From Herbaspirillum rubrisubalbicans (GTDB lineage: Bacteria > Pseudomonadota > Gammaproteobacteria > Burkholderiales > Burkholderiaceae_D): DNA of 64,000 bases. Below the pieces are notes generated by a model. It was given only the letters and a program-made list of their open reading frames with translations, was not told the origin of the DNA and made no database searches. Shown in pieces: positions 1 to 64,000 of this stretch (position 1 is its first letter; every line of letters starts with the position of its first letter). The translations under genes were made by a program, and so were the position numbers. The DNA lies in the NCBI RefSeq assembly GCF_003719195.1, contig NZ_CP024996.1, forward strand, positions 1,302,001-1,366,000, given 5' to 3'.

Positions 1-3000
1 ATCACATCCACGATGAACGCGCTCGGTATCACGATGGCCGCGGCGCAATCGGGAGGAGAGGGTGCGGTATCGCTGACAAATAATGTATTTAATACTAATG
101 GCGGTAATTTGAGCATCAGTGGCGGTAGCGTGAATGCCACTAGCGCCGGTGTGACGATGAGCGGGGTGACGTTTAATCTAGGCGCGGGCACTGGCACGGT
201 GACGGGTACGGTGATGAACGGCACCGGCGTGAACATATACTCAACCACCGTGAACGGCACTCTCACAGTCCAAGGCATTGCGAGCAATGGCACGGGGCTG
301 TATTCCGCAGCTGGTAACGGTGTCGTGACGCTTATCCAGACTGGCACGGGCGCGCTGACAATTAACGGCACATCGACGAGCGGCACTGGCATCCTGCTTG
401 GGGTCAACTGGGGTAACAGCCGCTTCGATACGAACGGCAACGTCTCGTTCAACGGCGTCAGCACGTCCGGTTCCGGTCTTCAGTTCATCAACAACGGCAA
501 TAGCTACCCGTCGGGTTTTAACGCGGCGAACGGTACGACACTGAACGTTACCGGCACGTCTACGAGCGGCGCTGGGATTTACTTCGGTAGCAGGAGTGGC
601 CCGACATCGACCGGAGCGGGTAATGTCACGATTCAGGGTAATACCCAGTCAGGCCAGGGCCTGTATTTTGGCGTCTTTAACGACGGTCAGACGTTGGGCG
701 TCACGGGTGCAGGTGCGATGGTGTTGAACGGAATCGCGACGGGCAACGGCACCGGTGTGCTGTTCGGCGACACGGGGGGCGGGCATTCGTTTACGGTGAA
801 TGGCAATGTCGCCGTCAACGGAGTGTCAGCGAACGGAACGGGGCTGAGCTGGGGCTCCTACAGTAACGGATACAACGGCGGAATCAACGTCACGTCTAAC
901 GCCACGTTGACAATGACAGGCGTGTCGTCCAATGCCTCCGGTTTTGCTTTCAACACGGTGAATGCCGTGAATACGGGTACGGGAAACCTGACCATCGCGG
1001 GTACGTCGAACGCGGCCAGTGGGGGGTATGCCGGGACCTGGATCGGTGGTAGCTTCAACGGAGGGATGACCTTAGGTGCGACCGGTGGCGGAACGATGAC
1101 TGTTAATGGCACAGCCACCAACGTCACTGGCCTGCAATTTGGCGATAGCGCTAGTGGACATTCATTCACTGTGGCAGGAAATATGGCCGCCAGCGGAGTG
1201 TCAGCGAACGGAACGGGGCTGAGCTGGGGCTCCTACAGTAACGGATACAACGGCGGAATCAACGTCACGTCTAACGCCACGTTGACAATGACAGGCGTGT
1301 CGTCCAATGCCTCCGGTTTTGCTTTCAACACGGTGAATGCCGTGAATACGGGTACGGGAAACCTGACCATCGCGGGTACGTCGAACGCGGCCAGTGGGGG
1401 GTATGCCGGGACCTGGATCGGTGGTAGCTTCAACGGAGGGATGACCTTAGGTGCGACCGGTGGCGGAACGATGACTGTTAATGGCACAGCCACCAACGTC
1501 ACTGGCCTGCAATTTGGCGATAGCGCTAGTGGACATTCATTCACTGTGGCAGGAAATATGGCCGCCAGCGGAGTGTCAGCGAACGGAACGGGGCTGAGCT
1601 GGGGCTCCTACAGTAACGGATACAACGGCGGAATCAACGTCACGTCTAACGCCACGTTGACAATGACAGGCGTGTCGTCCAATGCCTCCGGTTTTGCTTT
1701 CAACACGGTGAATGCCGTGAATACGGGTACGGGAAACCTGACCATCGCGGGTACGTCGAACGCGGCCAGTGGGGGGTATGCCGGGACCTGGATCGGTGGT
1801 AGCTTCAACGGAGGGATGACCTTAGGTGCGACCGGTGGCGGAACGATGACTGTTAATGGCACAGCCACCAACGTCACTGGCCTGCAATTTGGCGATAGCG
1901 CTAGTGGACATTCATTCACTGTGGCAGGAAATATGGCCGCCAGCGGAGTGTCAGCGAACGGAACGGGGCTGAGCTGGGGCTCCTACAGTAACGGATACAA
2001 CGGCGGAATCAACGTCACGTCTAACGCCACGTTGACAATGACAGGCGTGTCGTCCAATGCCTCCGGTTTTGCTTTCAACACGGTGAATGCCGTGAATACG
2101 GGTACGGGAAACCTGACCATCGCGGGTACGTCGAACGCGGCCAGTGGGGGGTATGCCGGGACCTGGATCGGTGGTAGCTTCAACGGAGGGATGACCTTAG
2201 GTGCGACCGGTGGCGGAACGATGACTGTTAATGGCACAGCCACCAACGTCACTGGCCTGCAATTTGGCGATAGCGCTAGTGGACATTCATTCACTGTGGC
2301 AGGAAATATGGCCGCCAGCGGAGTGTCAGCGAACGGAACGGGGCTGAGCTGGGGCTCCTACACTAACGGATACAACGGCGGAATCAACGTCACGTCTAAC
2401 GCCACGTTGACAATGACAGGCGTGTCGGCCAATGCCTCCGGTTTTGTTTTCAACACGATGAATGCGGTGAATACGGGTACGGGAAATCTGACCATCGCGG
2501 GTACGTCGAACGCGGCCAGTGGGGGGTATGCCGGGACCTGGATCGGTGGCAACTTCAACGGGTGGATGTCGCTTGGCACGACCGGTGGCGGTGCGATGAC
2601 GGTCAATGGCATGGCCACGAACGTCACTGGCTTGCAATTTGGCGCTGGCGGACATGGGTTCACCGTGTCGGGCAATGCCCGCTTCAACGGCCAGTCGATC
2701 AATGGCACCGGATTAAACTGGAATTCCTACTATAACGGTTATGAAGGCGGGATCGTCACTTCGGCCAATGCCAATGTGATCCTGAACGGCACGTCGACCA
2801 ATAGCACGGGTGTTGTGCTGACGGCCCATCTGATCGCCAATGGCGGACCGGGCAATCTGACTATTGCCGGTAGATCAACCAATGGCACTGGCACGTCGCT
2901 GGGACGTGGCAATGATGATCCTCAGTTGCTCAGCAATAGCGGCAACGGTACGCTAACTATCACCGGTGTTTCGGTCAGCGGCAACGGTACGACGCTGGGC

Positions 3001-6000
3001 TATGGCCCGGGCAGTTATGTGGGCTTTCAATATTCCGTGACCGGAAAGGTGACGCTTGGTGGTACCAGCACTTCCGGTACCGGGGTGTACTGGGGGAGTT
3101 GGAACAACAGCTGGTATGGCGTTAATGTGACGGCGAACAGTACGTTCAACCTTTCGGGTACCTCCACGACGGGCGCGGGCATCGACTTCTCGAACGAAGT
3201 CAACATTGTCAACAAAGGATCGGGCGCGTGGCTGCTGAACGGGAGTTCGGTGGACGGCACAGGTTTCCTGCGCGGCAGTGGTTCACTTGGTGCCTGGAAT
3301 AACGGTTCGATCGTCGCAACTGGCATTTCTACTAACGGCACTGGATTTTCGGGTGGGACAGTCAATGTCAGCACCTCCGCCAACGGCTCGGTGAGCGTGG
3401 CGGGCATGTCGGTCAACGGCACGGGCTTGTCGTCGGCCTTTACCTCGAATTCGAGTGTGAATATCAGCGGGACCTCAACGGTGGGTGCCGGCATGTTGCT
3501 GGGCGCGGTAACGGCGGTGGCAGATGTACTGGCCAGAACGCCGAACGGAAACCTGACCCTGAACGGCAACATCTCCACAACCGGCGGCAACGTGACATTG
3601 GCTGCGGGAACGCTCAGCGCGGTGGCTAATATCTCCGTGGCCAATGGTAATGTGACGGGCGGGGATGTGATCAAGGGCGCGGCGCAAAGCGTTGCAGTAG
3701 GTACGGGCAAGACGGTGACCATCTACTCAGGCAACGCCAATAGCAGTAGCTTGGCCAGTTTGGTTGCCAATGGTACGACCAGTCAGAATAAAATCTATGC
3801 CACCAACTTCACGAGTGGATCTGCGACGGTCAATGCAAACAGTGCGTTGAATTTGTTCTATCGCGTTACTCCTACGTTAAGTATCTCCAACGCTACAGTG
3901 TTGAGCAAGGTCTACGATACGACTAACGTTGCGAGAGTTACCGGTACTGTAAGTGGTGCTATTGATGGTGACAGCGTCTCCAATGGTATTTTCGGTGTTT
4001 TTTCGGATGCTGCTGCCGGAACTAACAAGGCGGTGACGGTCAGTGCTTCGAACGTTGCTGTTGTCAGCGGGGCAGCTGGTGTTACCGTCGCGGGCTATGT
4101 GACGAATACGAATTTGTCTTCATCCTTGACCGCAAATATCGCTAAGGCGAATGTCACCGTGTCGGGTGTGACGGCTAGCAACAAGGTCTACGACATGACC
4201 ACCAATGCCAGCGTGAGCAATGTCGGCACCGCGACTGTTTCGCTGGGCAATATATCGGCGGCCAATGGCAGCTTGGCTGCGTCAACGAGTTTCAGCAACT
4301 ATACGGTCACTGCAAACTTTGCCAATGCCTCGGCGGGTAACCAGACAGTAAACCTGAATACAGTATTGAGTGACACGACCAACTATAGTATTGCATCGAG
4401 TAGCCAGAATACGACTGCGGCATCGATTGCCAAGGCCAATGTGACGGTGAGCAACGTGACGGTATCGAGCAAGGTGTATGACAGCACCGCTAATGCCAAT
4501 GTGACCAGCAAGGTGGTGACGGTGGCCTTGGGTGATTCGGCTGCCGCCAACGGTAGCACAGTCAACAACACCAGCATCAACGCTGCGACGGTCACCGGTG
4601 CGTTTGCTAATGCCTCGGCAGGTAATCAGACGGTGAACCTGAATACGGTTCTGACCGATACAACCAACTACAGCATTGCATCTGGTAGCCAAAATACCAC
4701 CACTGCGGCTATTACCAAGGCTAATGTCACGGTCAGTAATGTGACGGCCAATAACAAGGTGTACGACACGACGACCAATGCCAGCATCAGTGGGAAGACG
4801 GTCACGGTGGCTTTGGGCAATTCGAGTGCGGCCAATGGCAGCACGGTCAATAACACGACCATGAATGTGACGACCGTGACCGGGACCTTTGCCAATGCAT
4901 CGGCCGGTAACCAGACTGTGAATCTGAATGCGACGCTGAGCGACACGACGAACTACACCCTGGTCAGTGCGCAGAACACGACCACGGCCAACATCGCCAA
5001 GGCCAATGTGACGATGGGTGTCATTTCTGTGTCGGATAAAGTCTACGATGGCACGACCAATGCGGCGTTGGGAGCTGGATCGGCGACGGTGCAGCTGGGT
5101 AATTCGTCGGCAGCCGATGGTAGCCTGGCTAGTGCGTCGAACTTCACGAACGTCAATGTCACAGGCGGATTTGTGACGGCAAGTGCCGGGTCGAACAAGT
5201 CGGTGAATCTGACCGTGGCGTTGGCTGATACGACCAACTATAGCTTATCGGGTGGGACGCAGATCAATACCACTGCGAACATTGCCAAGGCGAATGTCAC
5301 TGTGAGTAATGTCACTGTGTCAGACAAGGTGTATGACACGACCACGAATGCCAACATCAATGGCAAGACGGTCACGGTGGCATTGGGTAATTCGAGTGTA
5401 GCCAATGGCAGTACGGTCAATAACACGTCCATGAATGTGACGACCGTAACCGCTGTGTTTGCCAATGCTGCGGCGGGTAATCAGACGGTCAATCTGAATA
5501 CGGCGTTGACCGACACGACGAACTTCTCGTTGGTGAGTGCGCAGAACACGACCACGGCGAACATTGCCAAGGCTAATGTGACGGTGAGCGGGGTGACTGC
5601 CAACAACAAGGTCTACGACACCACGACTAATGCCAGCTTGAGCAGCAATGGCAGTGGCACGGTGCAGTTGGGTAATGCGTCGGCCGCCAATGGTAGCCTG
5701 GCGGCGGCATCGGCCTACAGCAACTACACCGTCACGGGAGCATTTGCCAATGGATCTGCAGGTACGCAGACGGTGAATCTGAATACGGTGGTGAACGACA
5801 CCACCAACTACACCTTGATCAGCGCGCCGAACACGACCACGGCGAACATCGCCCGGGCTAATGTCACGGTCAGTAATGTGACGGCCAATAACAAGGTGTA
5901 CGACACGACGACCAATGCCAGCATCAGTGGGAAGACGGTCACGGTGGCTTTGGGCAATTCGAGTGCGGCCAATGGCAGCACGGTCAATAACACGACCATG

Positions 6001-8700
6001 AATGTGACGACCGTGACCGGGACCTTTGCCAATGCATCGGCCGGTAACCAGACCGTGAATCTGAATGCGACGCTGAGCGACACGACGAACTACACCCTGG
6101 TCAGTGCGCAGAACACGACCACGGCCAACATCGCCAAGGCCAATGTGACGATGGGTGTCATTTCTGTGTCGGATAAAGTCTACGATGGCACGACCAATGC
6201 GGCGTTGGGAGCTGGATCGGCGACGGTGCAGCTGGGTAATTCGTCGGCAGCCGATGGTAGCCTGGCTAGTGCCTCTAACTTCACGAACGTTAATGTCACA
6301 GGCGGATTTGTGACGGCAAGTGCCGGGTCGAACAAGTCGGTGAATCTGACCGTGGCGTTGGCTGATACGACCAACTATAGCTTATCGGGTGGGACGCAGA
6401 TCAATACCACTGCGAACATTGCCAAGGCAAATGTCACTGTTAGTAATGTCACGGTGTCGGACAAGGTGTATGACACGACGACCAATGCCAGCGTGAGCGG
6501 TAAGCTGGTGACGGTGGCGTTGGGTAATTCGAGTGCAGCCAATGGCAGCACGGTCAACAACACCAGCATGAACGTGACGACCGTGACCGGGACCTTTGCC
6601 AATGCATCGGCCGGTAACCAGACCGTGAATCTGAATACGGCGTTGACCGACACGACGAACTTCTCGTTGGTGAGTGCGCAGAACACGACCACGGCGAACA
6701 TTGCCAAGGCTAATGTGACGGTGAGCGGGGTGACTGCCAACAACAAGGTGTACGACACGACGACCAATGCCAGCTTGAGCAGCAATGGCAGTGGCACGGT
6801 GCAGTTGGGTAATGCGTCGGCCGCCAATGGTAGCCTGGCGGCGGCATCGGCCTACAGCAACTACACCGTCACGGGAGCATTTGCCAATGGATCTGCAGGT
6901 ACGCAGACGGTGAATCTGAATACGGTGGTGAACGACACCACCAACTACACCTTGATCAGCGCGCCGAACACGACCACGGCGAACATCGCCCGGGCTAATG
7001 TCACGGTCAGTAATGTGACGGCCAATAACAAGGTGTACGACACGACGACCAATGCCAGCATCAGTGGGAAGACGGTCACGGTGGCTTTGGGCAATTCGAG
7101 TGCGGCCAATGGCAGCACGGTCAATAACACGACCATGAATGTGACGACCGTGACCGGGACCTTTGCCAATGCATCGGCCGGTAACCAGACCGTGAATCTG
7201 AATGCGACGCTGAGCGACACGACGAACTACACCCTGGTCAGTGCGCAGAACACGACCACGGCCAACATCGCCAAGGCCAATGTGACGATGGGTGTCATTT
7301 CTGTGTCGGATAAAGTCTACGATGGCACGACCAATGCGGCGTTGGGAGCTGGATCGGCGACGGTGCAGCTGGGTAATTCGTCGGCAGCCGATGGTAGCCT
7401 GGCTAGTGCCTCTAACTTCACGAACGTTAATGTCACAGGCGGATTTGTGACGGCAAGTGCCGGGTCGAACAAGTCGGTGAATCTGACCGTGGCGTTGGCT
7501 GATACGACCAACTATAGCTTATCGGGTGGGACGCAGATCAATACCACTGCGAACATTGCCAAGGCAAATGTCACTGTTAGTAATGTCACGGTGTCGGACA
7601 AGGTGTATGACACGACGACCAATGCCAGCGTGAGCGGTAAGTTGGTGACGGTGGCGTTGGGTAATTCGAGTGCGGCCAATGGTAGTACGGTCAATAACAC
7701 GTCCATGAATGTGACGACCGTAACCGGTGTGTTTGCTAATACTGCGGCGGGTAATCAGACAGTGAATCTGAATACGGCGTTGACCGACACGACGAACTTC
7801 TCGTTGGTGAGTGCGCAGAACACGACCACGGCGAACATTGCTAAGGCTAATGTGACGGTGAGCGGAGTGACGGCCAACAACAAGGTCTACGACACCACGA
7901 CCAATGCCAGCTTGAGCAGCAATGGCAGTGGTACTGTGCAGTTGGGTAATGCGTCGGCCGCCAATGGTAGCCTGGCGGCGGCATCGGCCTACAGCAACTA
8001 CACCGTCACGGGAGCATTTGCCAATGGTTCTGCGGGTACGCAGACGGTGAATCTGAACACAGTGTTGGGTGATACGACTAACTACACCTTGGCATCAGCA
8101 AGCCAGAACACGACCAGTGCCACCATCGCTAAGGCCAGTGTGACTGTCTCCGGTGTCACCGCGAGCAATAAAATCTATGACAGCACAACTAATGCTGTTC
8201 TGAGCAGCCAGGGTACGGGGACGGTACTGATGGGCGATGCCAGTGCTGCTAATGGCGCATTGGCGTCCGTGATGCCATTTTCAGGCTATACCGTCAATGG
8301 GACGTTCGCTAGTCCTGCGGTGGGAAATCAAAACGTTAATCTCAACACACTGCTGTTGGATACCACGAACTTCACGTTGGCCCAAGGCAGCCAAATGACC
8401 GCGGTAGCGCAGATCCTGCCGCCGCCCACGCTGCCAAACAGCGGAAATGCTGAAGGTGGAACCAGCGTTGGCAACTACAACGTCAACCCTGGCTTGGGAA
8501 CAGTAAGCGTAGGAGGGCGCAAGTGGTGGAGCACGCAGGTCACGAATCCCATCGTTGTCGTTGATGAAGGCGTCTCAAAGGGGGCAGATGTTGGATTAAA
8601 GAAAACATCCTTGATCGAGGATTCAGTCACTGACACGGATCACCAAAATCCTGATCGTAAGAAGCTGTTGCGCGTCGTCGGCTCTGGCGTTCGTCAATAG
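1..8700 (+). CDS. Giant FHA-like / YDG-repeat surface protein, 5' partial
   Basis: The frame is open from base 1, with no stop before the first ATG at 13, so the N-terminus (signal, TPS or secretion domain) lies outside the window. About 2900 residues are visible. Residues 1-1250 are Gly/Asn/Thr-rich filamentous-haemagglutinin-type beta-helix repeats, including a near-identical 125-residue tandem block. From about residue 1290 come tandem YDG-type modules (K-V-Y-D-x-T-T-N-A, about 94 residues each). The last 90 residues are non-repetitive and charged. Almost every Asn in the YDG part lies in an N-X-S/T sequon. The family is large secreted adhesins. Five genes for nucleotide-sugar and glycosyl chemistry follow on the same strand, so glycosylation is plausible but inferred. 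A GNRA-loop hairpin follows the stop. The antisense ORFs across the repeats are composition shadows. Confidence 0.85.
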   Translation: MTSTMNALGITMAAAQSGGEGAVSLTNNVFNTNGGNLSISGGSVNATSAGVTMSGVTFNLGAGTGTVTGTVMNGTGVNIYSTTVNGTLTVQGIASNGTGLYSAAGNGVVTLIQTGTGALTINGTSTSGTGILLGVNWGNSRFDTNGNVSFNGVSTSGSGLQFINNGNSYPSGFNAANGTTLNVTGTSTSGAGIYFGSRSGPTSTGAGNVTIQGNTQSGQGLYFGVFNDGQTLGVTGAGAMVLNGIATGNGTGVLFGDTGGGHSFTVNGNVAVNGVSANGTGLSWGSYSNGYNGGINVTSNATLTMTGVSSNASGFAFNTVNAVNTGTGNLTIAGTSNAASGGYAGTWIGGSFNGGMTLGATGGGTMTVNGTATNVTGLQFGDSASGHSFTVAGNMAASGVSANGTGLSWGSYSNGYNGGINVTSNATLTMTGVSSNASGFAFNTVNAVNTGTGNLTIAGTSNAASGGYAGTWIGGSFNGGMTLGATGGGTMTVNGTATNVTGLQFGDSASGHSFTVAGNMAASGVSANGTGLSWGSYSNGYNGGINVTSNATLTMTGVSSNASGFAFNTVNAVNTGTGNLTIAGTSNAASGGYAGTWIGGSFNGGMTLGATGGGTMTVNGTATNVTGLQFGDSASGHSFTVAGNMAASGVSANGTGLSWGSYSNGYNGGINVTSNATLTMTGVSSNASGFAFNTVNAVNTGTGNLTIAGTSNAASGGYAGTWIGGSFNGGMTLGATGGGTMTVNGTATNVTGLQFGDSASGHSFTVAGNMAASGVSANGTGLSWGSYTNGYNGGINVTSNATLTMTGVSANASGFVFNTMNAVNTGTGNLTIAGTSNAASGGYAGTWIGGNFNGWMSLGTTGGGAMTVNGMATNVTGLQFGAGGHGFTVSGNARFNGQSINGTGLNWNSYYNGYEGGIVTSANANVILNGTSTNSTGVVLTAHLIANGGPGNLTIAGRSTNGTGTSLGRGNDDPQLLSNSGNGTLTITGVSVSGNGTTLGYGPGSYVGFQYSVTGKVTLGGTSTSGTGVYWGSWNNSWYGVNVTANSTFNLSGTSTTGAGIDFSNEVNIVNKGSGAWLLNGSSVDGTGFLRGSGSLGAWNNGSIVATGISTNGTGFSGGTVNVSTSANGSVSVAGMSVNGTGLSSAFTSNSSVNISGTSTVGAGMLLGAVTAVADVLARTPNGNLTLNGNISTTGGNVTLAAGTLSAVANISVANGNVTGGDVIKGAAQSVAVGTGKTVTIYSGNANSSSLASLVANGTTSQNKIYATNFTSGSATVNANSALNLFYRVTPTLSISNATVLSKVYDTTNVARVTGTVSGAIDGDSVSNGIFGVFSDAAAGTNKAVTVSASNVAVVSGAAGVTVAGYVTNTNLSSSLTANIAKANVTVSGVTASNKVYDMTTNASVSNVGTATVSLGNISAANGSLAASTSFSNYTVTANFANASAGNQTVNLNTVLSDTTNYSIASSSQNTTAASIAKANVTVSNVTVSSKVYDSTANANVTSKVVTVALGDSAAANGSTVNNTSINAATVTGAFANASAGNQTVNLNTVLTDTTNYSIASGSQNTTTAAITKANVTVSNVTANNKVYDTTTNASISGKTVTVALGNSSAANGSTVNNTTMNVTTVTGTFANASAGNQTVNLNATLSDTTNYTLVSAQNTTTANIAKANVTMGVISVSDKVYDGTTNAALGAGSATVQLGNSSAADGSLASASNFTNVNVTGGFVTASAGSNKSVNLTVALADTTNYSLSGGTQINTTANIAKANVTVSNVTVSDKVYDTTTNANINGKTVTVALGNSSVANGSTVNNTSMNVTTVTAVFANAAAGNQTVNLNTALTDTTNFSLVSAQNTTTANIAKANVTVSGVTANNKVYDTTTNASLSSNGSGTVQLGNASAANGSLAAASAYSNYTVTGAFANGSAGTQTVNLNTVVNDTTNYTLISAPNTTTANIARANVTVSNVTANNKVYDTTTNASISGKTVTVALGNSSAANGSTVNNTTMNVTTVTGTFANASAGNQTVNLNATLSDTTNYTLVSAQNTTTANIAKANVTMGVISVSDKVYDGTTNAALGAGSATVQLGNSSAADGSLASASNFTNVNVTGGFVTASAGSNKSVNLTVALADTTNYSLSGGTQINTTANIAKANVTVSNVTVSDKVYDTTTNASVSGKLVTVALGNSSAANGSTVNNTSMNVTTVTGTFANASAGNQTVNLNTALTDTTNFSLVSAQNTTTANIAKANVTVSGVTANNKVYDTTTNASLSSNGSGTVQLGNASAANGSLAAASAYSNYTVTGAFANGSAGTQTVNLNTVVNDTTNYTLISAPNTTTANIARANVTVSNVTANNKVYDTTTNASISGKTVTVALGNSSAANGSTVNNTTMNVTTVTGTFANASAGNQTVNLNATLSDTTNYTLVSAQNTTTANIAKANVTMGVISVSDKVYDGTTNAALGAGSATVQLGNSSAADGSLASASNFTNVNVTGGFVTASAGSNKSVNLTVALADTTNYSLSGGTQINTTANIAKANVTVSNVTVSDKVYDTTTNASVSGKLVTVALGNSSAANGSTVNNTSMNVTTVTGVFANTAAGNQTVNLNTALTDTTNFSLVSAQNTTTANIAKANVTVSGVTANNKVYDTTTNASLSSNGSGTVQLGNASAANGSLAAASAYSNYTVTGAFANGSAGTQTVNLNTVLGDTTNYTLASASQNTTSATIAKASVTVSGVTASNKIYDSTTNAVLSSQGTGTVLMGDASAANGALASVMPFSGYTVNGTFASPAVGNQNVNLNTLLLDTTNFTLAQGSQMTAVAQILPPPTLPNSGNAEGGTSVGNYNVNPGLGTVSVGGRKWWSTQVTNPIVVVDEGVSKGADVGLKKTSLIEDSVTDTDHQNPDRKKLLRVVGSGVRQ
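820..2640 (+). repeat. 375-bp tandem coding repeats (about 4 identical + 1 diverged copy)
   Basis: Units begin at 820, 1195, 1570, 1945 and 2320, each 375 bp (125 codons). The first four read as identical at the DNA level, synonymous positions included. The fifth carries scattered substitutions and diverges after about 2550. DNA identity implies recent amplification or gene conversion, and the copy number may be affected by assembly. Confidence 0.9.
4721..8131 (+). repeat. 1137-bp higher-order repeats of four YDG modules (3 copies)
   Basis: The same sequence starts at 4721, 5858 and 6995, exactly 1137 bp apart. Each super-unit holds four YDG modules of slightly different sequence. Copies 2 and 3 are almost identical, and copy 1 differs at more positions in its second half. 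The pattern indicates duplication of a four-module block rather than of single modules. Confidence 0.88.
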
Positions 8701-8728
8701 TCAAACATAACTGAAGACACAGTAAAAC

Positions 8729-8748
8729 CCTCCTCGGTAACGAGGAGG
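8729..8748 (+). terminator. Stem-loop after the giant surface protein
   Basis: A perfect 8-bp stem CCTCCTCG/CGAGGAGG encloses a GTAA (GNRA) loop 28 nt after the stop codon. A five-T run begins only about 12 nt downstream, so it may be a weak terminator or a processing/stability hairpin ahead of the sugar operon. Confidence 0.5.
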
Positions 8749-8787
8749 ATTAGGGATCTGTTTTTCAAAAATTGATGAGGCGCCGAA

Positions 8788-9750
8788 ATGGATAAGCGAG
8801 TTCTAGTGACGGGTGGCGCAGGATTTCTTGGTTCGCATCTGTGCGAAGCACTGCTGGCGGCAGGTAATACGGTGTTGTGTCTGGATAATTTTTATACAGG
8901 GAGTGAGCGTAATGTCGAGCACCTGTTGAGTCATGAACGTTTTGAACTCATTCCCTATGACGTTACATTACCTCTGGACGTGGACGTTGACCTAATTTGC
9001 AATTTGGCCTCGCCGGCATCTCCAGTCCATTATCAAAGTGATCCAGTTCAGACGCTGAAGACTAATCTGGAGGGTGCGGCCAACATGTTGAAGCTGGCCA
9101 AGCGCATCAACGCGAAGGTCTTCCAGGCGAGTACAAGTGAAGTCTATGGTGATCCTGAAATTACGCCGCAGCCGGAGTGGTATTGGGGGAACGTCAACCC
9201 GATCGGGGTTCGTAGTTGTTATGACGAAGGCAAGCGCTGTGCGGAGACGCTGTTCTTCGATTATCACCGCCAGTATCGCGTTCCCATCAAGGTCGCGCGC
9301 ATCTTTAATACTTACGGACCACGGATGCGCATTGATGACGGACGTGTCATTAGCAATTTTATCGTCCAAGCTTTACTGGGGGAGCCGATCACTGTCTACG
9401 GGGATGGAATGCAGACACGTAGTTTCTGCTTCGTCAGTGATCTGATCGATGCCATCGTCAAATTCTTGCAGACATCGGATGTGATGAGTGGGCCGATCAA
9501 TCTAGGCAACCCCGAGGAAATTCCAATGCAGATGTTGGCGGAGAAGATTATCGCGATGACCGGATCACGCAGCCAGATTATCCATCAACGACTTCCAGAG
9601 GACGATCCACGCCAGCGCAGACCAGATATAACGGTGGCCAAGAAGTTGCTGAACTGGTCGCCCCAGATTGATCTGGAATCGGGGTTGGTTAAGACCATTG
9701 AATATTTTGAGAGTGAGCTGCTGCGTATTGGGCGTGCGGTCAACGGGTAA
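8788..9750 (+). CDS. UDP-glucuronate decarboxylase-like SDR (UDP-xylose synthase family)
   Basis: A 320-residue extended SDR. The Rossmann motif [10 protein letters not shown] lies at residues 8-17, and the catalytic pair is Y145-x3-K149 in SCYDEGK. The stretches [11 protein letters not shown] and [15 protein letters not shown] are characteristic of UXS-type UDP-glucuronate decarboxylases, which make UDP-xylose from UDP-glucuronate with bound NAD+. Length and motif order fit the soluble bacterial enzyme. It is the first gene of a tightly packed run ending at about 14.5 kb. In context it probably supplies an activated pentose for surface glycans or for glycosylation of the neighbouring giant proteins (inferred). 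UDP-glucose 4-epimerase or dTDP-glucose dehydratase activity is less likely on motif grounds. Confidence 0.8.
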
Positions 9751-9760
9751 GGAGGGCGAA

Positions 9761-10834
9761 ATGAGCGTTGCTATTGTGACTGGTTCTGCCGGTCTGATTG
9801 GGTCAGAGACGGTCCGTGTTTTGAGCGAAAAGGGCTTTCAAGTGGTAGGAATCGATAACGACATGCGGGCTGCTTTCTTCGGCCCGCAGGCGTCCATTCG
9901 TGACAACTTGGCGGCGCTGCAAAAGGACGTTCAAAGCTATGTTCATCACTCTCTCGATATTCGTAATGCCGAGGGGCTGCGTGATGTGTTTCGTCGTTAC
10001 GGCAAGACAATTTCACTTGTAGTGCACACGGCAGCCCAACCTTCACACGACTGGGCTGCTGGCGATCCCTTCACAGATTTCTCCGTCAACGCCACGGGTA
10101 CGCTGAACTTGCTGGAGATGACACGGAACTACTGCCGTGATGCCGTTTTCATCTTCTGCAGCACCAACAAGGTCTACGGAGACACGCCCAATGTCTTGCC
10201 TTTAGAGGAACAGGAAACGCGCTGGGAGCTGACCGCAGACCACCCTTGGTACGTGCACGGCATTGACGAGTCGATGAGTATCGATACCAGTCGGCACAGT
10301 CTCTTCGGGGTATCAAAATGTTCGGCCGATCTGCTAGTGCAGGAATATGGTCGCTATTTTGAAATGAAAACGGCGTGTTTTCGGGGCGGATGCCTGACGG
10401 GGCCGGCACATACCGGCGCACAACTACATGGCTTCCTTTCTTACCTTTGCCGCTGCGCGGTCCAGGGTACGCCTTACACGATTTTCGGCTATGAGGGTAA
10501 GCAGGTGCGCGACAACATTCATGCCAACGACCTGGTTAGCGCATTTTGGCATTTCTTCCAAGCTCCTCGTAGTGGAGAGGTGTACAACATGGGAGGAGGG
10601 CGTCAATCGAATTGCTCAGTCATTGAAGCCATCAATCTCTGCGAGAAATTGACGGGTAAGCCGATGACGGTGCGTTATGACGCGCAACACCGGAGTGGTG
10701 ATCATATCTGGTGGATTAGCGACACACGGCGCTTCAGTGTCCATTTCCCTGAGTGGAATCGACGCTACACGCTGGAAGACATTATGGCTGAGAACATCGA
10801 CATGATGCAGCAGCGCCTGGAGAAACGGGGATGA
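9761..10834 (+). CDS. NAD-dependent epimerase (CDP-paratose/tyvelose 2-epimerase-like), Tyr-to-Phe
   Basis: I chose the ATG at 9761 because it follows AAGGAGGG at ideal spacing, 10 nt after the previous stop; an upstream in-frame ATG lies inside that gene. The product is 357 residues. The Rossmann motif GSAGLIGSE is at the N-terminus. [10 protein letters not shown] and EVYNMGGG near the C-terminus resemble CDP-paratose 2-epimerase-like SDRs. At the usual YxxxK site the sequence reads LFGVSK, so Phe replaces the catalytic Tyr. It overlaps the following glycosyltransferase by four bases (ATGA). It is probably a nucleotide-sugar epimerase or isomerase. The Phe may mark a subfamily with altered chemistry rather than inactivation. 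Confidence 0.7.
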
Positions 10835-12084
10835 CCTTTTTCTACTTAGACTCCGGGTTAGCCACGGAGATTGGTCACCATGCTAATTCTTGCCGTTTGA
10901 TCATCGAGCAGATCAAAAAGCGTGGAATGACCGTGGAGGTGTATGGCCATGTCGGCATGGAGGCGAGCCTGAAAGATGAGCTCAATGCCACGCCCTATTT
11001 TCGCTGGCATACCTATAACGAAGTTGCTAATGAGACAGTTTGGGGGAGGCTGGATGCTTTTCGCCTGGGATGGCGCCATACGTTTGAGGACCTGCGTGCA
11101 CTGAGCCCATTTATCAAGCGTGGGGATCTCGTCTATTTCAATTCAGTGAGACCGGCTCAGCTGATGGCTTTGGCGCTTTGGATTGGGACGATGGATGTAA
11201 GGCTCATGCCCACTATTGTGGCTGAGTTTGGGTCCGACAGCGGACTGCAACAGTCTGCTCCCATGACGCCGGACTGGATGCTGCCAGACCTTCGACACGA
11301 CATACGTCCGTTGTTCTACCGTATAGCGGCAGATGCTTTACGTGATGCAGCGCCTCGCCGTCTGCATCTCTTGGTATTCGATGAGTGGGTCGCAAAAAGC
11401 TACAGCGCCTTACTGGGTCTGGATGTCAATGATGCCTCTGCGCCCCGTCAAGCAACTACGGATTGCCGCCGTCGGACCGGTTTGCCGGTGGTGACCATTG
11501 GAATTCTTGGGGAGCAGCGCCCCGCTAAAGGCTACGAGTTCGTTCCCGAGGTGATTCAGCGCGTTCTTGATGCAAGACCGCAGCGCGTGAAGTTCCTTGT
11601 TCATAACGCGGTGCCAGAAGCAATGCCGCAAGTGCAGGCGCGAATGCGCGAGATGGCCTTGCAGGATTCTCGTATCGAGTTGGATGAGCAACCTGGCACC
11701 CCCGCACGTTGGAATGCGTTGTTGGGACGGTCCGATCTCATGCTTTGCCCCTATTTCCCCGGTGTTTATCAGACCTCTTATTCGGCTATTGCCATCGAGG
11801 CCTTAGCGAATGCGATACCTGCGGTCGTGCCGGCCGGTACGACCTTGTCGCATACGCTGGAACGCTTTTCGTGTGCAACCTCCTTCGGTCAATTCGAGGC
11901 GAGCTCAATCGCGGATGCGGTCATTGCGGCAGTGGACCGTATGGATGAACTGGCTGAGATGGCCAAGCGTGCCAGCAAACTGTGGGCGCAAGAATATGGC
12001 CCCGGTCATCTGGTACGCACTCTGCTCGGCATGCACGAACGGTTTGATGAAGAGCGACAGCAGATTCAATGGGAGCAACGATGA
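10831..12084 (+). CDS. Glycosyltransferase, GT-B fold (GT4/GT1-like)
   Basis: A 417-residue protein starting on an ATGA overlap with the preceding epimerase. The C-terminal half has the GT-B donor domain: a [14 protein letters not shown] strand/loop, then [13 protein letters not shown] and [17 protein letters not shown], which corresponds to the EX7E-type donor-binding region. No signal peptide or transmembrane segment is visible, so it is presumably cytoplasmic. Donor and acceptor cannot be read from sequence. The position between two epimerases and a radical-SAM gene suggests it transfers the sugar made by this operon to a glycan or to a secreted adhesin. Confidence 0.7.
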
Positions 12085-13430
12085 AAGTTTTATTTACCAA
12101 TCCTCCGTGGTGGCCGGACCAGGCTCCACAGTTTGCCGATGGCCGTTTATATCACGCCGCAGGTGTGCGTGCAGGATCCCGTTGGCCGTTCACGATGGCA
12201 GTTCCCTTTGCGCCGGATCACTTTGAGTTCGGCTCCTATCTGCCGTATCCATTTTTTATGGGCTATGCGAGCACGTGGTTGGCGGCTAAGACAAGCGCTG
12301 ACGTGACTTTCAGGGACAGTATCGCGCTGCGCGAGTCCTATGACGCTTACCTTCGTTTTCTAGACAGCACTCGCTACGACTATATTTTTATCGAGTCGGC
12401 CACGCCGAGCTGGAACCATGATCGCTCTTTGATCCAGACGATCGCACATCGTTATCCTGGCACCCGCATTGTTGTCTGTGGTCCGATCTCGTCGCTGGGC
12501 GAGCAGCTTTTCAATGAGGCACCGTTGCATGCAGTGATTCAAGGAGAGTATGAAAAAGGATCGGTGCGGGTAGTGCAGGGCGAGCAGGGATTAATCGGCC
12601 ATGATCTGTTGACTGTGGCAGAGATGAATGCTTCACCGCATCCCTATTTTGATGCCTTACATGCCCATCGCTATTGGGATGGCAATCCGATTGGCTGTGT
12701 GCCGCCACAGGGGCACGTCTGGTCTAGTCGCGGTTGCCCCTTTAAATGCATTTTCTGTGTATGGCCAGCCACGATGACCGGCAATGACCCAGATGGTAGT
12801 GGAAAGCGGGTGGTGCGCCACTACAGCGCAGACTATATGGAAGATTTTCTGCGTGAGCTGGTGGCGCGCTATGGTTTCAAGACGCTTTATTTCGATGACG
12901 ATACCTTCAATCTCGGCGATAAACATGTACGCGAGATGTGTGAAGTCATGCGTCGTATTGGGGTGCCTTGGTCTGCCATGTGTCGCGCGGACAGTTCGTC
13001 AATGGAGCTGTGGCGTGAGATGAAGGACAGCGGATGCTTTGGCGTAAAACTGGGCTTTGAGAGCGGTAACCAGTATGTGGTGGATCACATCGTTAACAAG
13101 CGCCTCGATTTGGAGAAGGCCCGCCAGGCTGCAATGGAAATTAAGCGGACAGGGATGACCCTGCACGGGACTTTCACGTTTGGTCTGCCCGGGGAAACGC
13201 GCGAGCAGATGGATGACACGCGTCGCTACATCGCCTCTATTCCCTTTGACAGCGTTCAGCATTCAGGCTGCGCTGAAATCGAGGGAACGCCGTTGCACAC
13301 GCTGGCCAGTGGCGGCGAGATTCGTAACTACGATGGCGCGACCATTGATCCTACCTATATCCGTGAGTCCGATGGCGCATCCAAGTTGCGTCGGATGATC
13401 AGCATCTTCAGTGACAGGAGCAGAGGATGA
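12081..13430 (+). CDS. Radical SAM protein (B12-binding-like N-terminus)
   Basis: The start at 12081 overlaps the previous stop (ATGA) and gives 449 residues. The [4Fe-4S]-binding motif C219-x3-C223-x2-C226 lies in SSRGCPFKCIFC. It is followed by Elp3-type elements: YFDDDTFN, then GFESGNQ and FTFGLPGET. The first 170 residues look like the Rossmann-like domain of cobalamin-dependent radical-SAM proteins, but I see no clear D-x-H-x-x-G cobalamin motif. It is embedded in a sugar operon with four-base overlaps on both sides. A role in C-methylation, epimerisation or dehydration of a nucleotide sugar or glycan is plausible but unproven. The radical-SAM call is firm; the substrate is unknown. Confidence 0.8.
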   Translation: MKVLFTNPPWWPDQAPQFADGRLYHAAGVRAGSRWPFTMAVPFAPDHFEFGSYLPYPFFMGYASTWLAAKTSADVTFRDSIALRESYDAYLRFLDSTRYDYIFIESATPSWNHDRSLIQTIAHRYPGTRIVVCGPISSLGEQLFNEAPLHAVIQGEYEKGSVRVVQGEQGLIGHDLLTVAEMNASPHPYFDALHAHRYWDGNPIGCVPPQGHVWSSRGCPFKCIFCVWPATMTGNDPDGSGKRVVRHYSADYMEDFLRELVARYGFKTLYFDDDTFNLGDKHVREMCEVMRRIGVPWSAMCRADSSSMELWREMKDSGCFGVKLGFESGNQYVVDHIVNKRLDLEKARQAAMEIKRTGMTLHGTFTFGLPGETREQMDDTRRYIASIPFDSVQHSGCAEIEGTPLHTLASGGEIRNYDGATIDPTYIRESDGASKLRRMISIFSDRSRG

Positions 13431-14497
13431 AGGTGCTTGTCACAGGCGGCGCAGGTTTCGTCGGTTCATCAGTGGCGTTGTCACTGATTAAAAGTGGTCA
13501 TAAGGTGGTTGTGCTGGACAACGGCCGGCGCGAGGGTGGCCTGTTCAATGTGCAACGCCTACGTAGCGCTGGGGTGGCTTATGTGCATGGTGATGTACGC
13601 GTCATGGCGGACATTGAAGCGACTGGGAAGGTCGATTTGATCGTTGACGCCTCCGCAGAGCCGTCGGTGCACTACGGTTATGGTGGTGATCCTCGTTATC
13701 TGATTGATACCAATCTGCTCGGTACCGTCCATTGCCTAGAATGGGCACGGCGATGTGATGCAGCATTTCTGCTGTTGTCGACCAGCCGTGTCAATCCAGT
13801 GGCTGCATTGCGTGCATTGCCGCTCAATGAACTGGAGAGCCGATTTGAATTGCCACAGGATGTTTCTGCGCGTGGCCTGAGCTGGCAAGGTATTGACCAC
13901 CATTTTCCACTGGAAGGCGCGCGTTCTATGTACGGCGCTACCAAACTAGCCTCGGAGCTGTTGGTGCAGGAGTATGCAGCGATGTACGGGGTGCGCAGCC
14001 AAATTCTTCGCTGCGGTGTGATCGCCGGACCTTGGCAAATGGGTAAGGTGGATCAGGGATTTCTTGCGCTTTGGGTGGCAGCACATGTGTTTGGCTATTC
14101 CCTGGCGTACTGCGGTTTCAATGGGAGCGGTAAGCAGGTGCGGGATGTATTGCACGTGGATGACCTGTGTGACCTTATCCATTTGCTGTTGAGTCAATCG
14201 AACTGGAACGGTCGGTTGACTTACTGCGTGGGAGGCGGGAGAACGGCCAACGTATCACTACTCGAGTTAACCCAGTTGTGTGAGCAGGTGACTGGCAATC
14301 GGATCGAGATGGGATGCGATCCGACCACACGTGATGCCGACATTCCCTTTTTCGTTACAGACAATTCCTGTCTGACCGAGCATGTCGGTTGGATCCCACA
14401 ACGCGATGTTGTGACGACGGTGCGCGATACCGCAGCCTGGATTGACGAGAACCATGATCTCTTGCTGAGCTACTTTGTCCAAGGGAAGCTGCGATGA
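13427..14497 (+). CDS. NAD-dependent epimerase/dehydratase (SDR)
   Basis: A 356-residue extended SDR overlapping the radical-SAM gene by four bases. It has TGGAGFVGSS at the N-terminus, an intact Y-G-A-T-K catalytic motif, and KQVRDVLHVDDL plus YCVGGGR in the C-terminal half. These resemble CDP-paratose 2-epimerase/UDP-glucose epimerase relatives. It is similar in design to the SDR at 9761 but keeps the catalytic Tyr. Together with the UXS-like enzyme it completes a set of three SDRs bracketing a glycosyltransferase and a radical-SAM enzyme. Its stop overlaps the TolC-like start (ATGA), so the sugar genes are translationally coupled to the secretion locus. Confidence 0.72.
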   Translation: MKVLVTGGAGFVGSSVALSLIKSGHKVVVLDNGRREGGLFNVQRLRSAGVAYVHGDVRVMADIEATGKVDLIVDASAEPSVHYGYGGDPRYLIDTNLLGTVHCLEWARRCDAAFLLLSTSRVNPVAALRALPLNELESRFELPQDVSARGLSWQGIDHHFPLEGARSMYGATKLASELLVQEYAAMYGVRSQILRCGVIAGPWQMGKVDQGFLALWVAAHVFGYSLAYCGFNGSGKQVRDVLHVDDLCDLIHLLLSQSNWNGRLTYCVGGGRTANVSLLELTQLCEQVTGNRIEMGCDPTTRDADIPFFVTDNSCLTEHVGWIPQRDVVTTVRDTAAWIDENHDLLLSYFVQGKLR

Positions 14498-16077
14498 TTT
14501 TTGGAAATTTTACAGGCTTTTCTAAAGCCAATAGAAAAGTTGGCGATCAGAATGAAAGCGGGATGGGGCATTGGATGCGTCTGGCTAGAGTGGTATGGAT
14601 CGGCTTGGTCATCGTGGCAACGACACAAGTTCCTACGGTTTGGGGGCTGGATATGAAGGTCGTCGCGAAGAGTGCAGCCAAGGTGGTGGCTGAGAGCGGG
14701 AATCTGGTCCAAGCGACCACGCCTGCGCAGCTAATCCTGGGCGAACTGTTGGAACGTGGAACGGTGGATATTCCTGTGACCATGCCGTTGGAAGCACCGG
14801 AGGATGGTGCCATTCCGGCACCTGTAGATCCGATCCCAAGTATTACGCTCGCTGAGGCGATTGACAGTACTTATCAAGGAAGCCCTGAAGTGGGGGCGCA
14901 AGCTGCACTGGCTAAGGCTAACCGTTGGATCGCTAGAAGTTCACTTGGGAAGTTGGGGCCTAAGCTGGATGTGGAGTATTCACGTGGTCGTGAACACTCC
15001 TCCGCGTCCGGGGACGCTGGGAATGTGACGCCGGTGGTTTTGCCCTACCACACCCGGACCGACCAGTCGATGGTGTTGCGTCAGCCTGTCGTGGATTTAC
15101 AGGCTGTAGCCGCGTGGAAGCGGGATGATCGCTTGGCTGATGCGGAGCACTCAAAACTGTCCCAGACCCGTGCGAATGTGGCCTTTGATGTCTCCAGTGC
15201 TTACTACGACCTGGTGCAGTATCAATTGTTGGTTGTTCTGGCAAAGGAGCAGTTCTCTCGTACCGGCAATCTGCTCAATTACATGACGCGACGTGCGGCA
15301 GGTGGCGGTGCCACCGTTGCGGACCGCGAACGGGTTCGTGCTGCGTCACTCAATGCTAACCGTGATTTATTGGATGCACGTAGTCAGTTGTCTCACGCGC
15401 AAATGACCTTTGCTCGCTTGACCGGCTTGCTGCCCGGACAGGTGGTCGTGACACAAGAGAGTTTTCGTGAGATGCCATCCAATCCGGAGCAAGCGATGGA
15501 ACGCGTATTGAATAGCAGTCCTTCGCTATCGGCTTTGCGGCAGCAAATGGAGGCAGCTTCCTTTGATCGCAAAAGCACGCAGGCCGGGGTATTACCCAAG
15601 TTCGAATTGCAGCTTGGTGACTATCGTTCTACCAATGCCAGCGGAACCCCAGGAAGTACCCGCGATGCACGCATCATGCTGACGATGCGGATGAATCTAT
15701 TCAATGGTGGTAGCGAATATGCGGTCAGTCAGGCTCAGGCGCAGCAACAAGTGCAGTTACGGGAGCAATATGAAGACACGATACGCAAGACCCGGGAACG
15801 GCTACAAACCAATTATTTGAATTTGGCGGCGATTCACCGGCAGGCAAGCATTGCACGAGAAGAAGTGCAGGCCAATTTATCCGTCGCCGATGCCTTCGAT
15901 GCCCAATTTGCTTCGGCCAATCGATCCCTGTTGGATGTATTGACGGCCTACGAAAAGCTCTACGCAAGCCGTGTGAGCTTGATCAAGTTGTTTGTGTCGG
16001 AGCGGCGCGCCGTATTTCAGATATTGAAAGATACAGGAGATATGACCACCCTAGATTTTGCCAGGATGGGTTCGTAA
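14494..16077 (+). CDS. TolC-family outer-membrane pore of a type I secretion system (SiiC-like)
   Basis: Up to 527 residues. The ATG at 14494 overlaps the upstream stop. In-frame ATGs at 14563 and 14575 would put the signal-peptide-like stretch (MRLARVVWIGLVIVATT...VWG) at the true N-terminus, so the start is unsettled. The mature part has the OEP layout: TLAEAIDSTYQGSPEV at the start of the first repeat, long Gln/Ala-rich helices, and a second repeat ending near the C-terminus. The role is the outer-membrane duct for the giant substrate at 19917. It is followed by MotB-like, HlyD-like and MotA-like genes, which is the content of the Salmonella sii locus. Confidence 0.85.
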   Translation: MIFGNFTGFSKANRKVGDQNESGMGHWMRLARVVWIGLVIVATTQVPTVWGLDMKVVAKSAAKVVAESGNLVQATTPAQLILGELLERGTVDIPVTMPLEAPEDGAIPAPVDPIPSITLAEAIDSTYQGSPEVGAQAALAKANRWIARSSLGKLGPKLDVEYSRGREHSSASGDAGNVTPVVLPYHTRTDQSMVLRQPVVDLQAVAAWKRDDRLADAEHSKLSQTRANVAFDVSSAYYDLVQYQLLVVLAKEQFSRTGNLLNYMTRRAAGGGATVADRERVRAASLNANRDLLDARSQLSHAQMTFARLTGLLPGQVVVTQESFREMPSNPEQAMERVLNSSPSLSALRQQMEAASFDRKSTQAGVLPKFELQLGDYRSTNASGTPGSTRDARIMLTMRMNLFNGGSEYAVSQAQAQQQVQLREQYEDTIRKTRERLQTNYLNLAAIHRQASIAREEVQANLSVADAFDAQFASANRSLLDVLTAYEKLYASRVSLIKLFVSERRAVFQILKDTGDMTTLDFARMGS

Positions 16078-16108
16078 TTTGCACTGCGGTAGGAATAAGG
16101 AGTAAGCA

Positions 16109-16852
16109 ATGGAAAGTGGTGGTGGTGGACAGATGAACTTCTGGCCGGGATTTGTGGATGCGCTCTCCAATATGGTAATGGCCATGATTTTCATGATGAT
16201 GGTGTTCATGATCATGATGTTTCATTACAAATTACATCAAGGTGTGAAGACGGAGGCAGCCCAATCGGTTAAGTCTAAACAAGAGGAGGCCAGTAATCAG
16301 GATTCGCAGCAGCGCATTAAGGAACTCGAGGCGAAAGTCCAGAGCTTAAATGCAGCATTGGCAAGTGCGCAAAGCAAGCCAGCAGCACCGCGCTCGGGGA
16401 GCACTTCGGCACAAAGTGTGCTGAATCATCCTGAGAGTCTCAATTCGAAGGGCGCATACCTTGGTGACGCAAAGCAATCTGGCAATAATCCCCCAGCTGT
16501 GGAAGGAGCGGGGGCTCTATGGACCGTGAGTTATACCGGGCGAGAGGTCAAGCTAGATGAGGGCAGCGATAAGAAGCTAAGGGAATTGATGGCAGATCTG
16601 AGCACTAAGAAGCCGTTGCCGCATCTGGTGCTCACCGCAGAGGCGTCGCAAAGTGAGGGATATTCAGACTCTCGCCGCCTGGCGTATTACCGTGCTCTGG
16701 GCGTACGCAATCTTCTATTGCAGTCGGGATGGACATCGGCGGATATCGATATTGAGATTGCCGTACGCGCTGAGCCGGGTGCGCAGGCGCGCGTACTGAT
16801 TCGAGCGGTGGAAGGGAAGAGTCGCACAGACGCCAAGGCGGTCACCCCATGA
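16109..16852 (+). CDS. MotB-like/OmpA-like inner-membrane protein (SiiA-like T1SS energiser)
   Basis: A 247-residue protein with AAGGAGT ahead of the ATG. One transmembrane segment (residues about 10-36) begins FWPGFVDALSNMVMAM, with an Asp near the membrane interface as in MotB/TolR/ExbD plugs. A Lys/Glu/Gln-rich coiled-coil follows (about 50-90). The C-terminal region (about 150-235, with SDSRRLAYYRALGVRNLL) resembles the OmpA/MotB peptidoglycan-binding fold. In Salmonella SPI-4, SiiA pairs with MotA-like SiiB as a proton-conducting complex that assists SiiE secretion. The same pairing here (partner at 18250) is the basis of the call. It overlaps the HlyD-like gene by four bases. Confidence 0.75.
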   Translation: MESGGGGQMNFWPGFVDALSNMVMAMIFMMMVFMIMMFHYKLHQGVKTEAAQSVKSKQEEASNQDSQQRIKELEAKVQSLNAALASAQSKPAAPRSGSTSAQSVLNHPESLNSKGAYLGDAKQSGNNPPAVEGAGALWTVSYTGREVKLDEGSDKKLRELMADLSTKKPLPHLVLTAEASQSEGYSDSRRLAYYRALGVRNLLLQSGWTSADIDIEIAVRAEPGAQARVLIRAVEGKSRTDAKAVTP

Positions 16853-18174
16853 AGACTGTAATAACAACATCATTGAAGTCAGAGGTGGCTCCTCGCAAGA
16901 CACAGTTGGTGACATTGTCACAGGTGAGTCGCACACCAAGGCTGTTGATTCTGGCGTTACTGATATTGGCTGTAGCAGCGGTGTTGTGGGCGTGTTTTAC
17001 CCCTATCGCAAGGGTTGTTCGCGGTGAGGGACGTGTGATTCCTGCTGCGCACAGTCAAGTGATCCAGCACTTGGAAGGCGGGATCGTTAGCGAAATTTTG
17101 GTACGGGAAGGCGAGCCGGTCAAAAAGAACCAATTTCTGTTGCGCTTGCGTGATGTGCAAGCCAGCGCAGCCAAGATGGAAGATGAGAACAAGTTGGAGT
17201 ATCTGCAGGCGAGGGTGGCGCGTTTGTCGGCAGAAGCCAACGGCAAGCCGATTGCGACGCTACCTTCTTCTGACGAAAAATCGGCCGCGGTACGTTCAGA
17301 AATTGCTGCCTACGAGGCTCGGCAGATGCAACAGAGCCGGGAGCTGGCAGTCATGGACGAAGCGTTGGGGCAGCGTCGCAACGAAATTCAGGAAGCGCAG
17401 ACCAAGGCTGCGAACTTGCGCGATGAATTGAAGCTGGCGCAGGAACAGCTCGATGTGGTTAGTCACTTGCGTGGGCAGAACGCAGCCTCGACTCTGGAGA
17501 TGATTGATGCACAAAGTCGGGTACAACGTTTGAAAAGTTCGTTGACAGAGACGCAAACGCTATTGCTCCGTCTTCGTGGCGCAACGGCTGAGGCGTCTGC
17601 AAGGATGACGGAATTCCAGGCTAGACGTCGCGCAGATGCGCGCTCCGAATTGGCTGCAGCACAACTAGAGCTGGAGCGGACTCAGCAGGACCTACGAACG
17701 CAATCGGATCGTTTGATGCGTACCGAGATCCGCTCGCCTGTCGATGGCGTGGTCAATCACGTTTATGTCAATACGGTGGGAGGTGTGGTACGGCCTGGCG
17801 AACCCTTGATGGAATTGACGCCGGCGGCTGAAAGTGTGCTTGTTGAAGGCAAGTTCAGGCCCAGCGATAGAGGCGAACTGCGCCCCGGCTTGAAAGCGCG
17901 TATTGGCTTTAGCGCCTATGACTATGCGTCACGGGGAAGTCTGACCGGGGTCGTGGAAGAGGTCAGTGCGGACACGATCGCAGACGAACGTGGGGAACGA
18001 AATTACCGCGTCAGTGTGAGGATTCCGCATGAAGAACAGCAGCGCACGGGCAAGCCGATCATCCCTGGGATGACCGCCACGATTGATGTGGTGGTGGGAT
18101 CCAGAACCGTCATGGAGTATCTGATCTCACCGGTATATCGGATGGTCGACAGCGCATTTCGAGAAGCCCGGTAA
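16849..18174 (+). CDS. HlyD-family membrane-fusion protein of T1SS (SiiD-like)
   Basis: A 441-residue protein starting on an ATGA overlap. A single N-terminal transmembrane helix (LLILALLILAVAAVLWACF, about 30-48) is followed by a lipoyl/barrel half (GRVIPAAHSQVIQHLEGG). A long Gln/Glu/Arg-rich alpha-helical hairpin comes next, and the returning half (RSPVDGVVNHVYVNTVGG) leads to the C-terminal beta domain. This is the standard periplasmic adaptor linking the ABC exporter (29303) to the TolC-like pore (14494). Confidence 0.9.
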   Translation: MKTVITTSLKSEVAPRKTQLVTLSQVSRTPRLLILALLILAVAAVLWACFTPIARVVRGEGRVIPAAHSQVIQHLEGGIVSEILVREGEPVKKNQFLLRLRDVQASAAKMEDENKLEYLQARVARLSAEANGKPIATLPSSDEKSAAVRSEIAAYEARQMQQSRELAVMDEALGQRRNEIQEAQTKAANLRDELKLAQEQLDVVSHLRGQNAASTLEMIDAQSRVQRLKSSLTETQTLLLRLRGATAEASARMTEFQARRRADARSELAAAQLELERTQQDLRTQSDRLMRTEIRSPVDGVVNHVYVNTVGGVVRPGEPLMELTPAAESVLVEGKFRPSDRGELRPGLKARIGFSAYDYASRGSLTGVVEEVSADTIADERGERNYRVSVRIPHEEQQRTGKPIIPGMTATIDVVVGSRTVMEYLISPVYRMVDSAFREAR

Positions 18175-18249
18175 AGCACGATGTGGTGTGAGCGTTGGAA
18201 TCATGAATTGCGAAGAAGTAATTGGCGTGTGAGCCTCAAGGAAAAGAAC

Positions 18250-19875
18250 ATGAAGATATCGAAATACTGGATTTCTCAAATCGTGCCGCTGGCCATTGTT
18301 GGCTATGGTGCCTTCCACTTCCATGAATTCCTGGAGTTGGCCGTCAAAAGTAACCCTGCACTGAATATGACGATTCTCGGCGCGATCCTGCTATCGGCCG
18401 GGGTCTGTCTCTGGCGGATGTGGGCCTTCTCTCGCGAGGCGAAGACGGTGAGCCGGTTCGAGGGAACGTATCAGAAAACGCATGATACCCACGTAGCGGC
18501 TGAGGTCCTCGGCCGCAACAAGACTTATATGGCGGGGATGTTGAAGGTGGTCGGCGATATGCGAGGCCCACTGACGAGTCGCTTGAATCAGGCCACGCTG
18601 CATCAGGAATTTGAAGAGTTGAAGTCCTCGTATGCGCAGATGATGGCGTTGCCGCAGTTTCTCTCCGGATTCATGATCGCGCTAGGCTTGTTTGGCACTT
18701 TTATCGGCTTGTTGGAGACGTTGGGAGCGACAGCCAGCTTTATTGCCGTGGTGGCCAACTCCAGCGGAGGGGACGCCGATGGTGCCATCGTTGGCCTCAT
18801 CAAGGGGATTCAGGGACCCTTGGCAGGGATGGGAACAGCTTTCAGCGCTTCCTTATTTGGTTTGCTGGGATCGCTGGTGACAGGGGCCATGGTTAATGGT
18901 TTGCAGTCGCTTTCTCACGAACTTGTTTATGGTACCCGTCGCCTGGTGGAGAAAATTCTCCCGGTGGAAAGTGAAGTCGAGATACTGGCCGCGAGCGATA
19001 TTACGCCAGAGCAGCTCATAGGCGTCGCCGATCGCTTGTTGCGTTACGAGAAGAGTGCCATTGAACTGTATGTTCGCAGCAAGCAGGCGGATATGGAGAC
19101 TCGCGCACAAATCAAGGATGTTTCGCTGCATATGAGCAGCATGCTGATGACAATGGAAGGGATGGTGGAACAGCTCGTGCCTAGCGGGCAGGCCATGGAG
19201 CAGCAGAGTCAGCATATGGCGGAATTGATATATGAGATGCGCCGCCAAAACAGCTTGCTGGCGAGTGTGCCTGAGGTCGCCACTGGCATTGAGACTGCCG
19301 TGAAGGAGGTGCAGCGGACCGGTTCGAATGTCGAGCGCGTGCTGTCGGCAGTGATGGTCGAGAAACAACAATCCGTGCTGATGGAAGGACAATTGAGCCA
19401 GTCTCATGCACTGTTGCGCAATGCCGTGCGCGAGTTGAGCGATCGTCAAGAGGCCACCGATGGACTTCTGGCCCGTATCGCCGAGGGTGCGCAAAAGCTG
19501 CCGACACTCTCGCAGCAATTGGAGGAGTGGTCGCAGCTGGCCTCGGGCCTGATACAAGCCAATCATTCATGGTTGAAGGGGGTCCAGGAAATCAATGCCG
19601 ATCACAAAATCGAAGTGCTGGCGATGCTCAACAAGTTAGAACAGGAGTTTGGAAAATTGGCGAATCTGAATGCGGCCACCGTCGAACAGACGAATCTGAT
19701 GGCTGAACAGTTGATCAAGCGTCCCCTGAGTATGCCCGCGGATGCGAATGAATTAATGCGAAAAATGACGCAATCGCTGGCTGCTTTCCAGGCGGGACAG
19801 GAAGAACTTTTGCGCGAAGTCTGGCGCAGGCAGGCTCACGCCGATAAGGAGCAGCCGGCAGTTGGTGCACATTGA
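18250..19875 (+). CDS. MotA/TolQ/ExbB-like inner-membrane channel protein (SiiB-like)
   Basis: I chose the ATG at 18250, preceded by AAGGA seven bases upstream; an in-frame ATG at 18181 has no ribosome site. The product is 541 residues. Hydrophobic segments lie near residues 7-27, 38-56, 137-158 and 198-215. The last two (GFMIALGLFGTFIGLLETL and FSASLFGLLGSLVTGAMV) have the MotA/TolQ proton-channel character. The remaining 320 residues form a long helical cytoplasmic region. It is separated from its MotB-like partner only by the adaptor gene. By analogy with SiiB it would couple proton flow to secretion or release of the giant protein. The long C-terminal coiled region is larger than in MotA. 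Confidence 0.72.
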   Translation: MKISKYWISQIVPLAIVGYGAFHFHEFLELAVKSNPALNMTILGAILLSAGVCLWRMWAFSREAKTVSRFEGTYQKTHDTHVAAEVLGRNKTYMAGMLKVVGDMRGPLTSRLNQATLHQEFEELKSSYAQMMALPQFLSGFMIALGLFGTFIGLLETLGATASFIAVVANSSGGDADGAIVGLIKGIQGPLAGMGTAFSASLFGLLGSLVTGAMVNGLQSLSHELVYGTRRLVEKILPVESEVEILAASDITPEQLIGVADRLLRYEKSAIELYVRSKQADMETRAQIKDVSLHMSSMLMTMEGMVEQLVPSGQAMEQQSQHMAELIYEMRRQNSLLASVPEVATGIETAVKEVQRTGSNVERVLSAVMVEKQQSVLMEGQLSQSHALLRNAVRELSDRQEATDGLLARIAEGAQKLPTLSQQLEEWSQLASGLIQANHSWLKGVQEINADHKIEVLAMLNKLEQEFGKLANLNAATVEQTNLMAEQLIKRPLSMPADANELMRKMTQSLAAFQAGQEELLREVWRRQAHADKEQPAVGAH

Positions 19876-19916
19876 CAGCCCCTCGTCTGAACGAACTCTG
19901 AATGAACTAGAACCGT

Positions 19917-22900
19917 ATGGCAGAACCAGCAAAAAGGCCGATCCCTTCACCGAAGGCGGTAGTCAACCAGCCAGCCTCCGTGCCGCCCGTTACCGGGCAT
20001 ACTGAGGTACTGGACTCTACACCTGGGCAGGTGCTCAAACTGCCGTTTTCGCCTTCGCAGATTGCACAGCTTGCGATCAATGACGTCGACGTGGTGATCA
20101 CGCTCAAGGGGGGCGAGCATATTGTGTTGGCTGGGGCTGCAATCGATGCCCTGGATGCTACTTCACCCCTGCAGGTGCAGTTTGAGGGAGCCACGCCAGT
20201 TAGTCTGAAAGGCGTCATGTTACAGATGCTGGGTGCCGTTCCTCTGACCGAGGCTGCGGCGCAGATTCCTGCCAGCGAACAAGGACAAGCTTCTGCCAAG
20301 CAGAGCGAGGCTGCCGAGGCGACGTCTCAGGCCGTCGCTAGTCCGGTAACGTCACCTGCACCGACGCAGACAATAGAAAAGATGTTGGCGGCAGGGGATG
20401 CACAGAACACGCACTCCGCCGATCCGGTAATGATCAAGCTGAGTACGTCGTCTGCGGAGCCAGTACCAATCGTACCGCCGTCTTCACATGCCGCGCCAAA
20501 ATCACCGGATAAGACCGTAGCAGTCATTGGAGATGTTGCCTTGAGCGTCTCATTGCTGGCTTCGGAAGCGACTGCAACGATCAATGGGGCGTTTTATGGG
20601 CCTTATGGTGGCGCTGGCGCCAGTAATAGCAGCTCGGCCAGCGTGCAGGCCGCGGCGGCAGTAATCAGCCAGAATGCCGGGCATCAAGAGATCTTTGCTA
20701 ATCCAGGTAAGGGCGTCAGCTTTACTAAACTGCTGCACCTGTCTCTTGTGGGGACGGGCGCTATCACCAGCCTGACCATTAGCGGTATTCCTGCCAGCTG
20801 GTCTATTGAGGGTGCCACTCGCAATGCGGATGGTTCTTACACCATCAATCTGAATCAATATGTCAGTAATGGTGGGGCTAACCAATATGACATACCGCTG
20901 ACCTATCCGATCGTAGCCGCCAATTCAAGCAATCCGATTCACAGTAGCAATCAGATGACATTGACGGCCGGGGTTCTACAAGGAACGGACACGGTCAATC
21001 TCGTTTCGGTGGTGACGGTCGTGGTCAAAGATGTGAACCAGCCGAGCGATTTGAGCTATATCGATAGCGGCACCGGAAAGGCCGCACTGGTACTGCCGGC
21101 GCAGGGCATCGGTTATACGATTACGGGCGGAGGAAATGACACGATTATTGGCGGAGCTGCCAACGATACGATTTTTAGTGGTATTGGAAGTAATTTCGTC
21201 GATGGCGCTGGAGGCATCAATACGCTGAGCTATGTGAATGCCAGCTCGGCCGAGACAATCAATCTCAATACCGGTCATGCCACCAGTGCAGCAGGCACTG
21301 ATACGATCAGCCACTTCCAGATCGTTTATGGAAGCAATCACGGCGATCAGATCATTGCAGGTACAAATACGCTAAAAATCGTGGGTGGTAGCGGCGATGA
21401 CACGATTAATCCGGTGGCCGCAACGGGTACGCTGACGGTTGACGGCGGTGCAGGCAATAATGTGCTCGATCTCAGTAGCGCTAGCGCAGCCGAGGTGGTG
21501 GATTTGTCGGCCGGAAGTGGCAGCGGTGCCGTTGCTCTGGTGTTGTCCAACATTAGCCATGTCATTGGTAGCGCCTATGCGGATACGCTCATGGCCAGTA
21601 CTTCCGGTAGCTGGTTACAGGCAGGTTCAGGAGATGCTCTGCTGCTGGGCCGTGGAGGCAACGATATCTTGCAGGCGGGTGGTGGTAATGTCACTTTCGA
21701 TGGCGGAGGTGGCAATGACACCATTATCGGCGGCTCGGGTATCGATACGCTGACGTTTGTCAATGCCACAGGCGCGGTAACTGTCAATCTCACGGCAGGC
21801 ACTGTCACGGGTGCGTATGGCAATGAAACTATTTCCGGAATCGAGCGGGTCATCGGTTCGGCGTTTGACGACACCATAATTGGTGCTGTAGCCAATTCCA
21901 CGTTGATCGGCGGCGCCGGGACTAACACACTGAGTTTTGAAGGAACTAGCAGCGCGGTATCAGTGAATCTAGCGGCAGGCGTTGCCAGTGGCAGTTTTGG
22001 TAGTGAAGCGGTATCTCAGTTTCAGCGTTTGATTGGCTCAAGTGCTGGTTCGGATACCTTGATCGGGGCCGCTAACACGACCTACATGCAGGGCACGAAT
22101 AACGTCCTCTTTGATTCGGGTGGGGCGAGCAGCATCGTCATTACGGGTACCGGCAGTAACAACACCTTGACTTTTGCCAATGCCAGCGGCGCGATCACCG
22201 TCAATCTTAGTGCCGGTACGGTGAGTGGTGCCTACGGCAATGAGACTATTTCGGGGGTTCAGCATATCGTCGGCTCTTCGTACGACGATACCATGATTGG
22301 CGGAGCAGGTAATGCCAGCCTGGATGGCGCGGCGGGCAATAATACGCTCAGTTTTTCCGGGCTCAGTAGCGCAGTCCAAGTCAATATGACACTTGGGCAG
22401 GCCAGTGGCGCTTTTGGTAACGAGACCGTTACCCATTTCAATAAAATCATCGGCACGGCCTATGCAGATGTTTTGGTTGCTAGCAACGTCAATACCACCA
22501 TTGATGGCGGAGGTGGCCACGATACGATTACCGGCAGCACAACGGCAGTGACGACGGTCACCTATGGACAGGCCGGTGGTGCAGTATTGGTCAATCTGAC
22601 TGCCGGGACAGTCAGCGGTGCTTATGGAAACGAAGTGTTGACCCAAGTCAGAGGCGTGATTGGCTCCGCCTACGATGATACGGTCGTTGGTGGTGTCAGC
22701 AACGGGAACCTGGATGGTGGTGGCGGTAACAATACGCTGAGCTTTGCCGGTTCTGGCAGTGCGGTTCAGGTCAATTTGCAAAGCGGGGTGGCCAATGGCA
22801 GCTTCGGTAGCGAGGCTGTCAAGAACTTCCAGACGGTGATTGGTTCCAGCGTAGGAGGAGATTTTCTCAAAGGTGCGGCCGATACACGGGTCTTGGAAGG

Positions 22901-25900
22901 GTTGGCCGGTAATGTGACCTTTGATGGGGGCGGAGCTGGAAATCTCACGATCATAGGCAGCGGGAACAACAATTTGCTGACCTTTGCCAATGCAACTGGC
23001 GCTGTGCAGGTTGATTTGCAAACTGGCGTGGCGACCGGAGCTTATGGAAATCAAACCATTTCCGGCATCCAGAAGGTCGTCGGTTCCAGCGTCGGGGGCG
23101 ATCTATTGCGGGGCAACGCGAACACGACCTTGCTGATGGGCCCTGGCGGCAATGATACCTTTGACATGGGAGGCGCGCAGGCTGTCGTTGTCACTGGTTT
23201 CGGAACGAATAATACGATCACCTTTGCCAATTCGAATGGTGCTGTTCAGGTCGATCTTACTTCGGGAGCAGTACATGGTGCCTATGGCAATGGGACCGTG
23301 TCGGGGGTGGAAAAAATCATTGGTTCGAGCGTGGGAGGAGACCTCCTGCGCGGTAACGCCAATACCACGTTATTGCAAGGTCTGGCCGGCAATGTGACAT
23401 TCGATGGCGGGGGTGCCGTCAATGTCACTATCTCTGGGGTGGGTACAAACAATACCTTGACCTTTGCAGCAGATACCGTCGGAGCGGTGCAGGTCAACTT
23501 GTCCTCCGGATTGGTGACAGGTGCTTACGGAAATCAAACGATTTCCGGGATCCAGAACATCATTGGAAGTGCCGCCGGCGGAGATATCCTGATTGGCAAG
23601 AGCGACACGCGCCTGCTCCAGGGGAGTAGCAATGTGACCTTTGATGCGGGCAATGCCAGCGCTTTGACGGTTACTGGCACGGGTAGCAACAACACATTGA
23701 CGTTCGCCAATGCGCTCGGAGCGGTGCAGGTTAACCTGACGGCGGGTACGGTGACTGGTGCCTATGGTAATGAGACGGTGTCGGGTGTACAGAAAGTCAT
23801 TGGTTCGAGTACCGGCGGTGATTATTTACAAGGCAATGTCAATACTAGCCTGCTGCAGGGGCTCGCCGGCAACGTGACGTTCGACGCGGGAGGCGCCAGT
23901 AATGTCACCATCATTGGTGCCGGGATAGGTAACACCTTGTCCTTTGCCAATGCCAATGCAGCAGTACAGGTTAATCTTTGGACCGGCCTGGTCAGCGGCG
24001 GTTATGGCAACGAGACAGTCTCTGGTATTCAAAAGGTGATCGGCTCCAGCGTGGGCGGTGACTATTTGCGTGGCACCCTTGGAACCACCTCGCTGCTGGG
24101 ATTGGCAGGGAATGTGACTTTCGATGCAGGTGGTGCGACCGCCATTAACATTACAGGAGCCGGCACCAACAACACGCTGACCTACGCCAACGCGACGAGC
24201 GCTGTTGTGGTTAATTTGGGGACAGGAACGGCCACGGGAGGCTACGGCAATGCGACCGTATCTGGAATCGACAAGGTCATCGGAAGTGCCTTCGGGGGTG
24301 ACCTGCTCATTGGCACCAATACGACCAAATTGTTGCAAGGACTAGCGGGTAACGAGACCTTCGATGCTGGCGGTGCAGCTGCTGTGACGATTATTGGTGC
24401 GGGCAATAACAATACCCTGACATTTGCCAATGCGACGGGGGCGGTGACGGTTAACTTGACGGCGGGTACCGTTACGGGTGCTTATGGCAATGAAACAATT
24501 TCCGGTATCCAAGCGATTCTGGGCTCCCGTTACGACGATACCGTATCGGGAGGTGTGGCCAACGGTAGCATCGACGCAGGTGCTGGCAGCAATACACTGA
24601 GTTTTAATGGGACGAACAGCGCCGTCCAGGTTGACTTGCAGGCAGGGACTGCCAGCGGGACATTTGGCAATGAGACCATTTCCAATTTTCAGAAAGTCAT
24701 CGGTTCCAGCACGGGAGGGGATTTTCTTAAAGGCAATCTCAACGCCACCTTACTGCAAGGTTTGGCCGGGAATGTCACCTTTGATGCAGGCGGTGCGACC
24801 GCCATTACCATCACTGGCTCTGGCAGTAACAATACGCTGACCTTTGCGAATGCTACTGGTGCAGTCCAGGTCAATCTATCGGCCGGTACGGTGACGGGGG
24901 CCTACGGTAATGAAACGGTCTCTGGCATCCAGAAGGTCATCGGCTCTAGTGCGGGTGGTGATTTCCTGCGGGGCACGACGAGTACGACCTTGTTACAAGG
25001 TTCGGCGGGCAACGTCACCTTCGATGCGGGCGGTGCGACCGCCATTACCATCACTGGCTCTGGCACCAACAACACGCTGACCTTTGGGAATTCCACTGGC
25101 GCAGTCCAGGTCAACCTGTCGGCCGGGACGGTGACCGGTGCCTACGGCAATGAAACGGTCTCTGGCATCCAGAAGGTCATCGGCTCTAGCGCGGGTGGTG
25201 ATTTCCTGCGGGGGACGACCAATACGACCTTGCTGCAGGGTTCGGCCGGCAACGTCACCTTTGATGCAGGTGGCGCGACCGCCATCACCATTACCGGTTC
25301 TGGTACTAACAACACGCTGACGTTTGGCAATGCCACTGGCGCAGTCCAGGTCAACCTGGCGGCCGGGACGGTGACAGGCGCCTATGGCAGTGAAACCGTC
25401 TCCGGTATTCAGAAGGTGATCGGCTCTAGCGCGGGCGGCGATTTCCTTAGGGGGACGACGAGCACGACCTTGTTACGAGGTTCAGCCGGCAGTGTGACCT
25501 TCGACGCGGGCGGCGCAACGGCCATTACTATCTCCGGTTCTGGTACCAACAACACGCTGACCTTTGGCAATGCCACTGGCGCAGTCCAGGTCAACCTGGC
25601 GGCCGGGACGGTAACGGGGGCCTATGGCAATGAAACCGTCTCTGGTATCCAGAAGGTCGTCGGTTCTAGCGTAGGCGGTGATTTCCTGCGGGGGACGACC
25701 AATACGACCTTGCTGCAGGGTTCAGCCGGCAACGTCACGTTCGACGCAGGCGGTGCGACCGCCATCACCATTACCGGTTCGGGCACCAACAACACGCTGA
25801 CGTTTGGCAATGCCACTGGCGCAGTCCAGGTCAACCTGTCAGCCGGAACGGTGACGGGGGCCTATGGCAGTGAAACCGTGTCTGGAATTCAGAAAGTCAT

Positions 25901-28900
25901 CGGTTCTAGCGTAGGCGGTGATTTCCTGCGCGGGGCGACCAATACGACCTTGCTGCAGGGTTCGGCCGGCAACGTCACGTTCGACGCAGGCGGTGCTACC
26001 GCCATCACCATTACCGGTTCTGGTACTAACAACACGCTGACGTTTGGCAATGCCACTGGCTCAGTCCAGGTCAACCTGTCGGCCGGGACGGTGACAGGCG
26101 CCTATGGTGCCGAAACGGTCTCCGGTATCCAGAAGGTGATCGGTTCTAGAGCAGGCGGTGATTTCCTGCGAGGTACGACCAATACGACCTTGCTGCAGGG
26201 TTCGGCGGGCAACGTCACCTTTGATGCAGGAGGCGCGACCGCCATCACCATTACCGGCTCTGGCACCAACAACACGCTGACGTTTGGCAATGCCACTGGC
26301 GCAGTCCAGGTCAACCTGGCGGCCGGGACGGTAACGGGGGCCTATGGCAATGAAACCGTCTCTGGTATCCAGAAGGTCATCGGTTCTAGCGTAGGCGGTG
26401 ATTTCCTGCGGGGGACGACCAATACGACCTTGCTGCAGGGTTCAGCCGGCAACGTCACGTTCGACGCAGGCGGTGCGACCGCCATCACCATTATCGGTTC
26501 GGGCACCAACAACACGCTGACGTTTGGCAATGCCACGGGCGCAGTCCAGGTCAACCTGGCGGCCGGGACGGTGACAGGTGCCTATGGCAGTGAAACCGTC
26601 TCCGGTATCCAGAAGGTGATCGGTTCTAGAGCAGGCGGTGATTTCCTGCGGGGGACGACCAATACGACCTTGCTGCAGGGTTCAGCCGGCAACGTCACGT
26701 TCGACGCAGGCGGTGCTACCGCCATCACCATTATCGGTTCGGGCACCAACAACACGCTGACGTTTGGCAATGCCACGGGCGCAGTCCAGGTCAACCTGGC
26801 GGCCGGGACGGTGACGGGTGCCTATGGCAGTGAAACCGTGTCTGGAATTCAGAAAGTCATCGGCTCTAGCGCGGGTGGTGATTTTCTGCGGGGTACGACG
26901 AGTACGACCTTGTTACAAGGTTCTGCCGGCAACGTCACGTTCGACGCAGGCGGTGCTACCGCCATCACCATTACCGGTTCGGGTACCAACAACACGCTGA
27001 CGTTTGGCAATGCGACTGGTGCAGTCCAGGTCAACCTGTCGGCCGGAACGGTGACAGGCGCCTATGGTGCCGAAACGGTCTCCGGTATTCAGAAGGTCAT
27101 CGGTTCTAGCGCAGGCGGCGATTTCCTGCGGGGCACCTCCAATACTACCTTGCTCCAGGGTTCTGCTGGTAACGTCACGTTCGACGCAGGAGGTGCGACG
27201 GCCATCACTATTACCGGTGCTGGCACGAATAACACCCTGACGTTCGGCAATGCCACGGGGGCAGTACAAGTGAATTTATTGGCCGGTACCGTCCGGGGGG
27301 CCTATGGCAATGAAACGGTCTCTGGTATCCAGAACGTGATTGGTAGTGCCTCGGCCGATTCCATCGTGGCTGGAACCGTTGCAGGCACCATTGATGGAGG
27401 TGGCGGGAACGACACGATTGTGGGTAGTACCGTGGCAGCCACGACTATCACCTTCGCGAGGGCAAGCGGTGCTGTACTGGTCAATCTGACAGCTGGAACA
27501 ACCTCGGGAGCCTATGGGAATGAAACGATCAGCAACATTTCGGGCGTGATCGGTTCCAACTATAACGACACCGTGGTAGGTGGTGTGGCGAATGGCAACA
27601 TCAATGGTGGCGGCGGGATTAATACCCTTAGTTTCGTGGGAACGACGACTACAGTACGGGTCAACCTAGCGGCTGGTACCGTCAGTGGTGCCTTTGGAAC
27701 AGAAACGGTATCGAACTTCCAGAATGTGATCGGCACTACGGCAGCAGACCTCATTGTTGCGGGGCCCGGAGCCAGTACCATTGATGGGGGCGGCGGCAAT
27801 GACACCATCACGGGGTACGCAGCAGGAACGACCACGTTAAGTTTCGCCAATGCGACCGGAGCCGTTACTGTCAATCTGTCCGCGGGAACGAGTTCTGGAG
27901 CCTACGGCAATGAAACCTTCACCAATATCAAGGCCATACTGGGTTCGGCGTTCAATGACACGTTCTCTGGTGTCGCAGCGGGAACGACCTTGGATGGGGG
28001 AGGGGGCGTCAATACACTGAACATGAGCGCACTGACCAGTGCTGTGAGTGTGAATCTGGCAGCGGGAACGATCTCGGGCAATTTCGGTACCGAGAATGTC
28101 GCCAATTTCACCAAAATTATCGGCTCCAGTGCAGGCGGTGACATGCTCATTGGGACCAGCAACACCGTGCTGCTGCAGGGTATGGCCGGTAACGATACCT
28201 TTGCTTCCGGTGGCGCGTCAGCCATCTCCATCGTGGGAGCGGGAACCAACAATACCCTTACATTTGCTGCCGATGTAGTCGGGGCTGTGCATGTGGATCT
28301 CTCCGCAGGATTGGTCACAGGAGGCTACGGTAGTCAGACCGTCTCTGGGATTCAGAAGGTAATCGGATCCAGTATCGGTGGCGACTACCTGAAGGGAACC
28401 AGTGATACCACCTTGTTGCAGGGTGTGGCCGGCAACGACACGTTCGATCCGGGTGGCGCAGCCAATATTACGATCATCGGCACGGGTAGTAACAACACAC
28501 TGACTTTCGCGTCGGACACCATCGGAGGGGTATACGTCAACTTGGCTGCGGGCACCGTGTCCGGGGCCTACGGACATGAGACCATTTCAGGAATACAGAA
28601 CGTGGTCGGTAGTGGGTTGGGAGACACCATTATCGGTGCCAATACTGGCAATCTGATCAACGCCGGCAACGGTTCAGGCGCAACCTCCATCGTGGGTGGC
28701 AGTGGCGCGGACACCATCAATGCAAGTGGGATCACAGGAGGTGGGACGATCAATAGCGGGGCCGGAAACGATTCGATTACGGCCGGGTCCGGTTCTTTCA
28801 ACATCAGTTTCGGACACGGTAACGACACGGTATTGGCCACCTCGATGACGGGTGGACACATTCTTGGCGACAACACCCGGACCTCCAGTGACACCAGTTC

Positions 28901-29297
28901 GATTACGGTGGGCAGCAGCATGTTCAGCGCCATGCAGAACAATGCAGGACAAAATTATGTAGATGGCGGTGGAGGTACCAATACCCTGAGTATTTCCGGA
29001 TTGACGTCCGGCTCATCGATCTCTTTGAGCTCTGTATCCTCAGCGATCAAGCACATCTCTACGCTGGATCTGAGCACTAGCTCCGCATCCAATTCCTACG
29101 TGATCAGTTCTGCGGATGTGAATGCCATGACCAGTTCCAGTAGTGGCGGCGTATTGAACATCCGCACAGGCGGTAGTTCTGTTTCCGTTTCCTTGGGAAG
29201 TGGGGAGACGTTGAGCCAGTCCTTCGTGAATTCGCAATTGGTGGATTCCATCTACAACTCGTCCCATGTGCTCGTTGCAAAACTTATTATTTCCTGA
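19917..29297 (+). CDS. Giant RTX-like repetitive T1SS substrate (probable adhesin)
   Basis: A 3126-residue protein, 41 bp after the MotA-like gene and 5 bp before the ABC exporter. Residues 1-130 are non-repetitive and contain LPFSPSQIAQLAINDVDVV followed by a GGEHIVL beta segment, comparable to the N-terminal retention modules of large T1SS adhesins. Residues 130-370 are low-complexity to Ig-like. From about 400 the protein is RTX-like (GGGGNDTI, GGGNDTIIGG). A tandem array of 80-residue units follows, interspersed with about 60-residue variants. The C-terminal 180 residues are Ser-rich, ending VLVAKLIIS as a likely T1SS signal. There is no N-terminal Sec signal. Each 80-residue unit has five N-X-S/T sequons. 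It resembles SiiE by locus logic but lacks visible BIg repeats. Confidence 0.85.
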   Translation: MAEPAKRPIPSPKAVVNQPASVPPVTGHTEVLDSTPGQVLKLPFSPSQIAQLAINDVDVVITLKGGEHIVLAGAAIDALDATSPLQVQFEGATPVSLKGVMLQMLGAVPLTEAAAQIPASEQGQASAKQSEAAEATSQAVASPVTSPAPTQTIEKMLAAGDAQNTHSADPVMIKLSTSSAEPVPIVPPSSHAAPKSPDKTVAVIGDVALSVSLLASEATATINGAFYGPYGGAGASNSSSASVQAAAAVISQNAGHQEIFANPGKGVSFTKLLHLSLVGTGAITSLTISGIPASWSIEGATRNADGSYTINLNQYVSNGGANQYDIPLTYPIVAANSSNPIHSSNQMTLTAGVLQGTDTVNLVSVVTVVVKDVNQPSDLSYIDSGTGKAALVLPAQGIGYTITGGGNDTIIGGAANDTIFSGIGSNFVDGAGGINTLSYVNASSAETINLNTGHATSAAGTDTISHFQIVYGSNHGDQIIAGTNTLKIVGGSGDDTINPVAATGTLTVDGGAGNNVLDLSSASAAEVVDLSAGSGSGAVALVLSNISHVIGSAYADTLMASTSGSWLQAGSGDALLLGRGGNDILQAGGGNVTFDGGGGNDTIIGGSGIDTLTFVNATGAVTVNLTAGTVTGAYGNETISGIERVIGSAFDDTIIGAVANSTLIGGAGTNTLSFEGTSSAVSVNLAAGVASGSFGSEAVSQFQRLIGSSAGSDTLIGAANTTYMQGTNNVLFDSGGASSIVITGTGSNNTLTFANASGAITVNLSAGTVSGAYGNETISGVQHIVGSSYDDTMIGGAGNASLDGAAGNNTLSFSGLSSAVQVNMTLGQASGAFGNETVTHFNKIIGTAYADVLVASNVNTTIDGGGGHDTITGSTTAVTTVTYGQAGGAVLVNLTAGTVSGAYGNEVLTQVRGVIGSAYDDTVVGGVSNGNLDGGGGNNTLSFAGSGSAVQVNLQSGVANGSFGSEAVKNFQTVIGSSVGGDFLKGAADTRVLEGLAGNVTFDGGGAGNLTIIGSGNNNLLTFANATGAVQVDLQTGVATGAYGNQTISGIQKVVGSSVGGDLLRGNANTTLLMGPGGNDTFDMGGAQAVVVTGFGTNNTITFANSNGAVQVDLTSGAVHGAYGNGTVSGVEKIIGSSVGGDLLRGNANTTLLQGLAGNVTFDGGGAVNVTISGVGTNNTLTFAADTVGAVQVNLSSGLVTGAYGNQTISGIQNIIGSAAGGDILIGKSDTRLLQGSSNVTFDAGNASALTVTGTGSNNTLTFANALGAVQVNLTAGTVTGAYGNETVSGVQKVIGSSTGGDYLQGNVNTSLLQGLAGNVTFDAGGASNVTIIGAGIGNTLSFANANAAVQVNLWTGLVSGGYGNETVSGIQKVIGSSVGGDYLRGTLGTTSLLGLAGNVTFDAGGATAINITGAGTNNTLTYANATSAVVVNLGTGTATGGYGNATVSGIDKVIGSAFGGDLLIGTNTTKLLQGLAGNETFDAGGAAAVTIIGAGNNNTLTFANATGAVTVNLTAGTVTGAYGNETISGIQAILGSRYDDTVSGGVANGSIDAGAGSNTLSFNGTNSAVQVDLQAGTASGTFGNETISNFQKVIGSSTGGDFLKGNLNATLLQGLAGNVTFDAGGATAITITGSGSNNTLTFANATGAVQVNLSAGTVTGAYGNETVSGIQKVIGSSAGGDFLRGTTSTTLLQGSAGNVTFDAGGATAITITGSGTNNTLTFGNSTGAVQVNLSAGTVTGAYGNETVSGIQKVIGSSAGGDFLRGTTNTTLLQGSAGNVTFDAGGATAITITGSGTNNTLTFGNATGAVQVNLAAGTVTGAYGSETVSGIQKVIGSSAGGDFLRGTTSTTLLRGSAGSVTFDAGGATAITISGSGTNNTLTFGNATGAVQVNLAAGTVTGAYGNETVSGIQKVVGSSVGGDFLRGTTNTTLLQGSAGNVTFDAGGATAITITGSGTNNTLTFGNATGAVQVNLSAGTVTGAYGSETVSGIQKVIGSSVGGDFLRGATNTTLLQGSAGNVTFDAGGATAITITGSGTNNTLTFGNATGSVQVNLSAGTVTGAYGAETVSGIQKVIGSRAGGDFLRGTTNTTLLQGSAGNVTFDAGGATAITITGSGTNNTLTFGNATGAVQVNLAAGTVTGAYGNETVSGIQKVIGSSVGGDFLRGTTNTTLLQGSAGNVTFDAGGATAITIIGSGTNNTLTFGNATGAVQVNLAAGTVTGAYGSETVSGIQKVIGSRAGGDFLRGTTNTTLLQGSAGNVTFDAGGATAITIIGSGTNNTLTFGNATGAVQVNLAAGTVTGAYGSETVSGIQKVIGSSAGGDFLRGTTSTTLLQGSAGNVTFDAGGATAITITGSGTNNTLTFGNATGAVQVNLSAGTVTGAYGAETVSGIQKVIGSSAGGDFLRGTSNTTLLQGSAGNVTFDAGGATAITITGAGTNNTLTFGNATGAVQVNLLAGTVRGAYGNETVSGIQNVIGSASADSIVAGTVAGTIDGGGGNDTIVGSTVAATTITFARASGAVLVNLTAGTTSGAYGNETISNISGVIGSNYNDTVVGGVANGNINGGGGINTLSFVGTTTTVRVNLAAGTVSGAFGTETVSNFQNVIGTTAADLIVAGPGASTIDGGGGNDTITGYAAGTTTLSFANATGAVTVNLSAGTSSGAYGNETFTNIKAILGSAFNDTFSGVAAGTTLDGGGGVNTLNMSALTSAVSVNLAAGTISGNFGTENVANFTKIIGSSAGGDMLIGTSNTVLLQGMAGNDTFASGGASAISIVGAGTNNTLTFAADVVGAVHVDLSAGLVTGGYGSQTVSGIQKVIGSSIGGDYLKGTSDTTLLQGVAGNDTFDPGGAANITIIGTGSNNTLTFASDTIGGVYVNLAAGTVSGAYGHETISGIQNVVGSGLGDTIIGANTGNLINAGNGSGATSIVGGSGADTINASGITGGGTINSGAGNDSITAGSGSFNISFGHGNDTVLATSMTGGHILGDNTRTSSDTSSITVGSSMFSAMQNNAGQNYVDGGGGTNTLSISGLTSGSSISLSSVSSAIKHISTLDLSTSSASNSYVISSADVNAMTSSSSGGVLNIRTGGSSVSVSLGSGETLSQSFVNSQLVDSIYNSSHVLVAKLIIS
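24661..27300 (+). repeat. 240-bp tandem repeats (11 closely related units) in the T1SS substrate
   Basis: Eleven 240-bp (80-codon) units run in register from 24661 to 27300. Adjacent units differ by a few per cent, and scattered shared variants suggest gene conversion. More diverged 240-bp units extend back to about 22800, and a shorter 180-bp unit at 24481-24660 interrupts the period. All units stay in frame. Confidence 0.88.
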
Positions 29298-29302
29298 TTC
29301 TG

Positions 29303-31042
29303 ATGACTACGACCTCCTTCACCGATACCGGAACTGCTACGAAGACTAGCGAAAAGCTGGAGCCGTTACATCGTTTGTCTGACCAGTGGCCCATGGCAGC
29401 TTATTGGAAACGGTTCATTGAAATCGGCTTATCCAGTGTCCTGATCAATGCATTTGGCTTAGCCGCGCCATTGTTTTCCATGCTGATCTACGACAAGGTG
29501 ATCGGGAATAACATTCTCGATACCCTGTATGGGCTTTGCTTGGGGATGGCCTTGCTGGTCTTGTTCGATTTCGTACTGCGGTTATTGCGCGCTTTCTACG
29601 TCGAACACATCGCCTATACAGCAGATGTCGAGATCGATGAAAAAATGATCGAACAGATACTGGGACAACATCGCGGCGCGCTCTATAGTAGTGGGGACCT
29701 ACTGAGCAAGTATAAAGAGCTCAGCGCCAGCCGCGACGCCTTGTCATCCAGTTTCGTCCTGGCTATTGCAGATATGCCTTTTCTGGTGGTCTACCTGATT
29801 ACCCTTGGCCTGGTCGGTGGGCCGGTGGCGTTAGTGGCTTGTTCGATGGGCGCTATTTTGACTTTGCTGACATTGGTGATTCGCAAGCCCTTCCAGCGTT
29901 TCGGGACGCTCGCGCGGGATGCGGATGCACGCAAACTATCTTTGCTTGGCGAAATTGCTGCGCAGTCTGAACAAATCAAGGCCAGCCTCTGGCTAGACCT
30001 GATGCGCGGACGTTGGCAGAACCTTGCGCAGCGTGCGGCACTCATGCGCAGTCGTGCCCGATTCTGGTCCGCCGTGAATATGACGGTGGTGGTCGAGGGC
30101 GCGCTGGTAATTTGGATGTTAACCCTGGCTTTGGGTGCCGTTCTGGCAGATCGCAATGTTATTAGCATCGGTGCACTTACTGCATGCTCCTTGTTGGCCA
30201 GTCGTGCGGCTGGGCTGATCGGCAGCTTTTTGGTGCTGTTGGATCGCATGGATGTTTTTCGTCGTGCCAAGCGCGAATTTGCTTCGCTTGTCGATCAACT
30301 TCCAGCAGAGACTCAGATTGATTTGCCTGCCCGCGCTATTGTCGGTGATATCCACTTGAGCAATCTAGGCTTCACGTTTCCGGGAACCACACGGACTTCC
30401 TTGTCCGATGTATCGCTGCGCATTCGTCCGGGGGAGCGTATCGGTGTCTTGGGGCGCAATGGGTCCGGGAAGAGTACCTTGTTACGGTGCCTGGCCGGTG
30501 TGATACGACCGACCACGGGAGATATCACACTCGACGGTGCGGCTCTACATGCTTATTCACCGCAGTTGCGCGCTCAATGGCTCTGTTACAAGCAACAGGA
30601 TCCCTTGCTGTATGCCGGGACGCTGGATTTCAATCTGCGTGGTGATGGCAACTTGGTGCATACCGCCGATCTGGTAGATGCCATGACCGTTTCGGGGGCA
30701 GGTCAGATGCTGGAGCGAGGAGAGTTGTCATTAGACATGATGATCGCCGCCGGTGGTGCCAATCTCTCTGGCGGACAGCGTCAGGCCATTGCCTTGGCGC
30801 GTGCCTTAGCCAATGGTCCGCGCATGTTAATTCTGGATGAGCCCACCGCCGGGTTAGACAATGAAACCGAGCAGGCCGTGATCCAGCGTCTACTAGCCTA
30901 TACAGAGGGGCGCACGTTGATTGTCGCCACTCATTGTCTTGCTTTACTCAAAGCGGTGGACCGGCTCATCGTCGTGCAAGATGGAAAAATCCTGGCCGAT
31001 GGTCCACGTCACCAAATCTTGATTGAGGAGCCCCAGGCATGA
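29303..31042 (+). CDS. Type I secretion ABC transporter/permease (SiiF/HlyB-type)
   Basis: A 579-residue fused exporter. The N-terminal half is the six-helix domain (LINAFGLAAPLFSMLIYDKV in the first helix region). The C-terminal half is the ATPase: Walker A from G384 (GRNGSGKST), signature LSGGQRQ at about 488 and Walker B MLILDEPTAG at about 510. It lacks an N-terminal C39 peptidase-like domain, so it should not cleave a double-Gly leader. It lies 5 bp after the giant substrate and overlaps the following glycosyltransferase by four bases. It drives export of the product of 19917 through the HlyD- and TolC-like partners. Confidence 0.92.
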   Translation: MTTTSFTDTGTATKTSEKLEPLHRLSDQWPMAAYWKRFIEIGLSSVLINAFGLAAPLFSMLIYDKVIGNNILDTLYGLCLGMALLVLFDFVLRLLRAFYVEHIAYTADVEIDEKMIEQILGQHRGALYSSGDLLSKYKELSASRDALSSSFVLAIADMPFLVVYLITLGLVGGPVALVACSMGAILTLLTLVIRKPFQRFGTLARDADARKLSLLGEIAAQSEQIKASLWLDLMRGRWQNLAQRAALMRSRARFWSAVNMTVVVEGALVIWMLTLALGAVLADRNVISIGALTACSLLASRAAGLIGSFLVLLDRMDVFRRAKREFASLVDQLPAETQIDLPARAIVGDIHLSNLGFTFPGTTRTSLSDVSLRIRPGERIGVLGRNGSGKSTLLRCLAGVIRPTTGDITLDGAALHAYSPQLRAQWLCYKQQDPLLYAGTLDFNLRGDGNLVHTADLVDAMTVSGAGQMLERGELSLDMMIAAGGANLSGGQRQAIALARALANGPRMLILDEPTAGLDNETEQAVIQRLLAYTEGRTLIVATHCLALLKAVDRLIVVQDGKILADGPRHQILIEEPQA

Positions 31043-32328
31043 ACGTATTGTTCGTCCATCAGAATTTCCCCGGGCAATTCCGTCATTTGGCCAAGCATCT
31101 GGCGAGTTCGTCGGAACATCGCGTGATTGCCTTAACCATGAGTGAGACCGCAGCTATCGATGGCGTAACCTGTGTAAAGCATCAGATCCATGCCCCGGCG
31201 ACACAGCCCCATCCGCATCTTCAGGAATTCAATACGCAAGTCTATCGTGGGCAGTCTACGGCGCAAGCGGCGTTACGTCTGCGCAAGAAGGGATTTATCC
31301 CGGATCTGATCTGGGCGCATCCAGGCTGGGGAGAAGCACTATTTCTGAAAGACGTGTTCCCTGAAGCAAAGATGGTGTGCTATCAGGAGTTCTTCTATCG
31401 AGCCGATGGCAGTGATGTTAACTTTGATCCTGAGTATCCCTGCATGGGGATGGAGGCGCAATGGCATCTGCGTGTACGTAACAGTGTGCATCTACATGCA
31501 CTGGAAGCAGCCGATGCCAGCTACAGCCCAACCTATTGGCAACGCAACCAGTATCCCTCGCTTTACCGGGAAAAAATCGCAGTCCTGCACGACGGCATCG
31601 ATACAGATCTGATCAAGCCTGACGATGGTGCTTGGCTGGAGCTGGAGCAGGGGCGAAAGTTGACGGCGCAAGATGAGGTCATCACTTTCGTGAATCGCAA
31701 TCTGGAGCCGTATCGCGGATTCCACATGTTCATGCGGGCCTTGCCGGAGTTGTTATGGCGGCGTCCTAATGCCCATGTAGTGATCGTCGGCGGAGATGGA
31801 GTGAGCTACGGAGCAAAACTTCCCAGCGGGACGAGTTATCGCGAGAAGTTTCTGGCAGAACTGGGAGGAGAAATCGATCGCTCACGCGTGTCCTTTCTGG
31901 GTCAAATTCCTTACGGTCATTACATCAGTCTTCTGCAAATATCAGCTTGCCACGTCTATCTGACCTATCCCTTCGTCTTGTCTTGGTCGTTGCTAGAAAG
32001 TATGAGTGCTGGAGTCCCGTTGTTGGCCTCGGCGACAGCTCCAGTCAAGGAAGTCGTCGAGGACGGCGTCAATGGGTTACTAGTCGATTTCTTTTCCCCA
32101 CAGGAGTTGGTGGAGAAAGCCTGCACTTTGCTGAGTAATAGGGAGTTGGGACGTGCCTTGGGGATACAGGCCCGCCAGTCTGTTCGCGAAAGGTATGACC
32201 TGCAGCGAGTTTGCTTGCCGGAACAACTGAAATTGATGCGGCAGGTCGTGGAGAAACAACCGCGATCGCGGCTGCCTGGAGAATCTGAGTATGACCTGCC
32301 GTCATCTCAAAAACTAGTTCTTCAATAA
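31039..32328 (+). CDS. Glycosyltransferase family 4-like
   Basis: A 429-residue GT-B protein overlapping the ABC exporter gene (ATGA). The N-terminus MNVLFVHQNFPGQFRHLAKHL is the acceptor-domain start common in GT4 enzymes. The donor half includes FVNRNLEPYRGFHMFM, HVVIVGGDG and PFVLSWSLLESMSAG-P, the EX7E-type motif, and ends in LSNRELGRALG. No membrane segment is visible. Its coupling to an exporter of a sequon-rich giant protein makes a protein-glycosylation role attractive (inference). A role in exopolysaccharide assembly is the alternative. Confidence 0.82.
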   Translation: MNVLFVHQNFPGQFRHLAKHLASSSEHRVIALTMSETAAIDGVTCVKHQIHAPATQPHPHLQEFNTQVYRGQSTAQAALRLRKKGFIPDLIWAHPGWGEALFLKDVFPEAKMVCYQEFFYRADGSDVNFDPEYPCMGMEAQWHLRVRNSVHLHALEAADASYSPTYWQRNQYPSLYREKIAVLHDGIDTDLIKPDDGAWLELEQGRKLTAQDEVITFVNRNLEPYRGFHMFMRALPELLWRRPNAHVVIVGGDGVSYGAKLPSGTSYREKFLAELGGEIDRSRVSFLGQIPYGHYISLLQISACHVYLTYPFVLSWSLLESMSAGVPLLASATAPVKEVVEDGVNGLLVDFFSPQELVEKACTLLSNRELGRALGIQARQSVRERYDLQRVCLPEQLKLMRQVVEKQPRSRLPGESEYDLPSSQKLVLQ

Positions 32329-32344
32329 CGATAGGAAATGTGCA

Positions 32345-32710
32345 ATGAAAATAAAGGTATGCGCTACGGCTCTGTTTTTCTTCATGCTGTCCCTGACCTC
32401 CTATGCATGGAGTTGGGGCTGTCAAATTGAAAGTGCTGGGCAGCGCTCGTCCGAAACGCAAAGACCATCCCAATCACGGGTTACGCTCTATGTGGGTGAA
32501 GTTGGAAAATGGGGGGATTTACAGGCCAGGTTGTCGAAGATTGATGGCAGCGAGTTGGTGGAGGTCGACGTCAAAGCGCCAGAGTTCAGTCAGAGGCTGC
32601 AATTAGCTCCCAATGCCCCACATACCCTTCAGTTGTGTGGCAAGGAAGTCATGATTACTTTGAATGGGCTGGGCAATACTTCCGCGACATTCATCGTGTC
32701 CGTATTTTGA
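32345..32710 (+). CDS. Secreted small hypothetical protein
   Basis: A 121-residue protein with a clear signal peptide (about residues 1-22, hydrophobic FFFMLSLTSYA), then WGCQIES. The mature part is about 100 residues with two Cys (one just after the cleavage site, one in LCGKE), possibly a disulfide. Its repeated beta-type segments suggest a small periplasmic beta-sandwich. It lies 16 bp after the GT4 gene on the same strand. I do not recognise the family. Confidence 0.6.
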   Translation: MKIKVCATALFFFMLSLTSYAWSWGCQIESAGQRSSETQRPSQSRVTLYVGEVGKWGDLQARLSKIDGSELVEVDVKAPEFSQRLQLAPNAPHTLQLCGKEVMITLNGLGNTSATFIVSVF

Positions 32711-32733
32711 TTCCTCTGAAATGGTGTTGTGAC

Positions 32734-33051
32734 ATGGAATCGGCACGAGAAGCAGATCATTTGGTCAGAGGAACTTTTATAGGAATGCTGGGGAGCGCAG
32801 CCACTTTGCCTCTGGTTTATCACATCATGGTCGCACTGGGATGGGAGGGCGTCTGGTCGGTTGTTGGTGTCACTTTCATTGTCTTGGGGCTACTACTTTT
32901 GCTACCGCCGATTTGCAAACTGTTGCGCGGAGAACATCGCTTGAACATCGAAGACGACATAAAAAGCCTGAAGGCAACGATAACGGGAAGGGCGCTTGGG
33001 CTTTTGCTTGGTCTGATTCTCGGTGCGCCCGCGATTACTTTGTCGCGCTGA
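32734..33051 (+). CDS. Small hypothetical membrane protein
   Basis: I prefer the ATG at 32734, which avoids overlap with the preceding gene; an upstream in-frame start at 32635 overlaps it. The product is 105 residues with about three hydrophobic segments (GMLGSAATLPLVYHIMVAL, VVGVTFIVLGLLLLLPPIC and ALGLLLGLILGAPAITL) around a charged loop (LRGEHRLNIEDDIKSLK). The family is unknown. It is the last gene before the hairpin cluster ending this transcription unit. Confidence 0.5.
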   Translation: MESAREADHLVRGTFIGMLGSAATLPLVYHIMVALGWEGVWSVVGVTFIVLGLLLLLPPICKLLRGEHRLNIEDDIKSLKATITGRALGLLLGLILGAPAITLSR

Positions 33052-33101
33052 TTCATTCACATCAAAGGAGCTAGGAATGGAATAACAACAACGACATCAG
33101 T

Positions 33102-33129
33102 CGCTCTCATCCCCCTCAGAGAGCGTTTC
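33102..33129 (+). terminator. Hairpin 1 of a C-rich stem-loop cluster
   Basis: The stem CGCTCTC (33102-33108) / GAGAGCG (33119-33125) has a C-rich loop containing CCCCCT and is followed by TTTCT. It could act as a terminator for the secretion locus. Confidence 0.55.
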
Positions 33130-33132
33130 TGT

Positions 33133-33179
33133 ATTGTCTGCAGACGCCCCCCCAACCCTCCCCCTAGTCTGCAGACAAT
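33133..33179 (+). repeat. Hairpin 2: inverted repeat with palindromic arms
   Basis: ATTGTCTGCAGAC (33133-33145) and GTCTGCAGACAAT (33167-33179) form a 13-bp perfect inverted repeat. Each arm contains the self-palindrome GTCTGCAGAC. The 21-nt loop is almost all C, with two runs of five or more C. Confidence 0.75.
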
Positions 33180-33180
33180 T

Positions 33181-33219
33181 ATCCCAGTCGCTTCCCCCTA
33201 AAGTGACTGGGATTTTTTT
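33181..33219 (+). terminator. Strong rho-independent terminator
   Basis: ATCCCAGTC (33181-33189) pairs with GACTGGGAT (33205-33213), and the stem extends through a G-T wobble and CTT/AAG. The loop holds CCCCCTA. A run of T follows to 33219. This is the clearest terminator closing the block that starts at 8788. Confidence 0.85.
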
Positions 33220-33343
33220 GATTTTATTCTGATGAAAGCGAACTGTGATCTCCGGCTGAAGTGCAGATCCTGCCGACGTTAAAGAGACGCACCTGCAAAG
33301 AATGCTGTTTGGTCGCGCACGTAACTTACTTAGATTTAATTAT

Positions 33344-33436
33344 ATGAAAATAGCGCAAATCGTGATCATTGTTCTCACCGTACTTCTCTATATCGGTGTT
33401 GCCTTGCTTTTTGCAGTGACAGAGCCTGTCCGCTAA
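33344..33436 (+). CDS. Possible 30-residue single-TM small protein
   Basis: ATG at 33344, stop TAA at 33434-33436. The product is one hydrophobic helix (IAQIVIIVLTVLLYIGVALLF) with a short charged tail. There is no strong ribosome site, and an in-frame stop lies just upstream. It is reported because its composition is that of a membrane helix; it may be chance. Confidence 0.25.
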   Translation: MKIAQIVIIVLTVLLYIGVALLFAVTEPVR

Positions 33437-33556
33437 ATCAGCGATTCTCCTCGCAGACCTGAATCATTTCGCCGAGAGTCCGAGGTTGCGATATTGCATT
33501 AAATACTGATCCACCGAGGGTGCGATAAAATCTTGGATTACCTTGGAGGTAGTTCG

Positions 33557-33574
33557 TGTCTTCGTACGAAGACA
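33557..33574. promoter_or_regulatory. Perfect 18-bp palindrome TGTCTTCGTACGAAGACA
   Basis: An exact palindrome centred on CGTACG in otherwise non-coding DNA. It could be a repressor operator, a recombinase site for the nearby serine recombinase, or a mobile-element end. Its first nine bases recur at 44695, upstream of tnsA. Confidence 0.45.
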
Positions 33575-33741
33575 GAATCAGAACGGTCAAGCTCTATATT
33601 AAGCTGTGAAAGCGTACAGGCCCGTGCACCCTGCGAGGTTCGCCCTCGTATGTTTGCGGACGTGCACCGAATGTGAAGCACCCGTTAGATCTGAAGAATG
33701 CGGTTGGCGTTGATCTTTGTGCCCCCCTAAATTGGAAAAAG

Positions 33742-34296
33742 TCACATATTTTTTAGTAGTCTCGCCAGCGTTTTTGGGTGAATTCCAAAGTGTTCGGAGA
33801 CAGCTGGAATAGACCAAGATGCTTGTTTGATTAGCTTTAGTGCCTCTTCACATTGTTCATTGGAAAGGGATGGGCGGCGTCCTATGACTTTTCCTGCACT
33901 CTTGGCGCACGCCATACCTGCTCTTGTGCGCTCACTAATTAAAGAGCGCTCGAATTCTGCCAATGCAGCCATCACGTGGAAAATCAATCTACCACCTGCG
34001 GAAGATGTATCCATGTGTTCAGTAACAGAAGAAAAACCGATTCCCTTTTTGGCGAAATACTCGAGCAACTGAGTCAGATGAGTCAGGGAGCGGCCAAGCC
34101 GATCCAGTCTCCAAACAATCAGAGTATCTCCGGCTCGGAGGTTTGCGATTGCTTCATCTAGCCCGGGTCTTGACGAAATTGCGCCGGACACGCCCCAATC
34201 TTTGTAAATGATCTCACAGCCTCTTGCCCTGAGTGACTGAATTTGAAGTTCAAGATTTTGCTCTTCGGTTGAAACACGAGCATATCCTGCGATCAT
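33742..34296 (-). CDS. Serine recombinase (resolvase/invertase family)
   Basis: I chose the start at 34296 because G-rich DNA ending AAGAG precedes that ATG on the minus strand; a longer in-frame start at 34347 adds 17 unrelated residues. The product is 184 residues. The catalytic Ser is in YARVSTEEQ near residue 9. The domain continues through VWRLDRLGRSL and the LIFHVMAALAEFER helix to a C-terminal helix-turn-helix (SWSIPAVSEHFGIHPKTLAR). It is typical of small resolvases of Tn3-like elements or DNA invertases. No transposase is adjacent, so it may be a leftover of an element or act on sites nearby. Confidence 0.85.
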   Translation of the reverse strand: MIAGYARVSTEEQNLELQIQSLRARGCEIIYKDWGVSGAISSRPGLDEAIANLRAGDTLIVWRLDRLGRSLTHLTQLLEYFAKKGIGFSSVTEHMDTSSAGGRLIFHVMAALAEFERSLISERTRAGMACAKSAGKVIGRRPSLSNEQCEEALKLIKQASWSIPAVSEHFGIHPKTLARLLKNM

Positions 34297-34445
34297 CTCT
34301 TCCCCCCCAAGATATTTAGAAAGCCTTGGTCCAGCCGATATGATCATGTTATTTATGTTCGGCGTACCATGAAATGGATGCTGCTTTCCTCTTCTGATAA
34401 CGATTGAACAGCCATCCCCAATAATTTGAGGAGAAGGCGCGGCAC

Positions 34446-35156
34446 TTAAGCATAGGCGGTTGCCAGAAACGCAAGTGCTGCCGACCAGGATTTTTCGTCG
34501 GAATAAGCGTCATGGCGCATACGTCTATCACCAAACGTATTAGCATCCAAATTGGTGAAGCTATGTTTGGCATGACCATAGATGATCATCTCCCAACGAG
34601 CTTCGGCTCTCGTCATTTCCTGATGAAATGACATGACATCTTGAATCGGAACGAGTTCGTCCAACCCGCCGGTGCAGATAAGGATGGGGGCTGATACTTT
34701 TCCGGTCTGTGCCGGCAATTTGGTGGAGAGTAATCCATGAAAACTAAGTACGGCTGCGACTTTTTCTCCAGAACGCGCTAGTTCCAAAGCAGCCATCCCT
34801 CCGAAACAATATCCAATCACTGCTACATTTGTTGGTGACACTCCGGCGACTTGGCAAAGATGTTCAAGATTCTGCTTTACCAGGCGACGCATCTGTTCTG
34901 GATCGTTCTGCAGGTTGGTAACTGCCCGGTTGGCCTCGTTCCTGGTCAATGAATGGGAAACACGATGCAGCTGCGGCGCAAAAGCGATATATCCCATGGC
35001 AGCAAGCGTCGCACAACGTCTTTTGACATTAGCGGTAATCCCCGGTGCCTCGTGCAGCACCAGTGCAGCCCGTCCGTTGGGTATGCTTGAGGGCATATAC
35101 CATTCGCCGAGCGCTGAGAGATCTCTTGCCGCCTTGTCGAGATTGTCCGACGTCAT
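34446..35156 (-). CDS. Dienelactone hydrolase family alpha/beta-hydrolase
   Basis: A 236-residue protein with the DLH catalytic layout: HEAPG near residue 35, the nucleophile Cys117 in GYCFGG, an Asp in GLDELVP and a His in YGHAKHSF. The family hydrolyses dienelactones and related esters or lactones in the cytoplasm. It overlaps the upstream old-yellow-enzyme gene by four bases, so the two form an operon. The pair is commonly associated with detoxification of unsaturated electrophiles. The exact substrate is unknown. Confidence 0.85.
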   Translation of the reverse strand: MTSDNLDKAARDLSALGEWYMPSSIPNGRAALVLHEAPGITANVKRRCATLAAMGYIAFAPQLHRVSHSLTRNEANRAVTNLQNDPEQMRRLVKQNLEHLCQVAGVSPTNVAVIGYCFGGMAALELARSGEKVAAVLSFHGLLSTKLPAQTGKVSAPILICTGGLDELVPIQDVMSFHQEMTRAEARWEMIIYGHAKHSFTNLDANTFGDRRMRHDAYSDEKSWSAALAFLATAYA

Positions 35157-36268
35157 TTTGGCTCTCCTGATTGGGAGAGTTCTGCGGAATAGGTAGGATA
35201 GTCTAGATAGCCAACTGGCCCCTGAGAGAACCAGGTTGACTGGTCAGATTCTCTTAAAGGTGCATTTTGGGCGACGCGTTCCGGAAGATCCGGATTGGCA
35301 ATGAACAGTCGGCCGAAAGTGATAGCATCGCCGACACCGGTTTGAAGTTGATCCTGTGCTCTTGAAATATCGAAGTCTGCATTTAAGATGACTGGCCCTT
35401 TGAATGCGCTGCGGAGTTGAGATGCCATTGGTGGCAAATATCCGGTCCCAAACGTTCCATTTAAAGGTGGTTCGCGTAGTTCAAGACATGAAATACCGAT
35501 GGACGACAAGCTAGAGATTGCTTCTAAATAGAGGGGGAGGGGATTGCTATCCGTCACCCCTAGGGTTTCGCTATTTGGCGATAGTCGCACACTGGTGCGA
35601 TCAGCACCGATGGTGTCCGCCACCGCGTTAGTTACCTCGTTAAGCAAACGAATGCGATTCTGGATAGAGCCACCATAAATGTCAGCGCGCAGGTTGGCGC
35701 TATCACGAAGGAACTGGTCAATCAGATATCCGTTCGCGGCATGAATTTGAACACCATCGAAACCTGCTTGGAGGGCATTACGCGCGCTCTGGCGGAATTC
35801 TTCCAGTAGTTTGGGAATTTCCTCGATACGCAGAGGCCGTGCGGCGACGTTGGGAAGCTTCCCTGCATAGGTATGTGCCTGCCCAGGGGCGGTGGTGGCA
35901 GAGGCAGAAACTGCTTGTGCACCTTGGGCGAAGCTGGGGTGGACCAGACGTCCCATATGCCAGAGTTGTGCCATGATTCTTCCGCCAGCAAGATGTACCG
36001 CATCAGTCACGGTCCGCCAGGCGGCGACTTGTTCTGCTGACCAGATACCTGGTGCATAGGCCCAGCCAAGGCCTTGTTGCGTGATGCCTATTGCTTCGCT
36101 GATGATCAGACCAGCACTGGCGCGTTGCGCATAATATTCCGCCATCAAAGGTGTCGGGAGGTGTTCGCGAGTGGCACGGCCACGCGTCATTGGTGCCATA
36201 AAAATGCGATTAGGTGCACGGATGGCACCCAATTGGATCGGATCGAAAAGAGAGGCGGGCGTGGGCAT
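35153..36268 (-). CDS. nemA: Old yellow enzyme family alkene reductase (NemA-like)
   Basis: I chose the start at 36268 (CTGGAG just upstream), giving 371 residues; a longer frame to 36388 would run into the LysR promoter. FMN/substrate elements include the N-terminal FDPIQLGAIRAPNRIFMAPMTR, QLWHMGRLVHP, the conserved HAANGYLIDQFLRD and RLSPN, followed by a C-terminal TFGRLFIANPDLP motif. The family reduces activated alkenes, N-ethylmaleimide or nitro compounds with NAD(P)H. It is co-transcribed with the DLH gene and divergent from a LysR gene 108 bp away, which probably controls it. Confidence 0.88.
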   Translation of the reverse strand: MPTPASLFDPIQLGAIRAPNRIFMAPMTRGRATREHLPTPLMAEYYAQRASAGLIISEAIGITQQGLGWAYAPGIWSAEQVAAWRTVTDAVHLAGGRIMAQLWHMGRLVHPSFAQGAQAVSASATTAPGQAHTYAGKLPNVAARPLRIEEIPKLLEEFRQSARNALQAGFDGVQIHAANGYLIDQFLRDSANLRADIYGGSIQNRIRLLNEVTNAVADTIGADRTSVRLSPNSETLGVTDSNPLPLYLEAISSLSSIGISCLELREPPLNGTFGTGYLPPMASQLRSAFKGPVILNADFDISRAQDQLQTGVGDAITFGRLFIANPDLPERVAQNAPLRESDQSTWFSQGPVGYLDYPTYSAELSQSGEPK

Positions 36269-36367
36269 GGAAAAGCTCCAGGAAGTTGTCGTGGCATCGA
36301 GGGTGAAATTGCTGCAAACACAATAGAGGTCGCGATTGTCATTGACAACACAACTACATGCCATAAC

Positions 36368-36390
36368 ATATGTTCCATGACGGAACATAT
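36368..36390. promoter_or_regulatory. Putative LysR operator over the lysR start codon
   Basis: A perfect inverted repeat ATATGTTCC-N5-GGAACATAT whose spacer contains the ATG at 36377. It contains a T-N11-A core as in LysR boxes. Its position favours negative autoregulation together with control of the divergent nemA operon. Confidence 0.6.
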
Positions 36391-37315
36391 TGGAATTGAA
36401 GGCCTTACCGGCCTGATCGCGTTTGCACGCGTAGCGTCGCAGGGGAGTTTTACGGCCGCTGCACGAACGCTGTCGATATCGCCATCGGCGGTGACAAAGA
36501 GCATTCAGCGGCTGGAGACGCGCTTGGGACTGCGTTTGTTCACGCGTACCACGCGTTCATTGACTTTGACGCCGGAAGGGATTGATCTGCATGGAAAAGT
36601 GCTGCGGCTGTTGCAGGCACTCGATGAAATAGAACAGTTTGCGGCCACGGTTCACGCGGAGCCTGCCGGCACGTTGAAAGTGGCCGCACCTCTACCCATT
36701 GGCACTCATGTGCTAGGTCCCGCGTTGTCTACATTGCGTTTGCGTTATCCGCGGTTATCAATTGATTTACGCTTGGCAGATCGTTATGTCGACCTGGTCG
36801 CTGAGGGCATCGATATTGCGGTTCGAGTAGGAGACTTACCCGACTCCGGCCTAATGGGGCGCATTCTGGCACCGAATTCGCTAGGCTTTTATGCATCTCC
36901 TGGTTATCTTGCGCAGCGCGGTACACCAAAGCATCATGACGAGTTGCTTCTGCACGACACGGCTAATTTTCGGTACCAAAGTTCTGGGTACCCATTGCGC
37001 TGGCAGTTCAGGAAGGGGGAGAAAACGGTGGATATCACGCCTCAGGCCAATATCGTCGCAGACACAAGCGATGCCCTTTTGGCCGTCTTAGTTGGCGGAG
37101 GTGGGATAGGCGTGCTGGCGACCTACATCGCTTCGGCCGCAGTTCGGCGTGGAGAGTTGGTCCCCCTTTTACGAGACTATCGCCTTGAATGTACGAATAT
37201 CAGTGTCGTTTGGCCGGAAAGTCGGCGTAACAATCCGAATGTTCGAGCATTCATTAGTTTTCTGAGTGAGATTTTTGATTTTAAAAAGACCCATTCAGAG
37301 GAACGTAAACATTAG
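36377..37315 (+). CDS. LysR-family transcriptional regulator
   Basis: The start at 36377 is set by the conserved N-terminus (IEGLTGLIAFARVASQGSFT); upstream in-frame codons belong to divergent DNA. The product is 312 residues. A winged helix-turn-helix occupies residues 1-65 (ARTLSISPSAVTKSIQRLE), followed by the periplasmic-binding-protein-like effector domain. It is divergent from nemA-DLH, the classic arrangement for regulating that operon. The inducer is unknown, probably an electrophile or aromatic compound. Confidence 0.9.
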   Translation: MTEHIGIEGLTGLIAFARVASQGSFTAAARTLSISPSAVTKSIQRLETRLGLRLFTRTTRSLTLTPEGIDLHGKVLRLLQALDEIEQFAATVHAEPAGTLKVAAPLPIGTHVLGPALSTLRLRYPRLSIDLRLADRYVDLVAEGIDIAVRVGDLPDSGLMGRILAPNSLGFYASPGYLAQRGTPKHHDELLLHDTANFRYQSSGYPLRWQFRKGEKTVDITPQANIVADTSDALLAVLVGGGGIGVLATYIASAAVRRGELVPLLRDYRLECTNISVVWPESRRNNPNVRAFISFLSEIFDFKKTHSEERKH

Positions 37316-37319
37316 GAGA

Positions 37320-37357
37320 ACAGCCGCAGAGCAGTGACAATTTAAGGCTGCGGCTGT
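37320..37357. terminator. Inverted repeat between convergent lysR and the HU remnant
   Basis: ACAGCCGCAG (37320-37329) and CTGCGGCTGT (37348-37357) form a perfect 10-bp stem. No good T-tract follows on either strand, so it is a possible but weak bidirectional terminator. Confidence 0.4.
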
Positions 37358-37383
37358 GGGAAGTCCAAGGCAGGTGTGGCGGA

Positions 37384-37632
37384 TTATTTTTTGAGTTTTA
37401 CCTTTGCAATCTGCTCCTTCAGCGCCGGCGCGGGCTTGAACCGTACGGACTTAGATGCTTTGATCTTGATCGGTTCACCTGTTGCAGGATTACGTCCTTT
37501 TCGGGCGGCGCGTTCTGTGACCGAAAATGTTCCCAAATCTGCAAAGGAAAAGCGTCCTTCCTTTTTGAGCGCATGAACCTTCGACAATTCATGCTCAGTG
37601 GAGACCTAGTTGATGATTTCAGCTTTATTCAA
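37384..37632 (-). pseudogene. HU-family DNA-binding protein, degraded
   Basis: The C-terminal two thirds of an HU protein is readable from 37587 down (FADLGTFSVTERAARKGRNPATG). Reading in the same frame from a TTG at 37632 gives an HU-like N-terminus (NKAEIIN), then a TAG stop, then more HU-like sequence (ELSKVHALKKEG). Relative to normal HU (about 90 residues), about 15 residues between helix 1 and the beta arm are missing. The gene therefore has a nonsense codon and an internal deletion. A 67-residue product from 37587 would lack the dimerisation helices. Confidence 0.75.
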
Positions 37633-38167
37633 TTCTCAGACTCCATGTGATTAATAAACCCTTGCCAGTTAAGGATAGTGTGAAAGCCAAGTTTAGCAAC
37701 GTTATTTCAGCTAATTTCAGCGTTTCAACAAGTTTATAGGAGACGTTCACTCGCTCTCCAAGGTTCGACGTTTTATTCGTACGCGTCCCGGAGGCTCAAA
37801 GTAAGTGCCGAAACGGATCGTATCGCGCGGAGTCCCCGTTCTAGTGAGGGCAGCTTCTGGCACATTACGGACATCTTAGAGCAATAGCAATAGGCCATCG
37901 GGATTGAGTATTTTTTGGCCTTTCAGCGGTCCACGTCGACTGAACTAGACGCGTCCACGTCGCCGAACTAGGTGTCCACCCTTGCTGAAATACGCAACAC
38001 GTCCTGCTGAGTTATCGGCATTACCAAGATTTGCTGGCGCAGCATCGCAGCATTGCGGCTTCACTAGCGATGCCCGGCCAAGCCGATGTCGAGTTCAATG
38101 CGCCGCGCTGCAATATTCATTTACGCAAGGCTGACTTCTCATAAGCTGCGCAGCGGTACCGATTTTC
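37633..38167. other. Degenerate DNA with gene and IS-like remnants
   Basis: No intact gene. At 37929 and 37953 the string GTCCACGTCG recurs 24 bp apart, each followed by GAACTAG, and GTCCACC follows at about 37974; this looks like multiple terminal repeats of a lost IS (inference). A 46-codon open segment at 38004-38144 (SYRHYQDLL to HLRKADFS) looks like the 3' end of a displaced gene of unknown family. CGTACG occurs at 37778-37783. Confidence 0.4.
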
Positions 38168-39106
38168 TTAGATGCCTGGCATAAAAATTTTGGTGATTTT
38201 AGGACCAAGATAAACGCCAAGTGTCAGTCCATCGTATCGATTAAAGAATGTTTCAAATCCGAAACGGTGTATGTCTCCATTATCGTCAACAAGTTCAGCG
38301 ACATCGGCTCCCAAGGGGCCGCCCCGCTGGCTTCCGCAATAGCCTTCAAGAATCCTGAATAGATCTGTTTCCGCTAATTTGCTGAAACTTTTGGCAAAGG
38401 CGGTTGAACGGACAAAATGCTTACATGGCTTTGATGGGTTGAAATCAATTGCACGACGCGAAATATGTGGATGACCGGAAATTATGCCTACATATGGTAT
38501 CTCTTGGCCGACGCATTCGATGTAGCGATAAAGGGTCGAGGAAAAGGTATTCCCATAGGCTTTATGTAGGCGTTGAACAGACTGCAGATTGGGAGGTACC
38601 GATCGAGCTTCAGTCACGAAACGCTCCCGAAAAAAAAGTAATCTACCGGCAGCGTAGTTGGCCTCAGCTTCGATATGTTCCGAGCATTCCGGTGAAACTG
38701 TATGGCTATTGTCTCCGTGCATGAATTCTTCGTGCCACGGTATCAAGCTGTGTCCAATTTCATGCGCCTCATTCCATCGGTGCTTTAGAGGTGGCAGATC
38801 GCTATCCAGCAGTATTCGTTTGCGGTCAGGAAGATATAGCGCCTTAAGCGACCATTTTTTTATCGCCTCCTTCAGAAGAGAGGGGCGTTTAAGAATTTGC
38901 TGCCCCGCTACTCTAATCTTGCTGATCGATTCGCTAAGAATCCCTGGATCGTCAGCAGTGTAGAACGCCAAGTCTAACTTTAGTAACTCACGGACGTCCT
39001 CGAGATGCAATGGCGGCTCCGGATTTCCAAGTCCTTTGATGATGCGTTCTACACGTCCATCAATATCTTGGCTCGTCCTTGCAGATAGGATTAAATTAGT
39101 CGCCAT
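38168..39106 (-). CDS. ImmA/IrrE-family zinc metalloprotease
   Basis: A 312-residue protein. The zinc motif H115-E116-x-x-H119 sits in NEAHEIGHSLIPWH, with a downstream Glu-rich helix (HIEAEANYAAGRLL) likely supplying the third ligand. The family (ImmA, IrrE, CapP) cleaves or antagonises partner XRE repressors after DNA damage or phage signals. The preceding gene is such an XRE protein, 13 bp upstream. A C-terminal region of about 150 residues could be a sensor domain. It is the last gene of a four-gene minus-strand operon. Confidence 0.85.
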   Translation of the reverse strand: MATNLILSARTSQDIDGRVERIIKGLGNPEPPLHLEDVRELLKLDLAFYTADDPGILSESISKIRVAGQQILKRPSLLKEAIKKWSLKALYLPDRKRILLDSDLPPLKHRWNEAHEIGHSLIPWHEEFMHGDNSHTVSPECSEHIEAEANYAAGRLLFFRERFVTEARSVPPNLQSVQRLHKAYGNTFSSTLYRYIECVGQEIPYVGIISGHPHISRRAIDFNPSKPCKHFVRSTAFAKSFSKLAETDLFRILEGYCGSQRGGPLGADVAELVDDNGDIHRFGFETFFNRYDGLTLGVYLGPKITKIFMPGI

Positions 39107-39119
39107 TGCTCTTCTCTGT

Positions 39120-39611
39120 TTATCTTATTTTTTGGTCGTTTAGAACTGCTATAAATGCTTCAAGAGCTGCCTTTTCCTCTGGGGATAGTTCAGTAGATGT
39201 ATCGGAGCGCGCGGCAAATCTAACAGCTGCGTTCATAACATAAGCATTTCGTTGAGTTGTTAGACCTGATATTTGCATGAGCAGATTCTTTGGAAGATCA
39301 AAGAATTTGGCCAATTGATAGACGCTTCTTGGTTCAGGTGAATAGTTATTGTCAGTTTCAATCTCAAAAAGCTCAGAAATATCTATATCGACTTTTTCGG
39401 CAAGTGCTTCTCTAGAGAGTTTCTTATTTCTTCTTAAAAGATTTATGAAGCGGCCGAATACGATGTTTGGCCTCTCTAGCTCCAAACTTGAGAGCATTGC
39501 TAATACACTTTTCGGATCAGGATCCAACGCTAATGGGCCCGCGCTTACCGACTCGCCGGTATCGAAGCGAGCCATTCGAATGCACCAGTCTCTTGAGAAT
39601 TCGAATTTCAT
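39120..39611 (-). CDS. XRE-family helix-turn-helix regulator
   Basis: A 163-residue protein with an HTH at about residues 50-110 (FGRFINLLRRNKKLSREALAEKVDIDISELFEIE). The helical C-terminus ends in a Glu/Lys-rich stretch. It overlaps the GNAT gene by four bases and precedes the ImmA-like protease, giving a repressor-protease pair of the ImmR/ImmA or CapH/CapP kind. A likely target is the palindrome at 40541 in the divergent promoter (inference). A toxin-antitoxin reading of the pair is the alternative. Confidence 0.75.
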   Translation of the reverse strand: MKFEFSRDWCIRMARFDTGESVSAGPLALDPDPKSVLAMLSSLELERPNIVFGRFINLLRRNKKLSREALAEKVDIDISELFEIETDNNYSPEPRSVYQLAKFFDLPKNLLMQISGLTTQRNAYVMNAAVRFAARSDTSTELSPEEKAALEAFIAVLNDQKIR

Positions 39612-40240
39612 GGCTGATTTCCTTTCTCGATGAAGGCCGCAGCTTGCTCCGGCGTCATTTCGAAGTAGCGCAGATTCTTCACTTCAGTATCTATCCCGCA
39701 ATCTGTCATGCCATATTTTGTAAAAATATTGCTCGATGCCGGTAGAGCGTGAAGACCTACTCTCCCTTTAAATCCATCATGGATGCTTAGCTGGATCGCA
39801 GCTCCAACGAGTAACCTGCCAACACCTCGGAATCGGGGCGTCAACATCAGTTCTTTACGATTCCAGGGGGCGACCTCCATCCAGCGGATATACGCTAGAT
39901 CCTTATTGCGCTGGGAGGGGATTTGGCAGCGGCGATTGGATGTGTCCAGTGACATCATTCCTTGTGTAACCTCATCGCATACGACGCACATACTGGGGAA
40001 AGCCAGAAATCCTTTAACTGCTTCCGTCTTTTCTTTCCAGTTCCAGGAGTCGTTTTGTGGCCACCTGGACGCTTGGATATTGGCTTTTTGCATCCGATTG
40101 AGATTGGCCGCTAAGTTTGGGAGCCATTCTTTCTCCCAGTCAGCAATTTGATGATCGGTAATTTGATCCCAAATCTCGCCATTAACTGGTTCATCCGTCT
40201 CTGTTCTGAGAAGGAAAATGGGTGATCTGTCGACGCTCAT
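39608..40240 (-). CDS. GNAT-like acetyltransferase
   Basis: A 210-residue protein. The C-terminal half has GNAT features: a core strand (AYIRWMEVAPWN), a pyrophosphate-loop-like RFRGVGRLLVGAAIQLSI, then GRVGLHALPASSNIFTKYGM. The canonical R/Q-x-x-G-x-G/A loop reads RFRGVG. It overlaps both neighbours by four bases, including an upstream RHH gene, as in GNAT-RHH toxin-antitoxin pairs. It could be a toxin targeting aminoacyl-tRNA or a protein-modifying enzyme linked to the divergent operon. Confidence 0.55.
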   Translation of the reverse strand: MSVDRSPIFLLRTETDEPVNGEIWDQITDHQIADWEKEWLPNLAANLNRMQKANIQASRWPQNDSWNWKEKTEAVKGFLAFPSMCVVCDEVTQGMMSLDTSNRRCQIPSQRNKDLAYIRWMEVAPWNRKELMLTPRFRGVGRLLVGAAIQLSIHDGFKGRVGLHALPASSNIFTKYGMTDCGIDTEVKNLRYFEMTPEQAAAFIEKGNQP

Positions 40241-40452
40241 AGCATCATTACCAGTTCGGATCTCTCCTGAGCTCCGTTTTCAAAAAATAGTTTGTCGCCC
40301 CGTTCGACACGCATCTCTACCATTTGGTAGAGCTTCAATGCCTGCCTTACTACTTGGGTCTTACTAAGATCCTTTCTCTCGCTGAGCTCTTCCAGCGCAT
40401 TCATCTCTGCGTCGGTGAGATTCAGCGTCATCGTCTTTTTGGCTTGCGCCAT
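40237..40452 (-). CDS. Ribbon-helix-helix (CopG/Arc-type) DNA-binding protein
   Basis: A 71-residue protein with an N-terminal beta strand (KKTMTLNLTDAEMNAL) and two helices (LSKTQVVRQALKLYQM), the RHH pattern. A good ribosome site (GAGGAGAGAA) precedes the ATG on the minus strand. It is the first gene of the four-gene operon and overlaps the GNAT gene by four bases. It is probably an autorepressor or antitoxin partner. Confidence 0.75.
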   Translation of the reverse strand: MAQAKKTMTLNLTDAEMNALEELSERKDLSKTQVVRQALKLYQMVEMRVERGDKLFFENGAQERSELVMML

Positions 40453-40534
40453 TTTCTCTCCTCGCTAACTGCTTGATCTAAAAGGAACTATCGCAAGTGA
40501 ATTGTATGTTTAAAAAATAGCCGTGTCAAAGCCA

Positions 40535-40562
40535 TTGACTAGCTAAAATTTAGCTATAAAAT
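40535..40562 (+). promoter_or_regulatory. Promoter with embedded palindromic operator for the Ubl operon
   Basis: The -35 is TTGACT (40535-40540) and the -10 is TAAAAT (40557-40562), with a 16-bp spacer. The spacer carries the perfect palindrome AGCTAAA-A-TTTAGCT (40541-40555). A repressor bound there would block RNA polymerase. The first gene starts 48 bp after the -10. Confidence 0.65.
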
Positions 40563-40609
40563 ATGCATTGTGGTCGCAAGGGCGACCGACACCCGACAAG
40601 GAGTTAATG

Positions 40610-41143
40610 ATGCAAACGCAAGAAAACGAAGTTTTTGATCTCTCTAATTCTGTTGCCAATGGGAAGCCAGTGCGCAATCACGGGCCTTACAGCGTTCTGT
40701 TTGGGAACGAGTCTTTGGAGTATCGCCCTGGTGTAATCGCAGACCCGGTGCCTACGGGGCTGCAGTTGCTAGATGCGGCGGGTGTACGTCCGTTGATGGA
40801 ATATCAAGTTTTCCAAGTGTTGTCCAATGGCATGCTCGAGAGATTGAGACAAGATGAGACCACGGACCTCCGGTCCAGCGGCGTGGAGAAATTCCTGATC
40901 TTCCGCAGTGATGCTTCCTATCGCATGATTCTGGATGACCGCGAAGTGGAGTGGGGGGGGAAATTCATCAGTGGCTTGACACTCAAAAAGCTCGCCGGCG
41001 TTGATCCGGTTGCCTACGGGGTCTGGCAGGAAATGCGTGGCGGAGGCGAAGATCGTCTTATCGGTGATAAAGATCTCGTCGACCTCAGTGCCCCAGGGGT
41101 GGAGCGTTTCTTTACTGGCTTGAAAGCGACGACGGAGGGCTGA
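40610..41143 (+). CDS. Tandem ubiquitin-like (multiubiquitin) protein
   Basis: Starts at ATG 40610, with AAGGAG six bases away (an ATG at 40607 is too close). The product is 177 residues with two beta-grasp-like repeats, roughly 20-95 and 100-175. The motifs resemble multiubiquitin-domain proteins (YRPGVIADPVPTGLQLLDAAG; GKFISGLTLKKLAGVDP). The chain ends in Gly (ATTEG), as expected for a conjugatable Ubl needing no trimming. The next genes encode E2-like, JAMM-E1 and zinc-binding proteins, spaced by 4 bp, a 4-bp overlap and 2 bp. I infer that it is the modifier conjugated by this system. Confidence 0.78.
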   Translation: MQTQENEVFDLSNSVANGKPVRNHGPYSVLFGNESLEYRPGVIADPVPTGLQLLDAAGVRPLMEYQVFQVLSNGMLERLRQDETTDLRSSGVEKFLIFRSDASYRMILDDREVEWGGKFISGLTLKKLAGVDPVAYGVWQEMRGGGEDRLIGDKDLVDLSAPGVERFFTGLKATTEG

Positions 41144-41147
41144 CGCG

Positions 41148-41528
41148 ATGGAGTACCTCCCTAAAAAGTGCCAGCGCTACCTTGCAAACCGGGGATTGCC
41201 TTACGAGCAGCTTGAGGAGGGTGCTCAAAAGGCCATCATCTTGCGTGACTTCAAGCTGCCTCAAGGAAAGTATGACGTTGCACATGCGGACATTCTCATC
41301 GTACTACCGGCAGGATTTCCTGACTGTGCTCCCGACATGTTTTATGCGTTGCCATGGCTTCGACTGAATGAGACACGCATGTACCCACGGGCTGCAGATC
41401 AGGCTGTCGTTTTCCAGGAGACGCCATGGCAGCGCTGGTCGCGACACAACAATGATTGGCGGCCGGGCGTAGATGGAATTTGGACAATGCTTAAACGCAT
41501 CGAAGATGCTTTGGAGGTGGCCGGATGA
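41148..41528 (+). CDS. E2/UBC-fold protein (prokaryotic E2 family E-like)
   Basis: A 126-residue protein. The UBC-like signature PAGFPDCAPDMFY (54-66) is followed by a loop RMYPRAADQ and the conserved block WQRWSRHNNDWRPGVDG (94-110), typical of E2-like proteins in multiubiquitin operons. The only cysteines are C8 and C60. C60 lies in the P-x-F-P-D-C-x-P-D turn, before the position where canonical E2s keep the catalytic Cys, so the chemistry may differ. It overlaps the E1 gene by four bases. Confidence 0.75.
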   Translation: MEYLPKKCQRYLANRGLPYEQLEEGAQKAIILRDFKLPQGKYDVAHADILIVLPAGFPDCAPDMFYALPWLRLNETRMYPRAADQAVVFQETPWQRWSRHNNDWRPGVDGIWTMLKRIEDALEVAG

Positions 41529-42931
41529 GCCCAGACTTAGTAGTCCAAGAAAGCCATTTGACGGAACTACGGTCATTGCTTGCTCGACCTGGCAACGTTG
41601 AGGCCTCTGCGTACATGTTATTCGGCGCTTGCGATATTCGGGCAGATCCGTGGAGCAAGCAGCGTCGCCGGCGCTATACCTCCTACGCTGTTGTCCCTGT
41701 TCCCGAAGAGGATTTGATATCTGCAGATGAGCAGCATGTCACCTGGGCCACGGCTTCGTTCGTTAGATTGCTCCGTCAAGCCAAAGCAGAGGGGTTGGTG
41801 GTCGCGATCGTGCATACCCATCCGACCGGACCTGCTGGCTTTTCTGGCCAGGATGATCGCAATGAACGCGAATTGGCGAAGTTGACCAGAAATCGAAATG
41901 GTCGATCTGCCGAGTTGCTCAGTCTTTTGCTGGCAGGTTCTGATAGTCTGGTCGCCCGTGTTTGGGTGGATCAGCATGAACCGCTTTCTATGCAACGGCT
42001 CCGTGTCGTCGGTCGGAAGTTCCGATTGCATGAACATCTGACGTCGGTAACAGGGCTTGAACATTTGGACCGACAAGCATTGGTATTCGGTACCGAATTA
42101 AACAAGATTATGCGGAGTTTGCGGATCGGTATCGTTGGCTGTGGTGGCACCGGTAGTGCGACAGCTATGCTGTTGGCCAGGCTCGGTATTGGACATATGG
42201 TTCTATTCGATGACGATGTTGCTGAGCTAACAAACCTCAATCGTTTGCACGGATCAAGGAGATCCGACGTTGATGCCATGCGTTCAAAGGTGGATGTCGT
42301 AATGCGGGAAATTGCTGAGGCAGGTTTGGGGGTAAAAGTCGTGCCTATGAGAGGCTGGGTTGGGGACTCCACCTTTCGCGATGCATTGAAATCCTGCGAT
42401 GTAATTTTCGGCTGCACAGACGACAATTCTGGTCGTTTGTTCTTGAATCGCCTTTCGCATTTTTACTTGATTCCGGTAATTGATCTTGGCTTAGCTATTA
42501 GCCCAAGCGATCAAGGCGAGAAAGTGAGGGATTTAAGCGGAAGGGCAACGGTGGTTTTCCCAGGTGCCCCGTGTCTGATGTGTCGTGGGGTCGTTGATCC
42601 GGTCAAGGCCCGTGAAGAAGATTTGAGAAGAGCCAATCCAGAAGAGTTCGAGCGGCAGAAGCGAGAGGCCTACGTACGAGGGGGCGGAAATCCTGCTCCT
42701 GCGGTGGTTACCTTTACAACGTCTACCGCGTGCATGGCCGTCGATGAGCTGCTTGAGGCTTTGGTTAGTTTTCGCGGCTCAGATGGGTGGGCATGGAATC
42801 GTGTGCGCAGATTCGATTTGGTCAAGGATCGTATGCCAGGCGCCAAAAGCGAAGAGCAATGCCCAATTTGTGATAGCAAGGAGTATTGGGGACGTGGTGA
42901 CGTTGAACCGTTTATGGATCGGGTAGCTTAA
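41525..42931 (+). CDS. JAMM/MPN protease-E1 (ThiF-type) fusion
   Basis: A 468-residue two-domain protein. The N-terminal JAMM domain has E26 and the exact H-x-H-x7-S-x2-D motif (H97, H99, S107, D110), a deubiquitinase-type zinc site. The C-terminal domain is an E1-like adenylating fold: GCGGTGS at 205-211, then FDDDVAELTNLNRL, with a structural zinc site from C350-x2-C353 and C446-x2-C449. Such fusions adenylate the Ubl C-terminus and remove the Ubl again. It sits in the order Ubl, E2, JAMM-E1, DUF6527, known from genomic surveys as a ubiquitin-like system. Confidence 0.88.
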   Translation: MSPDLVVQESHLTELRSLLARPGNVEASAYMLFGACDIRADPWSKQRRRRYTSYAVVPVPEEDLISADEQHVTWATASFVRLLRQAKAEGLVVAIVHTHPTGPAGFSGQDDRNERELAKLTRNRNGRSAELLSLLLAGSDSLVARVWVDQHEPLSMQRLRVVGRKFRLHEHLTSVTGLEHLDRQALVFGTELNKIMRSLRIGIVGCGGTGSATAMLLARLGIGHMVLFDDDVAELTNLNRLHGSRRSDVDAMRSKVDVVMREIAEAGLGVKVVPMRGWVGDSTFRDALKSCDVIFGCTDDNSGRLFLNRLSHFYLIPVIDLGLAISPSDQGEKVRDLSGRATVVFPGAPCLMCRGVVDPVKAREEDLRRANPEEFERQKREAYVRGGGNPAPAVVTFTTSTACMAVDELLEALVSFRGSDGWAWNRVRRFDLVKDRMPGAKSEEQCPICDSKEYWGRGDVEPFMDRVA

Positions 42932-42933
42932 CT

Positions 42934-43305
42934 ATGTTTATCGACTATGTTCGTAAGCTGCTGGTCGCTGGACAGTTGATTCCGAAGCCGGATATGACGA
43001 TCAGATTCATGGATCGGCATCCGAGCCCAAGTGATTTGAAACCGGGAGTTTTAGTAGTTGTGCGTGGCGGCGGCCAGAAAAAATGGGCTTGCTTCCAATG
43101 TCCAGGGGGGTGCGGCAACAGGTTTCAGTTGTCGCTTAACCAGACTCGGAGACCGAATTGGGTTATCGAGCACGACTGGTTGGGGCGACCTAGCGTATCG
43201 CCCTCAATTCACCAGAGGGATGCATGCCATGCTCATTTCTGGATTCGCGGCGGAAGGATTACTTGGTGTCCGGATAGTGGTCATCAGGCTTCTGGCGGAA
43301 CTTGA
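42934..43305 (+). CDS. DUF6527-like zinc-ligand-rich protein
   Basis: A 123-residue protein 2 bp after the JAMM-E1 gene. Candidate zinc ligands are C53, C56, C60 and, further on, C98, H99, H101 and C112 (CFQCPGGCGN and CHAHFWIRGGRITWC). I recognise the pattern as DUF6527-like, a recurrent partner of multiubiquitin/E2/E1-JAB operons. The Cys/His arrangement could be a treble-clef, which suggests an E3-like or substrate-recruiting role, but this is inference. Confidence 0.6.
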   Translation: MFIDYVRKLLVAGQLIPKPDMTIRFMDRHPSPSDLKPGVLVVVRGGGQKKWACFQCPGGCGNRFQLSLNQTRRPNWVIEHDWLGRPSVSPSIHQRDACHAHFWIRGGRITWCPDSGHQASGGT

Positions 43306-43364
43306 GAGTGCGGTCGTTCAGTGAGGAAGGAGGGATTTTAATTGTCTAACTTAAGGGCTGAGTC

Positions 43365-43916
43365 ATGTCTGGCAACAGTGAAAGCGTAGCAGAGAAGGCT
43401 GTAGAAACGGTTGGAGGCATATTGCAGAAGTTAGTAGATCTCCGTCTACTGGTTTTGGCAATGGCATTTATCGTCTATTTGGATATTTGGTTGATCTATG
43501 AAAATGTCGATGTCATGTCGAAGACAATTGCGGATGTGCTTAGCACAATGCATTCGTTGACAGTAAAGACTTTGTTCTTCTTTGTGGCTTCGTTTTCACT
43601 AATCATGACGGTGACGATTCCATCTGTTCGAGCAATCTATTCCGCGATCATGCTGCATTACGGGCCAAGCTCCATAGTTGCTGAGAACCGCGGAGCAGAA
43701 GAAAAGCAGTTTTCTTGCTGGTGCACCGCGCTGTTGTTCTTCACCATCTGGAATTATCTTGCTAGTTGGTTCACGACTCCAGATAAGTATCAGGGACTTA
43801 CGAGTATTGTTTTTAGCCAGCTGGAGCTGGACGGTTTCTTGATCGGTATTTTCCGGATTACCGTTGCTGGAATTCTCTTCTTTTGTTTTATGCGTACCGT
43901 TCAGGCGGATCTGTAA
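43365..43916 (+). CDS. Four-TM hypothetical membrane protein
   Basis: A 183-residue protein with about four transmembrane helices (LRLLVLAMAFIVYLDIWLIY; FFFVASFSLIMTVTI; CTALLFFTIWNYLASWF; FLIGIFRITVAGILFFCFM). It starts 59 bp after the DUF6527-like gene on the same strand, so it may be co-transcribed. The family is unrecognised. It could be a membrane effector of the conjugation system or unrelated cargo. Confidence 0.6.
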   Translation: MSGNSESVAEKAVETVGGILQKLVDLRLLVLAMAFIVYLDIWLIYENVDVMSKTIADVLSTMHSLTVKTLFFFVASFSLIMTVTIPSVRAIYSAIMLHYGPSSIVAENRGAEEKQFSCWCTALLFFTIWNYLASWFTTPDKYQGLTSIVFSQLELDGFLIGIFRITVAGILFFCFMRTVQADL

Positions 43917-43970
43917 GCCGCATTACCTCGCGAAGGTAAGCGAAAATTGCTCATATCGGAAAGGATTTGT

Positions 43971-44240
43971 ATGAAAATCAGAATGGCGCATCTTCGAGAA
44001 CGTTCAACATCGGGTGGATGGATTAACTTCGCAGTCTTTGACGCGAGATCTACTGCGAACGATAACGACGGGCTACTTACACAGCTGACAGTTGCGGCTC
44101 GAAATTCTGGCCTACAAGTAGATCAGTCAGCTCTGGCTTACACCACAGGTGGGCGTTTGCAGTTTTATGGCCACAGGAATCTTGTCGATTACCTCGCGAC
44201 TAGCTTTCGAGGGCAATGGACCCATACCATTGATGTTTGA
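43971..44240 (+). CDS. Small hypothetical protein
   Basis: An 89-residue protein, starting at the ATG at 43971 behind AAAGGA; an upstream in-frame start at 43947 lacks a ribosome site. It is soluble and of mixed composition, with GGWINFAVFDARST near the N-terminus and a C-terminal YLATSFRGQWTHTIDV. The family is unrecognised. It is the last gene before a strong terminator and so the last possible member of the Ubl transcription unit. Confidence 0.5.
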   Translation: MKIRMAHLRERSTSGGWINFAVFDARSTANDNDGLLTQLTVAARNSGLQVDQSALAYTTGGRLQFYGHRNLVDYLATSFRGQWTHTIDV

Positions 44241-44256
44241 TATATATTAATTCGAC

Positions 44257-44287
44257 AAAAGCCGCCTTTCAAGGGCGGCTTTTTTTC
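44257..44287 (+). terminator. Rho-independent terminator
   Basis: GCCGCCTT pairs with AAGGGCGGC (44261-44279, one G-T wobble) around a three-base loop, flanked by AAAA before and a T-run after. It ends the transcript of the Ubl operon and its appended genes. Confidence 0.88.
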
Positions 44288-44746
44288 TTTGTGAGCTATT
44301 TGGCGACCTTATGTGAATGAGGCAGACCGCTGCTACATAAAGTATAAATTTCAAAAAAATTAAATCGACCGAAGTACATATCAGAAGGGCAGGAGTTTCG
44401 CCTAAAAATATTTTTTCTCTTATGCCCACAACTGTGGGCAGTGAGACCGCCATTTTTTAATAGAATGCAAAGCGATTGCGGATCTCAATGAAATTGAGGT
44501 TCGCGGATTTTGTTCAGACAAAAGAGCTGGGCATGATTTGCCCGAGAATTGGAACGCTATAGACGTAAAAAACAATATGTAGAAAGCAAAAAACCAACCG
44601 CGAGGGTTGGCTTTTCGAACTTGCAGAATACTAGATAATGCTGGCGTGGAAACCTCATTATCCGACCCTTCCTCAAGTTCGTCAAGCTAACTCATGTCTT
44701 CGTTCGTCCGTACGAATCGTACGCACGCTAATGAGAAAACATACAC
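44288..44746. other. Intergenic region; candidate Tn7-like right end
   Basis: No gene. It contains the palindrome TGCCCACA-AC-TGTGGGCA (44423-44440), whose right arm TGTGGGCA resembles the 5' end of Tn7 (TGTGGGCG). A second terminator-like hairpin CCAACC/GGTTGG lies at 44594-44610, followed by CTTTT. Also present are TGTCTTCGT at 44695 and tandem CGTACG boxes (44709-44723) just before tnsA. In Tn7 the right end lies immediately upstream of tnsA, so the element boundary should be here. Confidence 0.5.
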
Positions 44747-45658
44747 ATGAGTAAGAACAAGAGAGCATCAACCAATAGCGCTATCTCTAGGCAAAAACGC
44801 GCCATCAAACAGAAACGCGGCCTCGGCCGTGGCCGGGAATACCAAGCATTTATTCAAGTTCGAAAACATGACTTCGGTAGTCACGGGAGGTCGCATATTT
44901 GGCGTAGCCCCTTGGATCTGTACGTTTCTCACCATCTTCTTTCTGACTTAGAACGTTTCACGATTTTGCAGGCAGCCGCCGCTGGCGCCGAATGCCGGGC
45001 TCAGTATCCATTGATTCGGGATGGCGTCGAAGATGAGTTCTCCTTGCGAGCTTTCAAGGCAGGGTCGATGAGTATTGCAAAGGATCTTGGGATTAAACAT
45101 CCGCACCTGGGTGGAGATGAAGAGAAGATCTTGACTACAGACCTGCTTCTCCGATTTCGCCAAAATAATTACATTGCAATCTACGTTAAGAACCACGACC
45201 AGCTACCTGTGCGCGGTTCTAGAGGGTGGGATTTGCTGCGGATTGAACGTACCTATTGGCGCCGGCGGAATGTCATGTTCCTGATCGTCACTGATAAGAC
45301 AGTCAAGATCAATGCCGTCATTCATTGGCTTGACTGGGCCTCGTCGTTCAAGCTCACCGATTACTGGGCCGGAGTTCTTCCAGATGAAGAAAAGGTGTAC
45401 GGCGTGGTCAACATGATTTTGGCGACAGATTCGCGGCTATCTATGTATGACAGGTTGAGCGAGCTGGATCTTCCACTGGAAGAGGCCGTAACCTTTCTGA
45501 AGTTTTGCATCTGGACTGGAGAATTAAAAGTTGACTATCTTCGAGCTCCTCAAGCCGATCTGGCGTGGCCATGGGTATTGGCGCCTAAAAGGAGCCGCAG
45601 TGTCCCCTCCCTGATTGTGTTGCCGGAGCTGCGTCGGTTCATGAGGACGGATGAATGA
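44747..45658 (+). CDS. tnsA: TnsA-like transposase endonuclease subunit
   Basis: A 303-residue protein. The N-terminus has GRGREYQAFIQVRKHDFGSHG, like Tn7 TnsA. The catalytic set is E69 (SDLERFTIL), D132 (LTTDLLLRF) and K148 (YVKNHD), paralleling Tn7 TnsA E63/D114/K132. LGIKHPHLGG just before the Asp is also shared with Tn7. The C-terminal half is the TnsC-interacting/HTH region. The stop overlaps the tnsB start. TnsA nicks the 5' ends to give cut-and-paste transposition with TnsB. Confidence 0.88.
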   Translation: MSKNKRASTNSAISRQKRAIKQKRGLGRGREYQAFIQVRKHDFGSHGRSHIWRSPLDLYVSHHLLSDLERFTILQAAAAGAECRAQYPLIRDGVEDEFSLRAFKAGSMSIAKDLGIKHPHLGGDEEKILTTDLLLRFRQNNYIAIYVKNHDQLPVRGSRGWDLLRIERTYWRRRNVMFLIVTDKTVKINAVIHWLDWASSFKLTDYWAGVLPDEEKVYGVVNMILATDSRLSMYDRLSELDLPLEEAVTFLKFCIWTGELKVDYLRAPQADLAWPWVLAPKRSRSVPSLIVLPELRRFMRTDE

Positions 45659-47832
45659 AAGTCGAATTGAAGCCGCTGGATATCTTCGAAATGAAGGGGC
45701 GTGGTGGAGGCTTGCGACCAGCGCGCTACAGAGTCCTTCGATGGGTGGATAAAGATAACGACTGCATCGTGTTCCCAATGCCCGAGCGTATACACGGGGG
45801 CACGGCAGCCTCAATCAAGATGCCCTTTTTGATTCCCAAACGCGTTGTTCTCAGTGCGGTTAAGGCTGGGACTGCATCACTAGTTTCTCGTGGTAGTGAG
45901 CCACCGCAATTAAAAGTAGCGGCCAGGCCTGCAAAAATGAAAACGCTGAGGTACGAGGAAGTAGCACGTGATAGAGCAGCGATCCTTCGTGAATTCTGTT
46001 TACTTGAGCTGCGGGACTTGCTGGAACAGCGAACACTGAGCGACGCGATAAAACTGATAGCAAGTCGCCATAGTTTCTCAGAGACTACGACTAGGCGATT
46101 GATCTTTCGATATTTTGAGTTAGGCCTCAATTTTGAGGCTGCGGTGAAACGAGGGCATAACGGAGGGAAAGCCGGGCGGAAGCGTGCCGGAACGAAAAAA
46201 CTAGGGCGCAAAAGAAGTATTGTAAAGGCTGGGTATGAAGGCTACGAGGGAATCAATAGCCAAGAACATCGGGATCTGGTCATTTCTTACATTCAGGCAG
46301 TTGGTAAGGATCGAAAGCGGAAGATATCACAGCAGCTTGAAGATTTTTATTCTCTGTATGCCTTCAAGGTGGTACAGCAAAGCGACGGGACGTTCAAGAA
46401 GGCAGCATATCCGGCGACAGAAAGACTATCGTATGCCCAGTTTCGTAGTCTCATAAAAGAGGTTGACGGCATTGACTACTACGTGCGCCACATGCCTGAT
46501 GCGAAACGGACCCGACTGTCGCGAGCGATTGGCGGAGATGCAAGAGAGCGGATTCCATTTCCAGGACATACCTACGTTATTGATTCTACTGTTGCAGATG
46601 TATACCTGGTTAGTGCATTTGATCGGGGGAAGATCATCGGTCGGCCTGTTGTCTACGTGGTAATCGACGCCTATAGCTCGCTCATTCTGGCTATCTATGT
46701 CACCTTGTCAGGTCCAAATTCCGTCGCAGCTAGGAAAGCATTCTATTTGGCGCTATCAGACAAGAAAAAGCTTCTCATGTATCTGGGGCTGGAAAATTTT
46801 GAGGAGCATTTTCGAGCAGGTATGCGGCCGTCATTTCTGTTGTATGACCGAGCCGAGCTGCATTCAAAAGGCGGCAGAGAGTTGCTTGAGTCTGTAAATG
46901 TAAGCGGGTCAGTTGCAGCCGCATACCGTTGCGATTGGAAATCGTTGGTAGAGCGAACTTTTGGCGTTATTAATGACAAGGTAATTCATTGGCTTCCAGG
47001 TGCAGTGATCAAGGCCGAAATGGAGCGCGGAAAGAAAGATCACCGACTTGATGCTGTTCTGACTTTGCACGAATTTTGGAGAATGATGGTGTTGTACCAA
47101 ATGGAATGGAATCTGACGAAGTCGCTTCACGGCCATATCAATCCCCCTATCTATGGCAAAGCAGTGAAGTCAATACCTCTTAACTACTGGGACTGGGGGA
47201 CTCAATATCTTCATGGATCGCCCTATATTTTTTCTCAAGATGAGTTGGTCAGGAAGGTTTTGCAACCTGAGGCTTTGAGGATCGATCCAGAGGGGATAGT
47301 TCTTAATGGGCGACGATACTTTGCCGACTGGATGAACAACGATCAGCGTTTTGCAGCATCAGGATTCGGTGAGATTCACTATGCAAATGCGATTTCGCTT
47401 CCAGAATGTCCAGAAATTGCACTTTGCGAAATGGAGGGGGAGACGTATTTTCAAGAGGTGTTTTTAAGGAAAAAAGTACGGTCGCAATACCCTGTTACCC
47501 ACGAAGATGTTGGTGATCTTGATGCAGATCGGAAGAATCAAAGAGATATCAATAACTTCGAAAACCAGGAAATAAAAGATGAGGTCAACAGAGCTACCAA
47601 TAGTTTGATTGAAGAAGCAAAGGAACAAGCCAAGATCATCCATACGAACGTACCGAAATCAAATGCGGAGAGGACGAAGAATATTCGCAAAAATCGTGAT
47701 GCCGAAATCTCTGGGGAGAACGACGCTGCTGATCAATATGCTGAAATTACCCCACAAGCTACCCTTGAAAGAGATGAAGTACATAGTGAATTAGATTCCT
47801 TCATTGATGCTTTGCTGGAGAAAAAAAGGTGA
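45655..47832 (+). CDS. tnsB: TnsB-like DDE transposase
   Basis: A 725-residue protein with an rve-fold core. The catalytic residues are D310 (VIDSTVADVY), D398 (LLYDRAELHSK) and E433 (SLVERTFG). The spacings of 88 and 35 are exactly those of Tn7 TnsB. N-terminal helix-turn-helix regions (about 100-270) would bind the ends, and the C-terminal 120 residues are acidic and helical, as for TnsC contact. It appears intact. The start overlaps the tnsA stop and the stop overlaps the tnsC start. Confidence 0.92.
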   Translation: MKVELKPLDIFEMKGRGGGLRPARYRVLRWVDKDNDCIVFPMPERIHGGTAASIKMPFLIPKRVVLSAVKAGTASLVSRGSEPPQLKVAARPAKMKTLRYEEVARDRAAILREFCLLELRDLLEQRTLSDAIKLIASRHSFSETTTRRLIFRYFELGLNFEAAVKRGHNGGKAGRKRAGTKKLGRKRSIVKAGYEGYEGINSQEHRDLVISYIQAVGKDRKRKISQQLEDFYSLYAFKVVQQSDGTFKKAAYPATERLSYAQFRSLIKEVDGIDYYVRHMPDAKRTRLSRAIGGDARERIPFPGHTYVIDSTVADVYLVSAFDRGKIIGRPVVYVVIDAYSSLILAIYVTLSGPNSVAARKAFYLALSDKKKLLMYLGLENFEEHFRAGMRPSFLLYDRAELHSKGGRELLESVNVSGSVAAAYRCDWKSLVERTFGVINDKVIHWLPGAVIKAEMERGKKDHRLDAVLTLHEFWRMMVLYQMEWNLTKSLHGHINPPIYGKAVKSIPLNYWDWGTQYLHGSPYIFSQDELVRKVLQPEALRIDPEGIVLNGRRYFADWMNNDQRFAASGFGEIHYANAISLPECPEIALCEMEGETYFQEVFLRKKVRSQYPVTHEDVGDLDADRKNQRDINNFENQEIKDEVNRATNSLIEEAKEQAKIIHTNVPKSNAERTKNIRKNRDAEISGENDAADQYAEITPQATLERDEVHSELDSFIDALLEKKR

Positions 47833-49091
47833 TGGAGAAGGTCGAGTATCGAACAGATGGGCTACATCCACGCTACATCGGTAACCCATTAATTGAAGCA
47901 CTTCCGCCAATTCTCGATCGTAAGGAGTGGGTTAGTTTTCTCTTGAGATACCCTGAAATCAATCTTCAAGAGACGCTTGATTTGCCACCTCATTTAAGGA
48001 TGCATGATGCACCGTTGATCACACATCTGAACATCCCTTTTGACACTACTGTCTCGTTGGCGACTCGAATTGATATCGAGATGCGTCAATCATTGAATCA
48101 GAAGCGACCCAATGAGCCAGATACTCAAAGATGGCTGGATAACGTCAAGAAAGAGATGGCGAAAAAGATCGAGAAAGGGATGGCAGATACAAATTCAACT
48201 ACTCCTAGCGGACGCTGTATTTCAGTTCTTGGGCCAAGTGGAATGGGGAAAACAAAAACCATCTTATCGATTTTGGAGCGTTACCCTCAAGTTATTGGGC
48301 ACACTGAATATAGAGGTATTCCGTTCAGGCAAAAACAGTTGGTATGGATATCGGTTAACGCGCCGGTAAATGGAGCGATTCGGGCACTTTGCGAGAGCCT
48401 GCTAATTCAACTTGATTTGGCACTCGGCAGTGATCCTGAAACCTCGTACCGGAAGCAGCATGGAGGTAAAAACATTGCCGGTAGTATTTTGCATATCGCA
48501 CAAATAATTTCTACCCACTCTCTGGGAATTCTGCATATCGATGATTTGCAACGTAGCGCCCGTACAGGAAAGGATCTCCTGGAGTTTGTGATTCAGTTGG
48601 CCAACGTAGCTAGGTGCCCCTTGTTGTTAAGTGGTACTAGTGCGGCCAATGAGATGCTCAGCAAGAGTCTGGAGGCTGGCCGCCGTAGTTGCAATGCTGG
48701 TGGTTTCCCACTCAACCTGCCTCGTACTGCTAAGGACAAAGAATTTCTGAGGTTACTTAAGGTTTTGTTTGACTATCAGTTGTTACCTGAGTCTATCGAT
48801 TGGGAAGCGGAGAAGGAAAAATGGGGGCCATATCTCTTCAAGTTGACTATGGGCATTCGAGGTGTGATGGTGACTGTGTTTTACGAGGCAATCATGGTTG
48901 CCTTAGAGCAGAACGCTAGAAAGCTAGAGGAAAGTCATTTTGAGGTAGGGTACGAGAGATTGGCGACATTGCACGCTCCCCTCGCGGTGTTGCGCAGTAA
49001 AGATGAAGATGCAATCCTAGAATACGACGACATGATCGACTCTGAGATGGCGCAAAAATACGATAGAGCGAAGCGAAGACATAAGAATTGA
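47832..49091 (+). CDS. tnsC: TnsC-like AAA+ transposition regulator
   Basis: The ATG at 47832 overlaps the tnsB stop by one base; a GTG at 47829 is the alternative. The product is 419 residues. The N-terminus YIGNPLIEALPP is typical of TnsC/TniB. Walker A is GPSGMGKT (134-141) and Walker B is LHIDDLQ (D237, D238). It should bridge TnsAB and a TniQ/TnsD target selector. The only TnsD-like gene nearby is truncated, so target selection may depend on a protein elsewhere. Confidence 0.9.
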   Translation: MEKVEYRTDGLHPRYIGNPLIEALPPILDRKEWVSFLLRYPEINLQETLDLPPHLRMHDAPLITHLNIPFDTTVSLATRIDIEMRQSLNQKRPNEPDTQRWLDNVKKEMAKKIEKGMADTNSTTPSGRCISVLGPSGMGKTKTILSILERYPQVIGHTEYRGIPFRQKQLVWISVNAPVNGAIRALCESLLIQLDLALGSDPETSYRKQHGGKNIAGSILHIAQIISTHSLGILHIDDLQRSARTGKDLLEFVIQLANVARCPLLLSGTSAANEMLSKSLEAGRRSCNAGGFPLNLPRTAKDKEFLRLLKVLFDYQLLPESIDWEAEKEKWGPYLFKLTMGIRGVMVTVFYEAIMVALEQNARKLEESHFEVGYERLATLHAPLAVLRSKDEDAILEYDDMIDSEMAQKYDRAKRRHKN

Positions 49092-49106
49092 AAATCCGAT
49101 GCTCGT

Positions 49107-49928
49107 CTAGAACAAATCAATTTGCAAATGTATCGGTGGCTTTCTTAACATTTTTTCGACCCAATTACGGTCGTATCGGCACAGCCAACGGAGCTTGATT
49201 GGTGCTCGCTGAAACAGATCTAAAAGGCTAGTGCATTCTTCATTTAAGAGCAGGGATAAGACCTCTTGCCTATACTCAGCACGTTTTCTCTCGCGCTTTG
49301 CTGCATTCCAGATATCGCTCAGAGGCTGATCATGTTTGATAACTTCCATTAGATGTGCCTTAGGAACTCGCTGATTTCGAGCAGCAGTTTTAATGTTCGA
49401 GCCATTCAGAAGTGTAGCGGTGATATCTACTTTTTGAACGATCAGAGCCGACTGAGGGACAGGGAATAGATCTGGAATTGGATAGAAGCTCAATGATGCA
49501 TGTCCAGGGTGTTCATTTTCAATTGGATCACGTGCCTGGGGAAGGGACGATAGGGCTATTGCCCAATGAACCGGATGGCACACCGTAGTCCCGTGGATGA
49601 GGGCCGAGATCCATCTTCCATGTTTTGCGTCTGATATTTCTGGCGCTGCTAAGCCCGAAAGATCTTCAAGGCCTGATCGGACAAAGTCAGTTAAATAGTC
49701 AATGTGAGAACGTTCATTTGACGTGCCTAGCTTGTAGGAAAGTGTCGAACGGACGATCGATCGGAGGAATGATTCGGTTAGATTGGCTTGCAGGGATAGC
49801 CAGTCCGTGGTGAGCAGAAGCTTGTAGAGAAATGTTTGCAGTGGATTTGAAATGGGCGCAGAGACCTGGAATTCAGGTGACTCTGGAGACGGGCATCTGC
49901 GCCAGTCATCTTTTGCCTGGCTGGAAGA
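49107..49928 (-). pseudogene. tnsD: TnsD C-terminal remnant (TniQ domain lost)
   Basis: About 273 residues match the C-terminal half of TnsD-type proteins, including LRWLCRYDRNWVEKML near the end. The N-terminal TniQ/zinc-finger part is absent. The frame continues without a stop into a LysR fragment, producing a chimeric 329-residue ORF to 50096. It is convergent with tnsC (15 bp between stops), unlike the co-directional order in Tn7. The truncation most likely arose by deletion. The remnant is probably non-functional as a target selector. Confidence 0.65.
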
Positions 49929-51699
<1,771 letters not shown>

Positions 51700-51710
51700 A
51701 GGAGAGCGAA

Positions 51711-52172
51711 GTGCAAATGAAAAAAGAGGAAGCGCAAGAAAGGTTCGATGCGTTTTTGATGGACATGGATGAGCAACTGGAGTGGCTGGAAGATGAAGCC
51801 GAACAACACGGAATCAGTTTCGATTCGACCCCGGATGACTTTGAGAAGCTGGAGCAGTTATTCGATCTCATGTCATCCAACCAGGAAAAAGAATACGTCT
51901 CGAAACTGACGACGACCTTTGCTCGCCAGTTAGGGGAAGTGGTTCGCTTGAACTATGGTGGCAAGTGGGTTCTTGCGCTGGAAGAGGAAAAAAGCCCGCA
52001 CTTCAATATGCCGGTCATTGTCGGCCATACGCCAGTCCAAGGCGTGGAGTTTGCGCCCATCTTGGTGATGCGCGCTTATGCGCTGCGCAGGAAAAAAGGA
52101 ACGCTCAAGCGAGCAGTCGATGCCCAGGTCGATCCCCATCCTTTGGACTTGAGCGGGATGGTCGAGGAATAA
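51711..52172 (+). CDS. Probable immunity protein for the orphan toxin
   Basis: The GTG at 51711 has AAGGAG at six-base spacing; the ATG at 51717 is less well placed. The product is 153 residues, acidic in the N-terminal half (EEAQERFDAFLMDMDEQLEWLEDEAEQ) and mixed alpha/beta in the second half. It lacks signal and membrane segments. Position after a toxin-like C-terminus is the main reason for the call. I do not recognise a named family. Confidence 0.45.
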   Translation: MQMKKEEAQERFDAFLMDMDEQLEWLEDEAEQHGISFDSTPDDFEKLEQLFDLMSSNQEKEYVSKLTTTFARQLGEVVRLNYGGKWVLALEEEKSPHFNMPVIVGHTPVQGVEFAPILVMRAYALRRKKGTLKRAVDAQVDPHPLDLSGMVEE

Positions 52173-52404
52173 TTGGTGAAGAGAAAAAGAGAGGGAGAGC
52201 GGGAGAGCCTTGATCCCCCTGGCGGCGCCCCATCCGATCAACATCCGCATCCACTTTCCCCCGCAGGCTCGCGATAGGCTGTTGGTGCACCTGGAGCCGC
52301 CGAGATATGGGGCTGGCCGGCTAGCCATGTTGGCCGGTAATGCGCATTTCATGCCTGAAGATTCACTTTTTGCGTAGTGTAAATGCAGCATTGGGCGCAG
52401 ACAC
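52173..52404. other. Boundary between island and core DNA
   Basis: About 230 bp without a convincing gene. GC content and codon bias shift sharply upward across this stretch into the FAN1/DinG genes, marking the probable right edge of the accessory island. Confidence 0.45.
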
Positions 52405-52426
52405 GTTATACTGTTCATTCATACAG
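52405..52426 (+). promoter_or_regulatory. LexA (SOS) box overlapping a -10 element
   Basis: TACTGTTCATTCATACAGT (52408-52426) matches CTGT-N8-ACAG exactly. It overlaps a TATACT -10-like element at 52406-52411. It lies 17 bp upstream of the chosen ATG of the nuclease gene, so LexA binding should repress the nuclease-helicase operon until DNA damage. Confidence 0.85.
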
Positions 52427-52442
52427 TCCCGTGTTCTGTGCA

Positions 52443-54089
52443 ATGCCTGCTGTCCCCGACCCCCGCTTTTACTATCTCGGCAATTTCCAGTACGTGCTGG
52501 AGTGGCTGGCGCAGCGCTATGCCGACCTGTTGAGCGCGCAGGAACGCGACTTCATCGACATCTTCCCCGGACTGCCGCTGGCTTCACGGGCGCTGTTGGT
52601 GCGCATGATGATGCGCCGTGGCGAGCGCTTTCGTGCCAGCAAGTTGTGCTACCCGGAAATCGGTTGTCCGTTGCAGGCAGCGCAGGCACTGCCGGCCGGC
52701 TGGATTGAGCGTGATCCACTGCTGTCGCTGGCGCAGTTGTTCGAGCTCTCGACCAAGCCCGAGTTGTTGCGCATGTTCGACTTGTCCACCACGCACAAGG
52801 CCAGCCGCAAGAGCGAGCTGTTGGCGCTGCTGGCTAGCGACCCGGCCCATGCCGAGCTGCGTCCTTTCTCGCAATGGCAAGGGCAGGGCAGCGACCAGGT
52901 CTTGCAGTTGCATCAGCAGGCGCTGTGCGACCGGTTGCGGCTGATGTTCTTCGGTAACCTGCGCCAGGACTGGAGCGAATTCGTGCTGGCCGACCTGGGT
53001 ACCTTCCGCTACGAGCGCATCGCGCTGGCGCCCGAGGCACGCGGATTTCGCAGTCGGGCCGATATCGATCTCTACCTGCAACTGCACGCCTGCAAGGAGC
53101 GCTATTACGCAGGCGAAGCGGCCGCTGTGGTCCTGGCGGCATTGCCGACCGGACGCTTCGACAATCCCTGGCTGGAGAGCCGGCGCGAGCGCTTGCTGTT
53201 CCAGCTTGGGCAGTTGCTGGAGAAGGAGGGCGACTGGTCCCAGGCCCATGCCGTCTATGCCGCTTGCCGCTATCCCGGTGCTCGCGTGCGCGCCATCCGC
53301 GTGTTGGAAAAACAGGGCCGTTACGGTCCCGCGCAAGCCTTGCTGCACACCGCCCAGCAGGCGCCGGAGAATGACGCGGAGCGCCAGCAATTGCTGCGTA
53401 TCGCGCCGCGCCTGGCACGTCAGTTGGGGCTGCCGTGCAGTGCGCGTGGCCGCGCCCCCGCGGTGGAGCGCCTGGACTTGCTGCTGGCGCCTGGCGGCCT
53501 GCGGGTCGAATTGGCCGTGCAAGCGCATCTGCATGAGCCTGAGGCGCCAGTGTTCTACGTCGAAAATGCGCTGGTCAATACCCTGTTCGGCTTGTTGTGC
53601 TGGGAGGCCATCTTCGCCGCTATTCCAGGGGCGTTTTTCCATCCCTTCCAGCGCGAGCCGGCCGACCTGTTGAGCGCGGACTTTTATGCTCGCAGGCGGG
53701 ATGTCTTCCAACGCTGCCTGGCGCAGCTCGATGACGGCAGCTATCGCCACGCCATCCTCGCCACCCATGACGCCAAGCACGGCCTGCAATCGCCCTTTGT
53801 CGCCTGGGGCTGGGTCACCCGCGAGCTGCTGGTACTGGCCCTGGATTGCATCCCGGCGGCGCATCTCAAGCTGTGGTGTCTGCGTATCCTCGATGATGTG
53901 CGCGAGAACCGCGCCGGCTTCCCCGACCTGGTCCAGTTCTGGCCGCAACAACGGCGCTACCGCATGATCGAGGTCAAGGGGCCGGGTGACCGTCTGCAGG
54001 ACAACCAGTTGCGCTGGCTGGACTATTGCACCCGTCATGCCATGCCGGTCTCGGTGTGCTATCTGCAATGGGAGCCGGCAGTCGCATGA
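52443..54089 (+). CDS. FAN1-like VRR-NUC nuclease
   Basis: The start at 52443 is preferred because the in-frame ATG at 52383 lies upstream of the SOS promoter. The product is 548 residues. The C-terminal VRR-NUC domain has D495 (GFPDLVQF) and E510-x-K512 (MIEVKGPGD), followed by Q in DNQLRWLDY. The N-terminal and TPR-like helical regions match bacterial FAN1 homologues. FAN1 is a structure-specific nuclease for interstrand cross-link repair. The stop overlaps the helicase start (ATGA). Confidence 0.88.
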   Translation: MPAVPDPRFYYLGNFQYVLEWLAQRYADLLSAQERDFIDIFPGLPLASRALLVRMMMRRGERFRASKLCYPEIGCPLQAAQALPAGWIERDPLLSLAQLFELSTKPELLRMFDLSTTHKASRKSELLALLASDPAHAELRPFSQWQGQGSDQVLQLHQQALCDRLRLMFFGNLRQDWSEFVLADLGTFRYERIALAPEARGFRSRADIDLYLQLHACKERYYAGEAAAVVLAALPTGRFDNPWLESRRERLLFQLGQLLEKEGDWSQAHAVYAACRYPGARVRAIRVLEKQGRYGPAQALLHTAQQAPENDAERQQLLRIAPRLARQLGLPCSARGRAPAVERLDLLLAPGGLRVELAVQAHLHEPEAPVFYVENALVNTLFGLLCWEAIFAAIPGAFFHPFQREPADLLSADFYARRRDVFQRCLAQLDDGSYRHAILATHDAKHGLQSPFVAWGWVTRELLVLALDCIPAAHLKLWCLRILDDVRENRAGFPDLVQFWPQQRRYRMIEVKGPGDRLQDNQLRWLDYCTRHAMPVSVCYLQWEPAVA

Positions 54090-56401
54090 ACGCAGCCACT
54101 GATGCCGGCCAGATCAGCGCCCCACGCTACACCGTCTCGGTGCGCGCCCTGTGCGAATTCACGGCCAAGCAGGGTGACCTGGACCTGCGTTTCACGCCCA
54201 CGCCCACCGCCCAGGAAGGCATCGCCGGTCACGCCATCGTGGCCGCGCGGCGCGGGCAGGGGTATCAGTCCGAAGTCGTGCTGGCCGCCGACCATGGCCC
54301 GCTGCACGTGCGCGGGCGCGCCGATGGCTACGAGCCCGGCCAGCATCGGCTGGAAGAAGTGAAGACCTATCGTGGCCAGCTCTCCAGTCTGCCCGACAAT
54401 CATCGCCACCTGCACTGGGCACAATTGCGCGTCTATGGTCACCTGATGTGCCTGAAGCTAGGGTTGCCCAGCATCCACCTGGCGCTGGTCTATTTCGATA
54501 TCGGCAGCCAGCAGGAAACGGTGCTGGAGGAAGAGCGCAGCAGTGAGGAACTTGCTTCACTTTTTGCCGGGCAATGTGAACGTTTCGTACACTGGGCCGA
54601 GCAGGAACTGGCGCATCGCGCCGCACGCGATGCAGCCTTGCAGGCGCTGCGCTTTCCCTATGGCGATTTCCGTCCCGGACAGCGGCAACTGGCAGAGGCG
54701 GTATTTCGCGCCCATCGCGGTCGGCGCAGCCTGCTGGCGCAAGCGCCGACGGGCATCGGCAAGACGCTGGGGACGCTCTTTCCGGCATTGAAGGCGGCGC
54801 CCGGGGAGCGACTGGACAAGATCCTGTTCCTCGCCGCCAAGACCCCGGGCCGGCAACTGGCGCTGGACGCGGCGGCCAGTCTCAAGGGCAACGGTCAGCT
54901 GCCGCTACGCGTGCTGGAACTGTGCGCCCGCGACAAGGCCTGCGAATACCCGGACCGCTTGTGCCGGGGCGATGCCTGCCCGCTGGCCCAGGGCTTCTAT
55001 GATCGTTTGCCGGCAGCGCGCGCCGCTTGCCTGACGCAGCCCTTGCTGGATCGCCAGCACCTGCGCGAGGTGGCCTTGCAGCACCAGGTCTGCCCTTACT
55101 ACCTGGGCAGCGAAATGACGCGCTGGAGCGATGTCATTGTCGGCGACTACAACTACTGGTTCGATGGGGGGGCCATGCTCTATGGCATGGCCTTGGCGCA
55201 TGACTGGCGCGTGAGCGTGCTGGCCGATGAAGCCCACAACCTGGTAGCGCGCGCCCGCAGCATGTACAGCGCGCAATTGAGCCGCGCCAGCCTGCGCGCC
55301 GCGCGTGCGGTAGCCCCACCATCCATCGCCAAGCCGCTGGAAAAACTGGGCCGCGCCTGGACCGCCGCCGGCAAGAAAGCTGACTTGCCTTACCAGGTGC
55401 TGGAAGCGCCGCCGCCCAAGTTCGTCGATGCGTTAAGCAGCAGCGTGGGGGCCATCAGTGATTACCTGGCCCAGGTGGCGGTGCCGCTGGAAGCGCCGCT
55501 GCGCGATTTCTATTTCGATGCCATGGCCTTCGTGCGCCTGGCCGAGAGTTTTGGTCCGCACTCCCTGTTGGACCTCACGCGCGAAGATGAACGCAATACC
55601 GTGCTGTGCATCCGCAACGTGGTACCGGCACCGTTCCTGGGGCCGCGCTTTGCGCTGGCCCATGCCACCACGCTGTTCTCGGCCACGCTGGCGCCCTGGC
55701 ATTATTTTGCCGACCTGCTGGGGATGCCGGCCTCGACCGCCTGGATCGACGTCGATTCCCCTTTCCACGCCAGCCAGTTGCAGGTGCGCCTGGCGCATGA
55801 CATCTCCACCACCTGGCAACGTCGCGCCGCCTCGATTGCGCCGATCTGCGCGCTGATGGCGCGCCAGTTCAATGAACGGCCGGGCAATTACCTGGCGTTC
55901 TTTTCCAGCTTCGAGTATATGCAACAGGCGCACGATGCCTTGCTCCGTACTCACCCCGAGATCCCTGTCTGGCAACAGTCGCGCCGCATGTCGGAGGATG
56001 ACCGCGATGCTTTCCTGGCGCGCTTCGAAGCGGGCGGGCAGGGCATCGGCTTTGCAGTGCTGGGCGGCTCCTTCGGGGAAGGGGTGGACCTGCCGGGTCG
56101 GCGTTTGATCGGCGCCTTCGTCGCCACGCTGGGACTGCCGCAATTCAATCCGGTCAACGAGCAACTGCGCCAACGTATGGAGGCGCTCTTTGGCTGTGGC
56201 TATGACTACACCTATCTCTATCCCGGAATGCAGAAAGTGGTGCAGGCGGCCGGGCGCGTGATCCGCACCGAATCCGACCAGGGCACGGTCTGGCTGATCG
56301 ATCAGCGCTTCAGCCGTCCCGAGGTACGCGCCTTGTTGCCGGCGTGGTGGGCATTGCCGGGCCATGGGGCAGACCAGGCCGATAAGTCCAATGAGGCATG
56401 A
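54086..56401 (+). CDS. DinG/XPD-family Fe-S helicase
   Basis: The ATGA overlap with the nuclease fixes the start at 54086 (771 residues). An N-terminal PD-(D/E)XK-like segment (LEEVKTYRGQL) precedes Walker A (TGIGKT, 222-227). Four Cys for the 4Fe-4S cluster lie in CARDKACEYPDRLCRGDAC and onward to CPYYLG. The Walker B box is D381-E-A-H384, and motif VI reads QAAGRVIRTESD. It unwinds 5'-3' as in the family. Coupling to FAN1 behind a LexA box indicates an SOS repair unit. Confidence 0.88.
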   Translation: MNAATDAGQISAPRYTVSVRALCEFTAKQGDLDLRFTPTPTAQEGIAGHAIVAARRGQGYQSEVVLAADHGPLHVRGRADGYEPGQHRLEEVKTYRGQLSSLPDNHRHLHWAQLRVYGHLMCLKLGLPSIHLALVYFDIGSQQETVLEEERSSEELASLFAGQCERFVHWAEQELAHRAARDAALQALRFPYGDFRPGQRQLAEAVFRAHRGRRSLLAQAPTGIGKTLGTLFPALKAAPGERLDKILFLAAKTPGRQLALDAAASLKGNGQLPLRVLELCARDKACEYPDRLCRGDACPLAQGFYDRLPAARAACLTQPLLDRQHLREVALQHQVCPYYLGSEMTRWSDVIVGDYNYWFDGGAMLYGMALAHDWRVSVLADEAHNLVARARSMYSAQLSRASLRAARAVAPPSIAKPLEKLGRAWTAAGKKADLPYQVLEAPPPKFVDALSSSVGAISDYLAQVAVPLEAPLRDFYFDAMAFVRLAESFGPHSLLDLTREDERNTVLCIRNVVPAPFLGPRFALAHATTLFSATLAPWHYFADLLGMPASTAWIDVDSPFHASQLQVRLAHDISTTWQRRAASIAPICALMARQFNERPGNYLAFFSSFEYMQQAHDALLRTHPEIPVWQQSRRMSEDDRDAFLARFEAGGQGIGFAVLGGSFGEGVDLPGRRLIGAFVATLGLPQFNPVNEQLRQRMEALFGCGYDYTYLYPGMQKVVQAAGRVIRTESDQGTVWLIDQRFSRPEVRALLPAWWALPGHGADQADKSNEA

Positions 56402-57039
56402 ACCCTCGCGCTGGTCAGCAATCATCCGCATAGGTGAATAAAATGACATGTCCCGGGGCGCTGTGGGGGCGTTACAGCGGGTCAGGTTTTTCCCTAGTGA
56501 CAAGTTTTGTCTATCCCTTACGATACGGGGCGCAGTCACGGTGAAGTGAGTTTTTCGACAATCCCGTCCTTTGGGAGAAAAAGCCCAGGAATGTTTTTGT
56601 TAACAATAAATTGCCACGGGATCCGTCGGACTGTGCCAAATCCGCGACGCGACAGGAAGCAAATCGTTCACTCGGAGCGACAAGGATGTTGGCGTAAAGG
56701 TAAGATGCCCGCCTTGCAGTTCATTTCTGTCAAGGCTGAAATGAATCGGATTGCTTGAAATATTTTGTTGTTTCGACAACAATCGAGGTTGCGATATCAG
56801 GATTTGTTTGTTTTAATGACAACACAGGGGGCGTGTAGTCGAATTGATAACATTCAGATATCTGGTCGCACGGGGACTCCCTGTTTTCAAGGGGAAAAAG
56901 GGCCGCCAGCAGAGCGGGTATCTAAAAAGCGCCACGAGGTGGCAAAACCGGGGAAGGTGTATCGCTTTTTAACAAGGTTGCGGGCGGGTCCCGCGGGTGC
57001 CGCTTTCGTTGGCGCCGGGGCCTGAGCAGGGAGTCATGA
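56402..57039 (+). other. Long leader region upstream of the cellulose operon
   Basis: 638 bp with no convincing gene. The most regular element is a perfect hairpin TTGTTGT-TTCG-ACAACAA (56765-56782) with a UUCG loop. A second possible fold pairs TTTTTC near 56552 with GAAAAA near 56578. No c-di-GMP riboswitch consensus was recognised. AT-rich patches at 56595-56620 and 56755-56820 could hold promoters. Confidence 0.5.
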
Positions 57040-58365
57040 ATGGGAAACGATATCTCCAACTTGCTGAGCAAGTTCGGGGCAACGGTGGACGGCTACCTCG
57101 AAGTCGAGGCCGCAATCGACTACAAGGAACCGTCGCGCAAGGCGAAGGCGCCTCAGGTGGCGGCGCCAGCCGAGCCGGGGGCTGCCGCGCCAGCGCCCGT
57201 GGGGGAGGCCGGCGCGACGGCACCCTTGCCGCAGGACCGGTCAGTTTCCGCGCCGCAGCGTATCGAACCGGTCATCGAACCGGTGATGGCACCCATCCAG
57301 GAAGCGCCCATCATTCCAGTGTCGGAACCTGTGGTGGCGCCTGTCGTGGCAGCCTCCCCGATCCAGTCGCCATCTCAGCCGACCGTCCAGTCACCAGTTC
57401 AGTCCAATGCGTCGCGGGTACCGCCGTCCGTGGTCGATGTCGCGGCGCCCGTCAGTGCCAAGATCGCCTCGTTGGTACCGCCCGCGCCCCCCGCCGTGCC
57501 CAACCTGCTGCGCTCGATGCTGGGCGAAGCCGCCCAGCAACGCCAGGCCCAGCAAGAGGCCAGTCCCGAGGGAGGGAGCGCAGGCCTGTCCTACGGCCCG
57601 CCCCCTAGCACTCCGGCGCATGTCATTGCCGTAGTGTCGCCCAAGGGCGGCGTAGGCAAGACCACCCTGTGTTCGGCCCTGGCGTGCAGCTTGGCGCGTC
57701 ACGGGCGCGTTATCGCCGTTGATCTCGATCCCCAGAATGCCTTGCAATACCACCTCTGTGTCAATGCCGAGCCGGTTCCTGCCGTGGCTGGCCAGGCCGC
57801 CGACTGGCGCGCCGCGCTCAGTAGCGGCATGGCGGCCACCCAAGTGGTGACCCATACCGTGGTGGCCCGCGAGGGCGAAGCGGCCACGGCCCAGTTGATG
57901 GCCCAGGATCCCCATTGGCTGATGCGCCAGTTGCAGGCCATGCACCTGCAAGCGGGCGATGTGGTGCTGCTGGATCTGCCGGCTGGCCAAACGCCCTATC
58001 TGGAACAGGCCTTGCAAGCGGCCGACCAGGTGCTGGCGGTGGTGACGCCCGATGCCGGTTCTTTCCTGGCGCTGGAACACATGCGCCAGGAGCTGCATGG
58101 CCGCAACAATTGCCGCTACGTGGTCAACAAGTACGACGACAGCCGCAGCTTCTGCCAGGACATGCTGGAAGTGCTCAGGCGCTGGATGGGGCCGCGCCTG
58201 GCCGGGGTGATCGCACTCGACCACGCCATCAGCGAAGGCTTGGCCTATGGCTTCAATCCGCTGGTCAAGGCCGGCCACTCGGTGGCCTATGACCAGCTCC
58301 AGGGCATCAGCGACACGCTGCGTGCCACCATGGCCAAGAGCGCCGTCGCAGGTGGGCGTGCATGA
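57040..58365 (+). CDS. bcsQ: BcsQ-like ParA ATPase with fused BcsR/BcsP-like N-terminus
   Basis: A 441-residue protein behind GGGAG. Residues 1-25 (DISNLLSKFGATVDGYLEVE) match the short BcsR/BcsP-type motif, normally a separate small protein. A Pro/Ala/Val-rich linker (about 45-185) follows, then a MinD/ParA-like ATPase with KGGVGKTT from K202. BcsQ supports localisation and assembly of cellulose synthase with BcsR. It overlaps bcsA by four bases. Confidence 0.85.
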   Translation: MGNDISNLLSKFGATVDGYLEVEAAIDYKEPSRKAKAPQVAAPAEPGAAAPAPVGEAGATAPLPQDRSVSAPQRIEPVIEPVMAPIQEAPIIPVSEPVVAPVVAASPIQSPSQPTVQSPVQSNASRVPPSVVDVAAPVSAKIASLVPPAPPAVPNLLRSMLGEAAQQRQAQQEASPEGGSAGLSYGPPPSTPAHVIAVVSPKGGVGKTTLCSALACSLARHGRVIAVDLDPQNALQYHLCVNAEPVPAVAGQAADWRAALSSGMAATQVVTHTVVAREGEAATAQLMAQDPHWLMRQLQAMHLQAGDVVLLDLPAGQTPYLEQALQAADQVLAVVTPDAGSFLALEHMRQELHGRNNCRYVVNKYDDSRSFCQDMLEVLRRWMGPRLAGVIALDHAISEGLAYGFNPLVKAGHSVAYDQLQGISDTLRATMAKSAVAGGRA

Positions 58366-60713
58366 TGACCGGACCACAATCGAATTACCAAGTGCCATCG
58401 CCATCGTTAACTCCTTCCGAGGAAGCGGCCGCAGCCACGATCTCGCCCCATCCACCTGGTCAGGAACCCTCTGCCAAGCCCTCGGCCAATCGCCTGCAAC
58501 AGTGGATCCAGAACATCGGCGACCGACTCGAAGCCTTGCCACGGCGCCCGCGTCGCTGGCTGCAGTTGGGCCTGCTGTTGTTTGCGACGCTGCTGGCGCT
58601 GTTGATCATCTCGATACCGCTGGACTTCCGCGCCCAGTGCGTATTCGCCATCGGCTGCTTCATTGCGGCGCTGGTGCTGCGCAAGCAATCGGGACGCTTC
58701 CCGGTGCTGGTGTTGATTACGCTGTCGATGATCGTGTCGATGCGCTACATGTACTGGCGCATCAGTTCCACCCTGGGCTTTGAAAGCTGGCTGGACATCG
58801 TCTTCGGCTATGGTCTCCTGGCCGCCGAACTGTATTCGCTCATCGTGCTCACGCTGGGTTATCTGCAGACCGCCTGGCCGCTGCGCCGCAAGCCGCTGAT
58901 GCTGACCATGCCGCCCTCGGAGTGGCCGACGGTGGACGTCTTCATTCCTTCCTACAACGAGTCGCTGGACATCGTTTCTCTGACCATCTTCGCCGCGCAA
59001 GCCATCGATTGGCCGCAGGACAAGCTGCGCGTGCACGTGCTGGACGATGGCCGGCGTGAAGAATTCCGCGAGTTCTGCGACAACATCGGCGTGAACTACC
59101 TGGTGCGCTCCGATAACAAGCACGCCAAGGCCGGTAACCTCAATGAAGCGCTCAAGGTCACCGATGGCGAATTCGTGGCCATCTTCGATGCCGACCACGT
59201 GCCCACGCGTTCCTTCCTGCAGATCTGCCTGGGCTGGTTCTACAAGGACCCCAAGCTGGCCATGCTGCAGACGCCGCACTTCTTCTTCTCGCCCGATCCG
59301 TTCGAGAAGAACTTGAATACCTTCCGCTCGGTGCCCAACGAAGGTGAACTTTTCTACGGTCTGGTACAGGATGGCAATGACCTGTGGAATGCCGCCTTCT
59401 TCTGCGGTTCCTGCGCCGTCATGCGCCGCACGGCCTTGATGGAAATCGGCGGTATCGCGGTGGAAACCCTGACCGAAGATGCCCACACGGCACTGAAGAT
59501 GAACCGCGCCGGCTACAACACCGCCTATCTCGCCATTCCCCAGGCCGCCGGCCTGGCCACCGAGAACCTGGCGCGTCACATCCGCCAGCGCGTGCGCTGG
59601 GCGCGTGGCATGGCGCAGATCTTCCGGGTCGACAATCCTCTGAAGGGCCGTGGCCTGAAGCTGGGCCAGCGGCTGTGCTATCTCAATGCCATGCTGCACT
59701 TCTTCTATGGCTTGCCGCGCCTGATCTTCCTTACCGCGCCCTTGACCTATCTGTTCTTCGGCGCCCACATCTTCCACGCCCCGGCGCTGATGATCACGGC
59801 CTACGTGCTGCCCCACGTGCTGCACGCCAGCCTGACCAACTCGCGCATCCAGGGACGTTTCCGCCACTCCTTCTGGAACGAGGTCTACGAAACGGTGCTG
59901 GCCTGGTACATCCTGGGGCCGGTGATGCTGGCCCTGGTCAACCCCAAGCTGGGGGGCTTCAACGTCACCGACAAGGGCGGCATCATCACCGAGAACCACT
60001 TCGACTGGAAGCTGGCGCGGCCCTATATCGTGCTGCTCACCCTGAACATCCTGGGCCTGTGCTTTGGCGTGTGGTTGCTGATCAAGGGCGACCCCAATGC
60101 GCTGACCACCATCCTCATCAACATGGCCTGGACCGTCTACAACGTCATCATCAGCAGCGCCTCCATGGCGGTGGCCAGTGAAACCCGCCAGATCCGCAGC
60201 GAGCCACGGGTGGCCGCTGAACTGCCGGCGCGTATCAAGCTGCCCGATGGCAGCGTGATCGAGGGCACCACCTTGGACTTTTCGCAGAAGGGCATCGGCC
60301 TGCGTCTGCCGGCAGGCGTGAGCGTGGCGCGCCAAAGCCTGATCGAGGTGACTCTGTTCCGCAACGAGCAGGAAAAGGTCTTCCCCGCGATCGTGGTGTT
60401 CAGCCGCAACGACATGGTGGGGGCGCAGTTCCACGAACTGACGCTGCGCCAGCAAAGCGAACTGGTGCGCCTGACCTTCTCGCGTGCCGACATCTGGGCC
60501 AACAACTGGGGCAAGAGCCGTCCCGATACGCCCTTGAAATCCTTGCGCGAAGTCACGGGCATCGGCATGAACGGCGTGCGCGAATTGCTCAAGGCCACCC
60601 TGATAAAACTGCGCCTGTGGCGCGACACCCGGCGCCAGGCGCGCGCAGCAGCAACGACGGTGCCCACTGCATCGGCCCCTCCCGACATGGAAAACACTTT
60701 GGAAAAACAATAA
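58362..60713 (+). CDS. bcsA: Cellulose synthase catalytic subunit
   Basis: A 783-residue GT2 enzyme. Catalytic motifs are D228-D (LDDGRREEF), D276-x-D278 (FDADHV), T371-E-D373 (general base) and Q409-x-x-R412-W413. Multiple transmembrane helices flank the GT domain. The C-terminal PilZ domain has R612-x3-R616 and DFSQKG, so c-di-GMP should activate it. It polymerises UDP-glucose into beta-1,4-glucan at the inner membrane. It overlaps bcsQ and abuts bcsB. Confidence 0.96.
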   Translation: MMTGPQSNYQVPSPSLTPSEEAAAATISPHPPGQEPSAKPSANRLQQWIQNIGDRLEALPRRPRRWLQLGLLLFATLLALLIISIPLDFRAQCVFAIGCFIAALVLRKQSGRFPVLVLITLSMIVSMRYMYWRISSTLGFESWLDIVFGYGLLAAELYSLIVLTLGYLQTAWPLRRKPLMLTMPPSEWPTVDVFIPSYNESLDIVSLTIFAAQAIDWPQDKLRVHVLDDGRREEFREFCDNIGVNYLVRSDNKHAKAGNLNEALKVTDGEFVAIFDADHVPTRSFLQICLGWFYKDPKLAMLQTPHFFFSPDPFEKNLNTFRSVPNEGELFYGLVQDGNDLWNAAFFCGSCAVMRRTALMEIGGIAVETLTEDAHTALKMNRAGYNTAYLAIPQAAGLATENLARHIRQRVRWARGMAQIFRVDNPLKGRGLKLGQRLCYLNAMLHFFYGLPRLIFLTAPLTYLFFGAHIFHAPALMITAYVLPHVLHASLTNSRIQGRFRHSFWNEVYETVLAWYILGPVMLALVNPKLGGFNVTDKGGIITENHFDWKLARPYIVLLTLNILGLCFGVWLLIKGDPNALTTILINMAWTVYNVIISSASMAVASETRQIRSEPRVAAELPARIKLPDGSVIEGTTLDFSQKGIGLRLPAGVSVARQSLIEVTLFRNEQEKVFPAIVVFSRNDMVGAQFHELTLRQQSELVRLTFSRADIWANNWGKSRPDTPLKSLREVTGIGMNGVRELLKATLIKLRLWRDTRRQARAAATTVPTASAPPDMENTLEKQ

Positions 60714-62995
60714 TGAAAGCAAAGCCCTCTCAAGCCACCAAGGCGCTGTTGCGCCGTCGTTCCTTGTGCCTGGCCCTGGCCACCGTGATCGGTAGCAGCA
60801 GCCTGCCGATCCAGGTGCTGGCCGCCACGCCGGCCGCTTCCACCGCCGCAGCCAGTCCGGTGGCAGGTGATCCCTATCTCTTTACGTTCAAGCAGCTCGG
60901 ACGCGACGGCACCATCAACCTGCACGGCACCGATTCCACCGACAGCCTCAATTTCGACGTGCCGGTGTCACTGGTGGCGACCGGCGCCCAGGTGACGCTG
61001 CAATACACCTATTCCCCTGCGCTCTTGCCGGACCTGTCGCAGATCAACGTGATGGTCAACGACGTGGTGGCCGCCAGCATCCCGCTGCCCAAGGACGGCG
61101 CGGGCACGCTGCAGACCACCCGGGTGGCGATCCCGCCCAAGCTGGTGACCGAATTCAATCGCTTGAGCCTGCAATTCATCGGCCACTACACCATGGGTTG
61201 CGAGGATCCCTTGCATTCCAGCCTGTGGACCCGCGTGAGCAGCGACTCCACGCTGGACCTGCAGACCACGCAGTTGCCGATCAAGGATGACCTGGCGCTG
61301 TTGCCCGTGCCCTTCTTCGACCGCCGCGACGTGCGGATGCTGAGCTTGCCCTTCGTGTTTGCCGGCGCGCCTGACAATGGCACGCTGGAAGCGGCTGGCA
61401 CCATCTCCTCCTGGTTCGGCGCTTTGGCCGCCTATCGCGGTGCGCGCTTCCCGGTGCAGCTCAATGCCTTGCCCGAGCATGGCAATGGCGTGGTGCTGGT
61501 CTCGGGCGATGCCCCCGTCCAGGTCGGTGGCCTGGCCGTGGCCGCGCCCAAGGGGCCGACCCTGACCATGGTGGATAACCCCAACGACCCAAATGGCAAG
61601 CTGCTGGTGGTGTCCGGTCGCAACACGGCCGAGCTCAAGCAGGCGGCTGCCGGCCTGGCGCTGGGTAGCAAGGGTCTGTCCGGCAATCAGGTGGTCATCG
61701 ACAAGCTGCAAGCGCTCTCGCCGCGTCGGCCCTACGATGCTCCCAACTGGTTGCCCACCGACCGCCCGGTCAAGCTCGCCGAGCTGATCGATGCCAAGCG
61801 TTTGAACGTGTCCGGCTACAACCCGGGTGAGATCACCATTCCACTCAACTTCCCGCCGGCGCTTTCCAGCTGGCGTCAGGATGGCGCCCGCTTGAAGCTG
61901 GTGTACCGCTATACCCCGCAGCCGACCTCGGCCAATTCGTCCCTGCTGGTGAACTTCAACGATGGCCTCATCAAGTCCGACGTCCTGCTGCCCAAGGACA
62001 AGCTGGACAAGGGGCTGCTGTCGGCCCTCAAGGACGATGCCCTGACCCGCGAGCTGGACCTGCGCCTGCCGTTGAACACCGCCGGCGTGCAGTCGCGCCT
62101 GCAACTGCGCTACATGTATGACTACGTCAAGCAGGGTGAATGCCATGACATCATCATCGACAACGTGCGCGGCAGCATCGATCCCGAATCCACCATCGAC
62201 CTGCGCGGCTATGACCACTTCATGGCCATGCCTGACCTGGCCGTGTTCAAGGATGCCGGCTTCCCCTTCACGCGCATGGCCGATCTCTCGGAGTCGGCCG
62301 TGGTTTTGCCCGACAACGCCAGCAGCGCCGACCTGAGTGCCTACCTGTCGCTGCTGGGGCGCTTTGGCAGCGCCACTGGCTATCCGGCCACGGCCGTCTC
62401 GGTGACCCAAGCCGCACAGGTCGCCAAGTTCGCCGACAAGGATCTGCTGGTGCTGGCCTCGGGCCAGAACCAGCCGCTGCTCAAGCAATGGGCCGACCAC
62501 CTGCCCAGCGCCGTGACCGGCGACAAGCAGCGTTTCGAAGTCTCCGACTTGGCCTTGCGCGTGCGTAGCTGGCTCAAGCTCGACGACGACTCGGCGCTGC
62601 GCCGTGCGCGCCATTCGGTGGCCTTCAGCGGCGGTGATCCGACCTCTTACCTGACTGGCTTCGAGTCACCCCTGGACAGTGGTCGTAGCGTGGTGTTGCT
62701 GGCCGGTGGTGATGGCAGCGGCCTGGGCCAGATCCTCGACGCCATGGCGCGCAAGGATCCCGAAGGCGCCACCATCCAGGGTAGCTTGGTGGCCGTGCAT
62801 GGCACCGCCATCGATCCGCTGCTGGCCGAGCAACAGTATTTCGTGGGTAGCCTGTCACCGCTGCGCATGGTGCGCTGGTGGTTGTCGCGCCACGTGCTGG
62901 GTATGTTCGTGCTCATCGCCGGCGGCATCCTGCTGCTGGGCGGCCTGGCTTACCTGACCCTGCGTGCCAAGGCGAGAAAGCGTCTCAATGGCTGA
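60713..62995 (+). CDS. bcsB: Cellulose synthase periplasmic subunit
   Basis: The ATG at 60713 overlaps the bcsA stop, giving 760 residues. A signal peptide (RRRSLCLALATVIGSSSLPIQVLAA) leads to carbohydrate-binding and flavodoxin-like periplasmic domains. A C-terminal membrane anchor (MFVLIAGGILLLGGLAYL) ends in a basic tail. BcsB forms the active complex with BcsA and guides the polymer. The gene overlaps bcsZ by 8 bp. Confidence 0.94.
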   Translation: MKAKPSQATKALLRRRSLCLALATVIGSSSLPIQVLAATPAASTAAASPVAGDPYLFTFKQLGRDGTINLHGTDSTDSLNFDVPVSLVATGAQVTLQYTYSPALLPDLSQINVMVNDVVAASIPLPKDGAGTLQTTRVAIPPKLVTEFNRLSLQFIGHYTMGCEDPLHSSLWTRVSSDSTLDLQTTQLPIKDDLALLPVPFFDRRDVRMLSLPFVFAGAPDNGTLEAAGTISSWFGALAAYRGARFPVQLNALPEHGNGVVLVSGDAPVQVGGLAVAAPKGPTLTMVDNPNDPNGKLLVVSGRNTAELKQAAAGLALGSKGLSGNQVVIDKLQALSPRRPYDAPNWLPTDRPVKLAELIDAKRLNVSGYNPGEITIPLNFPPALSSWRQDGARLKLVYRYTPQPTSANSSLLVNFNDGLIKSDVLLPKDKLDKGLLSALKDDALTRELDLRLPLNTAGVQSRLQLRYMYDYVKQGECHDIIIDNVRGSIDPESTIDLRGYDHFMAMPDLAVFKDAGFPFTRMADLSESAVVLPDNASSADLSAYLSLLGRFGSATGYPATAVSVTQAAQVAKFADKDLLVLASGQNQPLLKQWADHLPSAVTGDKQRFEVSDLALRVRSWLKLDDDSALRRARHSVAFSGGDPTSYLTGFESPLDSGRSVVLLAGGDGSGLGQILDAMARKDPEGATIQGSLVAVHGTAIDPLLAEQQYFVGSLSPLRMVRWWLSRHVLGMFVLIAGGILLLGGLAYLTLRAKARKRLNG

Positions 62996-64000
62996 TCTGG
63001 TGTTTTCCCGCGCAAGGCGCAAGTGCCTCACTGCGCTGGCGACCGGGGCGGCCGTGGCTGGCTTGCCGGCGTTGCTGCCGGCTGCCGCTAACGCCGCCCA
63101 GAGCAAGTGCATCGCAGTGGACTGGCCGGCCTGGCAAAGCTGGGCTGGTGCGCATGTGCAGCCCGATGGCCGGGTGCTGCATTCCAGCCTGCAGCCCAAT
63201 CACACTACCTCCGAAGGCCAGTCCTACAACATGTTGCTGGCCTTGATCGCCAACGATCCCGAGCGTTTCGACCAGGTCTGGAGCTGGACACGCGACAACA
63301 TGATGGGCAGCGATCCCGCCAATCGCCTGCCGGCCTGGCTATGGGGGCAGGGTGCCGATGGCAAGTGGCAGGTGCAGGATGCCAATTCGGCCTCCGACGC
63401 CGACCTGTGGATCGCCTACGCGCTGCTGGAGGCAGCGCGCCTGTGGCAGCGCCCGCAATACCGCAGCGATGCCCAGGGCCTGCTCGACAGCATCGAAACC
63501 AAGCTGGTGGTCAACCTGCCGGGCCTGGGCAAGATGGTGTTGCCGGGACCGCTGGGCTTCAATCAGCGCGACCAGGCCTGGACCCTCAACCCCAGCTACC
63601 TGCCCTTGCCGCTGCTGCGTCGCCTGCACAAGGAGCGGCCCAAGGGGCCGTGGCAGCAGATTGCGCAGAACACCGTGCGCATGATCCAGGCCACCAGTCC
63701 CAAGGGTTTCGTGGCCGATTGGGTCGGCTACAAGATGACGGCGCCGCAGGCCGGCCAGTTCATGGTCGATCCGGCCAAGGGCGAGCTGGGCAGCTATGAC
63801 GCCATCCGCGTGTATCTGTGGGCCGGTCTGACCTCGCCCCGCGATCCGCTGGCCGCGCCCTTGCTGGCGGCGCTGGATGGAATGCGTCAGACCATCCTGG
63901 CCACTGGCGTGCCGCCCGAAAAGGTGAAGGTCACCACCGGGGTGGTGGAAGGCCAGGCGCCGTTCGGCTTTACCGCCGCGCTGGTTCCCTTCCTGATGGC
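62988..64000 (+). CDS. bcsZ: GH8 endo-beta-1,4-glucanase, 3' partial
   Basis: Starts at ATG 62988 inside the end of bcsB and is open to the window end (337 codons seen). A Tat/Sec-like leader (RARRKCLTALATGAAVAGLPALLPAAANA) precedes the GH8 domain. The acid Glu is in TTSEGQSYNM and the next acidic site is in SASDADLWIAYAL. BcsZ trims nascent cellulose in the periplasm. bcsC is expected downstream, outside the window. Confidence 0.92.
   Translation, partial: MADLVFSRARRKCLTALATGAAVAGLPALLPAAANAAQSKCIAVDWPAWQSWAGAHVQPDGRVLHSSLQPNHTTSEGQSYNMLLALIANDPERFDQVWSWTRDNMMGSDPANRLPAWLWGQGADGKWQVQDANSASDADLWIAYALLEAARLWQRPQYRSDAQGLLDSIETKLVVNLPGLGKMVLPGPLGFNQRDQAWTLNPSYLPLPLLRRLHKERPKGPWQQIAQNTVRMIQATSPKGFVADWVGYKMTAPQAGQFMVDPAKGELGSYDAIRVYLWAGLTSPRDPLAAPLLAALDGMRQTILATGVPPEKVKVTTGVVEGQAPFGFTAALVPFLM

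Follow-up and report, generated by a model that had tools for sequence, protein, structure and literature searches.

A Bub-type operon with a divergent four-gene controller cassette and an operator-like site in Herbaspirillum rubrisubalbicans

The window, a stretch of 64 000 nucleotides of Herbaspirillum rubrisubalbicans DNA, carries a four-gene operon for a ubiquitin-like protein (Ubl) which, judged from its sequence, is of the known Bub type and matches operon type 6e predicted in 2006. The divergent operon, coding for a ribbon-helix-helix protein (RHH), a GNAT-like protein, an XRE-type protein and an ImmA/IrrE metallopeptidase, is an extension of the known CapH/CapP controller. The Bub operon is probably gated by DNA damage or infection: it would be repressed by the RHH protein through an operator, with the XRE/ImmA pair as a second input. 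The features are listed in table 1.

Table 1. Features of the Ubl operon, the divergent cassette and the region between them (positions in the window).
Feature	Position	Strand	Evidence
Multi-ubiquitin-like protein, BubA-like	40610..41143	+	177 aa, two Multi_ubiq stretches, PF14452 E=4.4e-36
E2-like protein, BubB-like	41148..41528	+	PF14462 Prok-E2_E 3.1e-46
JAMM peptidase-E1 fusion, BubCD-like	41525..42931	+	ThiF 8.5e-35, Prok-JAB 1.8e-10
DUF6527 protein, BubE-like by position	42934..43305	+	PF20137 1.1e-22
RHH protein, CopG-like	40237..40452	-	RHH_1 3.4e-4; family profile matches CopG 3e-5
GNAT acetyltransferase-like protein	39608..40240	-	Acetyltransf_10 5.8e-4, under curated cut-off
XRE-type HTH protein, CapH-like	39120..39611	-	HTH_19 2.5e-13; PADLOC capH 3.7e-5
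ImmA/IrrE metallopeptidase, CapP-like, HExxH kept	38168..39106	-	Peptidase_M78 2.2e-6; PADLOC capP 1.4e-13
Operator-like palindrome TAGCTAAAATTTAGCTA	40540..40556		last base of predicted -35 to base before -10
Predicted Ubl operon promoter TTGACT-16-TAAAAT	40535..40562	+	consensus scan, 10/12
Predicted divergent controller promoter TTGACA-17-TACAAT	40501..40529	-	consensus scan, 11/12

The Ubl operon and its conserved residues

The four genes are present in the order given in the earlier note (Ubl, E2-like, JAMM-E1, DUF6527), as plus-strand reading frames with Pfam matches; the E2-like and JAMM-E1 frames share 4 bases. Among 25 loci taken from the genome collection, three of which are mutual copies (L011, L012 and L013), a JAB-E1 relative is followed by a DUF6527 gene in 24; the exception, L014, has only a partial E1. 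On these sequences, chance is excluded as the origin of the gene order. PADLOC gave no named-system match for the Ubl, E2-like or DUF6527 protein, and the E1 domain matches E1-E2 models only (among the 25 of 32 families listed).

The earlier note had taken the operon for a type apart from Bub. This view is contradicted by the match of the JAMM-E1 fusion, an E1 with a JAMM peptidase as in Bub, to Citrobacter BubCD (9ea4, E=4.2e-33), by the match of the E2-like protein to Citrobacter BubB (6e-12 alone, 1.6e-24 with the family profile) and by the presence of a multiubiquitin-E2, ThiF and DUF6527 set on two Citrobacter plasmids.

The Ubl is a predicted beta-grasp protein with a conserved, putatively processable tail, TTEG, of which Gly177 is the final residue. 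A search found 319 homologues, and C-termini were counted in the 120 listed. Among the 112 of these shorter than 260 aa, 103 end in Gly and 102 in Glu-Gly. TTEG immediately precedes the E2 part in all eight Ubl-E2 fusions listed; in L003 it is followed by GAQ, and a cut after TTEG is therefore needed there. Four listed homologues end in Lys-Ser without Gly, which counts against our preferred explanation.

The JAMM-E1 fusion has the JAMM residues E26, H97, H99, S107 and D110. In the 120 listed homologues of 1908 found (numbering of P0121, 97% identical), the last four and Cys350, Cys353, Cys446 and Cys449 are kept without exception, and E26 in 119. The four cysteines are probably a zinc site. 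Among candidate sites for the E1 nucleophile, C297 is likewise kept in 120/120, and an FTT motif is also conserved. T396 was dropped as a candidate E1 nucleophile because it is variable in a 24-row alignment.

In the E2-like protein, the most conserved stretch includes the motif WQRWSRH with S98 (41439-41441), a residue kept in all 120 listed homologues (488 found) and in 50/50 of a broader set. No Cys is invariant in either set; among the 120, Cys8 is kept in 75 and Cys60 in 22. The protein thus resembles BubB in having a putative catalytic Ser for Cys. The E2-like protein of Bub is said to use Ser in this way and to conjugate through oxyester intermediates, a route which an invariant S98 without an invariant Cys would fit. 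An ordinary Ubl defence system, freely expressed and with the Ubl carried as a thioester on Cys, would agree with the E1 and E2 families recognized by Pfam and with the invariant C297; it is nevertheless quite improbable, given the variable E2 cysteines, the operator-like site upstream and the fact that this E2 type was labelled inactive and RWD-like, Cys being absent (Iyer et al. 2006). Of the attach-and-remove pathway proposed in the earlier note, an operon for Ubl conjugation and removal stands, but not the ordinary E1-E2 cascade.

The DUF6527 gene, also found on the two Citrobacter plasmids, occupies the position of BubE, which we take to be its name in the Bub operon. The invariant positions (alignment A3, 22 rows) are V43, W51, C56, P57, P74, W76, P90, S91 and H101, of which S91 and H101 are also present in both Citrobacter copies. 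The protein had been described as rich in zinc ligands; the family assignment holds, but just C56 and H101 of the predicted ligands are invariant in the 22 rows. DUF6527 has reportedly been proposed to be a serine protease. A profile search found no solved relative of the DUF6527 or the GNAT protein.

The divergent cassette and the operator-like site

The cassette combines an HTH protein, putatively a repressor, with an HExxH ImmA/IrrE protease divergent to a candidate immune operon, as in CapH/CapP systems, where ssDNA triggers cleavage of the HTH protein. The best PADLOC match of the XRE protein is HTH_VI (5.3e-9), ahead of capH. H115, E116 and H119 of ImmA are invariant (alignment A6, 16 rows; the L041 row is the other ImmA of that locus, which adjoins its Bub operon). 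The APWN and GxG motifs of the GNAT protein are invariant in 17 aligned copies (alignment A1), GxG being a putative acetyl-CoA loop of a GNAT active site; the Pfam score of the protein is under the cut-off. The divergent controller and the operator do not appear in the earlier note; they are the more unusual signal of the locus.

GNAT matches are present in 52 plasmid records, and the regions of 18 were fetched; the others are H88 and H90 (repeat records of the plasmids already in H87 and H89) and 32 records, 31 of them cyanobacterial by name. In two of the 18 regions, both cyanobacterial (L054 and L060), profiles detect no RHH, XRE or ImmA. Chromosomal matches were found in 4 of 398 genomes of the phylum, including the present one, and in 2 of 385 genomes of another class; G303 (L067), from that class, has the full cassette, G357 (L068) has GNAT alone, and the loci of G109 and G654 were left out. 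All four cassette genes are present in 17 further loci, beside Bub, CBASS, Bil-like and other loci, with two pairs of near-copies (L052/L053 and L057/L058). Thirteen of the 17 (14 counting L055) have the cassette divergent to a recognized conjugation or CBASS operon or variant. CBASS adjoins the cassette in three loci by annotation, one being confirmed by PADLOC, with models for a cyclase, HORMA, TRIP13 and a SAVED-nuclease behind the same cassette and site; one locus adjoins a Bil-like operon. L056 and L061 have no recognized immune operon on the divergent side, and the ImmA of L061 is a short, unannotated profile match (6000-6704).

RHH-GNAT pairs are a known toxin-antitoxin layout. The cassette might accordingly be two such pairs, XRE/ImmA and RHH/GNAT, merely retaining it in the genome, and COG2856 with an HTH gene, found beside 70% of multiubiquitin genes, is read as toxin-antitoxin in PMC4963859. 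This explanation is unlikely, since PprI/IrrE and CapP are proteases that cut repressors, according to PMC10904395, and since the cassette is divergent to conjugation or CBASS operons in the loci counted above, with the site between them except in L055.

The palindrome in the predicted Ubl promoter is the only such site in the genome when up to 1 mismatch is allowed. The promoters themselves come from a scan that gave 4 promoter-like sites in 4.6 kb, where 4.8 are expected by chance. All but two of the 18 cassette promoter regions (window included) carry the doublet TAGCTA-N5-TAGCTA with 11-12 of the 12 fixed bases; the remaining two have 8/12 (L055, p=0.17) and 10/12 (L041). In the loci with a recognized divergent operon, L055 excepted, it lies in the intergenic region facing that operon. 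Regions were limited to 200 bases for L041 and L047, and the far end of L041, whose divergent operon is undefined, was set arbitrarily. As controls, 29 Bub operons lacking the four-gene cassette were examined, and none has the doublet at 10/12 or better; this control set, with some operon starts approximate, excludes L011 and L012 (same as L013), L014 and L015 (cut). XRE/ImmA pairs without RHH-GNAT have no doublet (8/12 in L039, 7/12 at the L041 Bub operon), and no site exceeds 9/12 in the G755 promoter, also with XRE/ImmA alone. The link between doublet and cassette, like the gene families, the conserved residues and the cassette itself, can be read directly from the genomes; the binding protein, the chemistry, the trigger, the immune role and the action of the GNAT protein are inferred.

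An argument against RHH by itself marking the site comes from the control locus L023, where an RHH-family gene lies divergent to the Bub operon but both GNAT and doublet (7/12) are missing. XRE could be the binding protein instead of RHH, because both are present at all cassette loci. Further hexamers were sought at other offsets, with L055 left out: the mean match is 3.5/6 at -11 and 3.2/6 at +22, whereas at -22 (2.4) and -33 (2.3), both in phase, the match does not surpass that at some offsets out of phase (up to 2.8). The same hexamer is bound by Escherichia coli RptR in a defence-island promoter (PMC12255303), but an RptR-like repressor as owner of the doublet is very improbable: RptR is all-helical, the RHH family profile finds CopG and not RptR in the PDB, and the site tracks the cassette (16/18 versus 0/29).

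Proposed mechanism and genomic context

In the mechanism that we favour, the RHH protein would occupy the tandem TAGCTA hexamers, spaced by 11 bp across the promoter, and keep the Bub operon off. XRE and ImmA would act like CapH and CapP, with DNA damage or infection as the signal on which the protease lifts repression. The E1 domain would adenylate the final Gly of TTEG and pass the Ubl to the E2-like protein, where Ser98, not Cys, may carry it in an oxyester bond. Maturation of the Ubl by a cut after TTEG and its removal from targets would fall to the JAMM domain, possibly with DUF6527 (Ser91 and His101). More tentatively, the cassette could be a portable two-input switch, with a toxin-antitoxin-like RHH-GNAT pair added to CapH/CapP. 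Loss of a short-lived RHH protein upon host shut-off, or activation of the protease by DNA damage, would each open the promoter via the shared operator, and the switch would have been passed among Bub, Bil-like and CBASS systems.

The operon might also serve a stress response, conjugation after DNA damage contributing to repair or proteostasis and not to phage defence. This possibility was left open by the Bub authors (PMC13373217) and agrees with the DNA damage response of CapH/CapP-type controllers; we consider it rather unlikely, as the same cassette and doublet stand ahead of CBASS genes.

Genes of the Tns type lie at 44747-49091. TnsA is recognized by Pfam (1.3e-7) and a TnsC-like protein by AAA_22 (8.4e-13) and TniB (1.1e-4, just under cut-off); TnsB is assigned by size and position, its Pfam matches being insignificant. 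A TnsD-like piece follows at 49110-50096 (3.8e-6, under cut-off), and DNA common with relatives resumes near 52400. The operon as cargo of a Tn7-like element was set aside: a search for repeats revealed no element ends, and searches with the flanks revealed no empty site among 30 relatives. In Tn7, tnsA is near one end of the element. Here it is the Tns gene closest to the Ubl operon, which may therefore lie outside the element. Phage origin was also rejected, as the Ubl is without match in 50,697 phage records; viral contigs contain no GNAT relatives.

By itself, the operon would be one more Bub system; the controller is the testable addition. No anti-phage effect of Bub operons has been demonstrated so far, according to a 2026 paper (PMC13373217). 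One cassette and one operator-like site before several unrelated immune systems, including CBASS, provide a regulatory link between Bub and immunity that phage tests have not given, and suggest how immune systems stay off until needed. The 17-bp site is a handle for finding more systems under the same switch, and knowledge of the controller offers a way to switch Bub on and to seek its trigger and targets.

Comparison with known systems

TacAT-type antitoxins are RHH proteins of the DUF1778 type. As in those pairs, the RHH gene overlaps the downstream GNAT gene; however, the RHH protein of the window is CopG-like, has RHH_1 as its best Pfam match and none to DUF1778 at E up to 1, and shares its operon with XRE and ImmA. 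RptR, the repressor of an E. coli restriction-modification (R-M) island, shares the tandem TAGCTA hexamers in a defence promoter, but has an unrelated all-alpha fold, controls R-M and has its hexamers inside 9-bp repeats.

CapW or CapH with CapP is found at 219 of 544 Bub operons (PMC13373217). No mention of the RHH-GNAT addition or of the TAGCTA doublet was found in the literature searched, nor by term search of that paper. Type 6e (polyUbl) of Iyer et al. (2006), which includes Synechocystis pSYSX, has the same four genes in the same order, whereas upstream Synechocystis has XRE-ImmA alone, with neither RHH-GNAT nor the doublet (8/12).

Citrobacter Bub (PDB 9ea4, 9ea5, 9eae and 9eav) likewise consists of a Ubl, an E2-like protein with the WSRH motif, a JAMM-E1 and a DUF6527 protein, with an adjoining controller. 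The window differs from the two Citrobacter plasmid copies, to one of which its E1 is 28% identical, in that Ubl and E2 are encoded separately and that the TTEG tail and the four-Cys E1 site are present. The Citrobacter controller consists of CapK/CapS-like genes. CapH/CapP controllers share with the window an HTH repressor and an ImmA/IrrE protease beside an immune operon; to these, the window adds an RHH gene and a GNAT gene within the same operon, as well as the TAGCTA doublet.

A Bub operon and its surroundings

Four open reading frames make up the operon: multiubiquitin, E2-like, JAMM-E1 fusion and DUF6527. They stand far above chance, and frames and families together bear out the gene set proposed in an earlier note. 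On sequence comparison the operon is filed under Bub, a known kind, because of published descriptions, structural relatives and Citrobacter plasmid sets. The description of type 6e (Iyer et al. 2006, PMC1779556) lists a polyUbl, an E2/RWD-like protein, a JAB-E1 fusion and a metal-binding protein, the E2/RWD-like protein being without the conserved Cys and termed inactive; a survey from 2016 on toxin-antitoxin systems in Synechocystis (PMC4963859) places the same gene cassette on pSYSX. Among PDB entries, the E1 is related to Citrobacter BubCD (4.2e-33) and the E2 to Citrobacter BubB (5.6e-12 alone; 1.6e-24 with the E2 family profile A4). In two Citrobacter plasmid loci (L037 and L038), genes for a fused multiubiquitin-E2, ThiF and DUF6527 are preceded by two genes annotated as ATP-binding or hypothetical and as DNA-binding or winged HTH; these annotations would fit CapK/CapS (PMC13373217).

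The operon looks acquired because its genus relatives are without a close E1 copy, none being found in the 33 other genomes searched. A single one of these (G755) has a distant Bub E1 (29% identity), in an operon with an XRE-ImmA controller; the remainder give just weaker adenylating-domain matches, two of them none at all. E2 family matches at E <= 0.001 occur in 9 of 398 genomes sampled from the phylum, six above the curated cut-off, own genome counted.

Several other features lie nearby. The gene immediately 3' of the one for DUF6527 codes for a 183-aa protein that has hydrophobic stretches; Pfam gives no match for it, and the profile scan of the fetched loci no relative. The Tn7-like element looks damaged on the side of its weak TnsD-like C-terminal piece, which at its N-terminus looks, by eye, like a fragment of a LysR protein. 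A stretch of about 110–150 bases, 80–83% alike between copies, is found to the left both of the ImmA gene in the window and of the different Bub operon in G755, with more matches within the genus (G751, G753, G754, G756, G758); it may be a common insertion site or what is left of a mobile element.

Positions of the features in the window and in fetched loci
Feature	Sequence	Positions	Strand	Remark
HU-like DNA-binding protein	window	37384-37587		N-terminal third missing (profile from position 34 of 90)
110–150-base stretch	window	37808-38003
110–150-base stretch	L096	13027-13172; 1346-1453
110–150-base stretch	L097	8126-8234
Four-gene cassette	window	38168-40452	-	RHH, GNAT, XRE, ImmA/IrrE
TAGCTA doublet	window	40540-40556
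Bub operon	window	40610-43305	+
183-aa protein	window	43365-43916
Tn7-like element genes	window	44747-50096		TnsA-like, TnsB-position, TnsC-like
TnsD-like piece	window	49110-50096	-
FAN1-like VRR-NUC nuclease	window	52383-54089		VRR_NUC 2.5e-35; where relative-shared DNA resumes
Bil-like operon	L059 (Rhizobium sp. WYJ-E13 plasmid)	2385-5646		unannotated; Multi_ubiq protein, JAB, BilD-like E1
Annotated anti-phage dCTP deaminase	L058 (Rhizobium CIAT894)	8195-9820		in the Bub locus, immediately after ImmA gene

Conserved residues and possible processing

Bub systems reportedly work through oxyester intermediates and a Ser-His protease. We infer all functions given here for operon and controller. 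Among the best 120 of 488 E2 homologues no Cys is invariant (Ser98 is present in 120/120, and in 50/50 of a broader set). Ser98 sits in QRWSRH, a stretch kept in the Citrobacter protein and reading QGWSRH in plasmid copy L037. In DUF6527, Ser91 and His101 are found in 22/22 aligned sequences and in both Citrobacter copies, which agrees with, and does not prove, the idea of a Ser-His protease.

Among the Ubl matches listed, Glu-Gly is the C-terminal end in 102 of 112 proteins shorter than 260 aa, and TTEG immediately precedes the E2 part in all eight Ubl-E2 fusions; in L003, TTEG is followed by GAQ. Because of these two arrangements, fused and tailed forms would require a protease cutting after TTEG. 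This would be the JAMM domain, whose residues are intact in the E1 fusion and with which such cleavage is compatible. In four of the matches listed (P0316, P0336, P0342 and P0352) the C-terminal part is longer and ends in Lys-Ser with no terminal Gly; these four do not fit this simple picture.

A putative controller cassette with a TAGCTA doublet

The RHH, GNAT, XRE and ImmA/IrrE genes run divergently from the operon. A profile search covered loci with a GNAT relative: for the most part plasmids, 18 being taken from the 52 records that match GNAT, and in addition two GNAT-bearing genome stretches, one of which has the cassette. It found all four genes in 17 loci beyond the window. The divergent operon is a JAMM-type Bub in seven (L040, L042, L049, L052, L053, L057, L058); a dcd gene lies past the Bub operon in L058, L042 and L057. 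In two (L047, L067) it is a multiubiquitin variant that combines DUF6791-ThiF with DUF6527; family profiles found no E2 there, and these operons, under the same controller, are also without a recognised JAMM. In three (L048, L050, L051) there are cyclase, AAA and SAVED genes annotated as CBASS; for L051, the one locus submitted to PADLOC, the models hit were cyclase, HORMA, TRIP13 and SAVED-PDDEXK, a gene set that would be named 'type III' CBASS. The Bil-like operon of L059 adjoins the cassette and a perfect doublet, and L055 has an E1-N-ThiF/JAB/Metal_CEHH operon, its JAB match slightly below cut-off. In L041 a Bub operon with a separate XRE-ImmA pair has the cassette on its downstream side. 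For L056 and L061 the divergent neighbours include no recognised immune operon; L056 has a Cas9 gene downstream and L061 a restriction enzyme gene near the cassette. Judged by sequence identity, the cassette is reassorted among operons, since the GNATs of L047 and L040 are 70% identical and their E1s 24%. A tree of the GNATs groups those of the three CBASS loci as a single branch amid Bub copies.

Between RHH and the divergent gene, the doublet TAGCTA-N5-TAGCTA scores 12/12 in 11 of the 18 loci including the window, 11/12 in five, 10/12 in L041 and 8/12 in L055 (p=0.17), against mean bests of 7.0–7.7 after dinucleotide shuffling. No score of at least 10 occurs within 300 bases upstream of 29 Bub operons without the four-gene cassette (top score 9). 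With at most one mismatch, the doublet occurs at one place only in the 5.6-Mb genome, the reversed control giving 13 matches per strand. It lies between TTGACT and TAAAAT, overlapping the last TTGACT base; a predicted promoter over it is no more than plausible because the scan's four promoter-like sites are not above the 4.8 expected. Additional hexamers appear in phase at 11 bp over 17 regions (mean match 3.5/6 at -11 and 3.2/6 at +22), offsets -22 (2.4) and -33 (2.3) not exceeding the out-of-phase range of 0.8–2.8; L051 has a run of four. RHH proteins commonly bind tandem sites. RHH is a likelier binder of the doublet than XRE, because the doublet is missing where XRE-ImmA occurs without RHH-GNAT (Synechocystis 8, L041 Bub operon 7, G755 operon at most 9); L023, with an RHH-family gene divergent to a Bub operon, no four-gene cassette and a score of 7, calls for caution.

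Comparison with known systems

CapH and CapP adjoining Bub are already published, and PMC13373217, which reports them, mentions neither acetyltransferase/GNAT nor ribbon/CopG. Among the papers listed by full-text searches, no description appeared of RHH-GNAT joined to XRE-ImmA with a TAGCTA doublet; the combination is provisionally new, since the search covered freely available papers, to which the primary one on CapH/CapP does not belong. There is a parallel in the hexamer: TAGCTA is bound by RptR, which represses a defence island in E. coli (PMC12255303). RptR is unrelated, and the RHH family profile found CopG and not RptR in the PDB.
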